Part shown: in pieces, positions 1 to 64,000 of the stretch | Position numbering within the stretch: the stretch's first letter is position 1 | How the letters are laid out: every line of letters begins with the position of its first letter | Assembly: GCA_019686135.1 (NCBI GenBank) | Contig: JADGHL010000009.1 | Span: 1-64,000 of the forward strand | Reading direction: 5' to 3' | DNA: 64,000 nt | From: Myxococcaceae bacterium | GTDB lineage: Bacteria > Myxococcota > Myxococcia > Myxococcales > Myxococcaceae | Made by a program: the position numbers and the translations under genes | Notes under the pieces: model-generated | The model's input: the letters and a program-made list of their open reading frames with translations, nothing else | Database searches by the model: none | What the model was told of the DNA's origin: nothing

Positions 1-1152
1 CCCGCGGTTGTGGCACACCCGCTCCCCCACCCCCCCCCGCCCCCCCCGCCCGCCCACGGCCCAGATGGATTTGCGGAGGCCGAGCGTGGCGGTGTTCAGC
101 TTGCCGTGCGTCTGCATGGACCGGCGCACGGCTTCGCGAACCGCGCCGCGAAGAACCGGCGAACGCGGCAAGGCGGCAGCGACATCACCCTTCAGCTCAT
201 GGTGCTGCGAGAGGCGACGGACCGCCGTTTCGGGCATCAGCTCGAACCTGTCGCCGAGGAAGCGTCCCGCGCTCTGAGCCAGGTGGCGACCGACGATGTA
301 GGGCGCCAACTCGAGCCGATCCTTCGTGGAGTACGCCTGGTCGCGCGCGAGTCGCCGCAGGTCCCGCCCCGCATCCCTCAGCGCCTGAACCGCCAGAGCC
401 CGTGCGCCGGGCAGGTCGCCCGGGTCGCAGTACTCGCGCCGGAAACGGGCTTCATCGAACGCGCGCCGCAACACGGTCGCGAGGGAGTAGTCATGGCTGT
501 GCCGGACCGCCGCATTCGGGGCATAGGCCTTGATGTAGCCCGCCTCGAGGATGTCCGACGCCCACAGCTGATCCTCCATGAACTCGACGTCCCGATAGGG
601 GATGCGTTCCCAGACGGAACGCCGCAGCGCCGCGTTGTTGTCTGAGAAGAACTGGTACCAGCCCCGTCGCGACTCGTACTCCGCCCAGCCTTCGAGGCCG
701 GGGGCGATCCGGTAGAGCGTCACCTGCTCTCCGAACGCCCGGAAATGGGCGTCCAGCATGTACGCCTCACTGGGGTTGCAGCCGGGGTGGGGGAGGTGGC
801 GGCCGAACACGCCTGCCACCTTGTCGTTGTCCCGCATCGGCTGGATGAGCTCCGCCAGCCACCGGTCGTCGTTCGGGACCGCGTCCTGCGTGAGCATCGC
901 CACGAACTCGGAGCGGCAGTGCGCGATGGCGAAGTTCCGGGTGCGCCCGTGACCGAACTCCGCAGGTGGAATCTGGAGGAGGCGCGCGCCCGACGATTGG
1001 ATGATGGACAGGGACCCGTCCGTGGAGCCGCTGTCGACGCACAGCACCTCGAAGTCGAAATCCGCCTTCTGAGAAAACACCGACGCGAGGCATTCCCCGA
1101 GGCGGCTTTCGCCGTTCTTCACGGGGATCACTACGGTGACCAGTGGCGCCAT
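1..1152 (-). CDS. GT2 glycosyltransferase, rhamnosyltransferase-like (3' end outside window)
   Basis: Open on the minus strand from ATG 1152 to the window edge with no stop, so the C-terminus is missing. The start MAPLVTVVIPVKNGE is a typical GT-A beta strand. It is followed by the nucleotide-binding DSGSTDG (residues 40-46), FGHGRTRN (66-73) and TQDA (88-91), a combination typical of rhamnosyltransferase-like family 2 enzymes. These transfer a sugar from dTDP-rhamnose to a lipid-linked glycan at the cytoplasmic face. That fits the rfbBDAC operon about 9 kb away. It diverges from the phosphoglycerol-transferase-like gene with a 117-base gap. The last codons before the edge (about 1-56) run through a C-rich tract that gives a glycine/arginine-rich, non-family-like tail, so the frame there is doubtful. 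The acceptor is unknown. Confidence 0.85.
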   Translation of the reverse strand, partial: MAPLVTVVIPVKNGESRLGECLASVFSQKADFDFEVLCVDSGSTDGSLSIIQSSGARLLQIPPAEFGHGRTRNFAIAHCRSEFVAMLTQDAVPNDDRWLAELIQPMRDNDKVAGVFGRHLPHPGCNPSEAYMLDAHFRAFGEQVTLYRIAPGLEGWAEYESRRGWYQFFSDNNAALRRSVWERIPYRDVEFMEDQLWASDILEAGYIKAYAPNAAVRHSHDYSLATVLRRAFDEARFRREYCDPGDLPGARALAVQALRDAGRDLRRLARDQAYSTKDRLELAPYIVGRHLAQSAGRFLGDRFELMPETAVRRLSQHHELKGDVAAALPRSPVLRGAVREAVRRSMQTHGKLNTATLGLRKSIWAVGGRGGRGGVGERVCHNRG

Positions 1153-1269
1153 GGCGGATGCGGGTAGGAGGGGGAGAGTGCGCGAAGCGTTCGCGCGGGC
1201 GCGCTCTTACGATCAGGATCGGGCGGAGGCAAGGAGCGCGCCGTGGCGTGACCTCGTCTCGGACCCGGC

Positions 1270-3351
1270 TTGAATGCTGCGGAGCGCCGTCGTACAAGCC
1301 CGCGTTCCTTCGATCGGGCCGAGAGGCATCCTTCATTGATTCTGTCGTTCGCGTGGGCGCCGCGGCCTGGGCCGTTTCTGCAGCTCCTGTTTCTCCTGGG
1401 TGTGACGCTCTGTGCGATTGTCCTTTGGAGGCGGGGGCGTGCCGAAGGGTCGCTGCCGGGACGGCTCCTGTGGGCAGCGGCGCCGGTTCTGGTCGCCTGG
1501 GCCGGCGCGGTGGTGCTCTCCCTGTCCGCCTCCGGGAATCTGGGCGTGGCGTATGCGTTCGAGAACAACGTTTTCCTGGTTTCGAGCGCACTGCTCGTGA
1601 CGCTGCCTCTGATGGCGCTTCCGACCCGCTTCCGGGCCGTGGGTGGCTTTTTCCTGCTGTTCGCCGCCGCGCTCGTGGCGCTCGGCGACGCCATCTACAT
1701 GCGTGCGTTCAGCGGGATTCTTTCGCCGGAGGCTGCTGGCGCCGCCGGCCAGGTGCCGGACGTCCTGCGCAGCATCGCGGCGTTGCTCCGCATCGAGGAC
1801 CTCTGGATGTTGGTGGTACCCGCTTCAACGCTCGCGTTCGCGGTGGTGATGTGGAAACTGCCCATGGTTCCACCTCCACCATGGGGGTGGAGACTTCTAG
1901 CAGCCGTTCTCATGATGGCCTGCGCCACTCCGGCGCTCTGGCGCCTCGGGGGAGAAGAAACATCCGTCCGCGGTCTCCCGCTGGCGCTCTCGGACGCTGA
2001 GCTGATCCGGGCCAACGGGCTCCTGGGCGCACACCTTCTGGAACTCACACGTTCCGTCAGAGATCGACTCGGGTCGAAGTGGTCTTCTGAAGCCGCTGTG
2101 CGCGCGCGGGCTTTTTTCGACCGGCCACGCGCCGCGCCCGACCCGGAATGGTTCGGCGCTGCGAAGGGCGACAATCTGGTCCTCGTCCAGGTCGAGGCGC
2201 TGCAGGACTGGGTCATCGGCCTTGTCATCAACGGACAGCCGGTGACGCCCTTCCTCGACTCGATGCGCAGCCGGGCGATCGAGTTCACGCAGATCTACGA
2301 TCAGACGAAGGACGGGAGGACCTCCGATGCGGAGTTCGCCGTCCTCAACTCACTCCACCCATTGGAGAGAGGATCGGTGGCATTCCGCCGCGCCGGCAAC
2401 CACTTCCTCGCGCTTCCCTCCATTCTCAAATCGCATGGGTATGTCACTGTTTCCGCGCACGCCAACGAACCGGGTTTCTGGAACCGCGGCGTGCTCCACC
2501 CGAAGTATGGTTTTGACCGGCTCCTGTTCCGAGGCGAGTTGGGGACGGGCCAGATCCTCGGGTGGGGGCTGCCCGACGCGGATCTGTTCGAACGCGTGAC
2601 GGCGACATTGCCGACGCAGCAGCCGTTTCTGGCCTTTCTCGTCACCGTCACGTCTCACCATCCTTTCGACTACCTCCCCAGGGAGATGAAGGAGCTCTCC
2701 CTGGGGGAACTGGAAGGAACCCCCGTCGGCAACTACCTGCAGAGCGTGCGCTACGTCGACGGAGCGTTGCGACATCTGTTCGAGCGGCTCGAACAGCGTG
2801 GTCTGCTCGACTCGACGGTGGTGGCGATCTACGGGGACCACGACGCAGGGTTCGAGTACACCGACCTGCTTCGGAAGGTGGCCGGGATTTCTGCATGGAC
2901 GGACGCCACCCGCATCCAATTTGACCGGGTTCCTTTCATGATCTGGCTGCCCAAAGCTGCCCGGACAGGCCGGTTCGATCAGCCGGGCGGTCACGTGGAC
3001 ATTGCGCCGACGCTGCTTCGCCTGCTGGGAATCCCGACGCCACGTTGCTTCGCGGGCAGCCCGCTTCCGTCGCGGACCCCGGCGCCCGTGTTTTCGCCGA
3101 TGGGCGCCGCCATCCGCGGCGATCGGATGGCGATTCTGGATGCCCGCCGCTGTGTTCATCTGCCCGACGGGGAGCCAGCGAGCGGCGCCTGCGATTTCGT
3201 GGAAGCGGCCGAGGCTCCGGTCGTTGCGAGCCGATACCTGACGGAGCAGGACGCGTATCAGGTGCTTGGCTGCGACGACGCTCCGACAGGTCAGCCGCCG
3301 GCGACCTGGGCTTCCGGGGAGGATCAGGTCGATGTCACAGCAACGCGCTGA
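1270..3351 (+). CDS. LtaS-family membrane phosphoglycerol transferase/sulfatase-like protein
   Basis: A 693-residue protein with several N-terminal membrane segments (about 36-55, 65-90, 100-118, 124-143, 178-196, 207-225) and a large C-terminal alkaline-phosphatase-superfamily domain (about 300-610). Expected LtaS-type catalytic features are visible: a metal-binding Glu in VQVEALQ (E309), the nucleophile Thr in DGRTSDAEF (T351), FWNR (403-406) and YGDHDAG (521-527). Family members move glycerol phosphate from phosphatidylglycerol onto a glycan or lipid outside the membrane. The gene opens an operon with two GT2 genes; the next start overlaps its end by 20 bases. It probably decorates the polysaccharide made here, but phosphoethanolamine transfer or sulfatase activity cannot be excluded. 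The N-terminus before about residue 20 is hydrophilic, so the true start may lie slightly downstream. Confidence 0.85.
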   Translation: MNAAERRRTSPRSFDRAERHPSLILSFAWAPRPGPFLQLLFLLGVTLCAIVLWRRGRAEGSLPGRLLWAAAPVLVAWAGAVVLSLSASGNLGVAYAFENNVFLVSSALLVTLPLMALPTRFRAVGGFFLLFAAALVALGDAIYMRAFSGILSPEAAGAAGQVPDVLRSIAALLRIEDLWMLVVPASTLAFAVVMWKLPMVPPPPWGWRLLAAVLMMACATPALWRLGGEETSVRGLPLALSDAELIRANGLLGAHLLELTRSVRDRLGSKWSSEAAVRARAFFDRPRAAPDPEWFGAAKGDNLVLVQVEALQDWVIGLVINGQPVTPFLDSMRSRAIEFTQIYDQTKDGRTSDAEFAVLNSLHPLERGSVAFRRAGNHFLALPSILKSHGYVTVSAHANEPGFWNRGVLHPKYGFDRLLFRGELGTGQILGWGLPDADLFERVTATLPTQQPFLAFLVTVTSHHPFDYLPREMKELSLGELEGTPVGNYLQSVRYVDGALRHLFERLEQRGLLDSTVVAIYGDHDAGFEYTDLLRKVAGISAWTDATRIQFDRVPFMIWLPKAARTGRFDQPGGHVDIAPTLLRLLGIPTPRCFAGSPLPSRTPAPVFSPMGAAIRGDRMAILDARRCVHLPDGEPASGACDFVEAAEAPVVASRYLTEQDAYQVLGCDDAPTGQPPATWASGEDQVDVTATR

Positions 3352-4180
3352 CCATTCGCTGCCGATCCTTCGAGCAGGCATCGTCCTCTACCGGAACGAT
3401 CCCGAAGAGCTCCGGCGCCTGTTCGTCTCGCTCGAGCTCAACCGGTCGTCTCCGGGCGGGCCGCAATTCGACGTCGCGGTCATCGACAACTCGCCCGACA
3501 CGGAACTCGCGGGGACGGTCGCCGCCCTGGCTCCGCACGTGCGCTACACACATGCCGGGGCCAACCTCGGCTTCGGTGCCGGCCACAACCGGTTGATGCG
3601 GGCCGCGTTCGCCGAGCCCTCCAACCAGTACTATGTCTGCGTCAACCCGGACGCGCTCCTCCATCCGGACTGCCTTCGGGAGCTGGTCGCGGCCGCTCGA
3701 CGCCAGCGCACGCCCGGTCTGGTCGAAGCGCTTCAATTCCCCGACGAACATCCCAAGACCTACGACCCGACCACGCACGAGACCCCCTGGTGCAGCGGGT
3801 GCGTGCTGCTCATCACTCGCGAGGCCTTCGAACGACTGCAGGGGTTCGACGAGAACTTCTTCATGTATTGCGAAGACGTGGATCTCTCCTGGAGGGCACG
3901 GGGCGCGGGTTTCAACACCTCCATCGCCCCGAGAGCGTTGGCGCATCACCACGTGGGACATCGGGCGCCGGATCCGCGGACCCAGCGCGAGATGCTGAAG
4001 AGCGGCATCTATCTGGCCAGGAAATTCGCCAACCCTCGGGCGGAGGAGCGCTGGATGGCCGAGTACAGAGCGCTTGGAGGCGACGCCGCGGAAATTCCGG
4101 TAGCCCCCACGCTTCCGCCACAGGTGCTCCGCTACGCGGACTTCGATCACATGTTCTACATGGCGGAGGGACGCTGGTGA
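3332..4180 (+). CDS. GT2 family glycosyltransferase
   Basis: A 282-residue single-domain GT-A enzyme. The start MSQQRADHS is chosen because GGAGGATC lies just upstream and the frame upstream codes for nothing family-like. Core motifs are GIVLYRND near the N-terminus, DNSPDTELA, ANLGFGAGHN, the metal site VNPDALLHPD, WCSGCVLLITREAF and FFMYCEDVDLSWRARG, the last being the usual acceptor/base region of WbbL-type rhamnosyl and related transferases. It lies in an operon between the LtaS-like gene and another GT2 gene. Its first 20 bases overlap the former, and its stop overlaps the next start as GTGA, so translation is probably coupled. It probably adds one sugar, perhaps rhamnose, to the surface glycan; the exact donor and acceptor cannot be read from the sequence. 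Confidence 0.88.
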   Translation: MSQQRADHSLPILRAGIVLYRNDPEELRRLFVSLELNRSSPGGPQFDVAVIDNSPDTELAGTVAALAPHVRYTHAGANLGFGAGHNRLMRAAFAEPSNQYYVCVNPDALLHPDCLRELVAAARRQRTPGLVEALQFPDEHPKTYDPTTHETPWCSGCVLLITREAFERLQGFDENFFMYCEDVDLSWRARGAGFNTSIAPRALAHHHVGHRAPDPRTQREMLKSGIYLARKFANPRAEERWMAEYRALGGDAAEIPVAPTLPPQVLRYADFDHMFYMAEGRW

Positions 4181-5799
4181 GCACCGGCAAGGCCAGAGTC
4201 GTGCCGATCCGGACGCCCCAGGGCCCGGTCGCTCCGCTCCGGTGGTGCGAGACCGAACAGGGCCGTCAGGTCCTCTCGCTTCTGCGCGCAGGCGCATCCG
4301 TCGCGGTGGTGGGGCGTGAGCCCGAGTTCGTCGAGGGGCTCAACGCCGAAGGGTTCACGGTGCTCCACCTCGAAGCGGCCGACCTCGTGAGCGCTGCCGG
4401 CGGAACGCAGGAGACCGATGCCATCCTCGCGCTTCGTCGCGCGGAGCCGGACGCCGTCCTGCTCGGAGAAGGCTGGTTGGAACAGCCGGACCCCCGGCGC
4501 ATCCTGGCGGTTTGCGCCGAGGCAGCGCCCCGGGCGGATCTGGCCGTGATGTTCTGGAATGCGGCTTCGGCGTCCCTGCTCCTGCAGGCGCTCGCCGGGC
4601 AGCCGATCCCGCGCGCCCTCCAGGAAGCGGAAGTCCGGGAGTGGCTGCTCGAGCACGGGTACGTCGTGCGCCACCAATGGAGCCTCCCGGCGACACGTCC
4701 TCCGCGCGCGCTCCCGCGGGACACCGAGAACGCGCTCCGTTGCCTCTTCGAGCAACTCCAACCCCGGTCGTCGTCCGATCGGCTGGTCTATTGGGCGCGC
4801 CGGTCTGCGGATGCACGTCCGAGCCCCCGGATGGATCTGGTCCCGGGCCTGCTGAGCGTCGTGATGCGCCATCACTCGCTCGAGCGCCTTTCGTATCTGG
4901 ATCAGGCCGTCTTCTCGCTGGCGTGTCAGCAGTACGCGCCCCTGGAGATCGTCGTCGCCACGCAGTGTCCGGATCCCTCGGCCGCGGCGGAGTTGTCCCG
5001 CGTCCTCGAACGCCATCGACCCATCGGCGGCTACACGTTCCAGGTGGTCAGCCAGCCCTCCGACAGGGACATCCGGGCGCGGCTGCTCAACCTGGGAATC
5101 GCTTCGGCGCGCGGTCAATATCTGGCATTTCTCGACGATGACGACGTGGTGTACCCGCACCACTATCGTCGCTTGATCGACGCGCTCCGCTCGTCGGATG
5201 CGGCCTGGGCTTTCGCCGAGGCGCGACGGGCGTTCTATTTCAAGGACGCGCAGGGCGATTTGTATTGCCGGACCAAGGATCGCCCCTACAACGTCGAATA
5301 CAGTCGCGCGCGGCTCCTCGAGAGCAACTTCATTCCCTGCCACGCCTACGTGGTGGACCGGTTCCGGGTGGGCAGCTTCCCCCTGGCATTCGCCGAGGAG
5401 GCGAACCGGAACGAGGACTACATCCTGCTCCTCCGGCTGTGCGCGCTGTTTCAGCCAATCCAGCTCCGTGGACCGTTCGGGTGCGAGCACCGGCTCCGTG
5501 AGGACGGGTCCAACTCCATGGTGGTCGACAGCGAGCCGCCTGCGATCCGCCGCAGAAAGGAACGGGAGTGGTTGGTGTCGCTGGCCATGATGGAGGCGTA
5601 CAAGCGAAAGACCTTCCTGCTGCTGGCCGCGAACGAAATGGAGGATGAGGTCCACGCCGCGGTCGCGCGGCTGCCACCTCCGGCCGAGTCCCCCCTGCGC
5701 TATCAGCTTGCGGAACGCCTCAATCAGAGGCTGAAGGAGATCTCCCCCCGGACGCACCGGCTGCTGAAGAAGGGGCTCTCATTCCTCGTCGGCCGCTGA
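4177..5799 (+). CDS. GT2 family glycosyltransferase with N-terminal extension
   Basis: A 540-residue protein starting at a GTG that overlaps the preceding stop (GTGA). About 225 N-terminal residues carry no motif I recognise: a Rossmann-like stretch (SVAVVGREPEFVEGL) followed by a charged region. The GT-A domain follows at about 226-440, with LLSVVMRHHSLERLSYLDQA, the DDDD metal site in YLAFLDDDDVVYPHHY, and a later CEHRLREDGSNSM. The C-terminus is a basic helical tail. The gene is last in the plus-strand operon and ends one base before the convergent tandem-GT2 gene. It resembles SpsA/WsbD-like transferases that use a nucleotide sugar to extend a surface glycan. The N-terminal part may bind a partner or be a degenerate sugar-nucleotide domain. 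Confidence 0.82.
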   Translation: MSTGKARVVPIRTPQGPVAPLRWCETEQGRQVLSLLRAGASVAVVGREPEFVEGLNAEGFTVLHLEAADLVSAAGGTQETDAILALRRAEPDAVLLGEGWLEQPDPRRILAVCAEAAPRADLAVMFWNAASASLLLQALAGQPIPRALQEAEVREWLLEHGYVVRHQWSLPATRPPRALPRDTENALRCLFEQLQPRSSSDRLVYWARRSADARPSPRMDLVPGLLSVVMRHHSLERLSYLDQAVFSLACQQYAPLEIVVATQCPDPSAAAELSRVLERHRPIGGYTFQVVSQPSDRDIRARLLNLGIASARGQYLAFLDDDDVVYPHHYRRLIDALRSSDAAWAFAEARRAFYFKDAQGDLYCRTKDRPYNVEYSRARLLESNFIPCHAYVVDRFRVGSFPLAFAEEANRNEDYILLLRLCALFQPIQLRGPFGCEHRLREDGSNSMVVDSEPPAIRRRKEREWLVSLAMMEAYKRKTFLLLAANEMEDEVHAAVARLPPPAESPLRYQLAERLNQRLKEISPRTHRLLKKGLSFLVGR

Positions 5800-5800
5800 G

Positions 5801-8317
5801 TCACGCGTTCTGCAGGTGTGCGGCGGCGAAGGCCGACAGCGGCTCCAGCGCCAGCTCCAGCGCGTTCGCGACCTTCTCCGTGCGCAGGTCCGCCTGGGTG
5901 GTCGAGAGCGTGAGGTTCGGGTTGTAGAAGGGGTCGCCGCGCTCGAGGATGTCGCGGTACGCGACCACCGACTCCCAGTGGTCGTCCTCCGGAATGGGCG
6001 TGGTGCGGCGGCTGGCGGACTCGTGGTGATAGAGCCAGGTCCCGGCGGTGTAGACGACGCGCTTGCCGCGGCGGACGGCGCGGAGGCCGAGATCGACGTC
6101 GCTGCCGCAGACGCGGAAGCGTTCGTCGAATCCGCCCAGCGCTTCGAACTCTTCTCGGCGCAGCAGCACGCACGCACTGGTGACGGCGAGGTAGTTGCGG
6201 TTCCAGTCGGCGTGCCCGAACGGAGTCCAGCGCTGGTCGTTCGGGAAACGCCAGAACGGGTGGCCGGCGTACCCGCACAGGCCCACGACCACGCCGGCGT
6301 GCTGGATGCTGCCGTCCGGGAAGAGGAGCTTGGGGCCCACCATCGCCACCTCGGGGCGCTGGGCGTGGCCGATCAGCTCCTCCAGCCAGAAGGGATCGAC
6401 CACCTCCATGTCGTTGTTGAGGAACAACAGCAGCTCGCCCTTCGCCTGCTTCGCCGCCCAGTTGTTGAGCCGCGGGTAGTGGAACGGGTGGTTCCACTCC
6501 AGCCGCCGGACGCGCGGGTCGGTCAGCCTGTCGAGGTACGCGAACGTCTTCGGATCCCGGCTCTCGTTCGAAACGAGCAGGACCTCGAACTTCCGGTAGC
6601 GCGTCTTCTCCAGAAGGGACGGCATCAGCCGCTCGAGAAGATCGGGCCGGTCCTTGAAGGGGATGATGATCGACACCAGCGGCTCGCCGCGCACCGGGTA
6701 GCGGATGCGGTAGTTCGTGGGCGCGGGATCGGTCACCTCGCCGGACTCGCCCTTGCGTGAAAGGTGCTCCTGCAGCGCGCGGATGCCGGCACGCGAGGCG
6801 GCCTTCAGCTTCTCATCGTCGTGCGACAGCGAAATCGGCGAGGTGCGCCAGTGGTAGAGGATCTTCGGCACGTGGGCGACGCGCTCGCTCTGCTCCGACA
6901 GGCGGAGGAGGAAGTCGAAGTCCTGCGATCCTTCGAACCCTTCGCGGATCCGGAGCGCCTTCACCAGATCGGCCCGCGCCACGACGAAGTGGCAGATGTA
7001 GTTCACCGACCGGAGCAGGTCCGGCGAGTAGTCCGGCTTGTAGAACGGGTTCAGCCGCACGCCATCGTTGGTGATCCGATCCTCGTCCGAGTAGAGCCAG
7101 TCCACCCCGGGTTCGGTGGCGATGCGCAGCGCCATCTCGGACAGCGCGTGCGGCGCCAGCACGTCGTCGTGATCCAGGAACGCGATCCACTCGCCGCGCG
7201 CGAGCTCGATCGCCGCGTTGGTGGCGCGGGCGATGCCGCCGTTCCGCTCCAGCCGCGTCCAGCGGATGCGCGCGTCCTTCTTCGCGTACGCCTCCAGCAC
7301 CTCGCGGACCCGGCGGCTCTTCGAGCCGTCGTCCACCACGCACAGCTCCCAGCGGTCGTACAGCTGCGCACGGACCGACTCCACGCACTGCCGGAGGATC
7401 GGCTCGGGTGTCTCCCACGCGGGGACCACGAGGCTGATGAGCGGCCGCGACGTCAACGTCTTCAGCGCGGCGGCGGAGGCGGCGATCTCCTGCGGCTCCC
7501 TCGCCTCGTAGAACGCGCGGTACTCGGCCTGCGTGGGCGGGACCACCGGGGGCCGGCCGTGCAGAAGGTCGGACAACACGAGCATCACCTCGGTGTTGAA
7601 CCGGTTCTGCTTGCGGAAGATCTCCCGGAGAAGCGGCGCCAGCGCGCGCGTCCACGGCGCGCGGATCTCCAGCGGATCGCACAGCGCCGCAAGGTCGCCG
7701 ATCCGCCGGTTGGCCTCTTCGATGGGAGGAATCTCGCCCCTGGCAGCCAGCGTCGCGAGCTCGATCGCGTGCTCGTTCCACTTCTTCTGCCGGTCGAGGA
7801 TTGGCCGCCACAGGGGATGCGAGGTGCGAAGCCACGCCGCTTTGGCGCGGAGGACGACTTTCGCGGCGATGCCGCGCAGGTGCGTGGTGGGCGACCACTC
7901 CGCCGGATCCGCCAGCGGGCGCAGCCTCCACTCCACATTCGGCGAATCCTCCCGGAGGATCGCCTCCAGCACCTCCAGCAGCGCGTGGTTGAACGCACAT
8001 TGGGTGCGCAGCACCTCGCGCTCCAGCGGTGCCACTGCGGCGACCGTCAGACGCTTGGCGCCGGTGATCAGCTCGCCCCACTTCTTGCGGTGGGACGGCG
8101 GAACCTCGAAGCGGAGCACGTCCGCCGCCTGCCGCGCGGCCTCGAGCGGGCTGCGCGCGCGCGGAGCCACCGGCGGTGGCCGCCGCTTCACCAGCTCGCG
8201 GTAGAGCGCCGGGAGGTCTGTGCTGTTGCTGCGCCGCGCGAGGGTGATCGCCTCGATCAAATCGGCGGTGGAGAGGTCGGACGGGGAGGGGGCCTGTTCG
8301 AGCGACGCTGCGCGCAT
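5801..8317 (-). CDS. Bifunctional glycosyltransferase with two GT2 domains
   Basis: An 838-residue protein. The ATG at 8317 is preferred because GGAG lies just upstream and the previous stop is 2 bases before it. Residues 1-290 are helical and include two copies of a short (R/K)xQxxFN helix motif (VLRTQCAFNHALLEVL and EIFRKQNRFNTEVMLVL). The first GT-A domain (about 292-440) has LISLVVPAWETPE, VVDDGS and FLDHDDVL. The second (about 546-760) has LVSIIIPFKDRPDLL, LFLNNDMEVVDPFW, TSACVLLRREEFE and a DVDLGLRAVRRG acceptor region. Tandem GT2 proteins of this type add two linkages in O-antigen or capsule assembly. It is third in the minus-strand operon after a GT4 and a small helical protein and probably acts at the inner membrane face. 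Confidence 0.87.
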   Translation of the reverse strand: MRAASLEQAPSPSDLSTADLIEAITLARRSNSTDLPALYRELVKRRPPPVAPRARSPLEAARQAADVLRFEVPPSHRKKWGELITGAKRLTVAAVAPLEREVLRTQCAFNHALLEVLEAILREDSPNVEWRLRPLADPAEWSPTTHLRGIAAKVVLRAKAAWLRTSHPLWRPILDRQKKWNEHAIELATLAARGEIPPIEEANRRIGDLAALCDPLEIRAPWTRALAPLLREIFRKQNRFNTEVMLVLSDLLHGRPPVVPPTQAEYRAFYEAREPQEIAASAAALKTLTSRPLISLVVPAWETPEPILRQCVESVRAQLYDRWELCVVDDGSKSRRVREVLEAYAKKDARIRWTRLERNGGIARATNAAIELARGEWIAFLDHDDVLAPHALSEMALRIATEPGVDWLYSDEDRITNDGVRLNPFYKPDYSPDLLRSVNYICHFVVARADLVKALRIREGFEGSQDFDFLLRLSEQSERVAHVPKILYHWRTSPISLSHDDEKLKAASRAGIRALQEHLSRKGESGEVTDPAPTNYRIRYPVRGEPLVSIIIPFKDRPDLLERLMPSLLEKTRYRKFEVLLVSNESRDPKTFAYLDRLTDPRVRRLEWNHPFHYPRLNNWAAKQAKGELLLFLNNDMEVVDPFWLEELIGHAQRPEVAMVGPKLLFPDGSIQHAGVVVGLCGYAGHPFWRFPNDQRWTPFGHADWNRNYLAVTSACVLLRREEFEALGGFDERFRVCGSDVDLGLRAVRRGKRVVYTAGTWLYHHESASRRTTPIPEDDHWESVVAYRDILERGDPFYNPNLTLSTTQADLRTEKVANALELALEPLSAFAAAHLQNA

Positions 8318-8319
8318 CT

Positions 8320-8817
8320 CTACTCCAATCGCCTCGTCTGTCTTTGGGCCGGATCCGCGGCCGCCTCGAGCGCCTCGAGCCGCCGCTCCACTTCCTTTCT
8401 CCACATCGCCTGGGTCTGCGCGTTCACCTTGACCTGCTCGTACATGAGCGCCAGCGAGCTGAGGATCGACTGGTTGAACTCGACCTGCCGGCGCAGCACC
8501 TCGTTGATGAAGGGCTGGAATAGGAACCGGAAGCTGCGCTTGGCAGCGACCAGCACCGGCCCGATCAGCGGGCGGTGCGAGGTGGCCGGATCGGCGTAGC
8601 GGGAGTCGGCGCGCAGCCGCGGCTCCTCCAGGATCGGTGGCCAGCGGCCCGGGCCATCGTCGTGCGCAGACGGCGGGGCGATCCGATCGAGCCGTTCGCG
8701 GAGCTCGCGCTCGACGATCTCAGTGGGGTCCGGGATCTCGTTGGCCAGCTTCGCCAGATCCTCCGGCGGCGGCGTGTCGGTCGCCAGCTCCGAGGCGTTC
8801 ACGACGCTTCGCTTCAT
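8320..8817 (-). CDS. Small helical protein of the glycosyltransferase operon, unknown function
   Basis: A 165-residue protein that overlaps the end of the GT4 gene by 4 bases (ATGA) and stops 2 bases before the tandem-GT2 gene, so all three are probably coupled. It has no catalytic motif. Residues about 1-85 are acidic and proline-containing; about 86-150 are strongly helical and amphipathic, ending in a coiled-coil-like ERRLEALEA. The stretch INEVLRRQVEFNQSILSSLA matches the (R/K)xQxxFN module seen twice in the helical part of the next gene, and similar stretches are known in proteins associated with polysaccharide transferases and methyltransferases. A scaffold or chain-length role is possible but unproven; it could also be a separated domain of a larger transferase. 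Confidence 0.75.
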   Translation of the reverse strand: MKRSVVNASELATDTPPPEDLAKLANEIPDPTEIVERELRERLDRIAPPSAHDDGPGRWPPILEEPRLRADSRYADPATSHRPLIGPVLVAAKRSFRFLFQPFINEVLRRQVEFNQSILSSLALMYEQVKVNAQTQAMWRKEVERRLEALEAAADPAQRQTRRLE

Positions 8818-9902
8818 CCTGTGCTCCGCATCGCGCCGGACATCAGCGCGTCGAAAAAGGCGTCCCGCGTGTTCGCGGGATCGAACGCCCGCGCGCGCAG
8901 CCGGCTGCGTTCGATCACCGCGCGGCGGACCTCCGGCCGCCGCTGCAGCACGGCGATCAGCCGCGCGTACACGATCGGATCGGCGCTCCGGCAGACCCAG
9001 CCTGCGCCGCCGAGCGTCTCCGCCACCGCCCCCGCGTCATATGCGATCACCGGAACGCCCCGATACAGCGCTTCGATCAACGGCACGCCGAATCCTTCGT
9101 GCGCGCTCATCGACAGATAGACGGAGGCCGTCGCAAAGCACGCGGCGAGCTGCGCGTCGCTCACGCGTCCGAGGATGTGGACACGCTCAGGCCCGAGCGC
9201 GTCGCGCACGCCCCAGATGAAGGCGCCGTACGGGTGCTCCCGGTTCAGCTCGCCGGCGAGGACGAGGCGGCTTTTCGGGTCGAACAACCGCTGGTACGCG
9301 GTGAAGACGCGGAGCACCTCTTCGATCCGCTTGTTGGGCGCGCCCCGGCCCACGAACAGCACGTTGGTCATGCCGTCGTCGAGCTCGCTTCGCAGCGCTT
9401 CGTCCGGCCGGGTGTCGAGCGCGGCGAACTCGAGCGGGAAGGGGACCACCTTCACCTCCGCGAACCCTGCGGCGTCCAGGTCCTTCGCCGAGAACCGCGA
9501 GAACGTCAGTGCCAGAGGTGCGATCGGCGCGAGCTCGCGCAGCTCCTCCAGCCCGGCCGCGCAGGCCGCCGCCAGTGGCGGATCGTACGGCGCGATCAAC
9601 GCCGGCGGCGTGACGTTGTGGAAGATGACCGCGACCGATGCTTTGCGCGCGACCCTTCGGAGCAGCGGCACCAGACGGGACTGGATGCTGTGGTGGACGA
9701 GCACGAGATCGCCGCGGGCGACGTGGTCGGGGAGCTCGTCGACCGATATCGACTCTCCGCGCGAGCGTTCGTCGGTGCGTCCGCTGAAGACTTCGCTTTC
9801 GTGCCCGGCCTCGCGGAACCAGCGCCGGAGCAGGCGGACCTGGTTCCCGACGGCGTCGCCCCACGAGAGCGTCGGTGTGACCTGATGGATGGCCGAAGGC
9901 AC
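8814..9902 (-). CDS. GT4 family glycosyltransferase
   Basis: A 362-residue GT-B fold enzyme. The N-terminal acceptor half begins with MPSAIHQVTPTLSWGDAVGN. The C-terminal donor half carries NVLFVGRGAPNKRIEEVLRV, a phosphate-binding strand and Lys, and the family signature SAHEGFGVPLIEALYRGVPV (E-x7-E type), which binds the nucleotide-sugar diphosphate. It is the first gene of the minus-strand operon and diverges from rfbB across 124 bases. GT4 enzymes of this shape in polysaccharide loci transfer mannose, rhamnose or glucose with retention; the donor cannot be told. The stop codon overlaps the start of the small helical protein (ATGA). Confidence 0.88.
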   Translation of the reverse strand: MPSAIHQVTPTLSWGDAVGNQVRLLRRWFREAGHESEVFSGRTDERSRGESISVDELPDHVARGDLVLVHHSIQSRLVPLLRRVARKASVAVIFHNVTPPALIAPYDPPLAAACAAGLEELRELAPIAPLALTFSRFSAKDLDAAGFAEVKVVPFPLEFAALDTRPDEALRSELDDGMTNVLFVGRGAPNKRIEEVLRVFTAYQRLFDPKSRLVLAGELNREHPYGAFIWGVRDALGPERVHILGRVSDAQLAACFATASVYLSMSAHEGFGVPLIEALYRGVPVIAYDAGAVAETLGGAGWVCRSADPIVYARLIAVLQRRPEVRRAVIERSRLRARAFDPANTRDAFFDALMSGAMRSTG

Positions 9903-10026
9903 GCGGGGCTTCTAGCGGGGGACGGGCCCAGGGTCCACCTTCGGGGAGCGACGGCCGCGGAAGGGAAGCGGGCCGGCGCGCTCTTCCTTCCGGGCGAGCG
10001 TGCATGGGGGTATAGAGCACCGGCAC

Positions 10027-11049
10027 ATGAACGTCCTCGTCACCGGCGGCTGTGGCTTCATCGGTTCCAACCTCGTCAGGTATCTGCGCCGGGAGCGCCC
10101 GTCGTGGAAGGTGGTCAACCTCGACAAGCTCACCTACGCGGGCAACCTGGAGAACCTCCAGGACCTCGAGGGCGACCCGAACCACGTCTTCGTCAAGGGT
10201 GACATCGGCAACCGCGAGCTTTTGGATCTGATCATCCGCCAGCACGGGATCGAGGCGATCTTCCACCTCGCCGCGGAGTCGCACGTCGACCGGTCGATCC
10301 TCGGGCCGGAGGTGTTCATCCAGACCAACGTGCTGGGCACCCACGTGCTTCTGGAGGCGGCGCGCGCGCACCAGCTCAAGCGCTTTCTGATGGTGTCCAC
10401 CGACGAGGTCTACGGCTCGCTCGGCCCCACCGGCGCGTTCACCGAGTCCTCGCCGCTTCGGCCCTCCTCGCCGTACTCGGCGTCGAAGACCTCCGCGGAT
10501 CTGGTGACGCTCGCGTACCACCACACCTTCGGGATGGACGTCGTCGTCACCCGCTGCTCGAACAACTACGGGCCGTACCAGTTCCCGGAGAAGTTGATTC
10601 CCCTGATGATCGCCAACGCGCTCGACGACAAGCCGCTGCCGGTCTACGGCGACGGCGGCAACGTCCGCGACTGGCTGCACGTCGAGGACCACTGCGCGGC
10701 GCTGGTCCTCGCGATGGAGAAGGGCAAATCCGGCGAGGTCTACAACATCGGCGGCGGCGCGGAGCGGAAGAACATCGAGATCGTCAAGGCGATCCTCGCG
10801 ATGCTCGGCAAGCCGGAGTCGCTCATCCGCTTCGTCCAGGATCGCCCGGGGCACGATCGCCGCTACGCGATCGACCCGTCGAAGATCCGTTCCGAGCTGG
10901 GCTGGAAGCAGGCCCGCACCTTCGAGGACGGGCTCTCCCAGACCATCAAGTGGTACGTCGACCACCGCTCCTGGTGGGAGCGCGTCACCTCCGGCGCCTA
11001 CCGGCAGTACTTCGAGACGCAGTACGCGAACCGGCTGAAGGCAGCATGA
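10027..11049 (+). CDS. rfbB: dTDP-glucose 4,6-dehydratase
   Basis: A 340-residue extended SDR enzyme that converts dTDP-glucose to dTDP-4-keto-6-deoxyglucose, the second step of dTDP-L-rhamnose synthesis, in the cytoplasm. Visible features are the NAD-binding GGCGFIG (7-13), the family catalytic triplet STDEVYG (T125, D126, E127), the YSASK pair (Y150, K154), and [17 protein letters not shown]. Length is normal for RmlB. The start was taken at MNVLVTGG, which places the Rossmann strand at the N-terminus; there is no clear Shine-Dalgarno, and TATAGA lies 10 bases before the ATG. First gene of rfbBDAC; its stop overlaps the rfbD start (ATGA). Confidence 0.96.
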
Positions 11050-11960
11050 AGATCCTCGTCACCGGCTCCAACGGCCTCGTGGGCTCCCGGCTGGCGCGGG
11101 TGCTCGTGGCACAAGGCCACGAGGTGCTCGGCGCCTCTCGCGGCACGAAGACGGCGGCGGGCGCATACGCGTATGTCGGGCTCGAGCTCTCCGATGCCAT
11201 GGCGGTCGACCGCGCGGTGGACGCGTTCGCGCCGGAGGTGATCATCAACCCGGCGTCGATGACGGAGGTCGACGCCTGCGAGAAGGATCCGGAGCGCGCG
11301 TACCGCGCGAACGTGACGGCGGTGGCCAACCTGGCGATCGCCGCGCGGCGGGTGGGCGCTCACCTTTTGCAGGTGTCCACCGACTACGTGTTCGACGGCG
11401 ATCACGGCCCCTACGGTGAGGACGACGTGCCGAACCCGCGCGGCGTCTACGCCATCACCAAGCACATGGGCGAGGAGGCGGTGCGCGCGCTGGCGAAGCC
11501 GGGCGCGTGGACCATCGCGCGCACCGCGGTCGTCTACGGGTGGCCGGCGGCGGCGCGGCCGAACTTCGGCGCGTGGCTGGTGAACGCGCTCTGTGCGAAG
11601 CAGACGGTGAAGCTGTTCGTCGATCAGATCGTCACGCCGTCGCTCGCGGACAACGTGGCGGAGATGCTGGCGGAGCTGGGCACGCGGCGGCTGGCCGGGA
11701 TCTTCCACGTGTGCGGCGCCACCGCGGTGGACCGGTATACCTTCGGGCAGAAGCTGTGCGGCGTGTTCGGGTTCGACCGGAGCCTGCTCGTCCCGTCGAA
11801 GCTGGCGGACCTGAAGCTCGCTTCGCCCCGGCCGCTGCACTCGGCGCTTCGCACGGAGAAGATCCGCGAGGCGCTCAAGGTGCAGCCGCTTTCGCTGGAC
11901 GAACAGCTCCGGCGCTTCCATTCGGCGTGGTGCGAGGGCCGGGGGAGCGCGGCGGCATGA
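11046..11960 (+). CDS. rfbD: dTDP-4-dehydrorhamnose reductase
   Basis: A 304-residue SDR enzyme that reduces dTDP-4-keto-L-rhamnose to dTDP-L-rhamnose with NAD(P)H, the last step of the pathway. The N-terminus [20 protein letters not shown] is the dinucleotide-binding strand. Further features are [23 protein letters not shown] with the catalytic Thr, and YAITKHMGE (the YxxxK pair). Length matches RmlD. The start overlaps the rfbB stop by 4 bases (ATGA), implying coupling. A 55-base gap separates it from rfbA. Confidence 0.94.
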
Positions 11961-12015
11961 AGCCCGTCAGTGCGTCCTCGACACCCTGCGGCGCGCGGGC
12001 TAGAGCACCCGAGGC

Positions 12016-12897
12016 ATGAAAGGCATCGTCCTCGCCGGCGGATCGGGCACGCGGCTCTATCCGCTGACCCGCGTCGTCTCCAAGCAGCTGTTGCCCGTCT
12101 ACGACAAGCCGATGGTCTACTACCCGATCTCGGCGCTGATGCTGGCGGGGATCCGCGAGCTGCTCATCATCTCCACGCCCACGGACCTGCCGCGCTTTCG
12201 CGAGCTTCTGGACGACGGGTCCCAGTGGGGCATCCGCTTCGAATACGCGGAGCAGCCCAGGCCGGAGGGCCTGGCCCAGGCGTTCATCATCGGCCGTAAG
12301 TTCGTGGGCTCCTCGTCCAGCGCGCTGGTGCTCGGCGACAACATCTTCTACGGCCACGGGTTCTCCGAGCAGGTCCAGCGCGCCGCGAAGCAGACCTCCG
12401 GGGCCACGGTGTTCGGCTACTACGTCAAGGATCCGGAGCGCTACGGCGTCGTCGAGCTGGATGCACAGCAGCGGCCCGTCTCCATCGAGGAGAAGCCGAA
12501 GCAGCCGAAGTCGAACTACGCGGTCACCGGGCTCTACTTCTACGACAACGCGGTGCTGGACATCGCGGCCAACCTCAAGCCGTCCGCGCGCGGCGAGCTG
12601 GAGATCACCGACGTCAACCGCGAGTACCTGAGGCGCGGCCAGCTCCGCGTGGAGCTGATGGGCCGTGGTTACGCGTGGCTGGACACCGGCACCCACGCCT
12701 CGCTCCAGCAGGCCTCGCAGTTCATCGAGATCATCGAGCAGCGGCAGGGGCTCAAGGTCGCCTGCTTGGAGGAGATCGCCTTCCGCATGGGCTACATCGA
12801 CGCCGAGCAGGTGCTCCGCCTCGCCCACCCGATGCGCAACAACGACTACGGCCGCTACCTGATCGACCTGGTCGAGAACCGCGGCGCGGTCCGATGA
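12016..12897 (+). CDS. rfbA: Glucose-1-phosphate thymidylyltransferase
   Basis: A 293-residue nucleotidyltransferase making dTDP-glucose from dTTP and glucose 1-phosphate, the first committed step toward dTDP-rhamnose. The N-terminal signature [14 protein letters not shown] with [13 protein letters not shown] (nucleotide binding and catalytic Lys) is complete, and [13 protein letters not shown] (metal-binding Asp) and the conserved [13 protein letters not shown] are present. Length is that of RmlA. It has no strong Shine-Dalgarno; TAGAGC lies 9 bases before the ATG, similar to the sequence before rfbB, so an internal start of transcription is possible. Its stop overlaps the rfbC start. Confidence 0.96.
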
Positions 12898-13451
12898 ACG
12901 TCCGGCCCACCCGCATCCCCGAGGTATGGATCGTCGAACCGAAGGTCTTCGGCGACGCGCGAGGACTCTTCCTTGAGACCTTCCAGGCCGAACGCTACGC
13001 GTCCTTCGGCATCACCGGGCCGTTCGTCCAGGACAACCTCTCGCGGTCGGTCAAGGGCACGCTCCGCGGGCTCCACTTCCAGGAGCCGCGCCCGCAGGGA
13101 AAGCTGGTCTACGTGGTGCGCGGCGCGGTGCTGGACGTCGCGGTGGACATCCGCCGGGGCTCGCCGACGTTCGGTCAGTGGGTGGCCGTGGAGCTCTCGG
13201 AGGAGAACCACCGCCAGCTCTGGGTGCCGCCGGGGTTCGCGCACGGGTTCTGCGTGCTCAGCGACTCCGCCGATTTCGCCTACAAGTGTACGGACTATTA
13301 TCAGCCGCAGTTCGACGCCGGGATTCGATGGGATGATCCCGACCTCGGCATTGATTGGCCGGTGAGGGACCCCATCATCTCGGAGAAGGACTCGAAGCTG
13401 CCCCGCCTCAAGGACGCCCCGCGCCTGCCGAACTGGAACGGGAATCGTTGA
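12894..13451 (+). CDS. rfbC: dTDP-4-dehydrorhamnose 3,5-epimerase
   Basis: A 185-residue cupin-fold enzyme that epimerises dTDP-4-keto-6-deoxyglucose at C3 and C5. It starts at the ATGA overlap with rfbA. Family features: [17 protein letters not shown] near the N-terminus, [19 protein letters not shown] (catalytic His), [20 protein letters not shown] and [15 protein letters not shown], with the Tyr-rich YKCTDYYQP. Length is normal for RmlC. It completes the four-gene rhamnose operon, in the order B-D-A-C. Confidence 0.95.
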
Positions 13452-13486
13452 GACCGTTGTTGACCGCGCAGGACCCGGAGGACGTC

Positions 13487-13975
13487 ATGGCGAAGATCGC
13501 GAAGGACCACGTCGTTGCACTCGACTACAAGCTCCACCTCGGTGACGGGAAAATCATCGACCAGAGCGAGGAGGGCGAGCCGCTGCTCTACCTGCACGGT
13601 GGCGGGCAGATCGTCCCCGGGCTCGAACGGCAGCTCGAGGGCCTGGATGCGGGCCACTCCGGCCAGTTCGTGGTGAGCCCGAAGGAGGGCTACGGCGAGC
13701 ACGATCCGCGCGGCGTCCAGGTGGTGCCGATCTCGTCCTTCCCGCCGGGCGCGGAGGTGAAGGCCGGGATGGAGTTCCTCGCGGAAGGCCCCGACGGCGG
13801 CGCCATCCCCGTGAACGTGAAGGAAGTGAAGGGCGACCGGGTGGTGATCGATCTCAACCACCCGCTCGCTGGCAAGACGCTCCACTTCGACATCACCGTG
13901 AGGGCCGTGCGCAAGGCCACCGCCGAGGAGCTGGAGCACGGCCACGTCCACGGCGAGGGCGGCGAGCACCCGTAG
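13487..13975 (+). CDS. SlyD-type FKBP peptidyl-prolyl isomerase
   Basis: A 162-residue cytoplasmic FKBP with an inserted IF domain, as in SlyD/FkpA2. The core LDYKLHLGDGKIIDQS, PLLYLHGGGQIVPGLERQLEGL and KEGYGEHDPR are all classic SlyD features. The C-terminal HGHVHGEGGEHP is short but His-rich, consistent with metal (nickel) binding in SlyD. Start MAKIAKDHV is chosen because translation upstream runs through the rfbC end in another frame. It lies 35 bases after rfbC and could be in the same transcript, although its role as folding catalyst and chaperone is unrelated to rhamnose synthesis. Confidence 0.92.
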   Translation: MAKIAKDHVVALDYKLHLGDGKIIDQSEEGEPLLYLHGGGQIVPGLERQLEGLDAGHSGQFVVSPKEGYGEHDPRGVQVVPISSFPPGAEVKAGMEFLAEGPDGGAIPVNVKEVKGDRVVIDLNHPLAGKTLHFDITVRAVRKATAEELEHGHVHGEGGEHP

Positions 13976-14023
13976 CGGGATTCATTCGTCGCCGCGGGGC
14001 GCCCCGGATTATCAATGGGGCGC

Positions 14024-14852
14024 ATGTGCACGCTCGTCGTCGCCACCGGGCAGTTCGCCGGGTTTCCCGTCGTCGTCGCCGGCCACCCCCCCCACGCCCG
14101 GGCCCCCCCCCCCGCCCGCGCCCCCCCGGGGCCCGGGGGGGGTGCGCCCGGCGCGCCGCCCCCCACCCCCCCCCGAGGCCGTGGACCGCCCGGCGTCCGG
14201 ACCGCGCGTGTGGTCGTCCGGACGGATTCCGTTCGTCGCGCCCGTGGACGATCGCGCGGGCGGGACCTGGTTCGGGATCAACGCGCGCGGGCTCGTCGCC
14301 GGGATCACCAACCGCTTCATGGCGCCCCGGTACGCGGATCGGCGGTCACGCGGCACGGTGGTGACCGACGCGCTCGGGTATCCGGACGTCGAGACGCTCC
14401 ACGCGGCGCTTTCGCGGCTGGATCCGGGCAGCGTCAACGCCTTCCACCTTCTGTATGCGGATCCGTCCGGCGCGGCCGGTGTCACGTGGACCGACGGCGC
14501 CCACCTCTGCCAGGAGCGCCTCCCGTCCGGCGTGCACATCCTCACCGAGCGCAGCCTGGGAGCGGCCGAGGCGGTCCCCGCGCGCGTGACGTTCGTCCGT
14601 TCGCGCTGGCCCGCGCCGCGCGCCGACGGTACGCCCGACGCGGAGGCGCTGATGCGCCTGCTCTCGCACCACGACGAGGCCGATCCGCTCGCCGCGACCT
14701 GCGTGCATGTGCCGGCGTTCAATTACGGCACGCGCTCATCGACGGTGCTGCTGGTCGCGGACGATCCCGCCCGCTCGCAGTATTGGGCGGCGGATGACAG
14801 CCCGTGTCGGGCGCCGTTCGTCGACCGCTCCGCGCTGCTTTCGTCGCTCTGA
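14024..14852 (+). pseudogene. NRDE/TANGO2-family protein, reading frame broken by a C/G tract
   Basis: Two frames together make one NRDE (TANGO2) family protein. The first, from ATG 14024, gives MCTLVVATGQFAGFPVVVAG; a Cys immediately after Met is usual in this family, and that sets the start. The second, from about 14175 to 14852, gives VDRPASGP, then GGTWFGINARGLVAGITNR and a normal C-terminus. Between them, where the family has its NRDE motif, is about 90 bases of almost pure C and G (14084-14174) that shifts the frame and encodes only Pro, Gly and Arg. Outside the tract there are no stops and the family sequence is intact, so this is more likely a sequence or assembly fault than decay. 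The family is linked to Golgi organisation and metabolism in eukaryotes; its bacterial role is unknown. Confidence 0.72.
14084..14174. repeat. C/G homopolymer tract inside the NRDE-family gene
   Basis: Runs of 7-11 C and G in nearly unbroken succession, unlike the codon usage on either side. The flanks read continuously into the NRDE family only if the tract is replaced by a few codons. A similar C-rich stretch lies at about 25-56. Probably an artefact of sequencing or gap filling. Confidence 0.7.
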
Positions 14853-15028
14853 CCGCGCCGCCCCGCTTCGGGCACGGCGCGGCACTCTGCCCGCACCGCA
14901 GGCGTCGAATTCCCCATTTGAAGCGAGTAAACCGGACCTCACCCGATGCCGTTCGCCCTCGATGGAGGCGTGCGCGGCTCAGGGGCACAGAACTTGAACT
15001 TGCAGCCCCCGCCTGCCGGAGGTCCCAC

Positions 15029-18000
15029 GTGCGTACCCCTCGCCTCGCGCTTTCTGTTGCGCTCGCTTTCTCGGCGCTCGCGACCAGCCGCTGCACCTGC
15101 GGCAAAGAGAAGAGCGACTCGAACATCACCGTCGAACCGGTCACCCGGGTCGAGGAACGCAAGCCGCTCGACCTCGAGCCGCTCCCGGAGGCGCCGCCGG
15201 TGGTGGTGGCTCCGGAGTCGCTGCCCGGTGCAGACGGCACGTTGGCGGTGGTCACCGCGCGGCCCCAGGGCCCGATGGAGGGCGAGGTCCGTCCCACCGT
15301 CACCTTCTCCAAACCGGTGAAGTCGCTCGCCGACATTGAGTCCCAGCGCGAGGAGGACAAGGCGCAGCCGTTCGCGACGATCGAACCGAAGCTGGAGGGC
15401 GAGTGGCGCTGGCTCGGCTCCGCCTCCGCGGAGTTCGTTCCCAAAGGGCTGGTCCCGTACTCGACCGAATTCCACGTCACCGTCCACAAGGGCCTGCGCG
15501 CGATCGACGGCAGCGAGCTCAAGGAGGACTACCGCTTCACCTTCTCCACACCCCTCCCGTTGCTGCAGGACGTCTCGCCCCATCAGGGCTTCACGTGGAT
15601 GAAGCCGGACGACACGGTCAAGCTTCTCTTCAACCAGCCGGTGAAGGACCTCGCGCAGCACGCGCGCTTCCTCGTCGAAGGTGAGGCGCAGCCGCGCCCG
15701 GTGACCGTCGTCAAGGCGGTGTCGATCGCCGAGGAGCGCCGCGCGGCGGAGGAGAAGTCGGGCCGCAGGCGCTATGAGCGGATGGACTTCGAAGCGCGCG
15801 GCTTCAAGAACCAGCAGACGCGCTACGAGCTCTCCGCGGGGGCGCCGCTGCCGCTCAACAGGTCCATCACGCTGCAGATCGACGCGGACCTTTCGGGCGA
15901 GCAGGGCCCGCTGACGATGGGCGAGGCGAAGCGGCTGGAGTGGCACACCTATGGACCGCTCCGGCTCACCGCGGTGCGCATGTGCACGCACGAATATCCG
16001 TGCCCCCACGGCCCGCTGATGATCCTCAGCACCAACCAGATCGACCTCGAGTCGCTCAAGGGCCGAGTGAAGGTCACCCCGAAGGTTGAGCTGGACTGGG
16101 ACCACGCCCGCGCCGACGCGCCGCACGCGTATGACGGCAGTTCGGACTTTAGCCCTTATGTGTCCATCCCCGGCAACTTCAAGCCGGGCACCGCGTACAC
16201 CCTCCACATCGATCCCGGCGTGAAGGACGTGTTCGGCCAGACCTGGGCCCAGCCGATCGACGCCAGCGACCGCACGGACGATCTGGAGCCGGCGCTCTAC
16301 ACCGGCGGGCAGAACGCGCTGATCGAGACCGCCACCGGGACGAAGGTGCCGCTGGAGGTGGTCAACCTGCGCTCGCTCGACGTCCGGCTCTGGAACGTCA
16401 GCCAAGTGGAGGCCGCCTCGTTGCTCGCGCAGTCCTGGTACGACCAGGACAACCCGATCGCGCGGCCGCCCGACTACGAGGCGCACGAGGAGCTCCACTA
16501 CCCGCCGAACGAGACGGTGATCCACCGGATCGACCTCGCGAAGGTGTTCAAGGGATCGAAGACCGGGATGGCGCTGGTGCAGGTGAACTCGCCGGATCTG
16601 CGCTGGCGGCCGCGCAACGGCTTCCGGATGCTGGTGCAGGTCACCGACCTCGCGGTGCACTTCATGCTCGCGCCGTCGAAGTCGCTCGTCTGGGTGACCG
16701 GGCTCTCCGACGCGAAGCCGGTGGCCAACGCGCAGGTGCAGATCGTCGACCCGGACGGGCAAGTCCGCTGGAGCGGGACTACCAACGCCGACGGGATCGC
16801 CGACGTACCGGGCGCGGTGAAGCTGGGGCTCTCCGGCGACTACGCCTGGGACACGCCGTTTGCCATGGCCACGGCCTCGATCAACGGCGACACCGGGCTC
16901 TCCTCCAGCCAGTGGAGTGACGGGCTTTCGCCCTGGGACTTCAACGTCCAGCAGGGTTGGGAGGGTGAGCTGCCGCAGTCGTTGGGCTTTATCTTCTCCG
17001 AGCGCGGCATCTACCGCCCGGGCGAGAGGGTCTACTTCAAGGGGCTCGCGCGCTACCGGTCGGTCGGCGCGCTGAAGGCGCCCGCCGCGGGCTCGAAGCT
17101 CACGCTGGCCGTGACGGATTCGCGCGGCAACGACGCGAAGAAGCTGGACGTGACGGTGACGAAGTACGGCACCTTCACCGCCACCTTCGACATCCCGAAG
17201 GACGCGCCCACGGGCGCTTGGAGCGTCGTCGCGTCGGGGAACGCGCCGGGCGGGGAGATCGACTTCAATGGCACCTTCCGCGTGGAGGAGTACCGGGCCC
17301 CGCAGTTCAAGGTCGACGTGACGTCCGACAAGACTGACCTCGTCGCCAACGACCCGCTCAACGCCACGGTGTACGCGCGCTACCTGTTCGGCGGCGCGAT
17401 GAACAACGCGAAGGTGCGCTGGTCGGTCAGCCGCACCTCGACCTCGTTCAACCCGCCGGGTGCGGACAGCTTCACCTTCGCGCAAGAGACTTGGTGGTGG
17501 GACGACAACGCGCCCGAGGACTCGTCCGGCTTCTTCGCCAGCGGCGAGGGCGCGGTGGACGAGAAGGGCACGCTCGCCGTCGAGCCCGGGATCGTCGAGA
17601 CGCCGGCGCAGAAGACCTGGACGTACACGGTCGAGGCGGAGGTGGAGGACGTCAACCGCCAGGTGGTGGCGAACCGCACGCAGGTCACGGTGCACCCGGC
17701 CTCCTGGTACGTGGGGATGCGCGGGCCGGTCGGGTTCAAGAAGGCGGGCGAGGAGGTGCCGATCGACCTCATCGTCACCGACGTGAAGGGCAAGCGCCTG
17801 GGCGGAAAGAACGTCCACGTCGAGGTGGTGTGCCGCAGCTGGAAGTCGGTGCGTCAGAAGGACGCGGGCGGGGGCTACACCACGGTGAGCGAACCGGTGG
17901 AGGAGAAAATCGCCACCTGTGACGTGGCCTCGAACGAGCGGGAGCCGGTGCAGTGCAGGTTCACCGCGAAGGCGTCGGGCTTTTTCATCGCCCGCGCCAC

Positions 18001-21000
18001 CGTGGCAGACGAGGCGCAGCGAAAGCACACCGCGTCGATCGGCGTGTACGTCACGGGCCCCGGCTTCGTGGCGTGGCAGCGCAACGACACCGAGCGCATC
18101 GACCTCGTGCCGGACAAGGCGAAGTACGACACGGGCGAGACGGCGCGGATCCTCATCAAGTCGCCCTACGAGAGCGCGCGGGCGTTGGTCTCGGTGCAGC
18201 GCGAGGGCGTGCTCGATCGCAAGTACGTCGAGCTGAAGGGCAGCGTCACCACGGTGGACATCCCCATCACCGAGGAGATGGTGCCCAACGTCTTCGTGAG
18301 CGTGCTGATGGTCCACCCGCGCTCGAGCGACGGCATCGAGAGCGGTGACGACCCCGGCCGGCCGGCGGTGCGGGTGGGGTTGATCAACCTCCCGGTGGAG
18401 CGCGCGGCGAAGCGCCTGGCGGTCGCGGTGAAGGCGGACCGCGAGGAGTACCGGCCCGGCGACGAGGTGACGGTGAACGTGGCGGTGAAGGACCGCCAGG
18501 GTCAGCCGGCGCCAAGCGAGGTCACCCTCTTCGTGGTCGACGAGGCGGTGCTGCGCCTGACCAACTACCAGACGCCGGATCCGATCGCGGCGATCTTCCC
18601 GGACCGCGCGCTGAGCGTGCGGCTCGGAGAACCGCTGATCCACCTCGTCCGCAAGCGCGACTACGGGGAGAAAGGCGAAGAGGCGGGCGGCGGCGGTGGT
18701 GGCCCGGAGTCCGGCGAAGGTGCGGGCTTCCGGTCGAACTTCCAGACCACGGTGCTGTTCAACCCCACGCTCGAGATCGGGGCGGACGGCACGGCGCAGG
18801 CGAAGTTCAAGCTCCCCGACAACCTGACCACGTTCCGGATCATGGCGGTGGCGGTCACCCGGGGTGATCGCTTCGGCAGCGGCGACACGTCGATCCGCGT
18901 GGCCAAACCGCTCCTGGCGTTGCCGGCGCTGCCGCGGTTCGCGCGCGTGGGCGACCGGTTCGAGGCGGGCGTGGTGGTGCACGCCAACGGCTCGGGCGCA
19001 GGCGAGGTGCAGGTCACCGCGCAGACGGAGAACGCGAAGCTGCTCGGCCCGGCAGAGCGGCGGGTGCAGATCGCCGAGGGCCACCCGGTGGAGGTGCGCT
19101 TCCCGTTCACGGTGGAGCGGCCGGGCACGGCGACGTTCCGATTCCGGGTGCAGAAGGGGAGCGACGGCGACGGCGTGGAGGTGAAGATCCCCGTCGAGCT
19201 GCCGGTGGCCATGGAGGCGGTGGCCACATACGGCGACACGAAGGACCAGCGGGTGGAGGGCATCTCCCCGCCGAAGGACGTGCGCGACGGGATGGGCGGC
19301 GTGGAGATCACCCTCGCCTCCACGGCGCTGGGCAACTTCCAGGAGGGCTTCCGGCAGCTGGTGGAGTACCCGTACGGGTGCCTGGAGCAGCAGTCCTCGC
19401 GCCTCATCCCCTTCGTGGCGCTGCGCGAGCTGGCGCCGAAGTTCGGCATCCCCTGGGAGGGCCCAGAGAAGAAGCAGCTGGCGCAGGAGCGCGAGCTCAA
19501 CGCCTTCTTCCGCCGCTACCTGTTCGACCCGCTGGACGTCAGCGGTGAAGCGGATCCGGATCAGGTGATCAAGAAGACGATCGCGTCGATCCAGTCCCTT
19601 CAGGATGAGGACGGCGCGTTCCGCTACTGGGCGGACGACTGGTGCCCATCGTCCTGGGCCAGCGCATACGCCACGTTCGCGCTCTCCCGCGCGAAGGACG
19701 TCGGCTACCCGGTCGAGCCCCAGGTGCTGAACAGGGCGCAGGCGTATCTCACGAAGGTCGCCGCCGGGCAGTGCCGCCCGTGCGAGCTGTCGTGCCCGAA
19801 GGAGACGCAGGTGATGGCCGCGTGGGTGCTCGCCCGGAGCGGCAGGCCGGAGCCGTCGGTGTACGGCGGGCTGTTCGCGGGCCGGAAGGATCTTCCGCTC
19901 TTCAGCCAGGCGCTGTTGTCGGACGCGATGTTCGTGGGCGGTGGTAACCGCGATCAGGCGCGGACGCTGTTGCAGGAGATCCTCAACCACGCGAAGGAGT
20001 CTCCTCGCGGCGTGCACTTCGAAGAGACGCACGGGCAGACGTACGCGACGCTGTGGCACTCGGACACCCGGACCACCGGCGCGGTGCTGCAGACGCTCGC
20101 CACCCTCTCGCCGGATCATCCGTATGTCTCGAAGATCGCCCACTACCTCACCGGGGTCCGCGAAAAGGGCAAGTGGCGGTCCACGCAGGAGGCGGCGTTC
20201 TCGCTGATCGGCCTCACCGAGATGGTGCGGACGAAGGAGAAGGACACGCCGGACTTCGTCGCGAAGGTGCTGCTCGGGGAACAGCCGCTGGCCGTAGCGT
20301 CGTTCCGGGGGCGCAGCACTGCCGTGGAGCACGTCACCGTGTCGATGGCGGATCTGCAGAAGAAGACCGGCGGAGCCGAGAGGCCGCTGACCTTCAAGAA
20401 GGACGGGGCCGGCGTGCTCTACTACTCGGCGCTGATGCGCTACGCGCCCACCGAGCTGCCGACGAAGCCGCTCGACGCCGGGCTCTTCGTGCAGCGCTGG
20501 TTCGAGCCGTATTCCGGCGGCGGTCAGACGACCCGGTTCTACGCCGGCGACCTGGTGCGCGTGCGCGTGCGCGTGGCGACGAACCAGGAGCGCCACTGGG
20601 TGGCGATCGAGGTGCCGCTGCCTGCGGGCCTGGAGCCGGTGGACACGTCGCTGGCGACCACCGCTTCGCTGAAGCGCACCCCGGATGAGGAGGGTTCGGG
20701 CGAAGGCTACGACTACGAGAGCGATGAGGATCAATACGCGGGGAGCGCTTACGAAGACGAGGACGAGTGGGTCGACCGCTGGGCGAACACGTTCTGGTCG
20801 CCCTTCAACCACGTCGAGCAGCGGGACAACCGCGTGGTGGTGTTCGCGGATCACCTGCCGCCGGGCATCCACGTCGCCTCGTTCGTGGCGCGCGCCACCA
20901 CGCCGGGGACGTTCCTGCTCAAGCCGGCGACGGGGCAGCTCATGTACGAGCCCGAGGTCTTCGGCCGGAGCGAGGGCGGGACCTTCGAAGTCGTGCTGCC

Positions 21001-21022
21001 GCAGGAAGTGTCGCAGCGCTAG
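15029..21022 (+). CDS. Bacterial alpha-2-macroglobulin (YfhM-like) lipoprotein
   Basis: A 1997-residue envelope protein starting at GTG 15029, with GGAGG 7 bases upstream and a hydrophobic signal peptide directly after. The likely lipidated Cys lies in SALATSRC; the residue before Cys is Arg, unusual for a lipobox, and a second Cys follows two residues later. The body has MG-type beta domains, the typical GIYRPGERVYFKG (MG2/MG3), a bait-like region and the thioester motif YPYGCLEQ (Cys 1451), followed by the alpha-toroid TED domain. Such proteins trap proteases that enter the periplasm; the thioester links covalently to the attacker. It is followed by pbpC, matching the yfhM-pbpC pairing in enterobacteria, where the two are thought to defend and repair the wall. 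Longer than E. coli YfhM (about 1650 residues). Confidence 0.92.
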   Translation: MRTPRLALSVALAFSALATSRCTCGKEKSDSNITVEPVTRVEERKPLDLEPLPEAPPVVVAPESLPGADGTLAVVTARPQGPMEGEVRPTVTFSKPVKSLADIESQREEDKAQPFATIEPKLEGEWRWLGSASAEFVPKGLVPYSTEFHVTVHKGLRAIDGSELKEDYRFTFSTPLPLLQDVSPHQGFTWMKPDDTVKLLFNQPVKDLAQHARFLVEGEAQPRPVTVVKAVSIAEERRAAEEKSGRRRYERMDFEARGFKNQQTRYELSAGAPLPLNRSITLQIDADLSGEQGPLTMGEAKRLEWHTYGPLRLTAVRMCTHEYPCPHGPLMILSTNQIDLESLKGRVKVTPKVELDWDHARADAPHAYDGSSDFSPYVSIPGNFKPGTAYTLHIDPGVKDVFGQTWAQPIDASDRTDDLEPALYTGGQNALIETATGTKVPLEVVNLRSLDVRLWNVSQVEAASLLAQSWYDQDNPIARPPDYEAHEELHYPPNETVIHRIDLAKVFKGSKTGMALVQVNSPDLRWRPRNGFRMLVQVTDLAVHFMLAPSKSLVWVTGLSDAKPVANAQVQIVDPDGQVRWSGTTNADGIADVPGAVKLGLSGDYAWDTPFAMATASINGDTGLSSSQWSDGLSPWDFNVQQGWEGELPQSLGFIFSERGIYRPGERVYFKGLARYRSVGALKAPAAGSKLTLAVTDSRGNDAKKLDVTVTKYGTFTATFDIPKDAPTGAWSVVASGNAPGGEIDFNGTFRVEEYRAPQFKVDVTSDKTDLVANDPLNATVYARYLFGGAMNNAKVRWSVSRTSTSFNPPGADSFTFAQETWWWDDNAPEDSSGFFASGEGAVDEKGTLAVEPGIVETPAQKTWTYTVEAEVEDVNRQVVANRTQVTVHPASWYVGMRGPVGFKKAGEEVPIDLIVTDVKGKRLGGKNVHVEVVCRSWKSVRQKDAGGGYTTVSEPVEEKIATCDVASNEREPVQCRFTAKASGFFIARATVADEAQRKHTASIGVYVTGPGFVAWQRNDTERIDLVPDKAKYDTGETARILIKSPYESARALVSVQREGVLDRKYVELKGSVTTVDIPITEEMVPNVFVSVLMVHPRSSDGIESGDDPGRPAVRVGLINLPVERAAKRLAVAVKADREEYRPGDEVTVNVAVKDRQGQPAPSEVTLFVVDEAVLRLTNYQTPDPIAAIFPDRALSVRLGEPLIHLVRKRDYGEKGEEAGGGGGGPESGEGAGFRSNFQTTVLFNPTLEIGADGTAQAKFKLPDNLTTFRIMAVAVTRGDRFGSGDTSIRVAKPLLALPALPRFARVGDRFEAGVVVHANGSGAGEVQVTAQTENAKLLGPAERRVQIAEGHPVEVRFPFTVERPGTATFRFRVQKGSDGDGVEVKIPVELPVAMEAVATYGDTKDQRVEGISPPKDVRDGMGGVEITLASTALGNFQEGFRQLVEYPYGCLEQQSSRLIPFVALRELAPKFGIPWEGPEKKQLAQERELNAFFRRYLFDPLDVSGEADPDQVIKKTIASIQSLQDEDGAFRYWADDWCPSSWASAYATFALSRAKDVGYPVEPQVLNRAQAYLTKVAAGQCRPCELSCPKETQVMAAWVLARSGRPEPSVYGGLFAGRKDLPLFSQALLSDAMFVGGGNRDQARTLLQEILNHAKESPRGVHFEETHGQTYATLWHSDTRTTGAVLQTLATLSPDHPYVSKIAHYLTGVREKGKWRSTQEAAFSLIGLTEMVRTKEKDTPDFVAKVLLGEQPLAVASFRGRSTAVEHVTVSMADLQKKTGGAERPLTFKKDGAGVLYYSALMRYAPTELPTKPLDAGLFVQRWFEPYSGGGQTTRFYAGDLVRVRVRVATNQERHWVAIEVPLPAGLEPVDTSLATTASLKRTPDEEGSGEGYDYESDEDQYAGSAYEDEDEWVDRWANTFWSPFNHVEQRDNRVVVFADHLPPGIHVASFVARATTPGTFLLKPATGQLMYEPEVFGRSEGGTFEVVLPQEVSQR

Positions 21023-21038
21023 CGCGGGAGCCGGGATC

Positions 21039-23513
21039 GTGGGCACGCGGCGGGAGCAGACGGAGCAGGCGGGCTCTCCCGGGACGGCGCGGCCGGGCAC
21101 CGCCGCGAAGGGCCGGTGGATCGGCCGGATCGCGTTCGGCGCTGGCGTGGCCACGCTGATCGCGGTGGTGGGCGCGGGCGTGTTCGTTGCGTTGCCTTTG
21201 CCCGAGCATCTGTTGGACTACCGGCCGGTCGCCTCGCTGCGGATCCTCGATCGCGACGGCAATCTGCTCCGCGAGCTCCGCAGCCGGCAGGACGGACGCG
21301 CCACGCCGTTAAGGTCCGATCAGATCCCCGATCGGGTGAAGCGCACCTTCGTCGCCGCGGAGGATCACCGCTTCTATTCGCACCACGGCGTCGACCCGAT
21401 CGCCGTGGCGCGCGCGCTGGTGCAGAACGTCACGCACGGGCGGATCGTCTCGGGCGGATCCACGCTCACGCAGCAGCTGGCGCGGACGCTCATCCCCCGC
21501 GAACGGACGCTGCTCGGGAAGATCCAGGAGGCGCTCTGGGCGCTCCGGCTCGAGGCGCACCTCGACAAGGATGAGATCCTCACGCAGTACCTGAACCGCG
21601 TCCCCTTCGGGAACGGCACCTTCGGGCTCGAGGCGGCGGCGCAGCTGTACTTCGGACGCAGCGCCGAGCACCTCTCGATCGCGCAGACCGCGGTGCTGGC
21701 GTCCATTCCGCGTGGCCCCACCGCCTACAACCCGTACCGGCGCCCGGAGCGCCTGGACGCGCGCAAGCACTGGGTGCTGGAGCGGATGGTGGAGACCGGC
21801 GCGCTCTCCCGGGAGGACGCGGAGCTGGCGAAGGACGATCCGATCGATCTTCGGGCCTTCGCCTCGTCGTTCCGCACGCCGCACTTCGTGGAGTTCCTCG
21901 CCAGCCACCTCGATCGGTTCGGGGTGTCGGACGCGGCGGTGATCCAGACGACGATCGATCCTTCGCTCCAGGCGCGCGCCGAGGAGGCGGTTCAGCAGGA
22001 AATCGGCCGTCTCGCCGACCGGAACGTCGGATCCGCCGCGGCGCTCGTCGTGGACAACCCCACCGGCGAAGTCCTCGCGTACGTCGGCAGCGCGGACTTC
22101 TTCGACGAGGTCCACGAAGGCCAGAACGATGGCGTGCAGATGCTCCGGCAGCCCGGATCCGCGCTGAAGCCGTTCGTGTACCTCGAGGCGTTCTCCGCCG
22201 GGTACTCCCCGGCGACGGTGCTGAGCGACACCGAGGCGCACTTCGGCGGCGTGGGCGGGGAGTACTCGCCGGAGAACTACGACCGCCGGACGCACGGGCC
22301 GGTGCGCGTCCGGGAAGCGCTGGCCAACAGCTACAACGTGCCGGCGGTGCGCGTGGGCGAGCAGCTGGGGCCCGAGCGCGTGCTCCGGAGGCTCCACCGC
22401 GCCGGCTTCGACTCCCTGGACAAGGGCGCCGAGCACTATGGGCTGGGCATCGTCCTCGGCGACGGCGAGGTGTCGCTGTGGGAGGCTGCGCGGGCGTACT
22501 CGGGGCTGTCGCGCGGCGGCGTGCTGCGTCCGCTCCGGCCCATCCTCCACGCCTGGCGCGCCGACGGCACGGAGATCGCCCTGCGCGACGAGATCCGCCC
22601 GCGCCGCTTCGCGCCCGCTACGAACGTCGCGTTGATCGCCGACATCCTCTCCGACAACTCCGCGCGCGCGCGGGCGTTCGGGATCGACAACGTGCTCAGG
22701 CTGCCGTTCCCTACCGCGGCGAAGACCGGCACGTCGAAGGGCTACTCCGACAACTGGACCGTGGGCTTCACCCACGAGCGCACCGTGGCGGTGTGGGCCG
22801 GCAACTTCGACGGCAGCCCGATGACGAAGGTGTCGGGGATCACCGGAGCCGGTCCGATCTTCCGAGCGCTGATGCTGGACGCGATGCGCGGCGTGCGGCC
22901 CGCGCCGCTGTACGACGACTCCCGGCTGGAGCACGCGCGCATCTGCCCGCTCTCCGGACAGCTCGCGACCGATCGCTGCCCCTCGTCGATGGACGAGGTG
23001 TTCGCGAAGGGTGGGGCGCCCGCGCACGAGTGCACGATGCACGCGCCGCTGAGCGATTCGCTTCCGGAGGAGCTGGCGGAAAAGTGCGCTGAGCTGGCCG
23101 GGCCGCGCGGCACCATCGAAGACCTCGGCCCCGAGTACTACGAGTGGGCGCGCAACGAGGGCCTGGCGAAGCAGCCCTGGCTGGCGGCCGTTTGCCGCAA
23201 GCAGGGCGCCCGGACCGCTGCTTCGAACGAGCTCCCGAGGATCACGTACCCCACGCGGAACGCCGAGTTCCTCCTGTTCCCGGACCTGCCGCTGAACGAT
23301 CAGGCGATTCCCGTGCGCATCCGGGCCGCGCCGTCGTTCGGGATGATCGACGTGCGGCTCGACGGCGAGCTGGTCTTTTCGCTGGAACCCCCATTCGTCG
23401 GGAGGATCGCCGCGAAGGAGGGCGCGCACCGCCTCACGCTCCACCGGCCGGGAGACCCGCGCGTCCTGTCGGAGGTCCCGTTCGTGGTGCGCGCCGAGCG
23501 GAGGGTGTTCTGA
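21039..23513 (+). CDS. pbpC: Penicillin-binding protein 1C, bifunctional peptidoglycan synthase
   Basis: An 824-residue inner-membrane protein starting at GTG 21039, 16 bases after the macroglobulin stop, with GGGAG upstream. A single N-terminal membrane anchor (about 26-48) precedes the GT51 transglycosylase domain: EDHRFYSHHGVDP with catalytic Glu, and GGSTLTQQLAR. The transpeptidase domain has the SxxK motif in PGSALKPFVY, SYN, and KTGTSKGYSDNW. The C-terminal part, with CPLSGQLATDRCP and an Ig-like end, matches the PBP1C-specific domain. It polymerises and cross-links peptidoglycan on the periplasmic side; PBP1C family members often have weak or specialised activity. The pairing with the macroglobulin gene suggests wall repair linked to protease defence. 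Confidence 0.94.
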   Translation: MGTRREQTEQAGSPGTARPGTAAKGRWIGRIAFGAGVATLIAVVGAGVFVALPLPEHLLDYRPVASLRILDRDGNLLRELRSRQDGRATPLRSDQIPDRVKRTFVAAEDHRFYSHHGVDPIAVARALVQNVTHGRIVSGGSTLTQQLARTLIPRERTLLGKIQEALWALRLEAHLDKDEILTQYLNRVPFGNGTFGLEAAAQLYFGRSAEHLSIAQTAVLASIPRGPTAYNPYRRPERLDARKHWVLERMVETGALSREDAELAKDDPIDLRAFASSFRTPHFVEFLASHLDRFGVSDAAVIQTTIDPSLQARAEEAVQQEIGRLADRNVGSAAALVVDNPTGEVLAYVGSADFFDEVHEGQNDGVQMLRQPGSALKPFVYLEAFSAGYSPATVLSDTEAHFGGVGGEYSPENYDRRTHGPVRVREALANSYNVPAVRVGEQLGPERVLRRLHRAGFDSLDKGAEHYGLGIVLGDGEVSLWEAARAYSGLSRGGVLRPLRPILHAWRADGTEIALRDEIRPRRFAPATNVALIADILSDNSARARAFGIDNVLRLPFPTAAKTGTSKGYSDNWTVGFTHERTVAVWAGNFDGSPMTKVSGITGAGPIFRALMLDAMRGVRPAPLYDDSRLEHARICPLSGQLATDRCPSSMDEVFAKGGAPAHECTMHAPLSDSLPEELAEKCAELAGPRGTIEDLGPEYYEWARNEGLAKQPWLAAVCRKQGARTAASNELPRITYPTRNAEFLLFPDLPLNDQAIPVRIRAAPSFGMIDVRLDGELVFSLEPPFVGRIAAKEGAHRLTLHRPGDPRVLSEVPFVVRAERRVF

Positions 23514-23667
23514 GAGGGACCCGGCCCTGTTCTGTTCAGTCGACGGCGGTTGCGGGTTCACCGTCGTTCCGGACGGAATGCCTGCGAGAGCGGGGGCAAC
23601 ACCGCGCACCTGCGGGCGCGGCAACACCCGACTCCCCGGGGCAGGGCGTCAGCGATATGCGGGGACG

Positions 23668-25092
23668 ATGTTCCGCCGGTCTCTGCTGATCCTCGCGACC
23701 ACGCTCGCCGCGTGCGCCCACCGCGCTCCCCAGGCTCCGCCACCTGCGCCGGCCGTGCTGCCCCCCGCGTCGACCGGGCCGGTCACCATCGACATCCCGC
23801 ATCGTCCGGGCACGCCGGTGGTGGTGCTGCCGCTTCAGTCCGTGGGCGCGCCGCTGTTCGCCCCGGAGCTGGAGCGCCTGCGCCGGTGGACCGCGCGACA
23901 CCTCGCCACGCAGACCCAGGTCACGCTCGATCCCGTTCCGCTCGAAGAGATGGCCAGCGTCATCGCGCTCGCGGACGACCATCGCCTCACGCCGGACGCC
24001 AGACAGTGCGGCACCGGGCCGACGGTGGCGCAGGTGGCGGCGAAGAAGTGGCCGGAGGCGGTGCTCGCCAGGAGCTGGGCGGTGTGCGGAGGGAACGGGT
24101 GTGCGCTTCTGACCGAGGTCGTGCGCCCGGCGGGCGATCACACGGAGCGCCTCGGGCTCTGGCGGGCCGAGGTGGAGCCGCCGTACCTGATGCCGCAGTG
24201 GGAAGGAGCGGCGCAGACGTTCCAGCCGGCGCCGGGCGCGTTCGTGCCTCAGCCCCCGCAGCCGAACCCGGAGACGATCGCGGCGGAGCCACCGGTATCG
24301 ATCGTCTCGGTGCGCGGCGCGGGCACCTGGTCGGAGCCGCCCACGCCGGAGCTGTTCCAATCCGTCGCGCCCAGGCTGTCCCGTTGCCACATCAAAGGCA
24401 GGCTGGCGCGCGGGGAGGAGAGCCTGGTGCTCGCGTACGACGCCTCCGGTGTGGCGACCCGGTGTGAGGGCACCTCGCCGTCCTCTCAGTCGGAAGACAT
24501 CCTGCAGTGCTTCTGCAGCGCCGCGCTGAAAGCGAAGGCGCCACCCGGCGATGCGAACCGCCGGGCGGTCCTGGCGCTCGAGGATCCGGTCGATCTGGTG
24601 TCCTTCACCGAGGACGGCGCGCCGATCCTCGCGCGGATAGAAGACTTCCAATCCTCGTCACCAGCCATCACCGAGGAGCTGCTCTGGCCGGCGCGGCCGT
24701 GGCTGTCGCTCTGCTACGGGAGCACGCGGCTGCGCGAGGAGGTCCGCTTCCCGGTGAGGTTCTCCATCGACGAGACGGGACACATCACCTCCGAAAAGGT
24801 GGAGGGGATCGCCGCCGCGCATGCGCTCGGTCCGTGCGTGGAGGGGTATCTCCGCTTCATGCTCTTTCCCTGCACACCGACGGGCGCGACCGTAACGTTC
24901 TCGGTGCGGATCGGCCGCGTGGACGATCAGAACCGGCCGACCAGCGCCGCGCCGGTTCCGGTCGGGACGATGCGCGCCTCCAGGCCTTCGTTCACCGGCG
25001 CGGCCTCGTCCACGCGGGGGTGGAACAACAGCGGGATGCCCACGCCGAAGGCGCTTCCGATCACCGCGCCGGTGACCACGTCGGTCAGGTAG
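23668..25092 (+). CDS. Lipoprotein of unknown function
   Basis: A 474-residue predicted lipoprotein. The signal MFRRSLLILATTLAAC ends in a good lipobox (LAAC, Cys 16). A Pro-rich linker follows. I see no enzymatic motif. Two stretches, about 225-290 and 330-420, resemble each other in layout (Cys residues, a strand motif such as VRFPVRFSIDETGHITSEKV) and recall repeat domains of myxobacterial AgmX/TonB-like proteins. The last 55 residues (from 24927) are read from the opposite strand of the phosphatase gene, lack any secondary-structure pattern, and suggest the true stop was lost or the gene ends earlier in related strains. The start is set by the signal peptide. Confidence 0.7.
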   Translation: MFRRSLLILATTLAACAHRAPQAPPPAPAVLPPASTGPVTIDIPHRPGTPVVVLPLQSVGAPLFAPELERLRRWTARHLATQTQVTLDPVPLEEMASVIALADDHRLTPDARQCGTGPTVAQVAAKKWPEAVLARSWAVCGGNGCALLTEVVRPAGDHTERLGLWRAEVEPPYLMPQWEGAAQTFQPAPGAFVPQPPQPNPETIAAEPPVSIVSVRGAGTWSEPPTPELFQSVAPRLSRCHIKGRLARGEESLVLAYDASGVATRCEGTSPSSQSEDILQCFCSAALKAKAPPGDANRRAVLALEDPVDLVSFTEDGAPILARIEDFQSSSPAITEELLWPARPWLSLCYGSTRLREEVRFPVRFSIDETGHITSEKVEGIAAAHALGPCVEGYLRFMLFPCTPTGATVTFSVRIGRVDDQNRPTSAAPVPVGTMRASRPSFTGAASSTRGWNNSGMPTPKALPITAPVTTSVR

Positions 25093-25850
25093 TGCTTGTC
25101 CGCGCCTATCCTTAGATAAGCGGTCGTCGCCGCCAGCGGCATTCCCACCGCCCACACCAACCAGGCATGCGGATAGCCGCGCTGTTCGGCGACCACGCCC
25201 GTGGCGACGGCGATCGAGAACACGAACGAGGCGTGGCCGCTGTAGAAGGAGAGGTTGTTGTCGCTGGGGTGCTCGGTGAACGGGCGCTGCTCGGGCGGCA
25301 GCGCGTGGACGAACGGGCGCTCGCGGCCGACGGCGAACTTGATGGCCTGGTTCAGTACCGCCGCGAGCGTCGCGGTCTCGGATACGATGAGGAGATCCTC
25401 GATCGACCGGCGCACATCGCCCGATTGATGCGTGAGCATCGCGTCCAGTCCGATCGCGCTCAGCGGCAAAAGGCCGAACGCGCCGATGTTCGACAGCGTA
25501 TCGGCGGTCTTCTCGCCTTCGCCCCATCGCAGCGCGCGGCCGGCGCGATCGACGGCGTTGAGCGTGTCCACTCCCGCAGCGTCGCGGTCGCACCATCGGC
25601 ACGTGTCGGGCGCGAGCGCGTCCTTCGCAAGGGTCTCGCTGACGATCCACGTCGCTGCGCCGAAGGCGACAACCGCGGCATCCACCGGGACGTCGACCTT
25701 CAAGGGGTGTGGCGTGGGCGCTTCGACATCTGGCGGGCTGGCGGCCACGCAGGCGCTCAGCAGGACTGCCGGGAGGGGGAGCACGCCGCGACGATAATGG
25801 CATGTCAGCCCAGCGCCTAGACTCGGGCACCATGGCCGGGCGAGGGACAC
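24927..25850 (-). CDS. PAP2-family phosphatase, secreted or lipid-anchored
   Basis: A 307-residue protein with an N-terminal hydrophobic segment ending in LLSAC, a lipobox, and a PAP2 core in the second half. The three phosphatase motifs are seen as KFAVGRERPF (K-x6-RP), NLSFYSGHASF (catalytic His; Tyr replaces Pro of PSGH) and LRIGADKHYLTDV (R-x5-H-x3-D). Such enzymes dephosphorylate phosphatidic acid, lipid diphosphates or similar on the outer side of the membrane. The C-terminus after the last motif (about 60 residues) contains a hydrophobic helix and then a short tail. The ATG at 25850 gives a long n-region and overlaps the divergent addB start; a GTG at 25784 gives a shorter signal but lacks basic residues, so the start is uncertain. 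Confidence 0.8.
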   Translation of the reverse strand: MSLARPWCPSLGAGLTCHYRRGVLPLPAVLLSACVAASPPDVEAPTPHPLKVDVPVDAAVVAFGAATWIVSETLAKDALAPDTCRWCDRDAAGVDTLNAVDRAGRALRWGEGEKTADTLSNIGAFGLLPLSAIGLDAMLTHQSGDVRRSIEDLLIVSETATLAAVLNQAIKFAVGRERPFVHALPPEQRPFTEHPSDNNLSFYSGHASFVFSIAVATGVVAEQRGYPHAWLVWAVGMPLAATTAYLRIGADKHYLTDVVTGAVIGSAFGVGIPLLFHPRVDEAAPVNEGLEARIVPTGTGAALVGRF

Positions 25851-28800
25851 GGGTGAGGGTCTTGCCGGACGGCGCGCGCGTCGAGCACGCCATGGTGCGC
25901 GCGGCGGCGGAGGACCGTGGCTTCGTCGACGGGTCCAGCTGGTTCAGCTTCGGCCAGCTCGTCGATCTGCTCGGCGGGGCGCGGTTCCTCGAGCGCCGGC
26001 CGTGCTCGCCCCTGACCGCTTGCGTGGTGCTGTGGGCGTGCGCCCGGAAGGTCGGTCCGGGGCCGTTTGGCGACTTCGTGCAGGAGCCCGCCTTCGCGCG
26101 CGGCGCCCTGGACCTGTTCCAGGAGCTGAAGTCCGGAGGTCTGGATCCCGTAGGGTTCCGCGTCGCGGTGGAGCGTTTCCCGGCCTCTCGCATCGACCGC
26201 GCGCGGCATCTGGCGAAGCTCTACGAGGCCTACGAGGAGAGCCTGAAGGAGCTGAAGCTGGCGGACCGCGAGGACCAGGTGATCGGGGCGCTCGGAGCGC
26301 TGCGCCAGCACGGGCTGCCGAAGACGCTCACGCCGGTCCGTTCGCTGGAGTTGAGCGGCATCTTCGACTTCCCGTGGTCCCGCCGGGAGCTGTTGATGGA
26401 GCTCGCCCACCGCTGCGAGGCGGCGCAGATCCACTTCTCGCTCACGGTCCCGGCCGGCCTCTCTCCGGAGGTGGACGGCGCGGTCGATCCGTTCCTCACC
26501 GAGTTCGAGCGCCGCGCCCAATCGTGGCGGCACGTCGAACTGGCGAAGGAGGACCTCACCCTGGCGACGCCGCCGCGGCCGCTGGCAGGGCTGGGCGCGA
26601 AGCTCTTCTCGGCGAAGGGGGCGTCGCAGGGATCGGAGCCGGCGCCCGGGCTGGCGCTGTTACGCGCGGCCAGTCCCCGCCACGAGGTGCGGGTGATTGC
26701 CCGGGGCGTGCTGGCCCGCATCGAGGAGGGCACGCCGCCCGAGCGGATCGCCGTGGCCTGGCCGGATCTGGGCGAGGAGGCGGAGTGGATCGTCGAGGAG
26801 CTGGAGGCGCTCGGGGTCCCCGCGCGCGTGCGGCGCGGCATGCCGCTGTACGCCACCTCCGCCGGGAAGGTCGCGCTGGATCTCCCGCTGCTCGTCGATG
26901 ACGGCTTCCCCGCAGAAGACGTGAGTCGCTGGGTGGGCTCGCGGTACTTCCCCGAGATCTCGCGGCGCGCGCCGCCGTCCGCGGCTGCGTTGCTGGCGCT
27001 CGCTTCGGTGCGGGACAACCAGCTCGGCGCCGAGGATGGGCGGGGCGCCTACGAGGTGCGGCTCAACGCATTGTTGCGGCGGCTGGAGGCGCGCGATTCC
27101 GGCGGGCGGCACAAGCAGGTGAATGCGCTGCTGGAGGCGTGCCGCCGGCTCATCACCGTCTGCGGGCAGCTCCCCGCGGAGGGGAAGGCGGCCGACCTGC
27201 TCGAGACGTGGTGGCACGCGCTCGGCGAGCTCGGCCTGCCCGAGGCCGTGCGTCAGCCGGAGCCTCGCGGTGCCGAGGGCACGGCGTTCGGCCGCGCGGT
27301 GCTGCGCGCACTGGCGCGCGATCAGGCGGCGTTCGAGTCTTTGCGCGCGCTTCACGATGAGCTCAAGGTCGCGCTGCGCGACTCGGGGGCCGGCGCCACC
27401 CGCATGGCGCGCCGCACCTTTCACAGATGGCTTCTGGACGTGGCCCGCGATTTCAACCTCCTGCCGCGCGGACCCCGTGGGGGTGCAGTGCACGTGCTGG
27501 ATGTCCGCGAGCTGTGGGGCCGCGGCTTCGAGCACGTCTTCGTGGGTGGCTTCACCGACGGGCGCTTCCCCGGCCGGGAGACGCCGCACCCGCTGTTCCC
27601 CGAAGAGGATCGGATCCTCGTCAACGCCTGGCACAAGCGGGACGTTTTCCGGCTGCACACCGGGGAGGGTGAACGGCGGATTCCGCACCGGCTCGCGGTG
27701 GACCGGCTCCTCTTGCACCAGGCGCTCTCGGCGGCGGAAGCGTCGGTCACGCTCACCTATCCCGCGGAGGCGTCCGGGGGGGCCGAACAGGTCCCTTCGC
27801 CGTTCTGGGACGAGCTCATCCGGCTCACCGGCGTGCGCCCGGTCTCCGTACCGCTCCGGCCCGTCCCGCCGCTGGACGAGGTCCGAAGCGAGCTCGAGCT
27901 CCGGGAGCGCACCGCGCTCGAGTTGTTCAGTCCGCCCGAGCTGCGCGTGGCCGATCCCGACCCAGCGGCCGCGGTGCTTCGGACCGCCCTGGCTGGCGAG
28001 GCTTGGCTCAAGGAGGCAGAGGCGATCGCGGCGATCGACGCCGAGCGCCTCACCTTCTTCGGCGACCCGGAGCGGCCGCCCGGACCCTGGTCCGGCCTGG
28101 CCCACCGCGACGATCTCGCCCCGGCGCTCGCCCGCGCGTTCGAGTTCGGTCGCGACCGGCCTCTCTCCGCGTCGATGCTGCAGCGGTTCGGCAACTGCGC
28201 GTTCCAGGGGTTTCTGTCCTTCGCGCTCCGGCTGAAGGAACCGGAGGAGCCGGGCGAGGAGATCGACGCGCGCGGGCAGGGGAGCTTCTGGCACCGCGTG
28301 CTGGAGCTGCTCTTCCCGAAGCTGAAGGAGCGGGACCTGCTCAGCCGAAAGCCGGAGGACCTCCCGCCCGAGGTCATCGACGAGGCGCTGGCGCAGGCGG
28401 CGGCGGATGCCGAGGCCACCGGGCACACCGGTCACCCCGCGCTGTGGCGGCTGGGCCGCGAGAAGGCGCGGCGGATGGTGCGGCGGGTGCTTTCGTTCGA
28501 GGCGCGGGGGCTGCCCTGGCATTTCCTCGAACCGTCCCGGACCGAGCTCACGTTCGGACGCGAAGGGGCGGAACCGCGCTGGCGCGAGGTAGCAATCCCG
28601 GGCGCGGACGGCGAACCGCCGATCCACGTGGAGGGGAAGATCGACCGGATCGACACCGGCAATGGAGCGCTCGGGGTGGTGGACTACAAGTCGTCGCGTG
28701 TGAGCAGGGGCAAGGCGCTTTTGGAGGCGCTGCTCGTGCGCGAGTTCCAGCTCCCGCTCTACCTCTACGCCGCGCGGGCGGCCGGGCACGGGGGGGCGCT

Positions 28801-29080
28801 CAAAGCGGCGTGGCTGTCGCTGAAGGACGGCGCGCCCGTTGACCTGGAAACCGAGCTCCGCAAGCACGAGCTCACGCTCGAGGATCTGCTCACCACCGAC
28901 CCCGTGCGCCGCGCCGAGCTCGAGCAGAACGAAAAGAAGAACCTGATCACCGCCGTGCAGCGGCTCGTCAGCGGCCTGAGGCAGGGCAGGTTCCCCGCGC
29001 GGCCGGACGACTGTGGCTTCTGCCCGTACCAGCGGGTGTGCCGGATCACCCAACGCCGGATGCCGGAGGCGACGCCGTGA
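25832..29080 (+). CDS. addB: AddB-type PD-(D/E)XK nuclease subunit of a helicase-nuclease
   Basis: A 1082-residue protein matching the large helicase-like nuclease subunit of AddAB/RexB systems that process double-strand breaks for recombination. The C-terminal nuclease carries HVEGKIDRIDTGNG, then VVDYKSSRVSRGKALLEA and QLPLYLYAA. The iron-sulfur-type cysteines are present: one in QRFGNCAFQGFL and three in DDCGFCPYQRVCR. The N-terminal half has degenerate helicase features but lacks a Walker A motif, so it cannot hydrolyse ATP, as known for AddB proteins of some lineages. The start at ATG 25832 is chosen because the protein begins shortly before RVRVLPDG; ATG 25802 is an alternative. Its stop overlaps the next gene start (GTGA). 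Confidence 0.85.
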   Translation: MAGRGTRVRVLPDGARVEHAMVRAAAEDRGFVDGSSWFSFGQLVDLLGGARFLERRPCSPLTACVVLWACARKVGPGPFGDFVQEPAFARGALDLFQELKSGGLDPVGFRVAVERFPASRIDRARHLAKLYEAYEESLKELKLADREDQVIGALGALRQHGLPKTLTPVRSLELSGIFDFPWSRRELLMELAHRCEAAQIHFSLTVPAGLSPEVDGAVDPFLTEFERRAQSWRHVELAKEDLTLATPPRPLAGLGAKLFSAKGASQGSEPAPGLALLRAASPRHEVRVIARGVLARIEEGTPPERIAVAWPDLGEEAEWIVEELEALGVPARVRRGMPLYATSAGKVALDLPLLVDDGFPAEDVSRWVGSRYFPEISRRAPPSAAALLALASVRDNQLGAEDGRGAYEVRLNALLRRLEARDSGGRHKQVNALLEACRRLITVCGQLPAEGKAADLLETWWHALGELGLPEAVRQPEPRGAEGTAFGRAVLRALARDQAAFESLRALHDELKVALRDSGAGATRMARRTFHRWLLDVARDFNLLPRGPRGGAVHVLDVRELWGRGFEHVFVGGFTDGRFPGRETPHPLFPEEDRILVNAWHKRDVFRLHTGEGERRIPHRLAVDRLLLHQALSAAEASVTLTYPAEASGGAEQVPSPFWDELIRLTGVRPVSVPLRPVPPLDEVRSELELRERTALELFSPPELRVADPDPAAAVLRTALAGEAWLKEAEAIAAIDAERLTFFGDPERPPGPWSGLAHRDDLAPALARAFEFGRDRPLSASMLQRFGNCAFQGFLSFALRLKEPEEPGEEIDARGQGSFWHRVLELLFPKLKERDLLSRKPEDLPPEVIDEALAQAAADAEATGHTGHPALWRLGREKARRMVRRVLSFEARGLPWHFLEPSRTELTFGREGAEPRWREVAIPGADGEPPIHVEGKIDRIDTGNGALGVVDYKSSRVSRGKALLEALLVREFQLPLYLYAARAAGHGGALKAAWLSLKDGAPVDLETELRKHELTLEDLLTTDPVRRAELEQNEKKNLITAVQRLVSGLRQGRFPARPDDCGFCPYQRVCRITQRRMPEATP

Positions 29081-32000
29081 GCCTCTCCCCCGAAGCCCTG
29101 CTCGCGCCGCGGGAGGCGCCCTCCGAGCCGCTCGCGCTCGAACGCAACCTCGCGCTGATGGCCGGTGCGGGGGCGGGCAAGACGTACTCGCTCATCACCA
29201 TCTGCCTGCACCTTCTGGGCGGAGCGCGCCGTGATGCCACTTTGGTGAAGCCGGCGGAGCTGTTCCTTCTGACCTTCACCGAGAAGGCGGCCGGCGAGAT
29301 GCGCGCGCGGCTCCGCACGCGGGTCGACCGGTTGGCACGGGACCCCACCGCCGCGGACGAGGAGAAGGAGCTGGCCGCGTCGTTCGCGCGGGAGGGGCGG
29401 CCGTTCCCGCCGCAGGATTTCTGGCGGCGCGTCCGCGACGATCTCGGCGCGGCGACCATCGGCACCTTCCACTCGTTGTGCGTGCAGTTGCTCCGGCGCG
29501 CCCCGGCCGGGTTCGGCGTCGATCCCGCGTTCCAGCTGCTCGAGGAGGGGGAGGCCGCCCGCATCCTCCACGACACTGCCGAGCGGATCGTGCTGGAGGC
29601 GCTGGAGCGCGAAGAGCCCGGGGTGGTGGCGCTGTGCCGGGACATCCCCTTCGCCGGAAGCGGCCGCGCCGAGGGTCTCGTCGACCTCCTCTGCAACGTG
29701 TTCAACAAGGTCCGCGAGGAGGGCCTCTCGCCGGCGCGGATCCCCATCACCGACGAGGGCCGTGCCCGCCGCGACTTCGACGCCGCGGTGGCGCAAGTGC
29801 GCGATCAGGTGCAGCGGGCGATCGACGCCGACCTGCAGGGGCGAAGGCAGTTCGGTCCGGTGCTGACCCGGATCGCGCGCGGCCTCGAAGGGATGGACGT
29901 CGCCTCGTTCCTCGCTCCCGACCGCTGGCCCGCCATCCGCAACGCGATCGACTCCGAGAAGCGGCTGGCCAACCAGCGGGAGGAGATCAAGCGGGTGAAG
30001 TTCCTCCTTCTGGGCAAGAAGGACGAGGACCTCATCGGCCTTCATGGGCACTACGCCGCCTGGGTGGTGGCGGCGCAGGAGGCGGCGTTCCGATCGCTCC
30101 TCGTGACGCTGCAGGCGCGCTACCGGGCCGAGCTCGACAAGCGGGCGGTGCTCGACTTCTCCGAGCTGTTGATCCGCACCCGCAGGCTCCTCCGCGATGT
30201 CCCCGACTTCCGCCGCGAGGTGCAGGGCCGGGTGCGCGCGCTCCTGGTCGACGAGTTCCAGGACACCAACCGTCTGCAGCTGGAGCTGGTGACGCTCCTG
30301 GCCGAACGCCGGGACGGCGCGCCCCGCCTGGTGCAGGACGGCGACGAGGAGCCGGACGAGGGCGGGGACGGGCAGCTCGGCTTCGTGGCGCTGGACGGCC
30401 GCCGCGGTCGGCCCATCCCCGTGGAGGAGGTGCCGCTCGAGCCCGGGCTGCTCGCCGCGGTGGGCGATCGGAAGCAGTCCATCTACGAGTTCCGCGGGGC
30501 GGACGTTTCCGTGTTCGAGGTGCTGGCGAAGCAGATCGAACGCGACGGAGGCGCGCGCGCCTTTCTGCAGACCAACCGCCGCTCGTCGCCTGCGCTTCTG
30601 GACTTTTTCAACGCCGCCTTCGCCCGGGTGATGGCGGTTCGCGAGGACGCGCGCGACTACGAGGTCGCCTACGTCCCCGCTTCGGACGATCTGCGCGCGC
30701 ACCGCCGTCAGCGGGTGACCCCCCCGGTCGTGGAGCGGTTGATCTACGCGCCCGGGGAGACGGCGGAGGCGTGCCGGCTGCAGGACGCGGACGCAGTGGC
30801 GCGGCGGCTGAGGCTTCTGCTCTCGGAGCAGGGAGGAGAGGTGGTGGTAGGGGAGGACGACGTCCCGCGGCGCGCCCGCGGTGGGGACGTGGCGATCCTC
30901 TTCCGCCGCTTCACCCACCTGGAGCTCTACCGGCAGGCGCTGATCCGCCACGGCGTCCCGCACCGGGTCGTGCGGGGCCGCGGGTTCTATGGGGCGCAGG
31001 AGGTGCTCGACCTCGCCTCGCTGCTGGCGCTCGTCGCCGCTCCCGACGACGGCATCGCCCTGGCCGCGGTGCTGCGCTCGCCGCTGGTGGCGCTCAGCGA
31101 CGCGTCGCTCTTCCAGGTCGCGTGGGAGAACCATCAGCGCCTGTCGCTGGATGGACTTCGGCAGCCCGGGCGATTGGAGGGGCTGCCCGCCGACGAACGC
31201 GCGCGGCTGGATAGGCTTCTGGCGCTCTATCCCAGGCTGCGCAAAGAGCGCGACCGGCTGGGGATCCGGGTGCTTCTGAAGGTGGCGCTCGAGGAGACCG
31301 GGTATCCGGTCGCGATCGCCGGCACGCCGTACGGCGAGCAGGCGCTGGCCAACATCGACAAGCTTTTGGAGCTCGCCGGACAGCGCGACGCCGCGGGGAT
31401 GGGCGACTGCGCGCGGTTCGCGCGCGAGCTGATCGCTCTGGCGGAGGCCGAGCCCGACGAGGCGCAGGCGGACGTGCTGGATGCCGGCGATCCACGCGCG
31501 GTGCAGCTGTTGACCATCCACCGTGCGAAGGGCCTGGAGTGGCCGGTGGTGGTGGTGCCGGACATGGCGTACCGCAACCCCACTCCGTCGGGCCGGGTGG
31601 TCTTCGAGCGCCGGCTCGGGCTGGCGATCAAGCCGTGGATCGGCGACGAGCTGGAGCCCACGCCCACCGCGCGCCACCAGCGCGCCATGGCCGAGCTGCA
31701 ACGGCGCGAACAGGCCGAGTCTTTGCGCATCCTCTATGTCGCGCTCACCCGCGCGCGCGACCACCTCATCCTCTCCGGCCAATCGCCCCGTCCGGCTCGG
31801 GGCACGTGGCGGACGATCCTCGACGGGCTGATCGACGACGATTCCGGATTGCGCGGGATGGTGCGGGACGTCCTCGTCGAGGAGATCGCCCTTCCTCCAC
31901 CGGCGCCGCCGGCGCCCGCCGAGCCATCGGAGCGGTCGCGGGCGCGGGTGGAGCAGGTCCTCACCCGGGTGCGTGCGCCGACGCCGGTTCAGCCCCGCGA

Positions 32001-32811
32001 GGTGGTGCTGCCGGTGACCCAGCTGCAGGACTACTTCCTCTGCCCGCGGCGCTACCTCTACGCGCACGAGGTCGGCCTCTCCGAGCACCCGATGGTCTTC
32101 GAGCGCGAGGAGCTCCCCGACGGCGAGGCGCCGGATGCAGGCGGAAGCCGCAGCGATCCGCGGACCCGCGGCACGCTCGCGCACGCGCTGCTCGAGCACG
32201 TCGAGTGGGAACAGGTGCGCCGCGGCGGCCGAGAGCTGCGCGCGCACCTCGAGGACGTGCTCTGGGCGCAGGGCGCCAGCCCGAAGGACCGGGGCCACCA
32301 GGAGATCCTCGACGACGTGGAGGCGTTCCTCTCCACCCGGTTCGCCGCCCGACTGGCCGAAGCCGGCGCTGCCCGCGTGCACCGCGAGCTGCCGTTCCTG
32401 CTCCGGATCGAGGCACAGGACGGGTTCGCGCTGCACGTGAAGGGGAAGATCGACCTGCTCTTCGAGGAGGCGGACGGCAGTGGGCTCGTGCTCGACTACA
32501 AGCTCAGCCGCCGCCACCCCGCGGGGCTGGAGCCGTACGCCTTCCAGCTCGACTGCTACGCGCTGGCGGCGCGCCAGTACGTCCACGAGGGCGTCCCGGT
32601 GAGCACGGGGATCGCGTTCCTCAAGGAGGGCCGGCGGGAGCCCGACCTGCGGCCCGTGGCGGACGTCGATCCCCGGGAGCTCTCGCGCCGACTGGTGGAG
32701 GGCGCGCGCGCGCTGCTCGAGCACTCGCGCCGGTTCGAGTGGCCGGGACAGCCGCGTGAACGCTGCCAGAACATCCGCTGCGGTTTTCAGTACCGGTGCC
32801 ACCCGGAATGA
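29077..32811 (+). CDS. addA: AddA-type UvrD-family helicase-nuclease
   Basis: A 1244-residue superfamily 1A helicase with a C-terminal nuclease. GTG 29077 overlaps the addB stop (GTGA), and GGAGG sits upstream. Motifs in order: Walker A LMAGAGAGKTYS, motif Ia TFTEKAAGEMRAR, GTFHSLC, motif II LLVDEFQDTNRLQLE, motif III VGDRKQSIYEFRGAD, motif IV QTNRRSS, motif V TIHRAKGLEWPVVVV, motif VI ILYVALTRARDHL. The PD-(D/E)XK site is GKIDLLFEEADG with LVLDYKLSR. Together with AddB it unwinds and degrades broken DNA ends until a regulatory site is met, then loads RecA. The nuclease region, about 1080-1244, is complete. Confidence 0.93.
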   Translation: MSLSPEALLAPREAPSEPLALERNLALMAGAGAGKTYSLITICLHLLGGARRDATLVKPAELFLLTFTEKAAGEMRARLRTRVDRLARDPTAADEEKELAASFAREGRPFPPQDFWRRVRDDLGAATIGTFHSLCVQLLRRAPAGFGVDPAFQLLEEGEAARILHDTAERIVLEALEREEPGVVALCRDIPFAGSGRAEGLVDLLCNVFNKVREEGLSPARIPITDEGRARRDFDAAVAQVRDQVQRAIDADLQGRRQFGPVLTRIARGLEGMDVASFLAPDRWPAIRNAIDSEKRLANQREEIKRVKFLLLGKKDEDLIGLHGHYAAWVVAAQEAAFRSLLVTLQARYRAELDKRAVLDFSELLIRTRRLLRDVPDFRREVQGRVRALLVDEFQDTNRLQLELVTLLAERRDGAPRLVQDGDEEPDEGGDGQLGFVALDGRRGRPIPVEEVPLEPGLLAAVGDRKQSIYEFRGADVSVFEVLAKQIERDGGARAFLQTNRRSSPALLDFFNAAFARVMAVREDARDYEVAYVPASDDLRAHRRQRVTPPVVERLIYAPGETAEACRLQDADAVARRLRLLLSEQGGEVVVGEDDVPRRARGGDVAILFRRFTHLELYRQALIRHGVPHRVVRGRGFYGAQEVLDLASLLALVAAPDDGIALAAVLRSPLVALSDASLFQVAWENHQRLSLDGLRQPGRLEGLPADERARLDRLLALYPRLRKERDRLGIRVLLKVALEETGYPVAIAGTPYGEQALANIDKLLELAGQRDAAGMGDCARFARELIALAEAEPDEAQADVLDAGDPRAVQLLTIHRAKGLEWPVVVVPDMAYRNPTPSGRVVFERRLGLAIKPWIGDELEPTPTARHQRAMAELQRREQAESLRILYVALTRARDHLILSGQSPRPARGTWRTILDGLIDDDSGLRGMVRDVLVEEIALPPPAPPAPAEPSERSRARVEQVLTRVRAPTPVQPREVVLPVTQLQDYFLCPRRYLYAHEVGLSEHPMVFEREELPDGEAPDAGGSRSDPRTRGTLAHALLEHVEWEQVRRGGRELRAHLEDVLWAQGASPKDRGHQEILDDVEAFLSTRFAARLAEAGAARVHRELPFLLRIEAQDGFALHVKGKIDLLFEEADGSGLVLDYKLSRRHPAGLEPYAFQLDCYALAARQYVHEGVPVSTGIAFLKEGRREPDLRPVADVDPRELSRRLVEGARALLEHSRRFEWPGQPRERCQNIRCGFQYRCHPE

Positions 32812-32874
32812 GGCAGGCGACGGTTCGGCCGGGCACGTTCCAATCCGCACTTCTTTTTCCGCCGGGCGTGGTAA

Positions 32875-34200
<1,326 letters not shown>

Positions 34201-34272
34201 CGGCAGCGCCGTTGAATCTCCCCTCCGCCCACATCGTCATCCCGTGCTAGAGGACCCTGTCTTCTCCAGGGG

Positions 34273-35826
34273 ATGACCATGCGCCTGACGATCTCCCTCC
34301 TCATCCTGTCCGTTTTCGTCGTGCTGCCGGCGCTGGCCGCTCCTTCCGCGGCGGCGAAGGTCGCGTTCGAGCGGGGAGAGAAGGCGCTCGGGAGCGGGGA
34401 CCTCGCGGGCGCCGAGGCGGCCTACAAGGAGGCCATCGCCGCTTCGCCGGATTACGCCGAGGCCATCAACGGGCTAGGCAGCACCTACTTCAAGCAGGGC
34501 AAACGCGAGGAGGCCATCGCGCAGTTCCGCGCGGCCATCCAGGCGAATCCGAAGTTCCCGCTGGCCTGGTTCAACCTCGGCTTCGCGGCGCGCAAGGTGA
34601 AGGACTACGCCACCGCGGTCCAGGCCTACGAGAATTACACGAAGCTCAAGCCGGACGATCCGGACGGCTTCTACGGCCTGGGCGACAGCTACCGCGGCGT
34701 CGGGAACTACCCGGCCGCGATCGCCGCTTTCGAGCAGTACGTCGCCCGCGAGAACCGCCCGAGCGAAGAGAAGTACAAGGAGAAGGCGAAGCAGATCATC
34801 GCCGAGCTCAAGGCCGCGCAGGCGGCGCAGCCACCGGACGCCACCGCCAGCGCGCCGGGGCAGACCGCTGAGCAGCCGGTTGTGTCCACCCAGCAGCCCG
34901 CTTCCGGACAGACCGCGGAGCAGCCTCCGGCTTCGACCCAGCAGCCCGCTTCCGGACAGACCGCGGAGCAGCGTCCGGCTTCGACCCAGCAGCCCGCTTC
35001 AGGACAGACCGCACAGCAGCCGACGTCGACGTCGCAGCCTGCGTCCGAACAGACCGCGCAGCAGGCCCCGGACCCGAATCAGCAGCCCACGCAGCCATCG
35101 GCACCTTTGACCGCGCGACAGGCGGAGCTCCTTCGCCGCAAGCTGGGGGAGGGCGACCTGTACATGGGGCAGCGGCGCTTCCGCGAGGCGTCGTTCGCCT
35201 ATCAGGACGCGGTGAACGCCGATCCCAACAGCGTGGAGGCGCTGTTCAAGCTGGGCAACGCCTACGCACAGCTCGGGTACTACAGCCAGGCGATCGACAA
35301 GTGGAACCGGGTGCTGTCGCTGACGCGGGATCCGGGCGTGCGGAAGAGCGCGCAGGACAACATCGCCAAAGCGCAGAGCCGGATGGCCCAGGCGGGCGGT
35401 GGCGCGCCGCAGTCCCAGGGCCAGGCGCCCGGGAGCGGTCCCGTGGCGGCGGCCACCCGCGCCAAAGCGCGCGCCGCCTACGAGGAGGGCGTTCGCTTCA
35501 TCAACGCGGGCAACTACGACGCGGCGGTGCGCAGCCTCACCGAAGCGATCCAGCTGGAGCCGACGCTCGCGGTGGCTTTCGTCGCCCGCGGCAGCGCGTA
35601 CATCGGCCTGCGGCGCTATGCCGAGGCGGCGGCGGACTACCAGTACGCCAACCGGCTCGAGCCGAACCTCTCGTCACCGTTGTACGGCCTAGCCGAAGCC
35701 TTCCGGGCGATGGGGCGTACCGCCGACGCGCGCAACTATTACGAGCAGTACGCTGCATCGACCGCCTCCGACGTCCGTCCCGAGCTGCAGGTCCAGGCGC
35801 GCGAGAAGGCCGCGGCGCTGCGCTGA
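34273..35826 (+). CDS. Secreted TPR protein with a Q/P/A-rich repeat linker
   Basis: A 517-residue protein with a signal peptide (MTMRLTISLLILSVFVVLPALA). Two TPR arrays flank a low-complexity linker. The N-terminal array (about 30-175) has repeats such as AEAINGLGSTYFKQGKREEA and LAWFNLGFAARKVKDYATAV; the C-terminal array (about 280-510) includes SVEALFKLGNAYAQLGYYSQ. The linker (about 187-275) contains near-identical 16-residue units, QPASGQTAEQPPASTQ. TPRs bind partner proteins, so a periplasmic scaffold is likely; the linker keeps the two arrays apart. A second ATG at 34279 would also fit. No partner is evident from the neighbours. Confidence 0.82.
   Translation: MTMRLTISLLILSVFVVLPALAAPSAAAKVAFERGEKALGSGDLAGAEAAYKEAIAASPDYAEAINGLGSTYFKQGKREEAIAQFRAAIQANPKFPLAWFNLGFAARKVKDYATAVQAYENYTKLKPDDPDGFYGLGDSYRGVGNYPAAIAAFEQYVARENRPSEEKYKEKAKQIIAELKAAQAAQPPDATASAPGQTAEQPVVSTQQPASGQTAEQPPASTQQPASGQTAEQRPASTQQPASGQTAQQPTSTSQPASEQTAQQAPDPNQQPTQPSAPLTARQAELLRRKLGEGDLYMGQRRFREASFAYQDAVNADPNSVEALFKLGNAYAQLGYYSQAIDKWNRVLSLTRDPGVRKSAQDNIAKAQSRMAQAGGGAPQSQGQAPGSGPVAAATRAKARAAYEEGVRFINAGNYDAAVRSLTEAIQLEPTLAVAFVARGSAYIGLRRYAEAAADYQYANRLEPNLSSPLYGLAEAFRAMGRTADARNYYEQYAASTASDVRPELQVQAREKAAALR
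34894..35082 (+). repeat. Tandem 48-base repeat in the TPR-protein linker
   Basis: Four in-frame units begin at 34894, 34942, 34990 and 35035. The first two are nearly identical 48-mers coding for a QPASGQTAEQ unit, the third is 45 bases, and the fourth is more diverged; a partial unit precedes them. The pattern suggests unequal crossing-over or replication slippage, so copy number may vary between strains. Confidence 0.85.
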
Positions 35827-36094
35827 GCACAAGCGGCGTCGGGCCGTGCGCTCCCCGGAACGCCGCGCGGTGCAGCTCCGATGGACCTGGACGAAGCCGC
35901 CCCGACGGCCTCCGATATCCGCCCGGAGCTGCTGGTCCCGGGCACGCGCGAAGTCCGCGGCTGTACGCTGAGCGCAAGCGGTCCCCGGTGCGGACCGCCG
36001 GCCCGGGTGGCCGCTGCCGCCCGACGGATGGGCGGGCGGGCATGCGACCCTCGAACGCGTGGCCGCCTGGTTGGCCGGTGACTACGCTTGCTGC

Positions 36095-36520
36095 ATGGCG
36101 CGCGGGCCACGAGGTGACCGGCACGAGGTCTTCCGGCCGTTCTGGATTCTGCCGCTCTCCATGGGGCTGGCGGGTGCGATCTGGGTGTTCGTGTTCCTGT
36201 ACCTGCTGACCTTCGACGGGGTCCCCGCCCGGACCGTGCTCTCGGCGGCGTTCTTCGTCGTCTTCTTCGCGCTGGCGCTGACCTACTACGGGCGCTCGGC
36301 GATCTGGGTGGACCAGTCCGGGCTCACCTTCCGGGGCATGGTCCGGACGCGGCGGTTGACGTGGGCGGAGATCCGCAAGCTGGACGTTCTGCCGGGTCCG
36401 GTGACCGTCTATGCGATCCGCGCCCGCGGGATGCCGTGTCACTTCACCAGCTTCTTCCGGCACCACAAGCGGCTGGCAAACCTGCTCATCGAACGTGCGG
36501 GGCTGGCGTCGGCGCGCTGA
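36095..36520 (+). CDS. Small membrane protein with PH-like domain, unknown function
   Basis: A 141-residue protein with two N-terminal membrane segments (about 18-38 and 45-64) and a soluble C-terminal half with beta-strand character: IWVDQSGLTFRGMVRTRRLTW, typical of bacterial PH-like domains. The start at ATG 36095 is chosen because TACGCT, a possible -10 element, ends 6 bases before it and no Shine-Dalgarno is present. It ends 35 bases inside the convergent FHA gene. Function is unknown; related proteins sit at membranes and may bind lipid or a partner. Confidence 0.72.
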   Translation: MARGPRGDRHEVFRPFWILPLSMGLAGAIWVFVFLYLLTFDGVPARTVLSAAFFVVFFALALTYYGRSAIWVDQSGLTFRGMVRTRRLTWAEIRKLDVLPGPVTVYAIRARGMPCHFTSFFRHHKRLANLLIERAGLASAR

Positions 36521-37403
36521 GCTTCCCGGCCGCCTTCGCCGGAGCGCCGGGCCCGCTGGCGATTCCGAAACTGACCACCACACCGACGAGCGCGAGCGCC
36601 ACGCCAAGGCCGATCAACGCCAGCTCCAGCTTCGAACGCGCCCGCTTCGGCTTCTGAGGTGGACTGTCGGGTGGCTCGGCGGAAGGCGGCGATGGGGTGG
36701 CCTCCGCCTCGGCCAGAGCCTCTTCGGGCGGAGGCGGCGGCTCCGGCGGTGGCTCCTCCTTCGGAGCCCGGAACCGGAGCAGCGAGTGCCCGAGCTCGAT
36801 CACCGCGCCATCCTCCAGAGGCGCCTGCCGGTGGACTTTCTTGCCGTTGACGAAGACGCCATTGGGGGACTGTAGATCTTCGATGGTGAAGCCGTTGGCG
36901 ACGCGACGGAGGCGCGCGTGCCGGCGGGAGACGGCGCGATCGCGAATGCGCATGTGGACGTCGTCGCCGCGTCCGAGCTCCGCGACGTCACCGACCATGG
37001 CGTAGCGCCTGCCGACGTCCAGCCCGGTGAGACAGGTGAGGGTGGCGCAGCGCGCCTCCGCCGGATCCTCGAAGTCGCTCATCAGGTGCATGAGCACCGC
37101 CGAGGTTCCCTTCACTGCGCCGGGTTCTTCCGGGACCTGACGGAGGCTGATGCCGTCGGCCAGGCCGATCCGTTCTCCCGCGAGGACCAGCCGCGACACG
37201 CCCGGCGGGGACAGCACCTCGTCGACCGTGAACGTGTCGCTTCCCTTCACCATCAACCGATCGCCGTCGATCCGCAGCTCCAGGAAGGCCTCGGGGAGGG
37301 AGGCGATCTGGATCGCGTCCTGGGCGCTGCCGCCGACGGTGAAGGTGCCCTGGCCGAGGTCGGCGGTGGTCGTCTCTCCCTCAACCGTGATTTCGAGTTT
37401 CAT
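36486..37403 (-). CDS. FHA-domain protein with C-terminal membrane anchor
   Basis: A 305-residue protein. Residues 1-95 form a beta-rich region that looks like a degenerate FHA-like or PEGA-like fold. A canonical FHA domain lies at about 120-212, with GRGDD (144-148), SRRHARL (159-165) and NGVFVNG (181-187), the usual phosphothreonine-binding loop residues. A Pro/Glu-rich linker follows, then one membrane helix (about 257-284) and a short outer tail, so the FHA domain faces the cytoplasm. FHA domains read phosphothreonine made by Ser/Thr kinases such as the one about 15 kb away in this window. It lies alone on the minus strand. Confidence 0.85.
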   Translation of the reverse strand: MKLEITVEGETTTADLGQGTFTVGGSAQDAIQIASLPEAFLELRIDGDRLMVKGSDTFTVDEVLSPPGVSRLVLAGERIGLADGISLRQVPEEPGAVKGTSAVLMHLMSDFEDPAEARCATLTCLTGLDVGRRYAMVGDVAELGRGDDVHMRIRDRAVSRRHARLRRVANGFTIEDLQSPNGVFVNGKKVHRQAPLEDGAVIELGHSLLRFRAPKEEPPPEPPPPPEEALAEAEATPSPPSAEPPDSPPQKPKRARSKLELALIGLGVALALVGVVVSFGIASGPGAPAKAAGKLSAPTPAPHVR

Positions 37404-37541
37404 GTCGGGACGCCCCGAGCAACCCCGATGCCCGGGTAACCCCCTGGAAACTCGAAGAGAACGCCGCCGCCCGGGTCCGCGCGGGCGGAGTGCGTCTATC
37501 TCCGGGACACCCGAGGTCCGTCGAATAGGATGCCCGGGCCG

Positions 37542-38756
37542 ATGCGCCTTCGAACCTCCCGACTCCTGTTCACCGCGGCCCTCGTCGCCGCCTGTTCCTT
37601 TCTGGCCTGTCGAGACGAGCAGGCCGGCCCGAAGTCCCGCGCTGCGCCGGGGCCGGCGAGGGCGGCGCCGCCGTCTGGCGCGGTGGTGGACTCGGTGCCG
37701 GGCGACCTGACCTTCCGGTCAGGCGCCACCTTCGCGAACGGCGCGCTCGAGTACCTCGGGTCGAAGGTGACGCCCCCGGGCGCAAGGCCGGGTGAGACGG
37801 TGACCCTGTCGCACTACTTCCGTGCGCTCCGCCCGCTGCCGCAGGGCTGGGACTACTTCGTCCACGTCGTCGATCCGGCTTCCGGGCAGATGCTGGGGAA
37901 CGCCGACCACGCCTTCGCTGGTGGCCTGTCGCTGGATCGCTGGCCGGTGGGAAAGGTGGTGGTGGACACGCATCAAGTGACGATGCCCGCCGGCCCCGCG
38001 CGGATCGTGCTCGGGTTCTGGCAGGGCGAGATGCGGATGCCGATCGACCAGCCCGTGCTCCGGGACAACCAGATGCGGGCGCTCGGGCCGAACCTCGGTG
38101 CGGCGGCGCCCTCGCTCCCCGAGTACCACGCGCACAGGACCGACGCGCCGCCGGTCATCGATGGCGCGCTGGACGATCCCGCTTGGCAGAAGGCCGAGGC
38201 GGTGGTGCTGACGCAGAGCTTCAACGGCAGCAAGCCAGACCTGGCGACCACCGCGCGGCTGCTCTACGACGACCAGTTCCTCTACGTCTCGTTCGACTGC
38301 GAGGACCCGGACGTGTGGGGGACGCTGCTTCAGCGCGACCAGCCGATCTACACGCAGGAGGTGGTGGAGATCTTCCTCGACGCGGACGCGAACCAGCGGA
38401 CGTACAACGAGCTCGAGCTCTCGCCGAACAACGTGATCTTCGACGCCTACTTCCCCGCGCGGCGGCAGGGGATGGACACGTCGTGGGACTCGAAGATGCA
38501 GACCGCGGTCAAGGTGCGCGGGACGCTGAACGACGACTCGGACAGGGACGAGGGCTGGAGCGCGGAGATGAAGATCCCGTTCTCGACGCTCGCGTCCGTG
38601 CCGAACATCCCGCCGCACGCCGGCGATCGCTGGCGCTTCAACCTCTACCGGCTCGACCTGCCGGACCGCCGCACCCAGCACGGCCAGTCGTTCTCGCCGC
38701 TCTTCATGGGCGATTTCCACAACCTGCCGCGCTTCGGCTGGCTCATCTTCGACTGA
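37542..38756 (+). CDS. Lipoprotein with CBM9-like carbohydrate-binding domain
   Basis: A 404-residue predicted outer-membrane or periplasmic lipoprotein. The signal MRLRTSRLLFTAALVAACSF is followed by FLAC; Cys 18 or Cys 23 could be lipidated. The middle (about 45-165) is a beta-sandwich with a dockerin-like SHYFRALRPLPQGWDYF. The C-terminal domain (about 180-400) matches family 9 carbohydrate-binding modules: PPVIDGALDDPAWQKAE, LYDDQFLYVSFDCEDP and EVVEIFLDADANQRTYNEL. It probably binds a polysaccharide; it has no catalytic residues. ATG 37530, 12 bases upstream in frame, is an alternative start but lies within TAGGAT, a possible -10 element. Confidence 0.82.
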   Translation: MRLRTSRLLFTAALVAACSFLACRDEQAGPKSRAAPGPARAAPPSGAVVDSVPGDLTFRSGATFANGALEYLGSKVTPPGARPGETVTLSHYFRALRPLPQGWDYFVHVVDPASGQMLGNADHAFAGGLSLDRWPVGKVVVDTHQVTMPAGPARIVLGFWQGEMRMPIDQPVLRDNQMRALGPNLGAAAPSLPEYHAHRTDAPPVIDGALDDPAWQKAEAVVLTQSFNGSKPDLATTARLLYDDQFLYVSFDCEDPDVWGTLLQRDQPIYTQEVVEIFLDADANQRTYNELELSPNNVIFDAYFPARRQGMDTSWDSKMQTAVKVRGTLNDDSDRDEGWSAEMKIPFSTLASVPNIPPHAGDRWRFNLYRLDLPDRRTQHGQSFSPLFMGDFHNLPRFGWLIFD

Positions 38757-38806
38757 AGACTGAAGACTCGTGACGCACGACTCACCACGCACCCGTCACT
38801 TCAAAT

Positions 38807-39055
38807 TCATCCGATTTCCCACGTGGTGTCGGACGCGTGCGAGCGTTCGGCCGGATCGCCGAGGAAGTGGAGGAAGCCGTTGAGCTCCATCGTGTCGATG
38901 AGCTCTTCGGCTTCGAGCTCGGAGAACTTGTGGTCGTGCACGAGGATGTCCCGCATGAGCGTCCTGCCGCGCAGGTAGCCGTGCGGCGGATCGTGCAGGA
39001 GCTGGGTCCGCAGCTCCTCCGCCAGCTGTTTCAGGTCCAGGTCCTCAGAGATCAT
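38807..39055 (-). CDS. Small acidic protein downstream of comEC, unknown function
   Basis: An 82-residue protein (MISEDLDLKQLAEELR start) whose ATG overlaps the last 11 bases of comEC, so it is probably translated from the comEC transcript. It is helical, acidic at both ends, with conserved-looking TLMRDILVHDHKF and LEAEELIDTMELNGFLHFL. I recognise no domain. An upstream in-frame ATG at 39091 would begin deeper inside comEC. Downstream lies a 50-base region with the tandem repeat TGAAGAC before the convergent CBM9-like gene. Confidence 0.65.
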   Translation of the reverse strand: MISEDLDLKQLAEELRTQLLHDPPHGYLRGRTLMRDILVHDHKFSELEAEELIDTMELNGFLHFLGDPAERSHASDTTWEIG

Positions 39056-41513
39056 CAGCGATAGGGTGGGGACGCGGCATGGCCCGAGCAAGGTTGAGCG
39101 GCTGCTCGTCCGGCTCCGGGCTCAGGAACGGGATCACCTTCACGTCCGTCCCGTCGCTCTCCACCCGCACCGCTCCGTGCAGGTCCGTGCGGAAGCACCG
39201 CGCACCAGCCTCGGCCCAGCGCGTCTCCACCTCCTCGTGCGGGAACCCGAACCGGTTGTCCCGGCCCACGCAGAACACGGCGACGCGGGGGCGGAGCGCG
39301 CGCACGAACGCCTCGCTGGACGATGTCCTCGAGCCGTGGTGCGGCACCTTCACGACGGTGACCGGTTCCAGCCCCGCAAGCAGCGCCGCCTCTCCCGCCT
39401 CCTCGATGTCCCCGGTCAGAAGGAAGCTCACCTGCCCGTGGGTCACGCGGACCACCACGCTCCGGTCGTTCGCCGCCTCGAGCAGGAGGCGATCTTCGGG
39501 CGGGCCGAGCACCTCGATGGTCGCCTCGCCCAGCGAAAACGGCTCTTGCCCGCGCTCGACGAGCTCCACCTCCGTCTGCCAGCGCGCCACGGAGCTCCGC
39601 AGAAGCGTCTCGAGCGGCCCGCCGTCGCTCCCCGCGGGGAGCCACAGCCGGCGCGTGGGGATCGCCGCGAGCGTGCTGGCCAGCCCGAGCGCGTGATCGG
39701 GGTGGGGATGCGAGAGCACCGCCAGCTCGAAGCGGTCGATCCCGACCTCCCGAAGGTACGGCAGCACGTACTTCGACCCGGTGTCCGCGCCGCCCGGCAC
39801 TCCGCCGCCGTCGACGATCGCGTGGTGCCCGGCGGACGAGAGCACGATCGCGTCGCCGTGGCCGACGGACAGGAACGTCACGCTCAGGCCGGGCTGCGGC
39901 ATCCACCGCGGCAGAACGAAGGCGATCGCCACCGCGGCGGGCACGAGCGCGAAACAGATGTGGCGGAGCCTCGAGCGGAACAGTGCCCAGCCGAACAGCC
40001 CGCACAGAAAGAGCGCCGAGGCGACCGCGCCCCAGGATGGGACGGGGAGGGACGCCCCGGGGAGCGCGCCGAAGAAGCGCACCGCGCGCAGCAGCAGCTC
40101 GCTCCCCCACGAGCCGGCCCACAGCAGAGGATCGGCGAGGGGAGGGAAGACGACCCACAGGAACGCGCCTCCCGCCGCGCAGAGCGTGAGCACGCCGCAC
40201 AACGGCAGGCACACCACGTTGCTGACGAGGCCCGCCACGCCGAAGCGGTGGAACACGGACGCGATGAGCGGCGCGCTCGTCAGGGTCACCGCCAGGCTCG
40301 CGCAGAGCGTGCCCAATGCGCCGTCCAGCGTCCGCAGGATGAGGTAGCGCAGCCGCCGCCGGGACTCGGCCACCGGGTGGGGCACGGGGATCGCCGCGCG
40401 GATCGCGGGAGCCACGACGACGAGGCTCAGCACCGCGAGGAACGACAGCTGGGTGGACAGATCCGCCACACAGGAGGGATCGGCCGCGAGCAGGACGACC
40501 GCCGCCACCGCGAGCAGGTTGAGCGCGTCCCCGCGGCGCCACAGCGACAGGCCTAGGAGCATCGTCGTGGCCATCACCGCCGAGCGCACCGCGGGCATTT
40601 GGTTGCCCGTGAAGACCACGTATGCCCAGACCAGAGGCACTGCGGTGGGCGCGGCGATCCGCCGCACGTCCACGCGACGCGCGCCCCGCCAGGTGCGCAC
40701 CAGCACCCAGCGCAACAGCCACACCAGCGCGAGGGCGAGCACTGCGACGTGGAGCCCGCTCACCGAGAGGATGTGGGCCAGCCCGCTGTCAGAGAACCGC
40801 GCCTCCAGGTCCGGACCCAGCCCGGCGCGGAGGCCGGCCGCGAGCGTGAGGTAGACGGCCGCCGCCTCGTTCGAGGGCGCCAGCGTCCGGACCCGTTGGG
40901 CGAGCGGCTCGCGCGTGCGCTGCAGCCACACGGCGCCGGACGAAGGCGGCGTGAGGACGACGAGCGTCCGCGGATCGTACCCGCCGGTGAACAGCAGCCC
41001 TTCGCGGCGCAGATGTCCGCGCATGTCGGGCTGACCGGGGTTGAGCGCGGGCGGGATGGGCTTGAGCCGCGCGGTGAGGCGGACGCGTTGTCCCGGGAAG
41101 AGGGCGCGGGCGTCGGGTTTGCCGTACAGCCGCGCCCGGAACCGCGCCGCCTGTCCGTCGGCCCGGGCCACCGCCACCAGAAGGCGCCGGGAGCCGAAGA
41201 GGTCGTCGACCTGCTCCAGCTCTGCTTCGATCGTCGTCTCGCCGCCCTCCTCGAGCCCCGGTGGAACCTCCACCCGAGCCCGGAGCGTCGACAGTCCCGC
41301 TCCGGCCAGGCCGAACGCCAGCAACAGGGCGAGGTGGGTCCCTGTGCGCTGCTTCAGGAGAAAAACCGATGCGACCAGCAGCCCTGTCCCAAAGAGGAAT
41401 AGCAGTGCGCAGATTGAGCGTTCTGCGAAGCACCCGCTGCCGACGGCGAACGCGGCAGCCGGAAACAGGGCCGGGCGAAAGCCGAGCTCCTGCCACGAAA
41501 GGCCACGGTCCAT
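39045..41513 (-). CDS. comEC: ComEC/Rec2-family DNA uptake channel protein
   Basis: An 822-residue inner-membrane protein. An N-terminal soluble domain (DUF4131-like, about 55-200) is followed by the ComEC competence domain with many membrane helices (about 210-560), including the characteristic DSGLAHILSVSGLHVAVLAL. The C-terminal metallo-beta-lactamase fold (about 565-800) has VGHGDAIVL and SHPHPDHALGL (metal ligands) and HHGSRTSSSEAF. ComEC carries single-stranded DNA across the inner membrane in natural transformation, and the C-terminal domain is a candidate nuclease. The start MDRGLSWQEL (ATG 41513) is preferred over 41558, which adds a Gly/Trp-rich tail. Confidence 0.92.
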   Translation of the reverse strand: MDRGLSWQELGFRPALFPAAAFAVGSGCFAERSICALLFLFGTGLLVASVFLLKQRTGTHLALLLAFGLAGAGLSTLRARVEVPPGLEEGGETTIEAELEQVDDLFGSRRLLVAVARADGQAARFRARLYGKPDARALFPGQRVRLTARLKPIPPALNPGQPDMRGHLRREGLLFTGGYDPRTLVVLTPPSSGAVWLQRTREPLAQRVRTLAPSNEAAAVYLTLAAGLRAGLGPDLEARFSDSGLAHILSVSGLHVAVLALALVWLLRWVLVRTWRGARRVDVRRIAAPTAVPLVWAYVVFTGNQMPAVRSAVMATTMLLGLSLWRRGDALNLLAVAAVVLLAADPSCVADLSTQLSFLAVLSLVVVAPAIRAAIPVPHPVAESRRRLRYLILRTLDGALGTLCASLAVTLTSAPLIASVFHRFGVAGLVSNVVCLPLCGVLTLCAAGGAFLWVVFPPLADPLLWAGSWGSELLLRAVRFFGALPGASLPVPSWGAVASALFLCGLFGWALFRSRLRHICFALVPAAVAIAFVLPRWMPQPGLSVTFLSVGHGDAIVLSSAGHHAIVDGGGVPGGADTGSKYVLPYLREVGIDRFELAVLSHPHPDHALGLASTLAAIPTRRLWLPAGSDGGPLETLLRSSVARWQTEVELVERGQEPFSLGEATIEVLGPPEDRLLLEAANDRSVVVRVTHGQVSFLLTGDIEEAGEAALLAGLEPVTVVKVPHHGSRTSSSEAFVRALRPRVAVFCVGRDNRFGFPHEEVETRWAEAGARCFRTDLHGAVRVESDGTDVKVIPFLSPEPDEQPLNLARAMPRPHPIADDL

Positions 41514-41590
41514 ACCCCACCCCCATCCACACCCACACCCGCGGCCGTTCCGCCACATCCGGAACGCGCCTGGACGAAGCCCGGGAGCGT

Positions 41591-41612
41591 ACTCCCTCCT
41601 ACATCAGGGAGT
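41591..41612. promoter_or_regulatory. Inverted repeat ACTCCCT-N8-AGGGAGT upstream of cdnL
   Basis: A perfect 7-base inverted repeat with an 8-base spacer (41591-41597 and 41606-41612), ending 13 bases before the candidate -35 element. It lies in the comEC-cdnL intergenic region. A dimeric regulator could bind here, but no known motif matches. Confidence 0.45.
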
Positions 41613-41625
41613 CAACTTTGAATCA

Positions 41626-41654
41626 TTGAGCTTCGATGTAAGTTGTGGTAAGAG
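41626..41654 (+). promoter_or_regulatory. Candidate sigma-70-type promoter of cdnL
   Basis: TTGAGC (41626-41631), a 17-base spacer and TAAGAG (41649-41654) lie 57 bases before the cdnL ATG in the most A/T-rich stretch of the intergenic region. The -10 match is partial. CdnL is known to stabilise RNA-polymerase-promoter complexes, so autoregulation is possible. Confidence 0.4.
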
Positions 41655-41710
41655 AGGTCGGCTTCATCCGCGCGGCACAAGGGGAATTTTCCCAGGAGGC
41701 AGCAAGCAGC

Positions 41711-42205
41711 ATGCAGACGAGCTTCAAGACCGGTGACAAGGCGGTGTACCCCGGCCAGGGCGTCGGCGAGGTGATGGGCATCGAGCACACCGAAGTCGCC
41801 GGTCAGCGCCAGTCCTTTTACGTCCTTCGCATCCTGGAGAACGGGATGCGGATCATGATCCCCATCAACAAGGTCGGCTCGGTCGGCCTGCGGGAGATCA
41901 TCAGCGAGGACGACGTCAAGCAGGTTTACGCCATCCTCAGGGAGAAGGACATCTCGGTCGACTCCACGACCTGGAACCGCCGGTACCGGGAGTACATGGA
42001 GAAGATCAAGACCGGGTCGGTGTTCGAGATCGCCGAGGTGCTGCGCGATCTCTACCTCCTCAAGGGCGACAAGGACCTCTCCTTCGGCGAGCGCAAGATG
42101 CTGGATACTGCGCGGTCGCTGCTCATCAAGGAGCTCTCGCTGGCCAAGGGCTGCACCGAGGCCGACATCGAGAACGATCTGAAGAAGATCTTCAACCTCG
42201 CCTAG
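41711..42205 (+). CDS. cdnL: CdnL/CarD-family RNA polymerase-binding regulator
   Basis: A 164-residue protein, the same length as Myxococcus xanthus CdnL, beginning MQTSFKTGDKAVYPGQGVGE. The N-terminal CarD_CdnL_TRCF domain binds the RNA polymerase beta subunit; the C-terminal helical part (VYAILREKDISVDSTTWNRR and later) contacts promoter DNA upstream of the -10. It lacks the AT-hook HMGA-like tail of CarD. CdnL stimulates open-complex formation at rRNA and other vegetative promoters and is essential in myxobacteria. AGGAGG lies 11 bases before the ATG. A strong hairpin follows directly, so the gene is probably monocistronic. Confidence 0.96.
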   Translation: MQTSFKTGDKAVYPGQGVGEVMGIEHTEVAGQRQSFYVLRILENGMRIMIPINKVGSVGLREIISEDDVKQVYAILREKDISVDSTTWNRRYREYMEKIKTGSVFEIAEVLRDLYLLKGDKDLSFGERKMLDTARSLLIKELSLAKGCTEADIENDLKKIFNLA

Positions 42206-42225
42206 CGCAACTTCAGCGGTAGAAA

Positions 42226-42261
42226 CGAGGCCCCGGTTCCCCTTCGGGAATCGGGGCTTCG
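42226..42261 (+). terminator. Hairpin terminator after cdnL
   Basis: A 16-base stem (42226-42241 and 42246-42261) closed by a CUUC loop, with two G-U pairs. It starts 20 bases after the cdnL stop and lies immediately upstream of the next ATG (42268). The T-tract is poor, so it may act as an attenuator or may hinder ribosome access to the next gene. Confidence 0.75.
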
Positions 42262-42267
42262 TCATCG

Positions 42268-42942
42268 ATGAGCACTGAAACGGAAGAGGGGCCTGCCTCG
42301 GTGGTGGAAGAGCGGACCGAGGCGATCCGCGCGCTGGAGGCCACCCAGAGGCGCAGGCGTCTAGGGGTGCGTTGGCCGGCCGCGTCGGTCGCCATCGTCC
42401 TCGGGGTGTGCGGGCTGTTCTGGGTCTACCCCGACGTGGCGTACTTCTTCTCGCCGCGCGAGCCCATCACCCTGGGCACCGAGGGCGACTACCACTTCGA
42501 GCGGCTCACCTCGAACCGTTACGCGCAGATCCACGGCACGCCCACGCAGGTCGCGGCGTACACCCGCGAGGGGGACGTGACCATGGTCCACCTCGGGCTG
42601 CGCGACACGCCGGTGCTGGTCCGTCGCGCGGCGCTCGAGGGCGAAGATTGGGTTCCCGGTCGTCCGCCCATGGCGCCGGATCAGCGCCCCTTCGGCGTGC
42701 GCGGGCGGCTGCTGGCCCGAAAGGACGCGGCCCGGTTCGAGAGCGGCTTCAAGCTCCTCGAGCACGTGGACGGTGTGGTCCCGCGCGACGGGAAGCTGTG
42801 GCTGTTGATCGAAGGCGAGCGCCCGTCGACGTTCACGGGCGATTTGCTGATCGCCATCGTGCTGGTGCTCTTCGTGGCCGCGAACGTGTTCTTCTTGATC
42901 CGCGACATCCGCGCGCGGATCGCCGCGCGGGCGGCCCGCTGA
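42268..42942 (+). CDS. Membrane protein with two helices, unknown function
   Basis: A 224-residue protein with a charged cytoplasmic N-terminus (1-35), one membrane helix (about 37-56), an extracytoplasmic domain (about 58-190) that contains short beta-rich motifs, and a second helix (about 191-213) followed by a basic cytoplasmic tail. No enzymatic motif is visible. It starts 7 bases after the cdnL terminator hairpin and ends 4 bases before the end of the convergent FHA-TPR gene. It has no Shine-Dalgarno; the upstream hairpin occupies that position. Confidence 0.7.
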   Translation: MSTETEEGPASVVEERTEAIRALEATQRRRRLGVRWPAASVAIVLGVCGLFWVYPDVAYFFSPREPITLGTEGDYHFERLTSNRYAQIHGTPTQVAAYTREGDVTMVHLGLRDTPVLVRRAALEGEDWVPGRPPMAPDQRPFGVRGRLLARKDAARFESGFKLLEHVDGVVPRDGKLWLLIEGERPSTFTGDLLIAIVLVLFVAANVFFLIRDIRARIAARAAR

Positions 42943-42945
42943 CGA

Positions 42946-44550
42946 TCAGTCCTCCCAGGCGTCTTCGATGGCCGACTGGGTGGCGGCCCGCTTGTCCGTC
43001 TTCGCCGGCGCTGCCGGGCGGGTCTCGGACGCACCGTCCGCGAGGTACTTCTTCGCGAGCCTGTTGGTGGGGTCGTACTTGAGCGCGAGGTTGAACGCCT
43101 TCTTCGCGCCGTCCTCGTCGTCGTCCTTGAGGAGCTGCTGACCCCACAGGACGTAGATGTTGCCCAGGCGCTTGTTGATCGCCGCGGCGTGCTTGCCCCA
43201 GCCGCCGGAGATCTTCTCGTCCACCGCCAGCGCCTGCTGGTAATTGCGCACCGCGCCCGCGCCGTCGCCGGCGCGCTCGGCCTTCTGCCCCGCGGCGTAT
43301 GCGGCCTCAAAGTCGCTCAGCTCCTTCGCGAGGTCGGCATCGCCGGCGGCCCTCGCGGCGGCGATCGCCCCGGCGACGTCGCCCGCCTCATAGAGCTTGA
43401 GCGCCTCGCCGTTGTTGGCCCCCTTCTTCGGGGCGACCTCGTCGGCCCAGTCGTCCTCGTCGTCCTCCTCCGTGCTGGGCGCGGGTGCCGGCTTCACCGG
43501 CGTCGTCCGCTTCGGCGTGATGCGCTCGCGGCGGGCGATCTTCGCCGCGCTGACTTCCTCCGCCGCCGGGCGCGCCGGGGCTGGCGCGGAGACCTTCACC
43601 GGCTCGGGGGTCACCACCGGCTCCGCTTCCGCCTCTGCCTCGGCCCGCTTCTGCGCCATCTCGCGGGCGATGCGCTCGGCCACCGGGTCCGGGGAGGCGG
43701 GCGCGGCGGCCGGAGCCGGCGCCTCGGGGGAAGCGGCTGCCACATCCGTCGGCTGCACCTGCTGCGGAGATGCCAGCACCTCGAACTGTGGCCGCTGCTG
43801 CGTGAGGTTGAGCAGCACGAACAGCGCGACCGCCGCCAGCCCGAAGCCGATCGCCGCGCAGGCGACGCCCAAAAGCACCTTGTTGGGGCCGGTGGCCGGA
43901 AGAGGCCTCGCCTTCGGCTCGGTGGGCTCGTGCACGACCGGCCGGCGCTGCGCGCTCTTCGCCGCCGCCTTGTCGATCTGCCGCTTCGCCGCCTCGGGCA
44001 CCCGCTCCGCCGGGCCGCGCAGCTTCAGCACCGCCGTGCCGATCTGGATCTGATCGCCCGGGTAGATCTCGATCTCGGTCTCGATCCGGACCTTGTTGAC
44101 GTACGTCGCGTTCTGGCTGCCGAGATCTTTCAGATAGAAGCGCTCGCCCAGCCGGGTGATCTGCGCGTGGCGGCGCGAGACGGATGGGTGCTGCAGCCGC
44201 AAGTCCGAGACCGACGCGCGGCCGATCACCAGCGAGCCCTGCTTCACCTGGACCAGCTGGCCCTGCCCGGGGCCCTTCTCCACGTAGAGGAACGCCGGCT
44301 TGTAGCCGGGGTCGGAGAGATCTCTCGGGTCATACGAGGGCGGGAGCTCCTCGTCCTGGCCGATCTCGTAGACCGTGGTGGGGATCGCCTCTTCCTGTCG
44401 CCTGGGAGCCACTCGACGCGCCTCGCTGGGGTACTGCGGCACTCGCTGCGGCCGCGGATCATCCGCATTGAGCACCTCTCCGTCATCGAAGGGCAACTCC
44501 AGGGTCGGTCGGCGGCGGCGAGCGGTGGACTTCGGATTCGGAGGGGCCAT
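42946..44550 (-). CDS. FHA-domain membrane protein with TPR-like C-terminus
   Basis: A 534-residue protein. Start MAPPNPKSTARRRRP was chosen over an upstream ATG because it removes a low-complexity tail. The FHA domain (about 87-178) has the binding residues IGRASVSD (109-116), SRRHAQI (125-131) and SQNATYVN (145-152). One membrane helix lies at about 224-248. The C-terminal outer half is Ala/Pro-rich and ends with TPR-like helices (about 400-515) such as VRNYQQALAVDEKISGGWGK. FHA domains bind phosphothreonine proteins; the TPR part probably binds a periplasmic partner, making this a signal adaptor across the membrane. It diverges from cysS. Confidence 0.85.
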   Translation of the reverse strand: MAPPNPKSTARRRRPTLELPFDDGEVLNADDPRPQRVPQYPSEARRVAPRRQEEAIPTTVYEIGQDEELPPSYDPRDLSDPGYKPAFLYVEKGPGQGQLVQVKQGSLVIGRASVSDLRLQHPSVSRRHAQITRLGERFYLKDLGSQNATYVNKVRIETEIEIYPGDQIQIGTAVLKLRGPAERVPEAAKRQIDKAAAKSAQRRPVVHEPTEPKARPLPATGPNKVLLGVACAAIGFGLAAVALFVLLNLTQQRPQFEVLASPQQVQPTDVAAASPEAPAPAAAPASPDPVAERIAREMAQKRAEAEAEAEPVVTPEPVKVSAPAPARPAAEEVSAAKIARRERITPKRTTPVKPAPAPSTEEDDEDDWADEVAPKKGANNGEALKLYEAGDVAGAIAAARAAGDADLAKELSDFEAAYAAGQKAERAGDGAGAVRNYQQALAVDEKISGGWGKHAAAINKRLGNIYVLWGQQLLKDDDEDGAKKAFNLALKYDPTNRLAKKYLADGASETRPAAPAKTDKRAATQSAIEDAWED

Positions 44551-44749
44551 GGCGAATGGGTTGTCGCCTCCGGGTGACGAAAGTTGCGGAAATCCGCGCC
44601 CTTTGGGGCCTCTCGCGCTCGCCGGAAGCGACCTTGTTTCGGACGAAGTCGCATGTCTTTGACCGCGTTTCGGACAGCCCGCCCCGGCCTCTGACCGTGC
44701 ATTGGACGAGGCGGCGTCGCCGGGCAATGGGTATGGTCCGCGCCCGGAA

Positions 44750-46198
44750 ATGATCACCGTTCACAACACGCTCACGGGACAGAAGGAGCCGTTCACACCG
44801 AAGGAGCCGGGCAAGGTCCGGATGTACGTGTGCGGGCCGACCGTCTACAGCTACATCCACATCGGCAACGCGCGGACCTTCACCGCGTTCGACGTGGTGG
44901 CCCGCTACCTGCGCTATCGCGGCTTCGACCTCACCTACGTCCGCAACTTCACCGACGTCGACGACAAGATCATCAACGCGGCGAAGGAGACCGGCGAAGA
45001 GCCCGTCCAACTCGCGCAGAGGTACATCGACGCCTTCCGCGAGGACGCGAAGGCGCTGCACCTCATCGAACCGGACGTCTCTCCGAAGGTGAGCGACCAC
45101 ATCCCGGAGATCGTCGCGCTGATCCAGAAGCTGGTCGATCGCGGCGTGGCGTACGAGTCGCAGGGCGACGTCTACTTCCAGGTCTCGAAGTACCCGCAGT
45201 ACGCGAAGCTCTCGAAGCGCAACCTCGACGAGCTCCGCGCGGGGGAGCGCGTGCAGCCGGGCGAGCAGAAGCGGGAGCCGCTCGACTTTGCGCTCTGGAA
45301 GGCGGCCAAGCCGGGCGAACCCGCCTGGGACTCGCCGTGGGGCAAAGGAAGGCCGGGCTGGCACATCGAGTGCTCGGCGATGAGCGCGAAGTACCTCGGC
45401 GAGGACTTCGACCTGCACGGCGGCGGGCTGGACCTGATCTTCCCCCACCACGAGAACGAGATCGCCCAGAGCGAGGCCGCCACCCAGAAGCCGTTCTGCC
45501 GCTACTGGATGCACTGCGGGTTCCTCGATCTCGAGGGCGCGAAGATGTCCAAGTCGCTCGGGAACGTGGTGCGGCTGCGCGACGCGCTGCAGCGCGTGGA
45601 TCCCGAGGCGCTGCGGTTCTTCTTCCTCTCCACGCACTACCGCAACCCGCTGTCGTTCTCGGAGAAGTCGCTCGCCGACGCGGAGACGCGGATGGAGTAC
45701 TTCTACGAGACGCTCCGCCGCGTCGACGAGCGGGCCGGCGGAAAGGACTTCGGCAAGGGCCCGCTGCACGGCGACCCCGAGCAGTTCGTGCGCGACTTCG
45801 AACGCGCGATGGACGACGACTTCAACGTGCCGGGCGCCTTCGCCGCGCTGAGCGGGCTGTTCGCGCTGATGAACGAGCTGCTCGACAAGCCGCCGGTGAA
45901 GGACAAGGCGGTGATCGGCCGGACGCTGCAGGCTTTGCGCGAGGTCACGCGGAAGTTCGCCACCGTGCTCGGGCTGCTCGAGGACGATCCGCACGACTGG
46001 TTGATGCGGCGGCGCGAACGCCTCATCGCGCAGAAGGGGATCGACCGCGCAAAAGTGGAGGCGCTGATCGCCGAACGCGCGGCCGCCCGGGCGGCGAAGA
46101 ACTTCGAGGAGGCCGACCGGGTGCGCGAGACGCTCAAGGCGATGGGCGTGGAGATCATGGACACGCCGGCCGGCACCACATGGAAGGTCCAGGCATGA
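44750..46198 (+). CDS. cysS: Cysteinyl-tRNA synthetase
   Basis: A 482-residue class I enzyme that attaches Cys to tRNA-Cys. The catalytic HIGN (37-40) and KMSKS motifs are present, as are zinc ligands in YVCGPTVY (Cys 28), GWHIECSAMS and the HHENE motif. The DALR-like C-terminal anticodon region follows. Start MITVHNTLTGQ was chosen at ATG 44750; TATGGT lies 12 bases before it. The gene opens a likely transcript continuing into the M28 peptidase 22 bases downstream. Confidence 0.96.
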   Translation: MITVHNTLTGQKEPFTPKEPGKVRMYVCGPTVYSYIHIGNARTFTAFDVVARYLRYRGFDLTYVRNFTDVDDKIINAAKETGEEPVQLAQRYIDAFREDAKALHLIEPDVSPKVSDHIPEIVALIQKLVDRGVAYESQGDVYFQVSKYPQYAKLSKRNLDELRAGERVQPGEQKREPLDFALWKAAKPGEPAWDSPWGKGRPGWHIECSAMSAKYLGEDFDLHGGGLDLIFPHHENEIAQSEAATQKPFCRYWMHCGFLDLEGAKMSKSLGNVVRLRDALQRVDPEALRFFFLSTHYRNPLSFSEKSLADAETRMEYFYETLRRVDERAGGKDFGKGPLHGDPEQFVRDFERAMDDDFNVPGAFAALSGLFALMNELLDKPPVKDKAVIGRTLQALREVTRKFATVLGLLEDDPHDWLMRRRERLIAQKGIDRAKVEALIAERAAARAAKNFEEADRVRETLKAMGVEIMDTPAGTTWKVQA

Positions 46199-46220
46199 AT
46201 GGAACCTCGGAGGTCTGTGC

Positions 46221-47906
46221 GTGAACGCTCTGCTGGTTGGCGTGGCCTTCGGGCTGGGGCTCACTCTGGGCGCCGCCCCATCCGTCCGTCCCGCAACGCT
46301 CACCGCGGCGGAGGAGAAGGCGATCCAGACCATCACCGCGCACGAGCTGGCCGCCGACATCCGGTTCCTCGCGTCCGACCTGCTGGAAGGCCGCGGACCG
46401 GGGACGCGCGGGGACCAGCTCGCGCAGGCGTACGTCGCCTCGCAGTTCGAGCTGCTCGGGTTGAAGCCGGCAGGAGAGCAGGGCGGGTGGTACCAGCCGT
46501 TTCAGCTGGTCGGCATCACCGGCAAGCCGGACACGCTGGCGCTCCGCGGGAAGAAGGGGACGCTGACGCTCGCGTACCGGCAGGACTTCATCGCCGTCTC
46601 CGGCGCGCAGAAGACGTCGTCCGCGCTCGAGGACGCGGAGATCGTCTTCGTCGGCTACGGCATCGTCGCGCCCGAGTTCCAGTGGGATGACTACAAGGGC
46701 GCCGATCTGAAGGGGAAGGTGCTCCTCATGATGAACAACGATCCGGAGGACGATCCGGCGTTGTTCGCGGGCCGGACGCGGCTGCGTTACGGGCGGTGGG
46801 ATTACAAGTACGAGATCGCCGCGAAGGTGGGCGCTGCCGGGGCGATCATCATCCACACCACGCCGAGCGCCGGCTACCCGTGGCAGGTGGTTCAGACCTC
46901 GTGGGCGGGCGAACAGTTCGAGCTGCCCGAGGAGCCGGGCCACCACCTCGAGGTGAAGGCCTGGGTCACCGAGGAGAAGGCGCGGGCGCTGACCGCGCTG
47001 GGCGGGTTCGATCTCGATGCGCTGAGGGCGCAGGCCCAGCGCCGCGACTTCAAGCCGGTGCCGCTCGACGTGACCATCAACGCCTCGTTCCAGAACCGGC
47101 TCCGCCGGATCACCACCGCGAACGTGCTCGGCGTTCTGCCCGGCAGCGACGTGAAGCTGCGCGATCAGTGGGTGGTGATCACCGCGCACCACGATCACCT
47201 GGGCATCCAGCCCGGCGCGGCGCCGGGCGAGGACGCCATCTACAACGGTGCGGTGGACAACGCATCGGGTGTGGCGACGATGCTGGCGATGGCGCGCGGG
47301 CTGGCGTCGCTCCCGAAGGCGCCGAAGCGCTCCATCCTCTTCGCCGCGGTGGCCGCCGAGGAGCAGGGGCTGCTCGGCAGCGAGTACCTCGCCCGTCACC
47401 CGCCGCGGCCGCCGGGCGCGCTGGCGGCGAACCTGAACATCGACGGCATCAACACGCTCGGGCGCACCGCGGACGTGACGATGATCGGCCTTGGCAAGTC
47501 CGACGTGGACGACCTCATCCTCCCGCTCGCCGCGACGCAGGGGCGGAAGGTGTTTCCGGATCAGCTCCCGGACCGCGGCTACTTCTACCGGTCGGACCAG
47601 TACAACTTCGCGAAGATCGGTGTCCCCGTCGTGTACCTGGGCAGCGGCCTCGACTACCGCGGCCGGCCGCCGGGCTGGGGAAAGCAGATGCGTGAGAAGT
47701 GGGAGGCCGAGCACTACCACCAGCCCTCCGACGAATGGGATCCCGGCTGGGATCTCTCCGGCGCGGTGGAGGACGCGCAGCTCTACCTCCTCATCACCGA
47801 GCGGATCGCCAACGCGCCGAAGATGCCGGCGTGGCGAAAGGGCGACGAGTTCGAGGCCGCGCGCCTTCAGGCGCTCCACGCCGTGGAGGTGCCGCGGGCG
47901 CGGTAG
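46221..47906 (+). CDS. M28-family zinc aminopeptidase with PA domain, secreted
   Basis: A 561-residue peptidase starting at GTG 46221, preceded by GGAGG. The N-terminus is a short signal peptide ([19 protein letters not shown]). A PA domain (about 130-240) contains [16 protein letters not shown]. The M28 core shows all metal ligands: ITAHHDHLG (His), [11 protein letters not shown] (Asp), [10 protein letters not shown] (catalytic Glu and metal Glu), LNIDGIN (Asp) and HQPSDEWD (His). It removes N-terminal residues from peptides in the periplasm or outside. The closest functional class is the leucyl/glutamate carboxypeptidase-like M28 group; exact specificity is unknown. Confidence 0.9.
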
Positions 47907-48033
47907 GCGGAAGGAGACGAACCAGCGGGAAGTCTACTGGCCCGGCGGGCAGGCGGGACGGCGCGGACGACGCGGTCTTCGCGCCTGCTCGGAACGCAGG
48001 GATCCGGCGCGCTCCGGTGTTAATGAGGACGGC

Positions 48034-50133
48034 ATGCCGGACTTCAAGCTCGTCTCCGACTACAAGCCGCAGGGTGACCAGCCGCGGGCGATCGGTGAGC
48101 TCACCGAGGGCATCCTGCGCGGGGACAGGTACCAGACCCTTTTGGGCGTCACCGGGTCGGGCAAGACGTTCACCATGGCGAACGTGATCGCCAACGTGAA
48201 CCGGCCCACGCTGGTGATCGCCCACAACAAGACCCTGGCCGCGCAGCTCTACGGGGAGTTCAAGGAGCTCTTCCCCCACAACGCGGTCGAGTACTTCGTC
48301 AGCTACTACGACTACTACCAGCCGGAGGCGTACGTGCCCTCGTCGGACACGTACATCGAGAAGGACGCCACCATCAACGACGAGATCGAGCGGATGCGGC
48401 ACTCGACGACCCGCTCACTGCGCACGCGCAACGACGTGCTGGTGGTGGCGTCGGTCTCCTGCATCTACGGCCTCGGCACCGCGCGGTCGTACGTGGAGAT
48501 GGCCGTGTCGATCGAGGTGGGGCAGGAGCTCGAGCGCAACACGTTGCTGCGCCGGCTGGTGGCGGCGCAGTACGAACGCAACGACGCCGACTTCCACCGC
48601 GGGACCTTCCGCGTGCGCGGAGACACGGTGGAGATCTTCCCCGCCTACGAAGAGGACAAGGCGGTGCGGGTGGAGCTGTTCGGCGACACCGTCGAGTCCA
48701 TCACCGAGTTCGACCCGCTGCGCGGCGTGCGGCTCGGGACGCTGTCGAAGATCGTGGTGCTCCCCGGCAGCCACTACGCGACCAGCGAAGAGCAGCGGAA
48801 GGTGGCGATCGAGAACATCCGGCTGGAGCTGGCCGACCGGCTCCGGGAGCTCCGGGCGCAGAACAAGCTGGTGGAGGCGCAGCGGCTCGAGCAGCGGACG
48901 TTGTTCGACCTCGAGATGATGGAGCAGATGGGGTTCTGCAACGGCATCGAGAACTACTCGCGCCACCTCTCCGGGCGCGCGCCGGGCGAACCCCCGCCGT
49001 GCCTGCTGGACTACTTCCCGAAGAACATGCTGGTGCTGATCGACGAGAGCCACCAGACGATCCCGCAGATCGGCTCGATGTACCGGGGCGATCGCTCGCG
49101 CAAGGAGACGCTGGTGGAGTACGGGTTCCGGCTCCCCTCGGCGGTCGACAACCGGCCGCTGAAGTTCTCCGAGTTCGAGGCGATGGTGCCGCAGGCGGTG
49201 TTCGTCTCTGCCACCCCCGCGGAGTACGAGCTGCACAAGAGTCAGGGCGTGGTGGTGGAGCAGATCATCCGCCCCACCGGGCTGATGGATCCGGAGGTCG
49301 AGGTCCGGCCGGTGGCGAACCAGGTGGACGATCTGCTGGAGGAGATCCGCAAGCGCACCGCCGCGCACGAGCGGGTGCTGGTGACCACGCTCACCAAGCG
49401 GATGGCCGAGGATCTCACCGAGTACTACACGGACGTCGGCGTGAAGGTGCGCTACCTGCACTCGGACATCGACGCGCTCGAGCGCATGGAGATCATCCGC
49501 GATCTGCGCAAGGGCGTGTTCGACGTGCTGGTGGGGATCAACCTCTTGCGCGAGGGCCTCGACATCCCGGAGGTCTCGCTGGTGGCGATCCTCGACGCGG
49601 ACAAGGAGGGCTTCCTTCGCTCGCACGTGTCGCTGATCCAGACCATCGGCCGTGCCGCGCGCAACCTGCAGGGGCGCGTCATCATGTACGCCGATCACGT
49701 CACCGACTCGATGAAGCGGGCGATCGACGAGACCGAGCGCCGGCGCGCGATGCAGCGTGCGTACAACGAGGCGCACGGGATCACCCCGAAGGCGGTGCGC
49801 AAGAACATCCTCGATCTCTCGCAGCAGCTCTTCGCGATGGAGGGGTTGCCGCAGGGCGTACGGCTGGAGGGCGAGGGGCTGCCGGATCTGCTCTCGAAGG
49901 AGGAGATCCAGAAGCTCATCGAGGAGTACACCGCGAAGATGCACGCCGCCGCGGACGAGATGGAGTTCGAGAAGGCGGCCGAGTGGCGCGACCGCGTGGT
50001 GGCGCTGAAGGAGATGGACATCGGCGTGCGGCCGCCGTCGCGCGCGGCGCTGGCGGAGATCACCCGCAGCGACGCGAACCAGCCCGGCCGGACGCGCAAG
50101 CCGCAGCAGGGCCGTTACCGCCGGCGGAAGTAG
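48034..50133 (+). CDS. uvrB: Excinuclease ABC subunit B
   Basis: A 699-residue helicase-like protein that loads damage onto the UvrA-UvrB complex and recruits UvrC. Walker A GVTGSGKT is at 38-45, and the damage-verifying beta-hairpin [20 protein letters not shown] follows. Other motifs are [19 protein letters not shown] and [16 protein letters not shown]. The UVR domain near the C-terminus ([20 protein letters not shown]) binds UvrC. Length is normal. The start MPDFKLVSD is confirmed by the family. uvrC is 7.7 kb downstream on the same strand. Confidence 0.97.
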
Positions 50134-50151
50134 AGGTAGCCTTCCGCGCCG

Positions 50152-50646
50152 ATGGCAAACCACCCGCTCGATCCGGTCCGCGCCATAGCGATGAAGTACC
50201 CCGGCGCGGAGAAGGCGTTCCTGTTCGGGGACCATGAGGTCTTCCGGGTGAACAAGAAGGTGTTCGTCTGGCTGGGCCGGCGCTCCACCGGCGGCTACGG
50301 GATCTCCGTCAAGCTCAAGGACTCCCAGCCGGCTGCGCTGATGCTGCCGTTCTGCAAGGCGTCCGGCTACGGCATGGCGAAGTGGGGCTGGGTCGATGTC
50401 GAGTTCCCGAAGGGCAAGCCGCCGCCGATGCAGTTGGTCAAGCAGTGGCTCGATGAGAGCTACCGCCACACCGCGCCGAAGAAACTGCTGAAGGCCTGGG
50501 AAGCGGGCACGCTGCCGAAGGAGGAAGGGACGAGCGGCGTGACGGCCGGGACCGGGACGGCGGCGCGCCGGAGCCGGCGCACATCGCGATCCGGGAGCGT
50601 GTCGACCCGGAGCCCGCGTGGCAGGTCCAGTCGCCGCGCTCAGTGA
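50152..50646 (+). CDS. MmcQ/YjbR-family protein with basic tail
   Basis: A 164-residue protein. Residues 1-125 match the YjbR (MmcQ) fold, a small alpha/beta domain of DNA-binding-like shape: YPGAEKAFLFGDHEVFRVN, KVFVWLGRR and WVDVEFPKGKPPP, ending KLLKAWEAGTLPK. The last 35 residues are Ser/Arg-rich and lack family resemblance; a shift by one base would give a more normal-looking sequence, so a frame error near 50525 is possible. It overlaps the convergent kinase gene by 7 bases. Bacterial function is unclear. Confidence 0.8.
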   Translation: MANHPLDPVRAIAMKYPGAEKAFLFGDHEVFRVNKKVFVWLGRRSTGGYGISVKLKDSQPAALMLPFCKASGYGMAKWGWVDVEFPKGKPPPMQLVKQWLDESYRHTAPKKLLKAWEAGTLPKEEGTSGVTAGTGTAARRSRRTSRSGSVSTRSPRGRSSRRAQ

Positions 50647-53324
50647 TGACCGCCGCGCGCCCGCTCGCGATTGATCGCCTCGCGCCTGGCGACTTCGGCG
50701 GCGGTCGGCAGCTCCACTTCCAGCCGCGTCGCCTTGCCGGGGAGGAAGTGCGTGGCGAACTCGGTGACCATCGCGCGCGGGTAGTCGAGCCGGAGCACGT
50801 GGGTCCCCGGCGGCAGCGACAGCGTGATCGGCGTCTGCCCCTTGAGCACACCGTCCACCTCCACCAGCGCCGCCACCGGTTTCTCGTCGAAGGTGGCGAT
50901 CACCAGCACCTCGCCGAGCTGCATCGTCTTGAGCGGCCGTAAGCCGCCCTTCATGAGGATCCGCTGCGGCGCAGCCGCCGTGCCCCGGCGCACATGCGGG
51001 CGCGGCTTCTCCGGCACGACGGGGATCGCCTCGTGACGCGCCTGGATCTCCTCGGCGGTGGCGGACGTGGTGCGCACGCTCTGCTGAGCCTTTGGCGCGG
51101 GCGGGGGCGGCGGGGGCGCCATGCCCAGCACCGTCATCGGGAGGGCCTCCGGCGGTGGCGGTCCGACGGGTGCGTCGGAGGGCCAGAAGATCGCCAGGAG
51201 GGAGAGCCCCACCGCGCCGGCCATCAGGCCTCCCCACACGACGAACGGCCGCCGCCGCCAGAACGGTCGGGGTGTGCTCGCGTACTCGTCGCGCCGAAGC
51301 GGGGTGAGCCCGCGCGGGGTGACATCGACCTCGGGGAGCGGGCCGGTCGCGCGGCGCTCGCCACTGCGCGTGCGTTGTGGGTGGGGCGACTCAACCGGAG
51401 CAGGGCGTGGCCGCTCCGTCGATACGGAGGAGGCGTGCGAGTGCTCGCCCCCCGGCGTCAGCGCAGCGAGTGGGCGCGTCGGCTCTGCCGCCGCCGGTGA
51501 TGCGTGCGGGGGCGCGCGCTCCACGTCTACTGGCGAGCCGCGAGAGTGGGAGGCCCCCGGCGCGACGGTGGGAGGGGACGTTGAGTCAGCCTGAACGGAC
51601 GAGGCGCGGGCGTGCTCGTTGTCCGCTGGTGCTGAGGTTCCGTGCTTATGTGCGGTGTCCGGCGCGAGCGGACCGTCGGGGCGTGCGGGCTCCGCCCAAC
51701 CTGAGGCGTGATGGCGCGAGCGCTCTGGCGCCGTCGGGGTGCCGTAGTGGGCGGTGCTGCGAGAATGCGCGCTCTCTGGTGCGAGCGGAGCGAGAGGGCG
51801 CGTGGGCTCTGCCTGCGCGGACGGGGCGAGCGGGTGGAGGTGATCTGCCGGTGCGGACGAGGCGTGCTGGTGCGCGGCATCCGGCGTGAACGGAGCGCCC
51901 GGGTGGGCGGGCCCGGCCGGATCGGATGAACCATGATGGCGCGACCGCTCTGGCGCTGTCGATGAGCCGTGCGGGTGGGCCTCCGCTTGCGCTCCTGCGC
52001 TGCGAGGGTGCGCGCCCTCCGGCGCGAGCGGAGCGAGAGGGCGTGTGGGCCCGGCCAGATCCGGAGCGTCGTGATCGTGAGAGAGCTCTGCCGGCGCCGA
52101 ACGCGAAGGGTTCGTGGGAACCGATGGCGCGTGCTGCGCCGATGGCGACGGGACGGGCAGGCGAGAATGCTGCGGTGGATGCGCGTGCTCCCCGGGAGCG
52201 CGCGAGGAGAGCGGGCGCGTGGGCTCCGGCGCTGCGGGCCGGGATGAGCGCCCGGGCACCGGCGCCGCAGCATCGATTGTGGCCGCGGACTCCGGCGCGC
52301 CGACGTCGACCGGACGTAATGGCTCCGCCGGCGGCCTCGCGAGTGGCGTGCGCGGTGCGGTGACTGCCTCCGGATCGACGGGCGGCTCCATCGCGCGCAT
52401 GGGCGCCGTGGCATCCGATGGTCCCGGAACCCGGAGCGCCTCCCGGCCGGGCAGGGTGGCCGCCTCCTCGGCCGCGGACGCCTCCACCGCGGGCTCCAGC
52501 GCCGCGCGGAAGGCCGCGTGGAAGTCGCGCACGGATGCGTACCGGCCGTCGGGTTGCAGCGCCATCGCGCGCGCGAGCACGGCAGACACCGCCGGCGGCA
52601 ACGTCCGCCGCAGCTCATGCGCTTTGGGGCGGGGCTGCGAAAGGTGGGCGCGCAACAGCGCCTCGCCGTCCAGACCGGAGAAGGGCGGTGACCCGGTGAG
52701 CAGCTCGAACAGCACCGCCGCCAGCGAGTACTGATCCGCGCGACCGTCGAGGTGCTTCTCGCCGAGGATCGCCTCCGGCGACATGTACCCGGGCGTCCCG
52801 TGCACGACGCCGGTCCGGGTCAGGGTGCTGTCGTGCGTCCGGGTGATGCCGAGGTCGATCAGCGTCAGATGCCCCTGGCGCGAGATCATCAGGTTCGAGG
52901 GCTTGAGGTCCCGGTGGAGCAGCCCCTGCGCGTGCAGATACGCGAGCGCGTCGCAGGCCTGATCGGCCACCGTGAGGACCTCGCGCAACGAGAGCCCGCC
53001 GCGCTCGAGCACCCGTTCGGCCAGCGTCTGTCCTTCGACGAACTGCAGCACCAGATAGGGCACGCCCTCGTGGCGGTCCATCGTGTGGAGCGAGACGATG
53101 TTCGGATGAGAGAGCCGCGCGAGCAGCGCCGCCTCGCGCTCCAGCCGCGCCACGGCGTCCTCGTCCATCGTCGTGGCGTCGAGCGCCTTCACCGCCACCT
53201 GGCGCCCCAGCCGAAGGTCGGTGGCGAGGAACACCGGGCCGCTCTGTCCTTCGCGCAGGACGGATTCGATCCGCCAGGTGTCGGCGAGGACGTCCCCGGG
53301 CTGGAGGTTCGCGGCGTGGCTCAT
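50640..53324 (-). CDS. Eukaryotic-like Ser/Thr kinase with His/Pro-rich linker and PEGA-like domain
   Basis: An 894-residue membrane kinase. The kinase domain is at 15-278: glycine-loop variant LREGQSGPVFLA, catalytic Lys K46, HRDLKPSN (D139), metal Asp in IDLGIT (D157, DLG instead of DFG) and TPGYMSPEA. All catalytic residues are present, so it should be active. Residues about 280-690 are low-complexity and rich in His, Pro, Ala and Ser, with internal repeats. One membrane helix lies at 693-714, and the outer tail ends with a PEGA-like domain (about 806-875, DEKPVAALVEVDGVLKGQTP). It overlaps the preceding gene's stop (ATGA). As the last gene of the TadE/TadG-like operon it may phosphorylate partners there. 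Confidence 0.9.
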   Translation of the reverse strand: MSHAANLQPGDVLADTWRIESVLREGQSGPVFLATDLRLGRQVAVKALDATTMDEDAVARLEREAALLARLSHPNIVSLHTMDRHEGVPYLVLQFVEGQTLAERVLERGGLSLREVLTVADQACDALAYLHAQGLLHRDLKPSNLMISRQGHLTLIDLGITRTHDSTLTRTGVVHGTPGYMSPEAILGEKHLDGRADQYSLAAVLFELLTGSPPFSGLDGEALLRAHLSQPRPKAHELRRTLPPAVSAVLARAMALQPDGRYASVRDFHAAFRAALEPAVEASAAEEAATLPGREALRVPGPSDATAPMRAMEPPVDPEAVTAPRTPLARPPAEPLRPVDVGAPESAATIDAAAPVPGRSSRPAAPEPTRPLSSRAPGEHAHPPQHSRLPVPSPSAQHAPSVPTNPSRSAPAELSHDHDAPDLAGPTRPLAPLAPEGAHPRSAGAQAEAHPHGSSTAPERSRHHGSSDPAGPAHPGAPFTPDAAHQHASSAPADHLHPLAPSAQAEPTRPLAPLAPESAHSRSTAHYGTPTAPERSRHHASGWAEPARPDGPLAPDTAHKHGTSAPADNEHARASSVQADSTSPPTVAPGASHSRGSPVDVERAPPHASPAAAEPTRPLAALTPGGEHSHASSVSTERPRPAPVESPHPQRTRSGERRATGPLPEVDVTPRGLTPLRRDEYASTPRPFWRRRPFVVWGGLMAGAVGLSLLAIFWPSDAPVGPPPPEALPMTVLGMAPPPPPPAPKAQQSVRTTSATAEEIQARHEAIPVVPEKPRPHVRRGTAAAPQRILMKGGLRPLKTMQLGEVLVIATFDEKPVAALVEVDGVLKGQTPITLSLPPGTHVLRLDYPRAMVTEFATHFLPGKATRLEVELPTAAEVARREAINRERARGGHH
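51585..52049 (-). repeat. Diverged repeats in the kinase linker
   Basis: Two units of about 80 and 74 codons start with PTRPLAPLAPE (residues 426 and 507) and share TAPERSRHH. A third, shorter and weaker unit follows to about residue 640. The repeats are rich in His (SRHH, AHQHASS, HKHGT). Confidence 0.7.
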
Positions 53325-54016
53325 GGCGAAGGTTCGTCCTCCCCAAGCGGATCCTCCACCGGCTGCCGGGCGGCGGCGCCCTCCATCACGGACACCGCCA
53401 CCTCCTGCTTCGACAGGGGCTGGATCACCACGCGGAGCGCGGTGCCGTCGTGTTCGAAGACGCCAGGCGCGGTCTCCTTGTACGCGGCCTCCGCGAAGAC
53501 GGCGCGGTGAAAGGCCCAGGCCTCCTCCTCCGTCGCCGGGGCGCGGTAGCTCACCATCCGCAGCCCTTCGGTGCGGCTCTGGATCACGCCGCGGGCGCCC
53601 GGCATCACCGGCGCGAAGTCCACCTCTCCCGGGGCGCGCCGTTCGGCGAGGAAGGTTTCGGTGATCAACGCGGTGGTGGTCCCATCCGCGTTGGGTTGCA
53701 GGAACACGGTGTAGGCGATGAAGGTGTCGGGATCGAGCCCGGTCACCTGCGACAGGGTCGTGCGGAGCGTCAGGTGTTCGGGCGGCGGGAGGAACAGACC
53801 CTTCTTCGTGAACTCGGTGCGGAAGTGCTGGAGCAGCTGATCCACGGTCTGCTTCGAACGCACCGCGTGGATCGCCACGGGGAGCCCGCCGGCCTCGACG
53901 CGTCCGGGCACGTCCACGGCGTCGAGCGCCTGGGGCACGTCCCAGACGTGCACCTTCGGCGGCTGTTGCGCCAGCGCGGAGGTAGCAACCATCAGGCAGA
54001 GCGCGACGACCCGCAT
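53321..54016 (-). CDS. Secreted protein of unknown function in the pseudopilin-kinase operon
   Basis: A 231-residue protein with a signal peptide (MRVVALCLMVATSALA). It starts in a TGATG overlap with the upstream gene stop and ends in an ATGA overlap with the kinase start. No motif is recognised; the body is a mixed alpha/beta domain with VHVWDVPQALDAVDVPGRVE and a later TTTALITETFLAERRAP. It is probably a periplasmic factor working with the TadE/TadG-like proteins. The ORF is open upstream of the chosen start but antisense to other coding sequence, so ATG 54016 was taken. Confidence 0.75.
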   Translation of the reverse strand: MRVVALCLMVATSALAQQPPKVHVWDVPQALDAVDVPGRVEAGGLPVAIHAVRSKQTVDQLLQHFRTEFTKKGLFLPPPEHLTLRTTLSQVTGLDPDTFIAYTVFLQPNADGTTTALITETFLAERRAPGEVDFAPVMPGARGVIQSRTEGLRMVSYRAPATEEEAWAFHRAVFAEAAYKETAPGVFEHDGTALRVVIQPLSKQEVAVSVMEGAAARQPVEDPLGEDEPSP

Positions 54017-55125
54017 CACCACGACGCCTTGTTGAAGACGGGCCTTTGGCACTGCGACCCGAGGAAACACTCGCCGCGATCCTGATACGCGTCGCGGTAG
54101 CGGTCCGAGTACGGAGTGGCCGGCCAGTAGCCGTCGTACGCGCTCGAGGTCGTCGCCTCCCGAGTCTTGAACTGGAACTTCTTCCCGTCGCTGCCGTCTT
54201 CGCCCATGAAGACGAACCGGAAGTCGCGTTCGTCGGTGGGAATCTGGAAGCCGAGCTCCGTGAAGGAGGGATCGATCGTGTAGAGCCGCGTGAGGAACGT
54301 GTCGATCGGGCTCTGGGTGCCGCCCTTCTTCGACATGTACTTCCGATACATCCGCTTCACGATCTGCTTGAAGGCCTGGTTCCCGGACTTGCCATATAGA
54401 CAGCTCCCGGCGCCGTTGGCGGTGCAGTTCGCCCACTCCTTTCCGGCGGCCGCGCTGGTGCCCGCAAGTCCCCAGTCGTCGATGGCGATCGCGAGCTTCC
54501 CTCTGCACTCCCCGTTGCGCGCGCGCCCGAAAGCGCAGACTGGGATCGCGGTGCGCGAGACGTGGCGCTCCTGGAAGAGGCCCGGGCCCTGGTCCATGAA
54601 GCTCTCCGGCACACCGAACATCCCGATCTTCGCGCGCGCGGAGCACTCGAGCCCGTCCACGCGCTTGCCCTGCCAGAGCGGGTGGTCGTAGCTGGCGTTG
54701 AGCACGTCGAACGCGGCGCGGGTCTGTCCGCCCACGCTCTTCGACTGGCGGAAGGGCGCCACCGCCTTCGGCGCGCAGTCCACTTCGAGCGCGCTCCCAC
54801 CGGCCACGCTCATCCGCAACGAACCTGAGCCGAGCTTCGTGGCGTCGAAGTCCCGGTACAGCCGCTGCGCCCTCTGTTCGGGTGTGCGGCTCTGGTCGTC
54901 CTTGAGCTGGTCCGGGCGGAAGAAGCGGTCGCGCGGGCTGCTGCGCGTGAAGTCGTGGGCCCTCAGCCCGGTCGTGTCGAACAGCGCGGAGGCCGCCGCC
55001 TGCTGGACCCTCAGCTTCAGGACGCCGAACTCCGCAAAGTAGATGCCGAACAAGAGCACGGTGACGAACACCAGGCTCCCCAGCGCCAGCTCCACCGTGG
55101 CCTGTCCACGCGGTCCGCTCTTCAT
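54016..55125 (-). CDS. TadE-like pseudopilin-type protein
   Basis: A 369-residue protein starting MKSGPRGQATVELALGSLV, a short basic N-region then a hydrophobic helix, as in TadE/TadG minor pseudopilins (Flp-type pili, GQATVELAL motif). The rest is extracytoplasmic with several Cys residues (CAPKAV, CSARAK, CAFGRARNGEC, CTANGAG, CFLGSQC), suggesting disulfides. The start overlaps the upstream stop (ATGA); the stop overlaps the next start. It probably sits in the inner membrane or a pilus-like filament. Confidence 0.8.
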   Translation of the reverse strand: MKSGPRGQATVELALGSLVFVTVLLFGIYFAEFGVLKLRVQQAAASALFDTTGLRAHDFTRSSPRDRFFRPDQLKDDQSRTPEQRAQRLYRDFDATKLGSGSLRMSVAGGSALEVDCAPKAVAPFRQSKSVGGQTRAAFDVLNASYDHPLWQGKRVDGLECSARAKIGMFGVPESFMDQGPGLFQERHVSRTAIPVCAFGRARNGECRGKLAIAIDDWGLAGTSAAAGKEWANCTANGAGSCLYGKSGNQAFKQIVKRMYRKYMSKKGGTQSPIDTFLTRLYTIDPSFTELGFQIPTDERDFRFVFMGEDGSDGKKFQFKTREATTSSAYDGYWPATPYSDRYRDAYQDRGECFLGSQCQRPVFNKASW

Positions 55126-56861
55126 GGCACTGCCTCGAAGCCTTCGCGCAGCAACAGATCCAGCGCCCGCGCCTGGTCGGGCTCGTTCAGATCGCGCCGG
55201 AGCGTGCGCATCACGTCGGTGCCGCGGTCGGCGTAGCGCTCGTCCACATCGGAGGCGACGAGGGTGGCGCGCCAGAACGGGTTGAGGAAGTTCGGCGGCT
55301 CGCGGGAGTGGTCCTTCCTCCCCGGGCCGGCAGGGCCGCGGTGGTAGTAGGTGAGGCCGGCGGCGATCGCCGTAGCGCGGCGCAAACCGGGGCGCTCGTC
55401 GCGCATGTCGAAGAGCGTGCCGGGCTGTCCGTCGCGGCTGAAGTTGAAGCGCAGCCGCAGCTCCCACGGATCCTGCGTGGTGCGCGCGGCGTAGTTGCGC
55501 TGGATGTTCACCAGGCTCTTCGGCTGGCCCCACACGTTCGCGCGCGGACGGTTGGTGTTGAGGTTGGCAGCGTTGTAGTCCACGAACGCGGGCCAGATGT
55601 TCACCCCGCCGGAGTCCGGATCGTCGACGAAGGTGTGGCGCCGATCCGGCCAGTACTGCCGCGGCGTCGTCCCGCGCGAGCTGGTGCCCCATTCGCGGTA
55701 GTCGAAGTCCTGGCCGCGCCGCCACATGTGGTTGTCGCGGTTGTCGTCCCGGTGGGTGCTGACGAGGTACCCGAAGGCGTCCTCGGTGGGTTGCGACACC
55801 TTGCACCCCGGGGGCGCGACGAAGGTGAAGGTGCCGCTGTCCTGCGCCCACGCACCGGTCGGCCGCCACTTCTCCGGCGCGTCGTGGATGCGATCGTAGT
55901 AGCGGTTCCACAGGGGCCGGTTGAGCGGCTGGCCGTCGAGCCCTTCGGTCTCTGCGGTCCCCACGCCGCGCCGCGGTCCCTCGTCGGAGAAATAGGACGT
56001 GCCATAGTGGGAGATCTGAATGGTCAGCGGCGTGGGGTCGATCACCTTGTTGATCCGCCGCTCCACGAAGCGCGCGGCGCTCATCGCGTCGGTCTCGCGC
56101 GTCCACTCGCGCGAGGAGGGGAAAGCCTCCACGCCGCGGGTGGCCATGGTGACCTGCACCATGTCGCGCGGGTGGGTCTGGCGCGGGCGGCCCTGCGCGT
56201 CGCGCGCCACCACGTCCTCGAGCTCGCGCTGGGTGATCCGCTGCCCGGTCGAGTAGAGCTCCTGGGGGGAGGACCGCCACGGGCTCCCGCGGCGTACGCC
56301 GTCGGCGATCCGCTGCGCGAGCGTCGGCCCTTTTGCGGGGACGATCTCGTCCATCATGTTGTCGTAGAGCAGGCGCTGGTGCTCGGCGATGAGGAGCGCG
56401 GTCCGGTAGAGGTCGCGGCGGATGTAGTCCGCGGAGAGGACGTCGCGGCCCTCAATGCCCTCGTAGCTGCCGGGCGGTTCGAAGATCTCGATCAGCCGGT
56501 TGTCCTCGTAGCAGATCTTCGCCTTCGCGTCGGACCAGTCGACGCCGCCGCAGCGCTGGCTCTCCAGCGCGGTGAGCACGTCGCGGGCCTGGTTGAGGAC
56601 CCCGTGGTAGAAGCCGGCCCACGACAAAAGCGACTGGGCGGCGGCGATCGACGCCATCTGCGCCACCAGCACTCGGTTCATCGACGAGATCGAATTGAAC
56701 GTCCGCGCGGTGAGCACCGCCTGGCTGTAGGCCGCGGCGTCGGCGACGATCTGCTGCTCCTGGCGTTCGTGAATGCGCGCGCCGATCCCGATGGTCATCA
56801 CCACCATCAGCGTCAGCAGCAGAAGGGTGAGCGCGAAGAGCACCAGCGTCTGTCCACGCAT
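55122..56861 (-). CDS. TadG-like protein with N-terminal hydrophobic helix
   Basis: A 579-residue protein starting MRGQTLVLFALTLLLLTLMV, a TadG-type N-terminus, followed by the conserved RIHERQEQQIVADAAAYSQAV. The long outer part has no recognised domain and contains ARGRPRQTHPRDMVQVTMAT and Trp/Arg-rich segments (WRRGQDFDYREWG). It starts in a TGATG overlap with the upstream gene stop and overlaps the next gene by 4 bases. TadG proteins are minor components of Flp pilus systems whose role is poorly understood. Confidence 0.8.
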   Translation of the reverse strand: MRGQTLVLFALTLLLLTLMVVMTIGIGARIHERQEQQIVADAAAYSQAVLTARTFNSISSMNRVLVAQMASIAAAQSLLSWAGFYHGVLNQARDVLTALESQRCGGVDWSDAKAKICYEDNRLIEIFEPPGSYEGIEGRDVLSADYIRRDLYRTALLIAEHQRLLYDNMMDEIVPAKGPTLAQRIADGVRRGSPWRSSPQELYSTGQRITQRELEDVVARDAQGRPRQTHPRDMVQVTMATRGVEAFPSSREWTRETDAMSAARFVERRINKVIDPTPLTIQISHYGTSYFSDEGPRRGVGTAETEGLDGQPLNRPLWNRYYDRIHDAPEKWRPTGAWAQDSGTFTFVAPPGCKVSQPTEDAFGYLVSTHRDDNRDNHMWRRGQDFDYREWGTSSRGTTPRQYWPDRRHTFVDDPDSGGVNIWPAFVDYNAANLNTNRPRANVWGQPKSLVNIQRNYAARTTQDPWELRLRFNFSRDGQPGTLFDMRDERPGLRRATAIAAGLTYYHRGPAGPGRKDHSREPPNFLNPFWRATLVASDVDERYADRGTDVMRTLRRDLNEPDQARALDLLLREGFEAVP

Positions 56862-57610
56862 CACGGACCTCCGCAGTTCGGCTGGTCGAAGAAGCCGGCG
56901 CGCTTCATCGCCGGGGTCATCATCCGCATCGCGGCGGTGGCCTGGATCGGGAAGACGTACTCGCCCGCCATGGTCCGGGCCTTGAACTCCCCGAGCACCC
57001 CCGCCTGCACCTCCGTGGGCGTGCGCTCGCGGGTCCACTGGGCGTTCTGCGCCGGCATCAGCGGGTTCTGCGCCGCATAGTTCCCGAGCCCCCAGGCGGC
57101 GAGCGTGGACCGGGCCATCACCCAGTTCGCGAAGGGGATCCGCATCGGGTACCAGAAGACCACCGTCGTCTCGAGCCGCGTGCGGTCGAGCTGATGGGGG
57201 CGATCCGGATCGTCGAACTGCGCGTCGTCCCGCCCGCCGGCGATCGCGTTGCGGATGCCCAGTTTGCGGAAGATCCAGATCACCGGTCCGCTCCGCCTGT
57301 CGTCGGTGGCGGGGTCGAACCGGTTGTCGCGGTAGCGGACGTACGCGTCGCGCAGCTTCTCCGGTGAGTCGGTGCGGGCGATCGCCGGGAGCACCGAAAC
57401 GAGCGCGGCGTCCAGCATCCGTTTGCAGCTGCCCTGGCTGAGCGACCCGGCGCGCGTGGCGTTGAACGCCGCGTGCTCGGTGAGCAGGCGCGCCTGCAGC
57501 ATGAGGAAGAGTTGGAGCGTCCCGAGCACCATGAAGACTGCCAGCGGAAGGGTGAGCGCAGCCTCCACGGCGGCTTGACCTCGCTGACCGCGCTGAGACG
57601 GTCTCGACAT
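56861..57610 (-). CDS. TadE-like pseudopilin-type protein, first gene of the operon
   Basis: A 249-residue protein starting MSRPSQRGQRGQAAVEAAL, with the TadE motif GQAAVEAALTLPLAVFMVLG and one membrane helix (about 20-40). The extracytoplasmic part ends in FDQPNCGGP. ATG 57610 is preferred to 57634 because it gives the shorter basic N-terminus typical of TadE. It diverges from uvrC across about 205 bases and heads the operon that ends with the kinase gene. Confidence 0.8.
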   Translation of the reverse strand: MSRPSQRGQRGQAAVEAALTLPLAVFMVLGTLQLFLMLQARLLTEHAAFNATRAGSLSQGSCKRMLDAALVSVLPAIARTDSPEKLRDAYVRYRDNRFDPATDDRRSGPVIWIFRKLGIRNAIAGGRDDAQFDDPDRPHQLDRTRLETTVVFWYPMRIPFANWVMARSTLAAWGLGNYAAQNPLMPAQNAQWTRERTPTEVQAGVLGEFKARTMAGEYVFPIQATAAMRMMTPAMKRAGFFDQPNCGGP

Positions 57611-57815
57611 TGGCGAGGGGATTGTCGGCCCCATGCGACGGGAGCGTGCATCGGACGAGCGGCCGTCGTTAAGGGGAGGTCCGCGAATTTTCGATGGATT
57701 CCCCTGCTGTGCGTAACGGGAATACCTTGCGGCGGGCAGGCGGCCGGCCGCGCTTCGAGCGATCGCCGAGGTTGCACCCGGCTCGTTGCTGGGACATCAA
57801 ACCGACGAACCCCGG

Positions 57816-59783
57816 ATGACCCCCGCGCTGAAAGACAAGATCGCTCACCTGCCCACCGAGCCGGGCGTGTACCTGATGAAGGATCGCCAGGGCGAGGTGA
57901 TCTACGTCGGCAAGGCGGTGAACCTGCGCAGCCGGGTGCGCAGCTACTTCACCCGCGGCGGCGACGAGCGCGCGTTCATCCCGCTGCTCGACCGGATCCT
58001 CGGCGACATCGAGACGGTCATCGTGGGCAACGAGAAGGAGGCGCTGCTCCTCGAGAACGAGCTCATCAAGAAGCACGAGCCGCGCTTCAACGTGAAGCTG
58101 CGCGATGACAAGCAGTTCATCTGCCTGCGGCTCGACGTCCGCCAGGACTACCCGCGGCTGGAGGTGGTGCGGCGGTTCCAGAAGGACGGAGCGCTCTACT
58201 TCGGGCCGTACTCCTCCGCGTCATCGATCCGGGAGACGCTGCGGATCATCAACCGCTACTTCCAGCTGCGGACCTGTTCGGACCACGTCCTGCAGAACCG
58301 CAAGCGGCCGTGCCTGCTCTACCAGATCGGCCGCTGCCCGGCGCCGTGCGTCTACGACATCCCGCGCGAGGATTACCACCGGTCGGTGAACGAGGCGGTG
58401 CTGTTCCTCGAGGGCAAGGCCAACGAACTGGTGGCGCGGCTCAAGCTGAGGATGCAGGAGGCCTCGCGCGAGCTGCGCTTCGAGGAGGCCGCGCGGATCC
58501 GCGATCAGCTCTTCGCGATCGAGCGCAGCCTCGAGCGCCAGAAGATCGCCACCAGCGAGCCGATCGACCAGGACGTGTTCGGGATGCACCGCGAGGGCGA
58601 GCGGCTGCTCATCTACGTGCTGTATGTGCGCCAGGGGCGGATCACCGGCGGGCAGTCGTTCCCGTTCGGCGGACAGGAGTTCCCCGACGCAGAGCTGATC
58701 GGTTCGTTCGCGAATCTGTATTACGGCAGCGAGAACTTCGTGCCCGACGAGGTGCTGCTCCCGGTGGAGCTGGAGGGGTGCGCGGCGCTGGAGGAGCTGC
58801 TTTCGGAGCGCAAGGGCGCGAAGGTCCGGGTCATCGTCCCCAGGCGCGGCGAGAAGGTGGACCTGGTGGAGATGGCCGCGCGCAACGCGCAGCAGGCGTT
58901 CGCCGAGCGCAAGCGCGATCAGAACGAGACGTTGGCGATCCTCGAGCGCCTCCAGAAGCGCCTGTCGCTGACGCGGCTGCCGCGGCGGATGGAGTGCTTC
59001 GACATCTCGCACTTCCAGGGCGCGAGCATCGTCGCCTCCCAGGTGGCGGTCACCGACGGGGAGACCGACAAGGCGCGCTACCGCCGCTTCAAGATCAAGA
59101 GTGTTCAGGCGCAGGACGACTTCGCCTCGATGTACGAGGTGATCTCCCGGCGGCTGCGGCGCGGGATCGCGGAGGGCGATCTGCCGGATCTGCTGGTGAT
59201 CGACGGAGGCAAGGGCCAGCTGGGCAGCGCGCACGCGGCGCTCAAGGACGCGGGGCTGGACCGGCAGATCGACGTGGTGGGGCTGGCCAAGTCGCGCGAC
59301 CTTCTGGCGCGCACCGCCGGCGGGCGGAAGAACCCGCTCGGACCGGCCGACGACGAGAAGAACCGCTCGTTCGAGCGCGTGTTCGTGCTGGGGCAGAAGG
59401 ATCCGATCGTCCTGCCGCCGAACTCGAGCGAGCTGTTTTTGCTCACCCGCATCCGGGACGAGGCGCACCGCTTCGCGATCACCTTCCAGCAGAACCTGAT
59501 GCGGAGGCGGAACCTCCGTTCGGCGTTGGAGGACATCCCCGGAGTGGGGGAGGGGCGGAAGAAGGCGCTCTTGCGGACCTTCGGATCGCTCAAGCGGATC
59601 CGCGAGGCGTCGATCGAAGCGCTCTCCGAAGTGGTGGGGCCGGCGGTGGCGGAGCGGGTCCACGCGTGGCTGCACGCGCCGCCGGACAAGGGCGCGGACG
59701 GAGATGCGGACGACGCTGTTCGGGAGGCGTCACTCGAGGACGCGCAATCCGACACGGCCGGATCCACGCCGCGGATCGCGTGA
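57816..59783 (+). CDS. uvrC: Excinuclease ABC subunit C
   Basis: A 655-residue nuclease that makes both incisions around damaged DNA held by UvrB. The GIY-YIG domain is at about 15-90 ([20 protein letters not shown]), the UVR domain near 205-245 ([19 protein letters not shown]), the RNase H-like endonuclease domain near 390-540 ([24 protein letters not shown]), and a helix-hairpin-helix pair at the end ([14 protein letters not shown]). MTPALKDKI at ATG 57816 is the chosen start. A terminator hairpin follows. Confidence 0.96.
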
Positions 59784-59821
59784 CTATTTTCGAGAGCGAT
59801 CGGCCCGCGGCACGAGGGGGC

Positions 59822-59845
59822 GCGGCGCGGAAAGCCGCATTTTTT
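59822..59845 (+). terminator. Intrinsic terminator after uvrC
   Basis: GCGGC pairs with GCCGC across a 7-base loop (an alternative 4-base stem with an AAAG loop is possible) and is followed by six T. It lies 38 bases after the uvrC stop, before the DUF507 gene. Confidence 0.6.
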
Positions 59846-59920
59846 CGTTCCGGCGGCCGCACCGCTGGTTTATAGCGGGCGCAGTTTTCGACGTGCTTCG
59901 ACGTGGCGGAGAAAGGGTTT

Positions 59921-60439
59921 ATGCGGATCTATCCGAAGGTGATCCCCATCGTTTCACGCGAGATCATCCAGAAGCTCACGGCCGAGGGTGACATCGAAGT
60001 GGAACCCATGCGGATCGCGGACGCCGAGATGGACATGTCGGCGATCATGCGTGAGTACCTCGCGCAGGAGGAGCGCGTGAACCAGGCGACCCGCGAAGCG
60101 CTCGAGCGCCGTGGGTACGACGCCAGCAAGTTCAATCAAGTCAAGCGCGAGATGGCGGACGTCCGCGGCTTCAAGCTCGGCGACGAGGGCATCGAGTACG
60201 TCATCAATCAGATGATCGAGTTCCTCCTCGTCAGCCGCAACGTGGAGGAGGTCTTCTCGCCGGACACGGTGCTGCGCCAGAAGATCCACGCGCTGATGAA
60301 GAAGCACTTCGACGTCGACGAAGAAATCGACAAGGAAGCGCGGCTCCGCCTCAAACACCTGCAGGAAGGCACCACCGCCTTCGACGTCGAATACAACAAG
60401 ACGGTCGAGCAGATCCGCCGCGCCCGCGGTCTGATCTGA
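59921..60439 (+). CDS. DUF507 family protein
   Basis: A 172-residue cytoplasmic protein matching DUF507, found mostly in delta-proteobacteria and relatives. It starts MRIYPKVIPIVSREIIQKL, with GGAGAAAGG just upstream; a GTG at 59903 would add six residues not conserved in the family. It is fully helical, acidic, with RIADAEMDMSAIMREYLAQE and, near the end, VEEVFSPDTVLRQKIHALMK. No function is known. A perfect 9-base stem hairpin (60481-60502) lies 42 bases after the stop. Confidence 0.9.
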   Translation: MRIYPKVIPIVSREIIQKLTAEGDIEVEPMRIADAEMDMSAIMREYLAQEERVNQATREALERRGYDASKFNQVKREMADVRGFKLGDEGIEYVINQMIEFLLVSRNVEEVFSPDTVLRQKIHALMKKHFDVDEEIDKEARLRLKHLQEGTTAFDVEYNKTVEQIRRARGLI

Positions 60440-60480
60440 CTTCAGTTCTTAGTTACAGGTGAGGGGTGAGTAGATTGGCT

Positions 60481-60502
60481 TCCGCGAACGGGGGTTCGCG
60501 GA
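60481..60502 (+). terminator. Hairpin downstream of the DUF507 gene
   Basis: TCCGCGAAC (60481-60489), loop GGGG, GTTCGCGGA (60494-60502): a perfect 9-base stem without a clear T-tract. A second 7-base stem with a GCT loop lies at 60594-60610. Either may end or slow transcription. Confidence 0.45.
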
Positions 60503-60663
60503 GGCGGAACGCTCAGCTTCGTGCGCATGCGGCGCTGGACGAGCGACGATGGCGCCCGGGCGCTTCCCGTCGACGCACTGCTGCTTACGGCCTCTCAGCC
60601 GCTGGCTGAGCGGGCGGGCGGGCCTTGGCGTCGCGTTGCCTCCCCGGTGAGTAGCTTTTCTGG

Positions 60664-61914
60664 ATGGGGAGCTTCTCGGTCGGGTTGATCGCTGCGGTGC
60701 TTTCGGCCGCCCCGGGGAACGGGGGGACGTTCTCCTTCGAGGGGATTCGGGGCGAGGCCACCACGCTGTCGCCCCGCGCGTTCGCGGCCGTCGGCGTGGA
60801 TCCGTCGGTCGAGCAGTTCGCCGAGGCCTCGGGCCAGGCCGAGCTGCGGGTCCGCGATCGGATCGACATCCTCAACGCTACCTATGGCGACCAGGCGCAG
60901 TTCTCTGCCCGCGTCCGCGTGGGGCTCGACGAATACCGGATCGAGCTTCGGACCGTCGGCGCGCCTCCCGTGGAGGGCGGGGTGCGCGACCTGCGGTTGG
61001 GGTTCCCGATCGGCGGGGGTGTCCGGTCGGTGCCCGTGGTGTTCGGACGGACGGGGATCGGGTTCAGTCGCATCGCTCCGGCCCGCGCTGCCTTCGCTCT
61101 GTTCGGGACGGCCCGCGTCGTCCGCAATGGCCTGGAGCTGGAACGGGCGGCGCCCATCGAGGTCTTCGCGCTCGCCACCGGCGTTCACGCGGACGACGAC
61201 ACCCACCGCCGCCTCCCGGCCGCGCGCGCCGGCGACACGGAGCTGTGGGTCTACGTCCCTTCGATCCGCTCTCCGAAGGTGCCGAACGGGTATCTGCTCT
61301 TCGTCTTCGAAGACGTAGGCCTCGTCTTCAACGGGCGGCCGCTCCCGCAGGTGGCGACGGTGGCCACCGAGGTGCAACAGGTGCTGCCGGGCTACGTGCC
61401 CACCGTCGCCAACCTCGCCGAGCTCCCGGTGCTTCAACCTCCGGACTTCGGCGGCTTCGCCGGCGACGTCACCGTCACGGCGGACAATCTGCCGGTGGGC
61501 GCGACCGCGACGCCCCGCGCGGTCGATCCGCTCAACGCCCAGCCCGCCACGCCGCTTACGCGGGGCGGCCCCATCCTCACCGAGACCACCCGCGTGGGTG
61601 GGCCGACGGTGGGCGCGACGCTCCCGGCCACGCCGCTCCCTGAAGGCGTGCCGCCGCTCACCACCGCCGCGCCGCCGGCCACGCCTTCCACCAGCCCGGC
61701 GCAGGGGCCCACGGTCGCTCCGCTCAACGCCGGCGCCGCTGCGCCATTGCCCCAGACGGTCACTCCGCTGGGCGCCACCGGGGCGACGTCCGGGCCGGGC
61801 ATCTCCACCGGGGCGCCGGTGCCCGGACTCACGCCCGGGAGCGCCCCCGGCGGCGCGGGCACCGCGAGCACCGCCCCGGGCGCTCCGACCCTGCTGCCAA
61901 GCGCCACGCCCTGA
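60664..61914 (+). CDS. Secreted protein with Pro/Thr/Ala-rich tail, unknown function
   Basis: A 416-residue protein with a short signal-like start (MGSFSVGLIAAVLSAAPGNG). Residues about 20-260 form a beta-rich domain (ELRVRDRIDILNATYGDQAQ; AELWVYVP-like strands) of no recognised family. The last 150 residues are low-complexity, rich in Pro, Ala, Thr and Gly, as in surface-exposed linkers. TAGCTT, a possible -10 element, ends 6 bases before the ATG and there is no Shine-Dalgarno. Confidence 0.7.
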   Translation: MGSFSVGLIAAVLSAAPGNGGTFSFEGIRGEATTLSPRAFAAVGVDPSVEQFAEASGQAELRVRDRIDILNATYGDQAQFSARVRVGLDEYRIELRTVGAPPVEGGVRDLRLGFPIGGGVRSVPVVFGRTGIGFSRIAPARAAFALFGTARVVRNGLELERAAPIEVFALATGVHADDDTHRRLPAARAGDTELWVYVPSIRSPKVPNGYLLFVFEDVGLVFNGRPLPQVATVATEVQQVLPGYVPTVANLAELPVLQPPDFGGFAGDVTVTADNLPVGATATPRAVDPLNAQPATPLTRGGPILTETTRVGGPTVGATLPATPLPEGVPPLTTAAPPATPSTSPAQGPTVAPLNAGAAAPLPQTVTPLGATGATSGPGISTGAPVPGLTPGSAPGGAGTASTAPGAPTLLPSATP

Positions 61915-61936
61915 CCGCGCGCACGGCGTGGAAAAT

Positions 61937-61964
61937 TTGCGGGGCCGGTGGCCACCGGTAGCCT
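61937..61964 (+). promoter_or_regulatory. Candidate promoter of the 119-residue gene
   Basis: TTGCGG (61937-61942), a 16-base spacer and TAGCCT (61959-61964), ending 7 bases before ATG 61972. If used, the transcript would be leaderless or nearly so. Confidence 0.35.
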
Positions 61965-61971
61965 TCGCTCC

Positions 61972-62325
61972 ATGAACGTCGGCCACCGCTTCGCTTCCGC
62001 CTCACATCCGCACACTCCAGACCACGATCCGGTCCGGAGTGCGGTCCAGAGGCTGGCAGCGCTCCTCCCACAGCGGGAAGACGCCTCCGTCCTCGTCGAC
62101 TTCCTCGAGGACGACCTCCGCGAGGGGCTGGCGGCCATCGCCGACGTCGAAGCCCACTTCACCGATGTGCTCGACCTGCTCCGGTCTGACCACATCCGGC
62201 CCATCAGCTTGCTCGACGCAGGAGAAGACCTCCGGGTCCTCGAGCGCCTGGAGTACCTGATGGTCGTCGTCAGCCAGTTGAAAAGGAGGCTCTCCCAGGC
62301 CGCCGGAAAGCTCAGAAACCGATAG
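61972..62325 (+). CDS. Small helical protein, unknown function
   Basis: A 117-residue protein, MNVGHRFASASHPHTPDHDP start, with a His-rich N-terminus and a helical remainder (QREDASVLVDFLEDDLREGL, then DVLDLLRSDHIRPISLLDAG and LEYLMVVVSQLKRRLS). A GTG 24 bases upstream would overlap the candidate promoter. No family is recognised. It precedes the glutamine synthetase gene. Confidence 0.6.
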   Translation: MNVGHRFASASHPHTPDHDPVRSAVQRLAALLPQREDASVLVDFLEDDLREGLAAIADVEAHFTDVLDLLRSDHIRPISLLDAGEDLRVLERLEYLMVVVSQLKRRLSQAAGKLRNR

Positions 62326-62363
62326 TTCCCGCTCTTGGGTGCAGGCTTCAGAGCATTTGAGAT

Positions 62364-62399
62364 AATTCGCGACGATTTTGGGCTTAACGTGCGCGAATT
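62364..62399. promoter_or_regulatory. Inverted repeat AATTCGCG-N20-CGCGAATT upstream of the glutamine synthetase gene
   Basis: A perfect 8-base inverted repeat with a 20-base spacer (arms 62364-62371 and 62392-62399) in the most A/T-rich part of the intergenic region, 46 bases before the ATG. One arm could extend 3 bases with a bulge. A regulator of nitrogen genes could bind it, or it could form a hairpin in the leader. Confidence 0.5.
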
Positions 62400-62444
62400 T
62401 AGTGCTAATCATGCGCCCCAAAGCGGTTCGCACAGGAGGCGAGC

Positions 62445-63884
62445 ATGAGCGGGAGCAGTCTGCGTGAGTTTCTGGAGATTCCCTACGATCAGCTGGAGGA
62501 GCTGAACCTCAAGGCCAAGGACGAGCGCCTCCAGCGCGTGTCCGCGGACCGGATCCGTGAGCAGCGGGTGCGGTACCTGACCGACGAGCGGCGCATCAAG
62601 GCCGTCACCGTGTGCTTCACCGACCTCGAGGGTCGGCTGCACATGCTGGACTACGACAAAAAGTTCCTCCTCAAGAACGCCGACAATCTGACGTTCGACG
62701 GCTCGTCGATCCGCGGCTTCTCCGCGCAGGCGGAGTCCGACCTCCGCCTGGCCCTGGACTGGGGCGCCTTCTACTGGCTCCCCTCCGACGTCTTCGGCCC
62801 CGGCAAGGTGCTGATGTTCGGCGAGGTGCTCAACCGCGACGGGAGCCCCTACAGCGCGGACATGCGCGGCCGGCTCAAGGCGTACCTCGACGAGCTCTAC
62901 CGGAAGGACGAGACGGTGGTGAACGCGGCCACCGAGATCGAAGGCTTCCTCTTCAAGGGCCGCGACGCCGAGCGCAACTACCACCGGACCCACACCTTCG
63001 AGTTCGTCTCCACCGGCGGCTACTACCACTCGCTCCCCGGTGACCAGCTCCGGATGTTCATCGACCACGCCGCCGAGGCGCAGCGGGCGATGGGCTTCCT
63101 CAACGAGAAGGATCACCCGGAGGTCTCGCCCTCGCAGTTCGAGATCAACTTCAGCTACAGCGAGGCCCTCGTCGCCGCGGATCAGATCCAGCTCTACAAG
63201 CTGGTGTGCCGGCAGATCGCCGCGCAGATGGACCTCACCGCGTGCTTTTTGCCCAAGCCGATCGCCGGCATCAACGGCAACGGGATGCACACCAACCTGT
63301 CGCTGGCGCGCGCGGGCCGGAACCTCTTCTACGACAAGAACGGCCAGGACGGCCTGTCCGCCGCGGGCTGGGACTTCGTGGACCGGATCCTCAACAACGC
63401 CAACGACATCTGCCTGGTGCTCAACCCGAGCGTGAACGCCTACCGCCGGCTCGACCCGCACTTCGAGGCGCCGAACCAGATCAAGGCGTCCGCCAACAAC
63501 CGCGGCGCGATGATCCGGATCCCGTACGGCAACGAGCGCTCCGCGCGCATCGAGGTTCGCTCGGTGGCGCCGGACGCCAACCCGTACCTGGTCCTGTACA
63601 CGCTCGCGCGCACCGGGCTCGAGGGACCGCAGTCGGCCGAGGACGCGGAGTCCAAGCGCACCCGCACGCGCTTCCTCCCCGACAACGTGCTCGACGCGAT
63701 CCGCCTCTTCAAGTCGTCCAACTTCGCGGCGCAGATCCTCGGCGAGGAAGTGCACTCGAAGTACGCGGAGCTGAAGCTGATGAGCGCCGAGCGCTGCCCG
63801 AAGCAGCTGGGCACCACGGTGAAGGCGGCGGAAGTGATGTTCCACCACGAAGTCACCAACCAGTACCTCTGGTCGCTCTTTTAG
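62445..63884 (+). CDS. Glutamine synthetase family protein, divergent type I
   Basis: A 479-residue protein of the glutamine synthetase I fold, which joins ammonia and glutamate with ATP. The N-terminal beta-grasp part is followed by LTFDGSSIRGF, metal ligands ATEIEGFLF, GNGMHTNLSL and NNRGAMIRIP, then RSARIEVRSVAPDANPYL. Compared with canonical GlnA, the second His of GMHxH is Asn, the NRSA motif reads NRGA, and the NLYDLP adenylylation site is absent. It may therefore be a GlnA regulated differently, or a GS-like enzyme with another amine substrate. AGGAGG lies close upstream, so it is well translated. An inverted repeat lies in its leader. Confidence 0.88.
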   Translation: MSGSSLREFLEIPYDQLEELNLKAKDERLQRVSADRIREQRVRYLTDERRIKAVTVCFTDLEGRLHMLDYDKKFLLKNADNLTFDGSSIRGFSAQAESDLRLALDWGAFYWLPSDVFGPGKVLMFGEVLNRDGSPYSADMRGRLKAYLDELYRKDETVVNAATEIEGFLFKGRDAERNYHRTHTFEFVSTGGYYHSLPGDQLRMFIDHAAEAQRAMGFLNEKDHPEVSPSQFEINFSYSEALVAADQIQLYKLVCRQIAAQMDLTACFLPKPIAGINGNGMHTNLSLARAGRNLFYDKNGQDGLSAAGWDFVDRILNNANDICLVLNPSVNAYRRLDPHFEAPNQIKASANNRGAMIRIPYGNERSARIEVRSVAPDANPYLVLYTLARTGLEGPQSAEDAESKRTRTRFLPDNVLDAIRLFKSSNFAAQILGEEVHSKYAELKLMSAERCPKQLGTTVKAAEVMFHHEVTNQYLWSLF

Positions 63885-63935
63885 TGGGTGGTGAGGAGTG
63901 AGAGGTGAGTGGTGGGGCTTCCGCTCCCGGGAGCC

Positions 63936-64000
63936 TCACCGCCACCTCAGATCCAGGAGCGTCTCGCGGGCGCCCTGCCAGCGTTCGGCGCTGAAACGGG
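63936..64000 (-). CDS. 3' end of an unidentified gene cut by the window edge
   Basis: On the minus strand, 20 codons before a TGA at 63938-63936 read as a plausible helical C-terminus, RFSAERWQGARETLLDLRWR. It is convergent with the glutamine synthetase gene. Too short for identification. Confidence 0.4.
   Translation of the reverse strand, partial: RFSAERWQGARETLLDLRWR

Follow-up and report, generated by a model that had tools for sequence, protein, structure and literature searches.

An LtaS-type enzyme predicted to transfer glycerol phosphate in a rhamnose polysaccharide locus of a Myxococcaceae bacterium

The window, by which we mean the whole 64,000-nucleotide stretch of Myxococcaceae DNA that was analysed, encodes an enzyme that belongs with the LtaS proteins of Gram-positive bacteria and lies far from GacH, OpgB, EptA and the sulfatases, by both profile and fold. 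Its residues mark it as a transferase of LtaS type and not as an LTA synthase, and its locus is, by gene content, a rhamnose polysaccharide locus of the ABC-transporter (Wzm/Wzt) type. The explanation that we favour, at slightly better than even chances, is that it acts in the periplasm as a glycerol-phosphate (GroP) transferase and was recruited to decorate a rhamnose O-antigen that has been exported, a role that in this best reading would be convergent with that of streptococcal GacH. Genes were called with a home-made GC-frame script, and locus gene names were given by eye unless backed by Pfam:

55..1152, minus strand: gene A, N-terminal GT2 part (Pfam GT2, 1.6e-22), facing the ltaS-like gene and cut by the contig end
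1336..3351, plus strand: ltaS-like gene, TTG start, with the ORF open from TTG 1270
3332..4180, plus strand: gene B, GT2 glycosyltransferase, 282 aa (Pfam GT2, 6e-9)
4177..5799, plus strand: gene C, GT2 glycosyltransferase, 540 aa (Pfam GT2, 1.4e-11)
5801..8404, minus strand: gene D, double GT2 protein (Pfam, 1.2e-46, two stretches)
8320..8817, minus strand: gene E, small conserved locus protein (homologues 48-50% identical near F in the related loci L166, L167 and L168)
8814..9902, minus strand: gene F, GT4 glycosyltransferase (Pfam, 2.7e-22; homologues 51-53% identical in L166, L167 and L168)
10027..11049, plus strand: rfbB, dTDP-glucose 4,6-dehydratase (Pfam GDP_Man_Dehyd/Epimerase; start MNVLVTGG; exact name by eye)
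11046..11960, plus strand: rfbD, dTDP-rhamnose synthesis (genes 57-62% identical in L166, L167 and L168; name by eye)
12016..12897, plus strand: rfbA, glucose-1-phosphate thymidylyltransferase (79% identical gene in L166; name by eye)
12894..13451, plus strand: rfbC, dTDP-rhamnose synthesis (69% identical gene in L166; name by eye)

The preliminary description placed an LtaS-family enzyme at the head of an operon with two GT2 genes, and the three genes do lie on the same strand, with B overlapping the 3' end of the ltaS-like gene by 20 nt and C overlapping B by 4 nt. It set the bounds at 1270-5799; the ORF is indeed open from 1270 (693 codons without a stop, to 3351), but 5799 is the end of C, and TTG 1336 is the likelier start of the ltaS-like gene, because GAGAGG stands 9 nt upstream of it (1321-1326) while inspection of the sequence revealed no comparable site upstream of TTG 1270. 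Gene C begins at 4177; position 3790 is the mechanical start of its ORF. Third-position GC content is 0.87-0.95 in the rest of the locus genes but drops to 0.78 in the ltaS-like gene, 0.81 in B and 0.84 in C, and the operon may therefore be a recent arrival. Scans for tRNAs and Rfam families gave no result.

The rhamnosyltransferase-like gene said to face the operon is gene A, on the minus strand. The 89 nt at window positions 55-143 recur without a mismatch at the beginning of another contig, C98, where gene A continues, so positions 1-54 are probably assembly noise. On C98 gene A matches WsaF_C (3e-12) and WsaF_N (1.1e-7) in Pfam and WsaF in the PDB (3.2e-6), and its two parts are read together as one GT2-WsaF-type rhamnosyltransferase. 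It is followed there by a GT4 gene and then by wzt, whose product carries a Wzt_C domain and which is tied to the window through the 89-nt overlap, while a Wzm that may belong to the same locus is encoded on a separate contig (C118) of this fragmented, 245-contig assembly. The rfb genes, expected about 7 kb on, begin with rfbB 6.7 kb past the end of the ltaS-like gene, with rfbD, rfbA and rfbC next, so that rhamnose supply and a WsaF-type rhamnosyltransferase domain occur in the same locus. These genes, together with a host from the myxobacterial order, bear out the earlier view of a rhamnose polysaccharide locus in a Gram-negative bacterium. Its product is probably the O-antigen of lipopolysaccharide (LPS), by homology to Myxococcus xanthus, whose O-antigen is made by a Wzm/Wzt pathway with ABC-dependent export (excerpt of PMC7484181), as predicted for the window locus.

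A search with gene C at 1e-20 hit 16 of 60 genomes, its own included, and five of the 15 others were picked by score for their loci (L165-L169; G014 was passed over). In all five, pgsA, wzm, wzt, B and C are neighbours, and none of the five loci has an LtaS match. B-C adjoins wzt in these relatives, whereas in the window the ltaS-like gene heads B-C and wzt sits in the divergent A operon. Six homologues of B from the relatives' locus share 50-57% identity with it, and B matches the rhamnosyltransferase model TIGR01556 at 4e-7, far under its cut-off (Pfam and NCBIfam were run on a longer ORF from 3266). Window C keeps an LDDDD motif that is lost in five of six aligned homologues; its residues 1-239, the N-terminal domain, had no match in a Pfam search. 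Other locus genes are also shared by some of the five: D has homologues in L165, L166 and L169, rfbB is 78-80% identical in L166 and L167, and E, although it gave no family match in Pfam or NCBIfam, is conserved as listed. At 1e-60 the ltaS-like gene itself was found in a single genome out of the 96 searched in the family, with up to 11 best candidates per genome scored; across our genome searches up to 3, 5 or 11 best candidates were scored, and a low-ranking copy could be missed.

The ltaS-like protein has five membrane helices by hydropathy and a sixth in an AlphaFold2 model (pLDDT 82.5, pTM 0.84), followed by an alkaline-phosphatase-fold domain predicted to be periplasmic. LtaS has five N-terminal membrane helices, and the window enzyme thus probably has one extra. 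Pfam assigns it to the Sulfatase family (9.3e-41), and the NCBIfam LtaS model matches at 1.4e-68, but at 232 bits it misses the NF053595 equivalog cut-off of 970. Searched against the PDB with phmmer, it matches LtaS2, LtaS and LtaP at 1.2e-51 to 2e-45, and GacH is absent from these 23 single-sequence matches at E 0.1; a profile search ranks LtaS2 first (7.8e-117), with LtaP at 1.8e-89 and GacH at 7.5e-12. A profile of the catalytic domain gives canonical LtaS at least 362 bits, OpgB 39 (1.4e-12; a detectable but remote kinship), EptA 14 and EptB 10. Structural alignment with VIA-align superposes the model on LtaS chain 4uor_C with a Z of 51.4 and an rmsd of 2.1 over 393 residues, compared with Z scores of 28-30 for GacH (28) and YejM. 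The preliminary description had asked that structure prediction separate LtaS from EptA-like transferases, and with profiles added the enzyme groups with LtaS (Z 51), not with phosphoethanolamine transferases or sulfatases.

Its active site was computed from alignments. The nucleophile and metal residues of LtaS are present (E309, T351, D523, H524), as is the intact GroP1 pocket of His, Trp, Arg and His (H397, W404, R406, H463), the matching residues having been assigned in Listeria LtaS (PMC4192460, seen in part). By this alignment, none of the residues with which LtaS takes GroP from phosphatidylglycerol is missing from the window enzyme. The second GroP site of Listeria LtaS consists of Ser486, Asn488 and His489, of which Ser and His are needed for polymerisation (same excerpt), and the PDB match and the alignment agree that none of the three is kept in the window enzyme. 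Since this second site is lacking, decoration with single GroP units is likelier than polymerisation.

Sulfatase, EptA-type and OpgB-type identities were dropped because profile scores, fold Z and active-site residues are all LtaS-like. That the window protein might be a sulfatase, a phosphatase or a dead paralogue is very improbable: the Pfam name speaks for it, as do the numerous sulfatases further down the list of fold matches, but every LtaS catalytic residue is kept in an ORF of unbroken length, and the nucleophile is a Thr within GRTSDAE, not the Cys/Ser-x-Pro-x-Arg motif of sulfatases. Transfer of phosphoethanolamine has a precedent in Lpt-O of Shigella flexneri, which phospho-decorates O-antigen rhamnose (excerpt of PMC3458804), much as the window enzyme is predicted to do, but we regard it as the least probable reading of all, given the intact LtaS pocket and the low scores of EptA and EptB beside canonical LtaS; Lpt-O, known to us by description, is set apart on that basis as transferring phosphoethanolamine, not GroP. 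It is also possible, but quite unlikely, that the enzyme is a true polymerase, whose poly-GroP chain would form a polymer resembling teichoic acid on either the O-antigen or a glycolipid. LtaS polymerases are among the closest solved structures, but the second-site triad is missing, and no non-canonical aligned row has both its Ser and its His (Ser alone occurs in L007, L129 and L186), whereas the canonical rows have both.

A more substantial, though still unlikely, alternative is a GroP transferase that acts on some other molecule of the envelope, for example a glycolipid or a periplasmic glucan, its position in the locus being incidental. E. coli OpgB (MdoB, phosphoglycerol transferase I) provides a precedent, as it moves GroP from phosphatidylglycerol to periplasmic glucans. 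The loci of relatives point the same way: in 17 of 20 loci of outer-membrane relatives we found no match to the window O-antigen proteins, and the other three hold a 58-residue GT2 match (L036) or ABC-ATPase matches only (L042, L171). Against this stand the overlap of the ltaS-like gene with B, its place at the head of B-C inside a conserved locus, and an acidobacterial relative on a branch apart from the window enzyme (L226) that likewise sits in a polysaccharide cluster, of the Wzx type.

Among 467 relatives of the window enzyme 80 were kept, by record title 65 of them from Firmicutes and 15 from other groups, L042 among the 15 being titled just 'bacterium'; an initial scan of genomes that used just the window protein as query gave no result. 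Seven of 11 loci from the acidobacterial phylum had no match to the window O-antigen proteins, the others matching an ABC-ATPase (L221), an rfbA-like gene (L228, 24%) or a glycosyltransferase (L225, L226). This test detects homologues of the window's own genes only: in L034 it missed a GT4 gene, some 2 kb away from the LtaS gene, that Pfam picked up. Flank lengths vary, the record ends near the LtaS gene in L043, L055, L219 and L227, and L218 is probably the same contig as L064. A locus context shared across relatives was dropped as an idea, most of the Gram-negative relatives examined lying outside polysaccharide loci, and for that reason the enzyme may originally have had a different acceptor. 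The position of H397 is Val or Ile in 12 Gram-negative rows, and a few rows change the pocket His or Arg in other ways; with the pocket thus variable, the substrate may differ within the group.

Outer-membrane rows do not form one group in either of two trees: L006, L007 and L129 are placed apart from the others, which in turn take in Paenibacillus L185. The first tree (48 rows) paired the window enzyme with L041 (98/86), a pairing lost once rows were added, and united six canonical LtaS rows (100/100); the canonical label was assigned after the motif YGDHxGIS..H had been noticed, a motif also present in the LtaS chains of known structure. In the first tree OpgB grouped with the C175 protein, a placement that was flagged as a possible long-branch artefact and left unused. 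Both trees exclude EptA, EptB, YejM and the own-genome protein C92, and the second also leaves out L218 and 13 of the 48 first-tree rows. Overall, such LtaS-like proteins appear patchily across Myxococcota, Acidobacteriota and some Firmicutes, and we found no function assigned to them.

Returning to O-antigen decoration, the enzyme would reside in the inner membrane with its catalytic domain facing the periplasm. Thr351 would attack phosphatidylglycerol, releasing diacylglycerol and forming a covalent GroP-Thr intermediate. The chain, linked to undecaprenyl, would first have crossed the membrane through Wzm/Wzt. A hydroxyl on the rhamnose-containing O-antigen itself, or on a side sugar added by B or C, would then receive GroP from Thr before or during ligation to LPS. 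In this scheme the product, the donor, the acceptor, the linkage, the timing and the choice of one GroP over a chain are what we infer, from a family, fold, set of catalytic and GroP-binding residues, second-site absence and locus membership that were computed. Counted in favour were the LtaS-like profile, fold, residues and membrane helices, the overlap with B, the WsaF-type rhamnosyltransferase, rfbBDAC, Wzt/Wzm, the B-C synteny and the precedents in M. xanthus and streptococci; counted against were occurrence in one genome only, the fragmented assembly, the missed LtaS cut-off, the pocket variation, the low third-position GC and the contexts of relatives.

The LtaS enzymes of S. aureus, B. 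subtilis and L. monocytogenes share with the window enzyme the membrane helices with an extracytoplasmic domain, the nucleophile, metal and GroP1 residues and the fold; unlike them, it lacks the second GroP site, falls under the equivalog cut-off and is encoded in a polysaccharide locus of a Gram-negative bacterium. OpgB would share with it periplasmic GroP transfer in a Gram-negative, but has a glucan acceptor and scores 39 bits with the catalytic-domain profile. In streptococci an ABC transporter exports a rhamnan, to which GroP from phosphatidylglycerol is added afterwards (excerpts of PMC11754754 and PMC12282279), and GacH/SccH resembles the window case in being encoded, according to these excerpts, with genes for an ABC-exported rhamnan. 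The two differ in that the predicted target in the window is LPS O-antigen, not a wall polysaccharide, and their kinship is distant (7.5e-12, Z 28).

The preliminary description regarded such a modification as novel; the O-antigen setting and the LtaS-type enzyme are new, but GroP transfer in Gram-negatives is known from OpgB. Our searches of the open-licence literature turned up no work on LtaS-type enzymes from either Myxococcota or Acidobacteriota, nor on GroP transfer to O-antigen. That a bacterium with an outer membrane uses phosphatidylglycerol-derived GroP to decorate its LPS O-antigen, through an LtaS-type enzyme without a polymerisation site and independently of GacH, is in our estimate evenly balanced. 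If true, one modifying chemistry would serve both LPS and teichoic acids, and the decoration of rhamnose glycans with GroP would have arisen at least twice. GroP affects zinc tolerance and phospholipase killing in Streptococcus pyogenes (excerpt of PMC12282279); on the myxobacterial surface it would add negative charge and could alter phage adsorption, predation or metal binding. For LtaS-like enzymes, which otherwise mostly stand alone in the Gram-negative genomes examined, the O-antigen would be the first acceptor open to testing.

The LtaS-type gene of the window (ltaS) overlaps gene B, which in turn overlaps gene C, and owing to these overlaps the three are read as one operon. Their positions, and those of the rfb genes, are:

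1270-3351, plus strand: LtaS-family open reading frame, with Pfam, NCBIfam and PDB matches
3332-4180, plus strand: B, overlapping ltaS by 20 nt
4177-5799, plus strand: C, overlapping B by 4 nt
10027-13451: rfbBDAC, the dTDP-rhamnose genes (rhamnose supply)

As start of ltaS we prefer TTG 1336 over TTG 1270, since a sequence resembling a ribosome site, GAGAGG, lies 9 nt upstream of the former; residues are numbered here from TTG 1270. The encoded protein matches the Pfam Sulfatase family (9.3e-41, residues 302-588) and the NCBIfam LtaS model (1.4e-68; 232 bits, where the model's cut-off is 970), with LtaS2, LtaS and LtaP as its top PDB matches. When a 27-row alignment was run as a profile against the PDB, LtaS2 (7.8e-117), LtaS (2.9e-109) and LtaP (1.8e-89) again led, followed more weakly by Vibrio VP1736 (6.3e-36), GacH (7.5e-12) and YejM (6.4e-5). 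A catalytic-domain profile built from the same 27 rows, which do not include canonical Bacillus-type LtaS, nevertheless scored the latter at 362-388 bits, a protein on contig C175 of the same genome at 120, and OpgB, YejM, EptA and EptB at only 39, 21, 14 and 10 bits. The C175 protein is a second Sulfatase-family membrane protein of 887 aa (832-3495 of locus L002), distant from LtaS by this score. The AlphaFold2 model of the window protein (mean pLDDT 82.5, pTM 0.84) has LtaS as its best Foldseek match (3.0e-28), and VIA-align superposes the two over 393 residues (Z 51.4, rmsd 2.1), with Z falling to 49.0 for LtaP, 38.9 for VP1736, 29.7 for YejM and 28.3 for GacH.

Hydropathy places five membrane stretches ahead of the catalytic domain, and the model adds a helix at 205-227. 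With six helices, the positive loops would fit an N-terminus outside and a periplasmic catalytic domain. Many relatives carry an extra N-terminal region that the window protein lacks; where tested it looks Ig-like (L040: N_BRCA1_IG, 1.6e-26), and it is alignable in L005, L042, L046, L047, L051, L052, L055, L070, L118 and Paenibacillus L053, and without alignable counterpart in L006, L007 and L041 (27-row alignment).

What the enzyme might do is suggested by its active site. Listeria LtaS has Thr307 as nucleophile, Glu263, Asp481 and His482 as metal residues, His353, Trp360, Arg362 and His422 in the active-site glycerol phosphate (GroP) pocket, and a second GroP site formed by Ser486, Asn488 and His489; polymer formation requires the Ser and the His of this second site (PMC4192460). 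In a 45-row alignment the window protein keeps the catalytic set (E309, T351, D523, H524) and the pocket (H397, W404, R406, H463), but neither this alignment nor a pairwise PDB alignment finds the second site in it. That site's Ser and His are both kept in the three canonical rows and occur together in no non-canonical row, Ser alone being present in L007, L129 and L186; YGDHxGIS followed by His is present in all six canonical paralogues (L197, L198, L202, L203, L205, L206). With the second site absent and the other LtaS residues kept, the window enzyme is read as a putative GroP transferase without a chain-extension site. The pocket varies elsewhere in the alignment: twelve outer-membrane rows have Val or Ile in place of His397, L007 has Ala in place of Arg406, and the acidobacterial relatives L225 and L226, for which a change of substrate, donor or product is possible, have Cys and Met at the two positions. 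In L224 and L227, Ser aligns to the catalytic Thr.

Gene A faces the operon and runs off the left end of the contig. Contig C98 opens with 89 nt that match the reverse complement of window 55-143 without a difference, and the continuation of A on C98 is a WsaF-type domain (WsaF_C 3e-12 and WsaF_N 1.1e-7 in Pfam; WsaF 3.2e-6 in the PDB). Next on that strand come a GT4 gene and a Wzt with a Wzt_C domain. Window 1-54, the C-rich contig start outside this match, spoils the end of A and is probably assembly noise. Wzm lies on contig C118, unlinked to the window, and is 67-68% identical to Wzm of the relative G011. Together, WsaF-type A, Wzt/Wzm and rfbBDAC mark a rhamnose-dependent, ABC-exported polysaccharide locus. 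O-antigen is its likely product by homology, since M. xanthus makes its O-antigen through an ABC-transporter pathway, which is blocked when Wzm/Wzt is lost (PMC7484181). Further along, window 14804-23513 holds a long gene, alpha-2-macroglobulin-like by eye, then another long open reading frame; a 2071-aa frame antisense to the former is probably a shadow frame.

GC3 is 0.78 in ltaS, 0.81 in B and 0.84 in C, against 0.87-0.95 in the remaining locus genes. No LtaS match at 1e-6 was found in the polysaccharide loci of five relatives (L165-L169), chosen by score from the 15 other genomes that match C at 1e-20 (16/60 with its own). That the contig is chimaeric at ltaS is unlikely, since homologues of its neighbours on either side (A on one, B and C on the other) occur in the relatives' locus. 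There, pgsA, wzm, wzt, B and C adjoin one another in all five; B and C lie downstream of wzt on the same strand in four, whereas in L165 an inverted C-B adjoins wzt and a second B-C comes after. L166 also has A, part of D, E, F, rfbA, rfbB, rfbC and rfbD. In the window, ltaS is directly 5' of B. The pgsA-type gene, a CDP-alcohol phosphatidyltransferase that is PgsA-like by eye (Pfam 1.8e-43, L165), stands just before wzm-wzt and beside B and C in 5/5 relatives; its product could supply lipid for an LtaS-type enzyme, although L165-L169 themselves lack ltaS. C (4177-5799) retains the GT2 motif LDDDD in the window, as does one of the L165 copies; the remaining five aligned homologues have lost it and may be inactive. 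A Pfam search gave no match to the N-terminal domain of C.

In streptococci an ABC transporter exports the rhamnan, to which SccH or GacH then adds GroP taken from phosphatidylglycerol (PMC11754754; PMC12282279). Parts of these kinds are present in the window locus as well, with a distantly related enzyme. In the model proposed here, the polysaccharide would be assembled on undecaprenyl diphosphate in the cytoplasm, exported by Wzm/Wzt, would receive GroP in the periplasm and would then be ligated onto lipid A-core; the parts of this pathway are present, and we infer the reaction, acceptor and order. Phosphoethanolamine decoration of O-antigen rhamnose by Shigella Lpt-O is a related precedent (PMC3458804).

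Scoring few candidates per genome, the 27-row profile matched 1/96 genomes of the family at 1e-60, 7/195 of the phylum at 1e-100 (23 at 1e-30) and 12/297 of the phylum of L041 at 1e-80. The loci of 17 of 20 outer-membrane relatives had no match to the O-antigen proteins of the window. Among 11 loci examined in the phylum of L041, two have their LtaS-type gene beside glycan genes:

L226, 9036-10901: its cluster also encodes a Wzx-type flippase, several GT2 proteins and one GT4
L225, 8358-10913: preceded by genes for a GT2/GT4 protein and one of PMT type

These two are sisters in the tree (100/100), on a branch other than that of the window. In L172 (7800-13107), two LtaS-type genes flank a 507-aa gene without Pfam match, multi-span and glycosyltransferase-like by eye. 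Given the glycan surroundings of L225 and L226 and their separate branch, LtaS-type genes seem to have entered glycan loci of such bacteria at least twice. Among the open-licence papers listed in searches, none concerned LtaS-type enzymes encoded in O-antigen loci of Myxococcota or Acidobacteriota. Since GroP transfer is known in Gram-negatives from OpgB, and GroP on rhamnans already from GacH, what is new is not a new category but a variant of known GroP chemistry.

Follow-up and report, generated by a model that had tools for sequence, protein, structure and literature searches.

The window analyzed here is the whole 64,000-nucleotide stretch (positions 1 to 64,000, forward strand) of contig JADGHL010000009.1 in the Myxococcaceae bacterium assembly GCA_019686135.1. 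It contains an operon of five minus-strand genes, here called A to E (Table 1), whose coordinates were all confirmed. Recomputation of the four junctions reproduced the coupling by 1- or 4-base overlaps reported in the first-pass annotation: the A/B and C/D junctions are TGATG sequences with a 1-bp overlap, and the B/C and D/E junctions are ATGA sequences with a 4-bp overlap. The ATG at 57610 was preferred as the start of gene A to the in-frame alternative at 57634. The operon is flanked on one side by yjbR, itself preceded by uvrB, and on the other by the divergent uvrC, and gene A is preceded by approximately 200 bp of non-coding sequence.

Table 1. The five operon genes and the adjoining intergenic region, in window coordinates.
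Feature	Position	Strand	Basis
Gene A, KilM-type minor pilin, 249 aa	56861..57610	-	TadE PF07811 above cut-off; homology to KilM-type genes
Gene B, KilN-type large minor pilin, 579 aa, presumed exposed tip	55122..56861	-	Homology; PF13400 just under cut-off
Gene C, KilL-type minor pilin, 369 aa, 8 Cys	54016..55125	-	Homology; TadE under cut-off
Gene D, secreted or periplasmic two-domain protein, 231 aa, unnamed family	53321..54016	-	Signal MRVVALCLMVATSALA
Gene E, membrane Ser/Thr kinase, 894 aa	50640..53324	-	Pfam Pkinase and PEGA, one TM
Intergenic region between the operon and divergent uvrC; presumed promoter region	57611..57815		Gap from gene A to uvrC (57816-59783)

The N-termini of A, B and C resemble those of TadE/TadG proteins, as had been proposed from the sequence, but at the level of Pfam profiles the proposal held for gene A only (TadE PF07811, 34.1 bits against a cut-off of 22.9). 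Gene B fell 1.3 bits short of the Tad profile PF13400 (21.0 bits, cut-off 22.3, E = 4e-4) and gene C fell 6 bits short of PF07811 (16.8 bits, cut-off 22.9, E = 0.007). Because the gene B homologues in loci L043 and L049 and the gene C homologue in L066 do pass the cut-offs, B and C were placed by homology and not by their own scores. Prepilin-like motifs were recognized by eye in gene A (RG|QAAVE, residues 10-16) and gene C (RG|QATVE), and a hydrophobic segment was computed behind the prepilin motif G|xxxxE in both; gene B has the G|Q and lacks the Glu at position 5. The structural model of gene B (overall pLDDT 74.5) consists of a confident long N-terminal helix (residues 2-102) and a mixed distal region that is partly below 50 pLDDT, and this KilN model found no match in the PDB.

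In tblastn comparisons covering 120 loci, among them the kil cluster II cassette, A, B and C emerged as three consecutive genes homologous to KilM, KilN and KilL. Gene A is mostly 40-57% identical to the KilM-type genes of other Tip cassettes and is homologous to the copy within kil cluster II (E about 1e-23); gene B is 53% identical to its orthologues, with at least one relative in 49 of the 60 related genomes searched; and gene C is 40-44% identical to the L043 and L044 copies. The A-B-C order, usually followed by D, recurs in most of the loci fetched. In L066, L079 and L081 (from the same genome and its relatives), the cassette is part of a larger locus that also has a small pilin-like gene and conserved neighbors, which in the same genome include genes for RcpC/CpaB and FHA proteins and two for T2SSF. 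According to Herrou et al. (2025, PMC12075869), Myxococcus xanthus has four KilLMN cassettes, each encoding a minor-pilin complex predicted to sit at the tip of the KilP pilus; these Tips were shown to be interchangeable on the Kil pilus, and deletion of all four cassettes abolished both pilus formation and killing. The same paper places KilM4, KilN4 and KilL4 (MXAN_4660, 4659 and 4658) in kil cluster II. Because the order and sequence of A, B and C match cassettes that include one in a kil cluster II-type layout, and given the findings of Herrou et al., we assign them as KilM-KilN-KilL. That they form a Tip cassette of the Kil (Tad-like) prey-killing pilus is well supported and very probable, and that they assemble and work as a Tip here is a prediction from sequence. 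The pilins are thus of a known kind, and the kinase-coupled operon is a new variant.

The resemblance to the M. xanthus Kil Tip complexes 1-4 (KilL1-4, KilM1-4, KilN1-4) extends to KilM-KilN-KilL minor pilins with TadE/TadG-like N-termini in a stand-alone cassette, to several paralogous cassettes per genome with the Kil core in trans, and to a D homologue beside the M. xanthus cassettes L113 and L139. The present operon differs from them in that it falls in a separate KilM clade, which excludes the two AM003 cassette types found and the kil cluster II type, and in that its five genes, with their tight 1-4 bp coupling, end in a membrane kinase. The Tip lineage described here is unmatched to any M. 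xanthus Tip located in the analysis. L113 and L139 were given no Tip numbers because a KilO-like small Flp gene was not seen between their C and D genes. With the TadE/TadF/TadG proteins of Tad loci, the cassette shares the N-terminal prepilin helix and the set of one small, one large and one medium pilin, but it is not beside a tad core, the distal region of its KilN is very large, and its B and C do not reach the Pfam cut-offs. Elsewhere in the collection, L045 (6261-16604, minus strand) carries two tandem Tip cassettes, one of which lacks D, on the two sides of a gene for a class I aminoacyl-tRNA synthetase, and L115, L146 and L162 (BNCN01, titled Comamonas sp. KCTC 72670) carry Tip cassettes that fall inside Myxococcus/Pyxidicoccus in the KilM tree; this record is probably mislabelled or contaminated.

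No core Tad genes were found near the cassette in the scanned flanks (uvrB and yjbR on one side, uvrC on the other), in agreement with the first-pass statement that a TadA ATPase, TadB/C platform, secretin and prepilin peptidase are missing there. The core is instead located on other contigs of the same genome. Contig C225 has genes for a secretin that bears a pilus N-terminal domain, for a fragment of an A24 prepilin peptidase, where the contig ends, for a T2SSE ATPase whose N-terminus is an FHA domain and for a double-FHA/TPR (2xFHA-TPR) protein, and with contig C114 the set also comprises RcpC and two T2SSF genes. The ATPase, secretin and peptidase are therefore not missing from the organism. 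The C225 genes correspond to KilC, KilA, KilF and KilD as described in PMC8460266, KilD by position and domain type. Orphan pseudopilins lacking a machine, as first proposed, were rejected since the Kil core is present in the same genome; the cassette is of the Kil Tip type, with its pilus machine encoded elsewhere. Two MshEN-domain proteins are also encoded in the genome's own kil cluster II region, along with an ECF sigma factor that is accompanied by a zinc-finger anti-sigma-like gene upstream of its Tip genes (L066:1851-3849 and L066:6457-8489, both plus strand).

The 120 loci, 80 of them from named records, were deduplicated to 94 distinct cassettes, 83 of which contain A, B and C together, and gene D is present in 73 of these 83 complete cassettes. 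D is kept even where the gene order is scrambled (D-A-B-C in L064, A-D-B-C in L057 and C-D-A-B in L076), its profile matches 98 of the 145 genomes of the order, and, besides adjoining the two M. xanthus cassettes, it is remotely homologous to the gene at the matching place in kil cluster II (hhalign probability 96.8%, E = 3e-10). D is thus a fourth conserved cassette gene. Its model (pLDDT 89.5) has two tandem strand-helix-strand units. Neither Pfam nor NCBIfam provides a family name for it, and assignment to a known fold was rejected because Foldseek returned nothing at E < 0.001, the best hit (MucB, E = 0.026, TM 0.19) not being meaningful. Discussion of D was not found in the sections of PMC12075869 and PMC8460266 covered here. 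Alongside the kinase, this uncharacterized protein, present in most cassettes, is a second part of the predation pilus that can be put to the test.

Gene E codes for a kinase domain (residues 20-285), a Pro/Ala/His linker (286-690), a single membrane-like segment (693-714) and a PEGA-like outer domain (about 800-872). The kinase domain scores 154.6 bits in Pfam and retains the catalytic motifs VAVK, HRDLKPSN and DLG, so that by its motifs E has a complete Hanks-type Ser/Thr kinase domain. The outer domain matches PEGA PF08308 at 27.2 bits (cut-off 20.8), and the 405-residue linker is rich in proline (19%), alanine (18%) and histidine (7%), all of which bears out the initial description of a membrane kinase with a His/Pro-rich linker and a PEGA-like outer domain. 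Third-position GC in the linker is 0.77, compared with 0.92 on both sides. The linker (window 51254-52469, minus strand) also contains imperfect repeats of PTRPLAPLAPE. Hanks-type PEGA kinases with the layout of E (kinase, long linker, one TM, PEGA) occur in many of the Myxococcaceae genomes searched; E differs from them in that its outer domain belongs to a small group found mostly with Tip cassettes, some members of which are pseudokinases.

Kinases are abundant in these genomes, with 54 in the present one and no fewer than 104 in every one of nine relatives, so that proximity of a kinase to a Tip says little by itself. Only 8 of the 94 distinct cassettes have a kinase within 1.2 kb, a number not clearly above the rough chance expectation of 3-4, and the other 86 have none, so other Tips do without a linked kinase. 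A role for the kinase as a universal Tip partner was rejected on this count. A significance of approximately 1e-10 (10 kinase neighbors, 32 flanks, three genomes) was not relied on, since the genomes were picked post hoc, the count was made by hand and some of the kinases are generic.

The picture differs for the outer domain of E. A search with its TM-PEGA region in 96 family genomes gave four best non-self matches at E < 1e-9 (G088, without a Tip or a kinase domain; G019:C31; G005:C674; and contig C175 of the window's own genome), three of which adjoin Tip cassettes (L043, L044 and L064), whereas no Tip gene was found in the 8-20 kb fetched around each of the next 15 PEGA loci. The window cassette groups with L043 and L044 as one clade in the KilM tree (support 100/99), and all three have a TM-PEGA kinase-type protein, with the kinase domain seen in two and cut by the contig end in the third. 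L064 and L076 form a second pair (support 97/85), both again with a TM-PEGA kinase-type protein; branches in this tree are long, and the joins L043/L044 and L064/L076 may be affected, according to a warning of the program. Contig ends cut off the kinase domain of L076 as they do that of L043, and the kinase-bearing cassettes number six and come from three genomes, for the most part fragmented metagenome assemblies; the Myxococcaceae concerned are poorly sampled (G019 being MAG SSF41 and G005 MAG-72). The nearest relative of the E outer domain, a stand-alone membrane-PEGA protein (L089:9240-9962, plus strand), has no kinase domain and no Tip nearby, and carries a repeated TLLINK motif in its cytoplasmic tail.

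ATGA overlaps join the kinase-type gene to its neighbor at four different junctions, namely D/kinase in the window, kinase/A in L044, kinase/C in L076, with the kinase upstream of C, and C/pseudokinase in L068, with the pseudokinase downstream of C. A single old insertion is hard to invoke for such a pattern. Two of the proteins are membrane pseudokinases coupled to a Tip gene: that of L044 (12053-13717, minus strand) has HRD changed to LGN, and that of L068 (11680-13062, plus strand) has the catalytic Lys changed to Arg, HRD changed to HGE and DFG lost, with the membrane segment kept in both. The L064 kinase has all catalytic motifs. The missing motifs argue against simple phosphotransfer in L044 and L068, and the kept membrane segment and Tip overlap suggest that a reader or scaffold role may exist beside or instead of it. 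The first-pass annotation had called the kinase a fixed partner and had proposed its absence from most relatives as the test of that claim. A kinase is indeed absent beside Tip cassettes at large (86 of 94), so a fixed partnership across Tips does not hold, but in the closest clade (3 of 3, with 2 of 2 in the second pair) it is fixed, in line with a dedicated partner. The kinase is thus specific to a few Tip lineages and not a general Tip partner. Within these lineages, a functional partnership between E and its Tip is moderately supported and probable.

The best reading of E is as a Tip-dedicated kinase or pseudokinase type that couples the Tip to the Kil machinery. In the mechanism we propose, a prepilin peptidase would process KilM, KilN and KilL, which would then come together at the tip of the Kil (Tad-like) predation pilus as a complex that both primes and caps it, the pilus itself being the product of the Kil core on other contigs. 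D may assist these pilins in the periplasm, as an accessory protein or in their assembly. With its PEGA-like outer domain, E would sense, directly or through D, what state the tip or the envelope is in where contact is made, and its cytoplasmic kinase domain would signal to the KilF-type FHA-ATPase and the KilD-type double-FHA protein, thereby licensing assembly of the pilus with its own Tip. From this arrangement we infer the direction of signaling, and the surface sensing suggested at first would be narrowed to signaling of prey contact or Tip state. We consider the chances of the explanation as a whole, a Tip operon with a Tip-dedicated transmembrane kinase coupled to an FHA-rich Kil machinery, to be about even, and we put forward the specific licensing step tentatively.

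A precedent of a kind, as an analogy only, is offered by the threonine phosphorylation pathway (PpkA-Fha1) of the P. aeruginosa T6SS, in which an envelope-spanning kinase and an FHA protein control the assembly of a contact weapon. Kil differs from it as a weapon and in its outer domain, and carries the FHA domain on the pilus ATPase itself. By the same analogy, E could act on the FHA proteins of the Kil machine, which are present in the genome, in a PpkA/Fha-type switch. An analogy between Kil and the T6SS threonine phosphorylation pathway is drawn in PMC8460266, which also reports that KilF carries an FHA domain and infers a contact-triggered, phosphorylation-type cascade from the FHA domains.

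Alternatively, the kinase could be the downstream output of Tip contact, controlling transcription (e.g., through FHA-sigma54 activators) and not the licensing of pilus assembly. Phospho-dependent control of transcription is a recurring Tip neighbor, as a fused FHA and sigma-54 activator gene lies within 700 bp of 34 of the 94 cassettes (e.g., L045:16903-18336, minus strand, and L113:4194-5621, plus strand; in 25 cases it is co-directional with the cassette, and in the 9 of one clade it is divergent), suggesting that such control recurs and is carried by different genes, and at L076 a kinase-type gene and an FHA-sigma54 activator occur together. However, the window cassette and most kinase-linked cassettes have no such activator nearby, and we consider this output role rather unlikely. 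A role of E mainly as a membrane scaffold or allosteric reader with dispensable catalysis would fit the L044 and L068 proteins, which retain the membrane segment and the 4-bp coupling, but it is unlikely for a protein that, like the L064 kinase, keeps every catalytic motif.

Hitchhiking, by which one of the genome's many kinases was inserted into the operon without relation to the Tip, draws on the kinase numbers given above, on the fact that most cassettes have none and on the generic kinases near L070 and L072. Against it, outer-domain relatives of E recur at Tip loci in varied positions, several with ATGA overlaps, whereas the 15 control loci have no Tip, and we hold it to be just as unlikely as the scaffold role. 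The cassette might also serve another Tad or type IV pilus, or a pilus-less orphan envelope complex, given that no core gene is adjacent and that the genome contains seven T2SSE-type matches. This we regard as very unlikely in view of the homology to Kil Tip cassettes and the Kil core with its FHA-ATPase in the same genome; Tips 1-3 of M. xanthus likewise lie in gene clusters apart from the core (PMC12075869).

Coupling of Tip and Kil machinery through E, the reading we prefer, bears on two questions left open in the Kil papers, namely how a prey-contact signal reaches the FHA-rich machine and how one Tip is chosen among several, the mechanism of Tip selection being called unclear in PMC12075869. 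A kinase co-translated with one Tip, with relatives at other Tip genes, some of them pseudokinases, is a concrete and deletable candidate for both. E is thus a candidate for the missing signaling enzyme of the prey-killing pilus in an uncultured predatory soil bacterium. It may even be the first recognized case of a whole family of membrane kinases and pseudokinases, each dedicated to one particular Tip, whose state it reads in order to switch the FHA-controlled Kil machine; Tip choice during predation would then be a phospho-signaling decision, taken Tip by Tip, although we consider this doubtful. The word kinase is absent from the main text of PMC8460266 and PMC12075869, and our literature searches of titles and abstracts returned no paper linking a kinase to Kil Tips.

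Two further features of the window lie away from the operon. At 25853-32811 (plus strand), two overlapping genes, one for a PD-(D/E)XK nuclease protein and the other for a UvrD helicase that also has a PD-(D/E)XK nuclease, resemble an AddAB-type recombination pair, and the region 15029-21022 (plus strand) codes for a large bacterial alpha-2-macroglobulin of 1997 aa.
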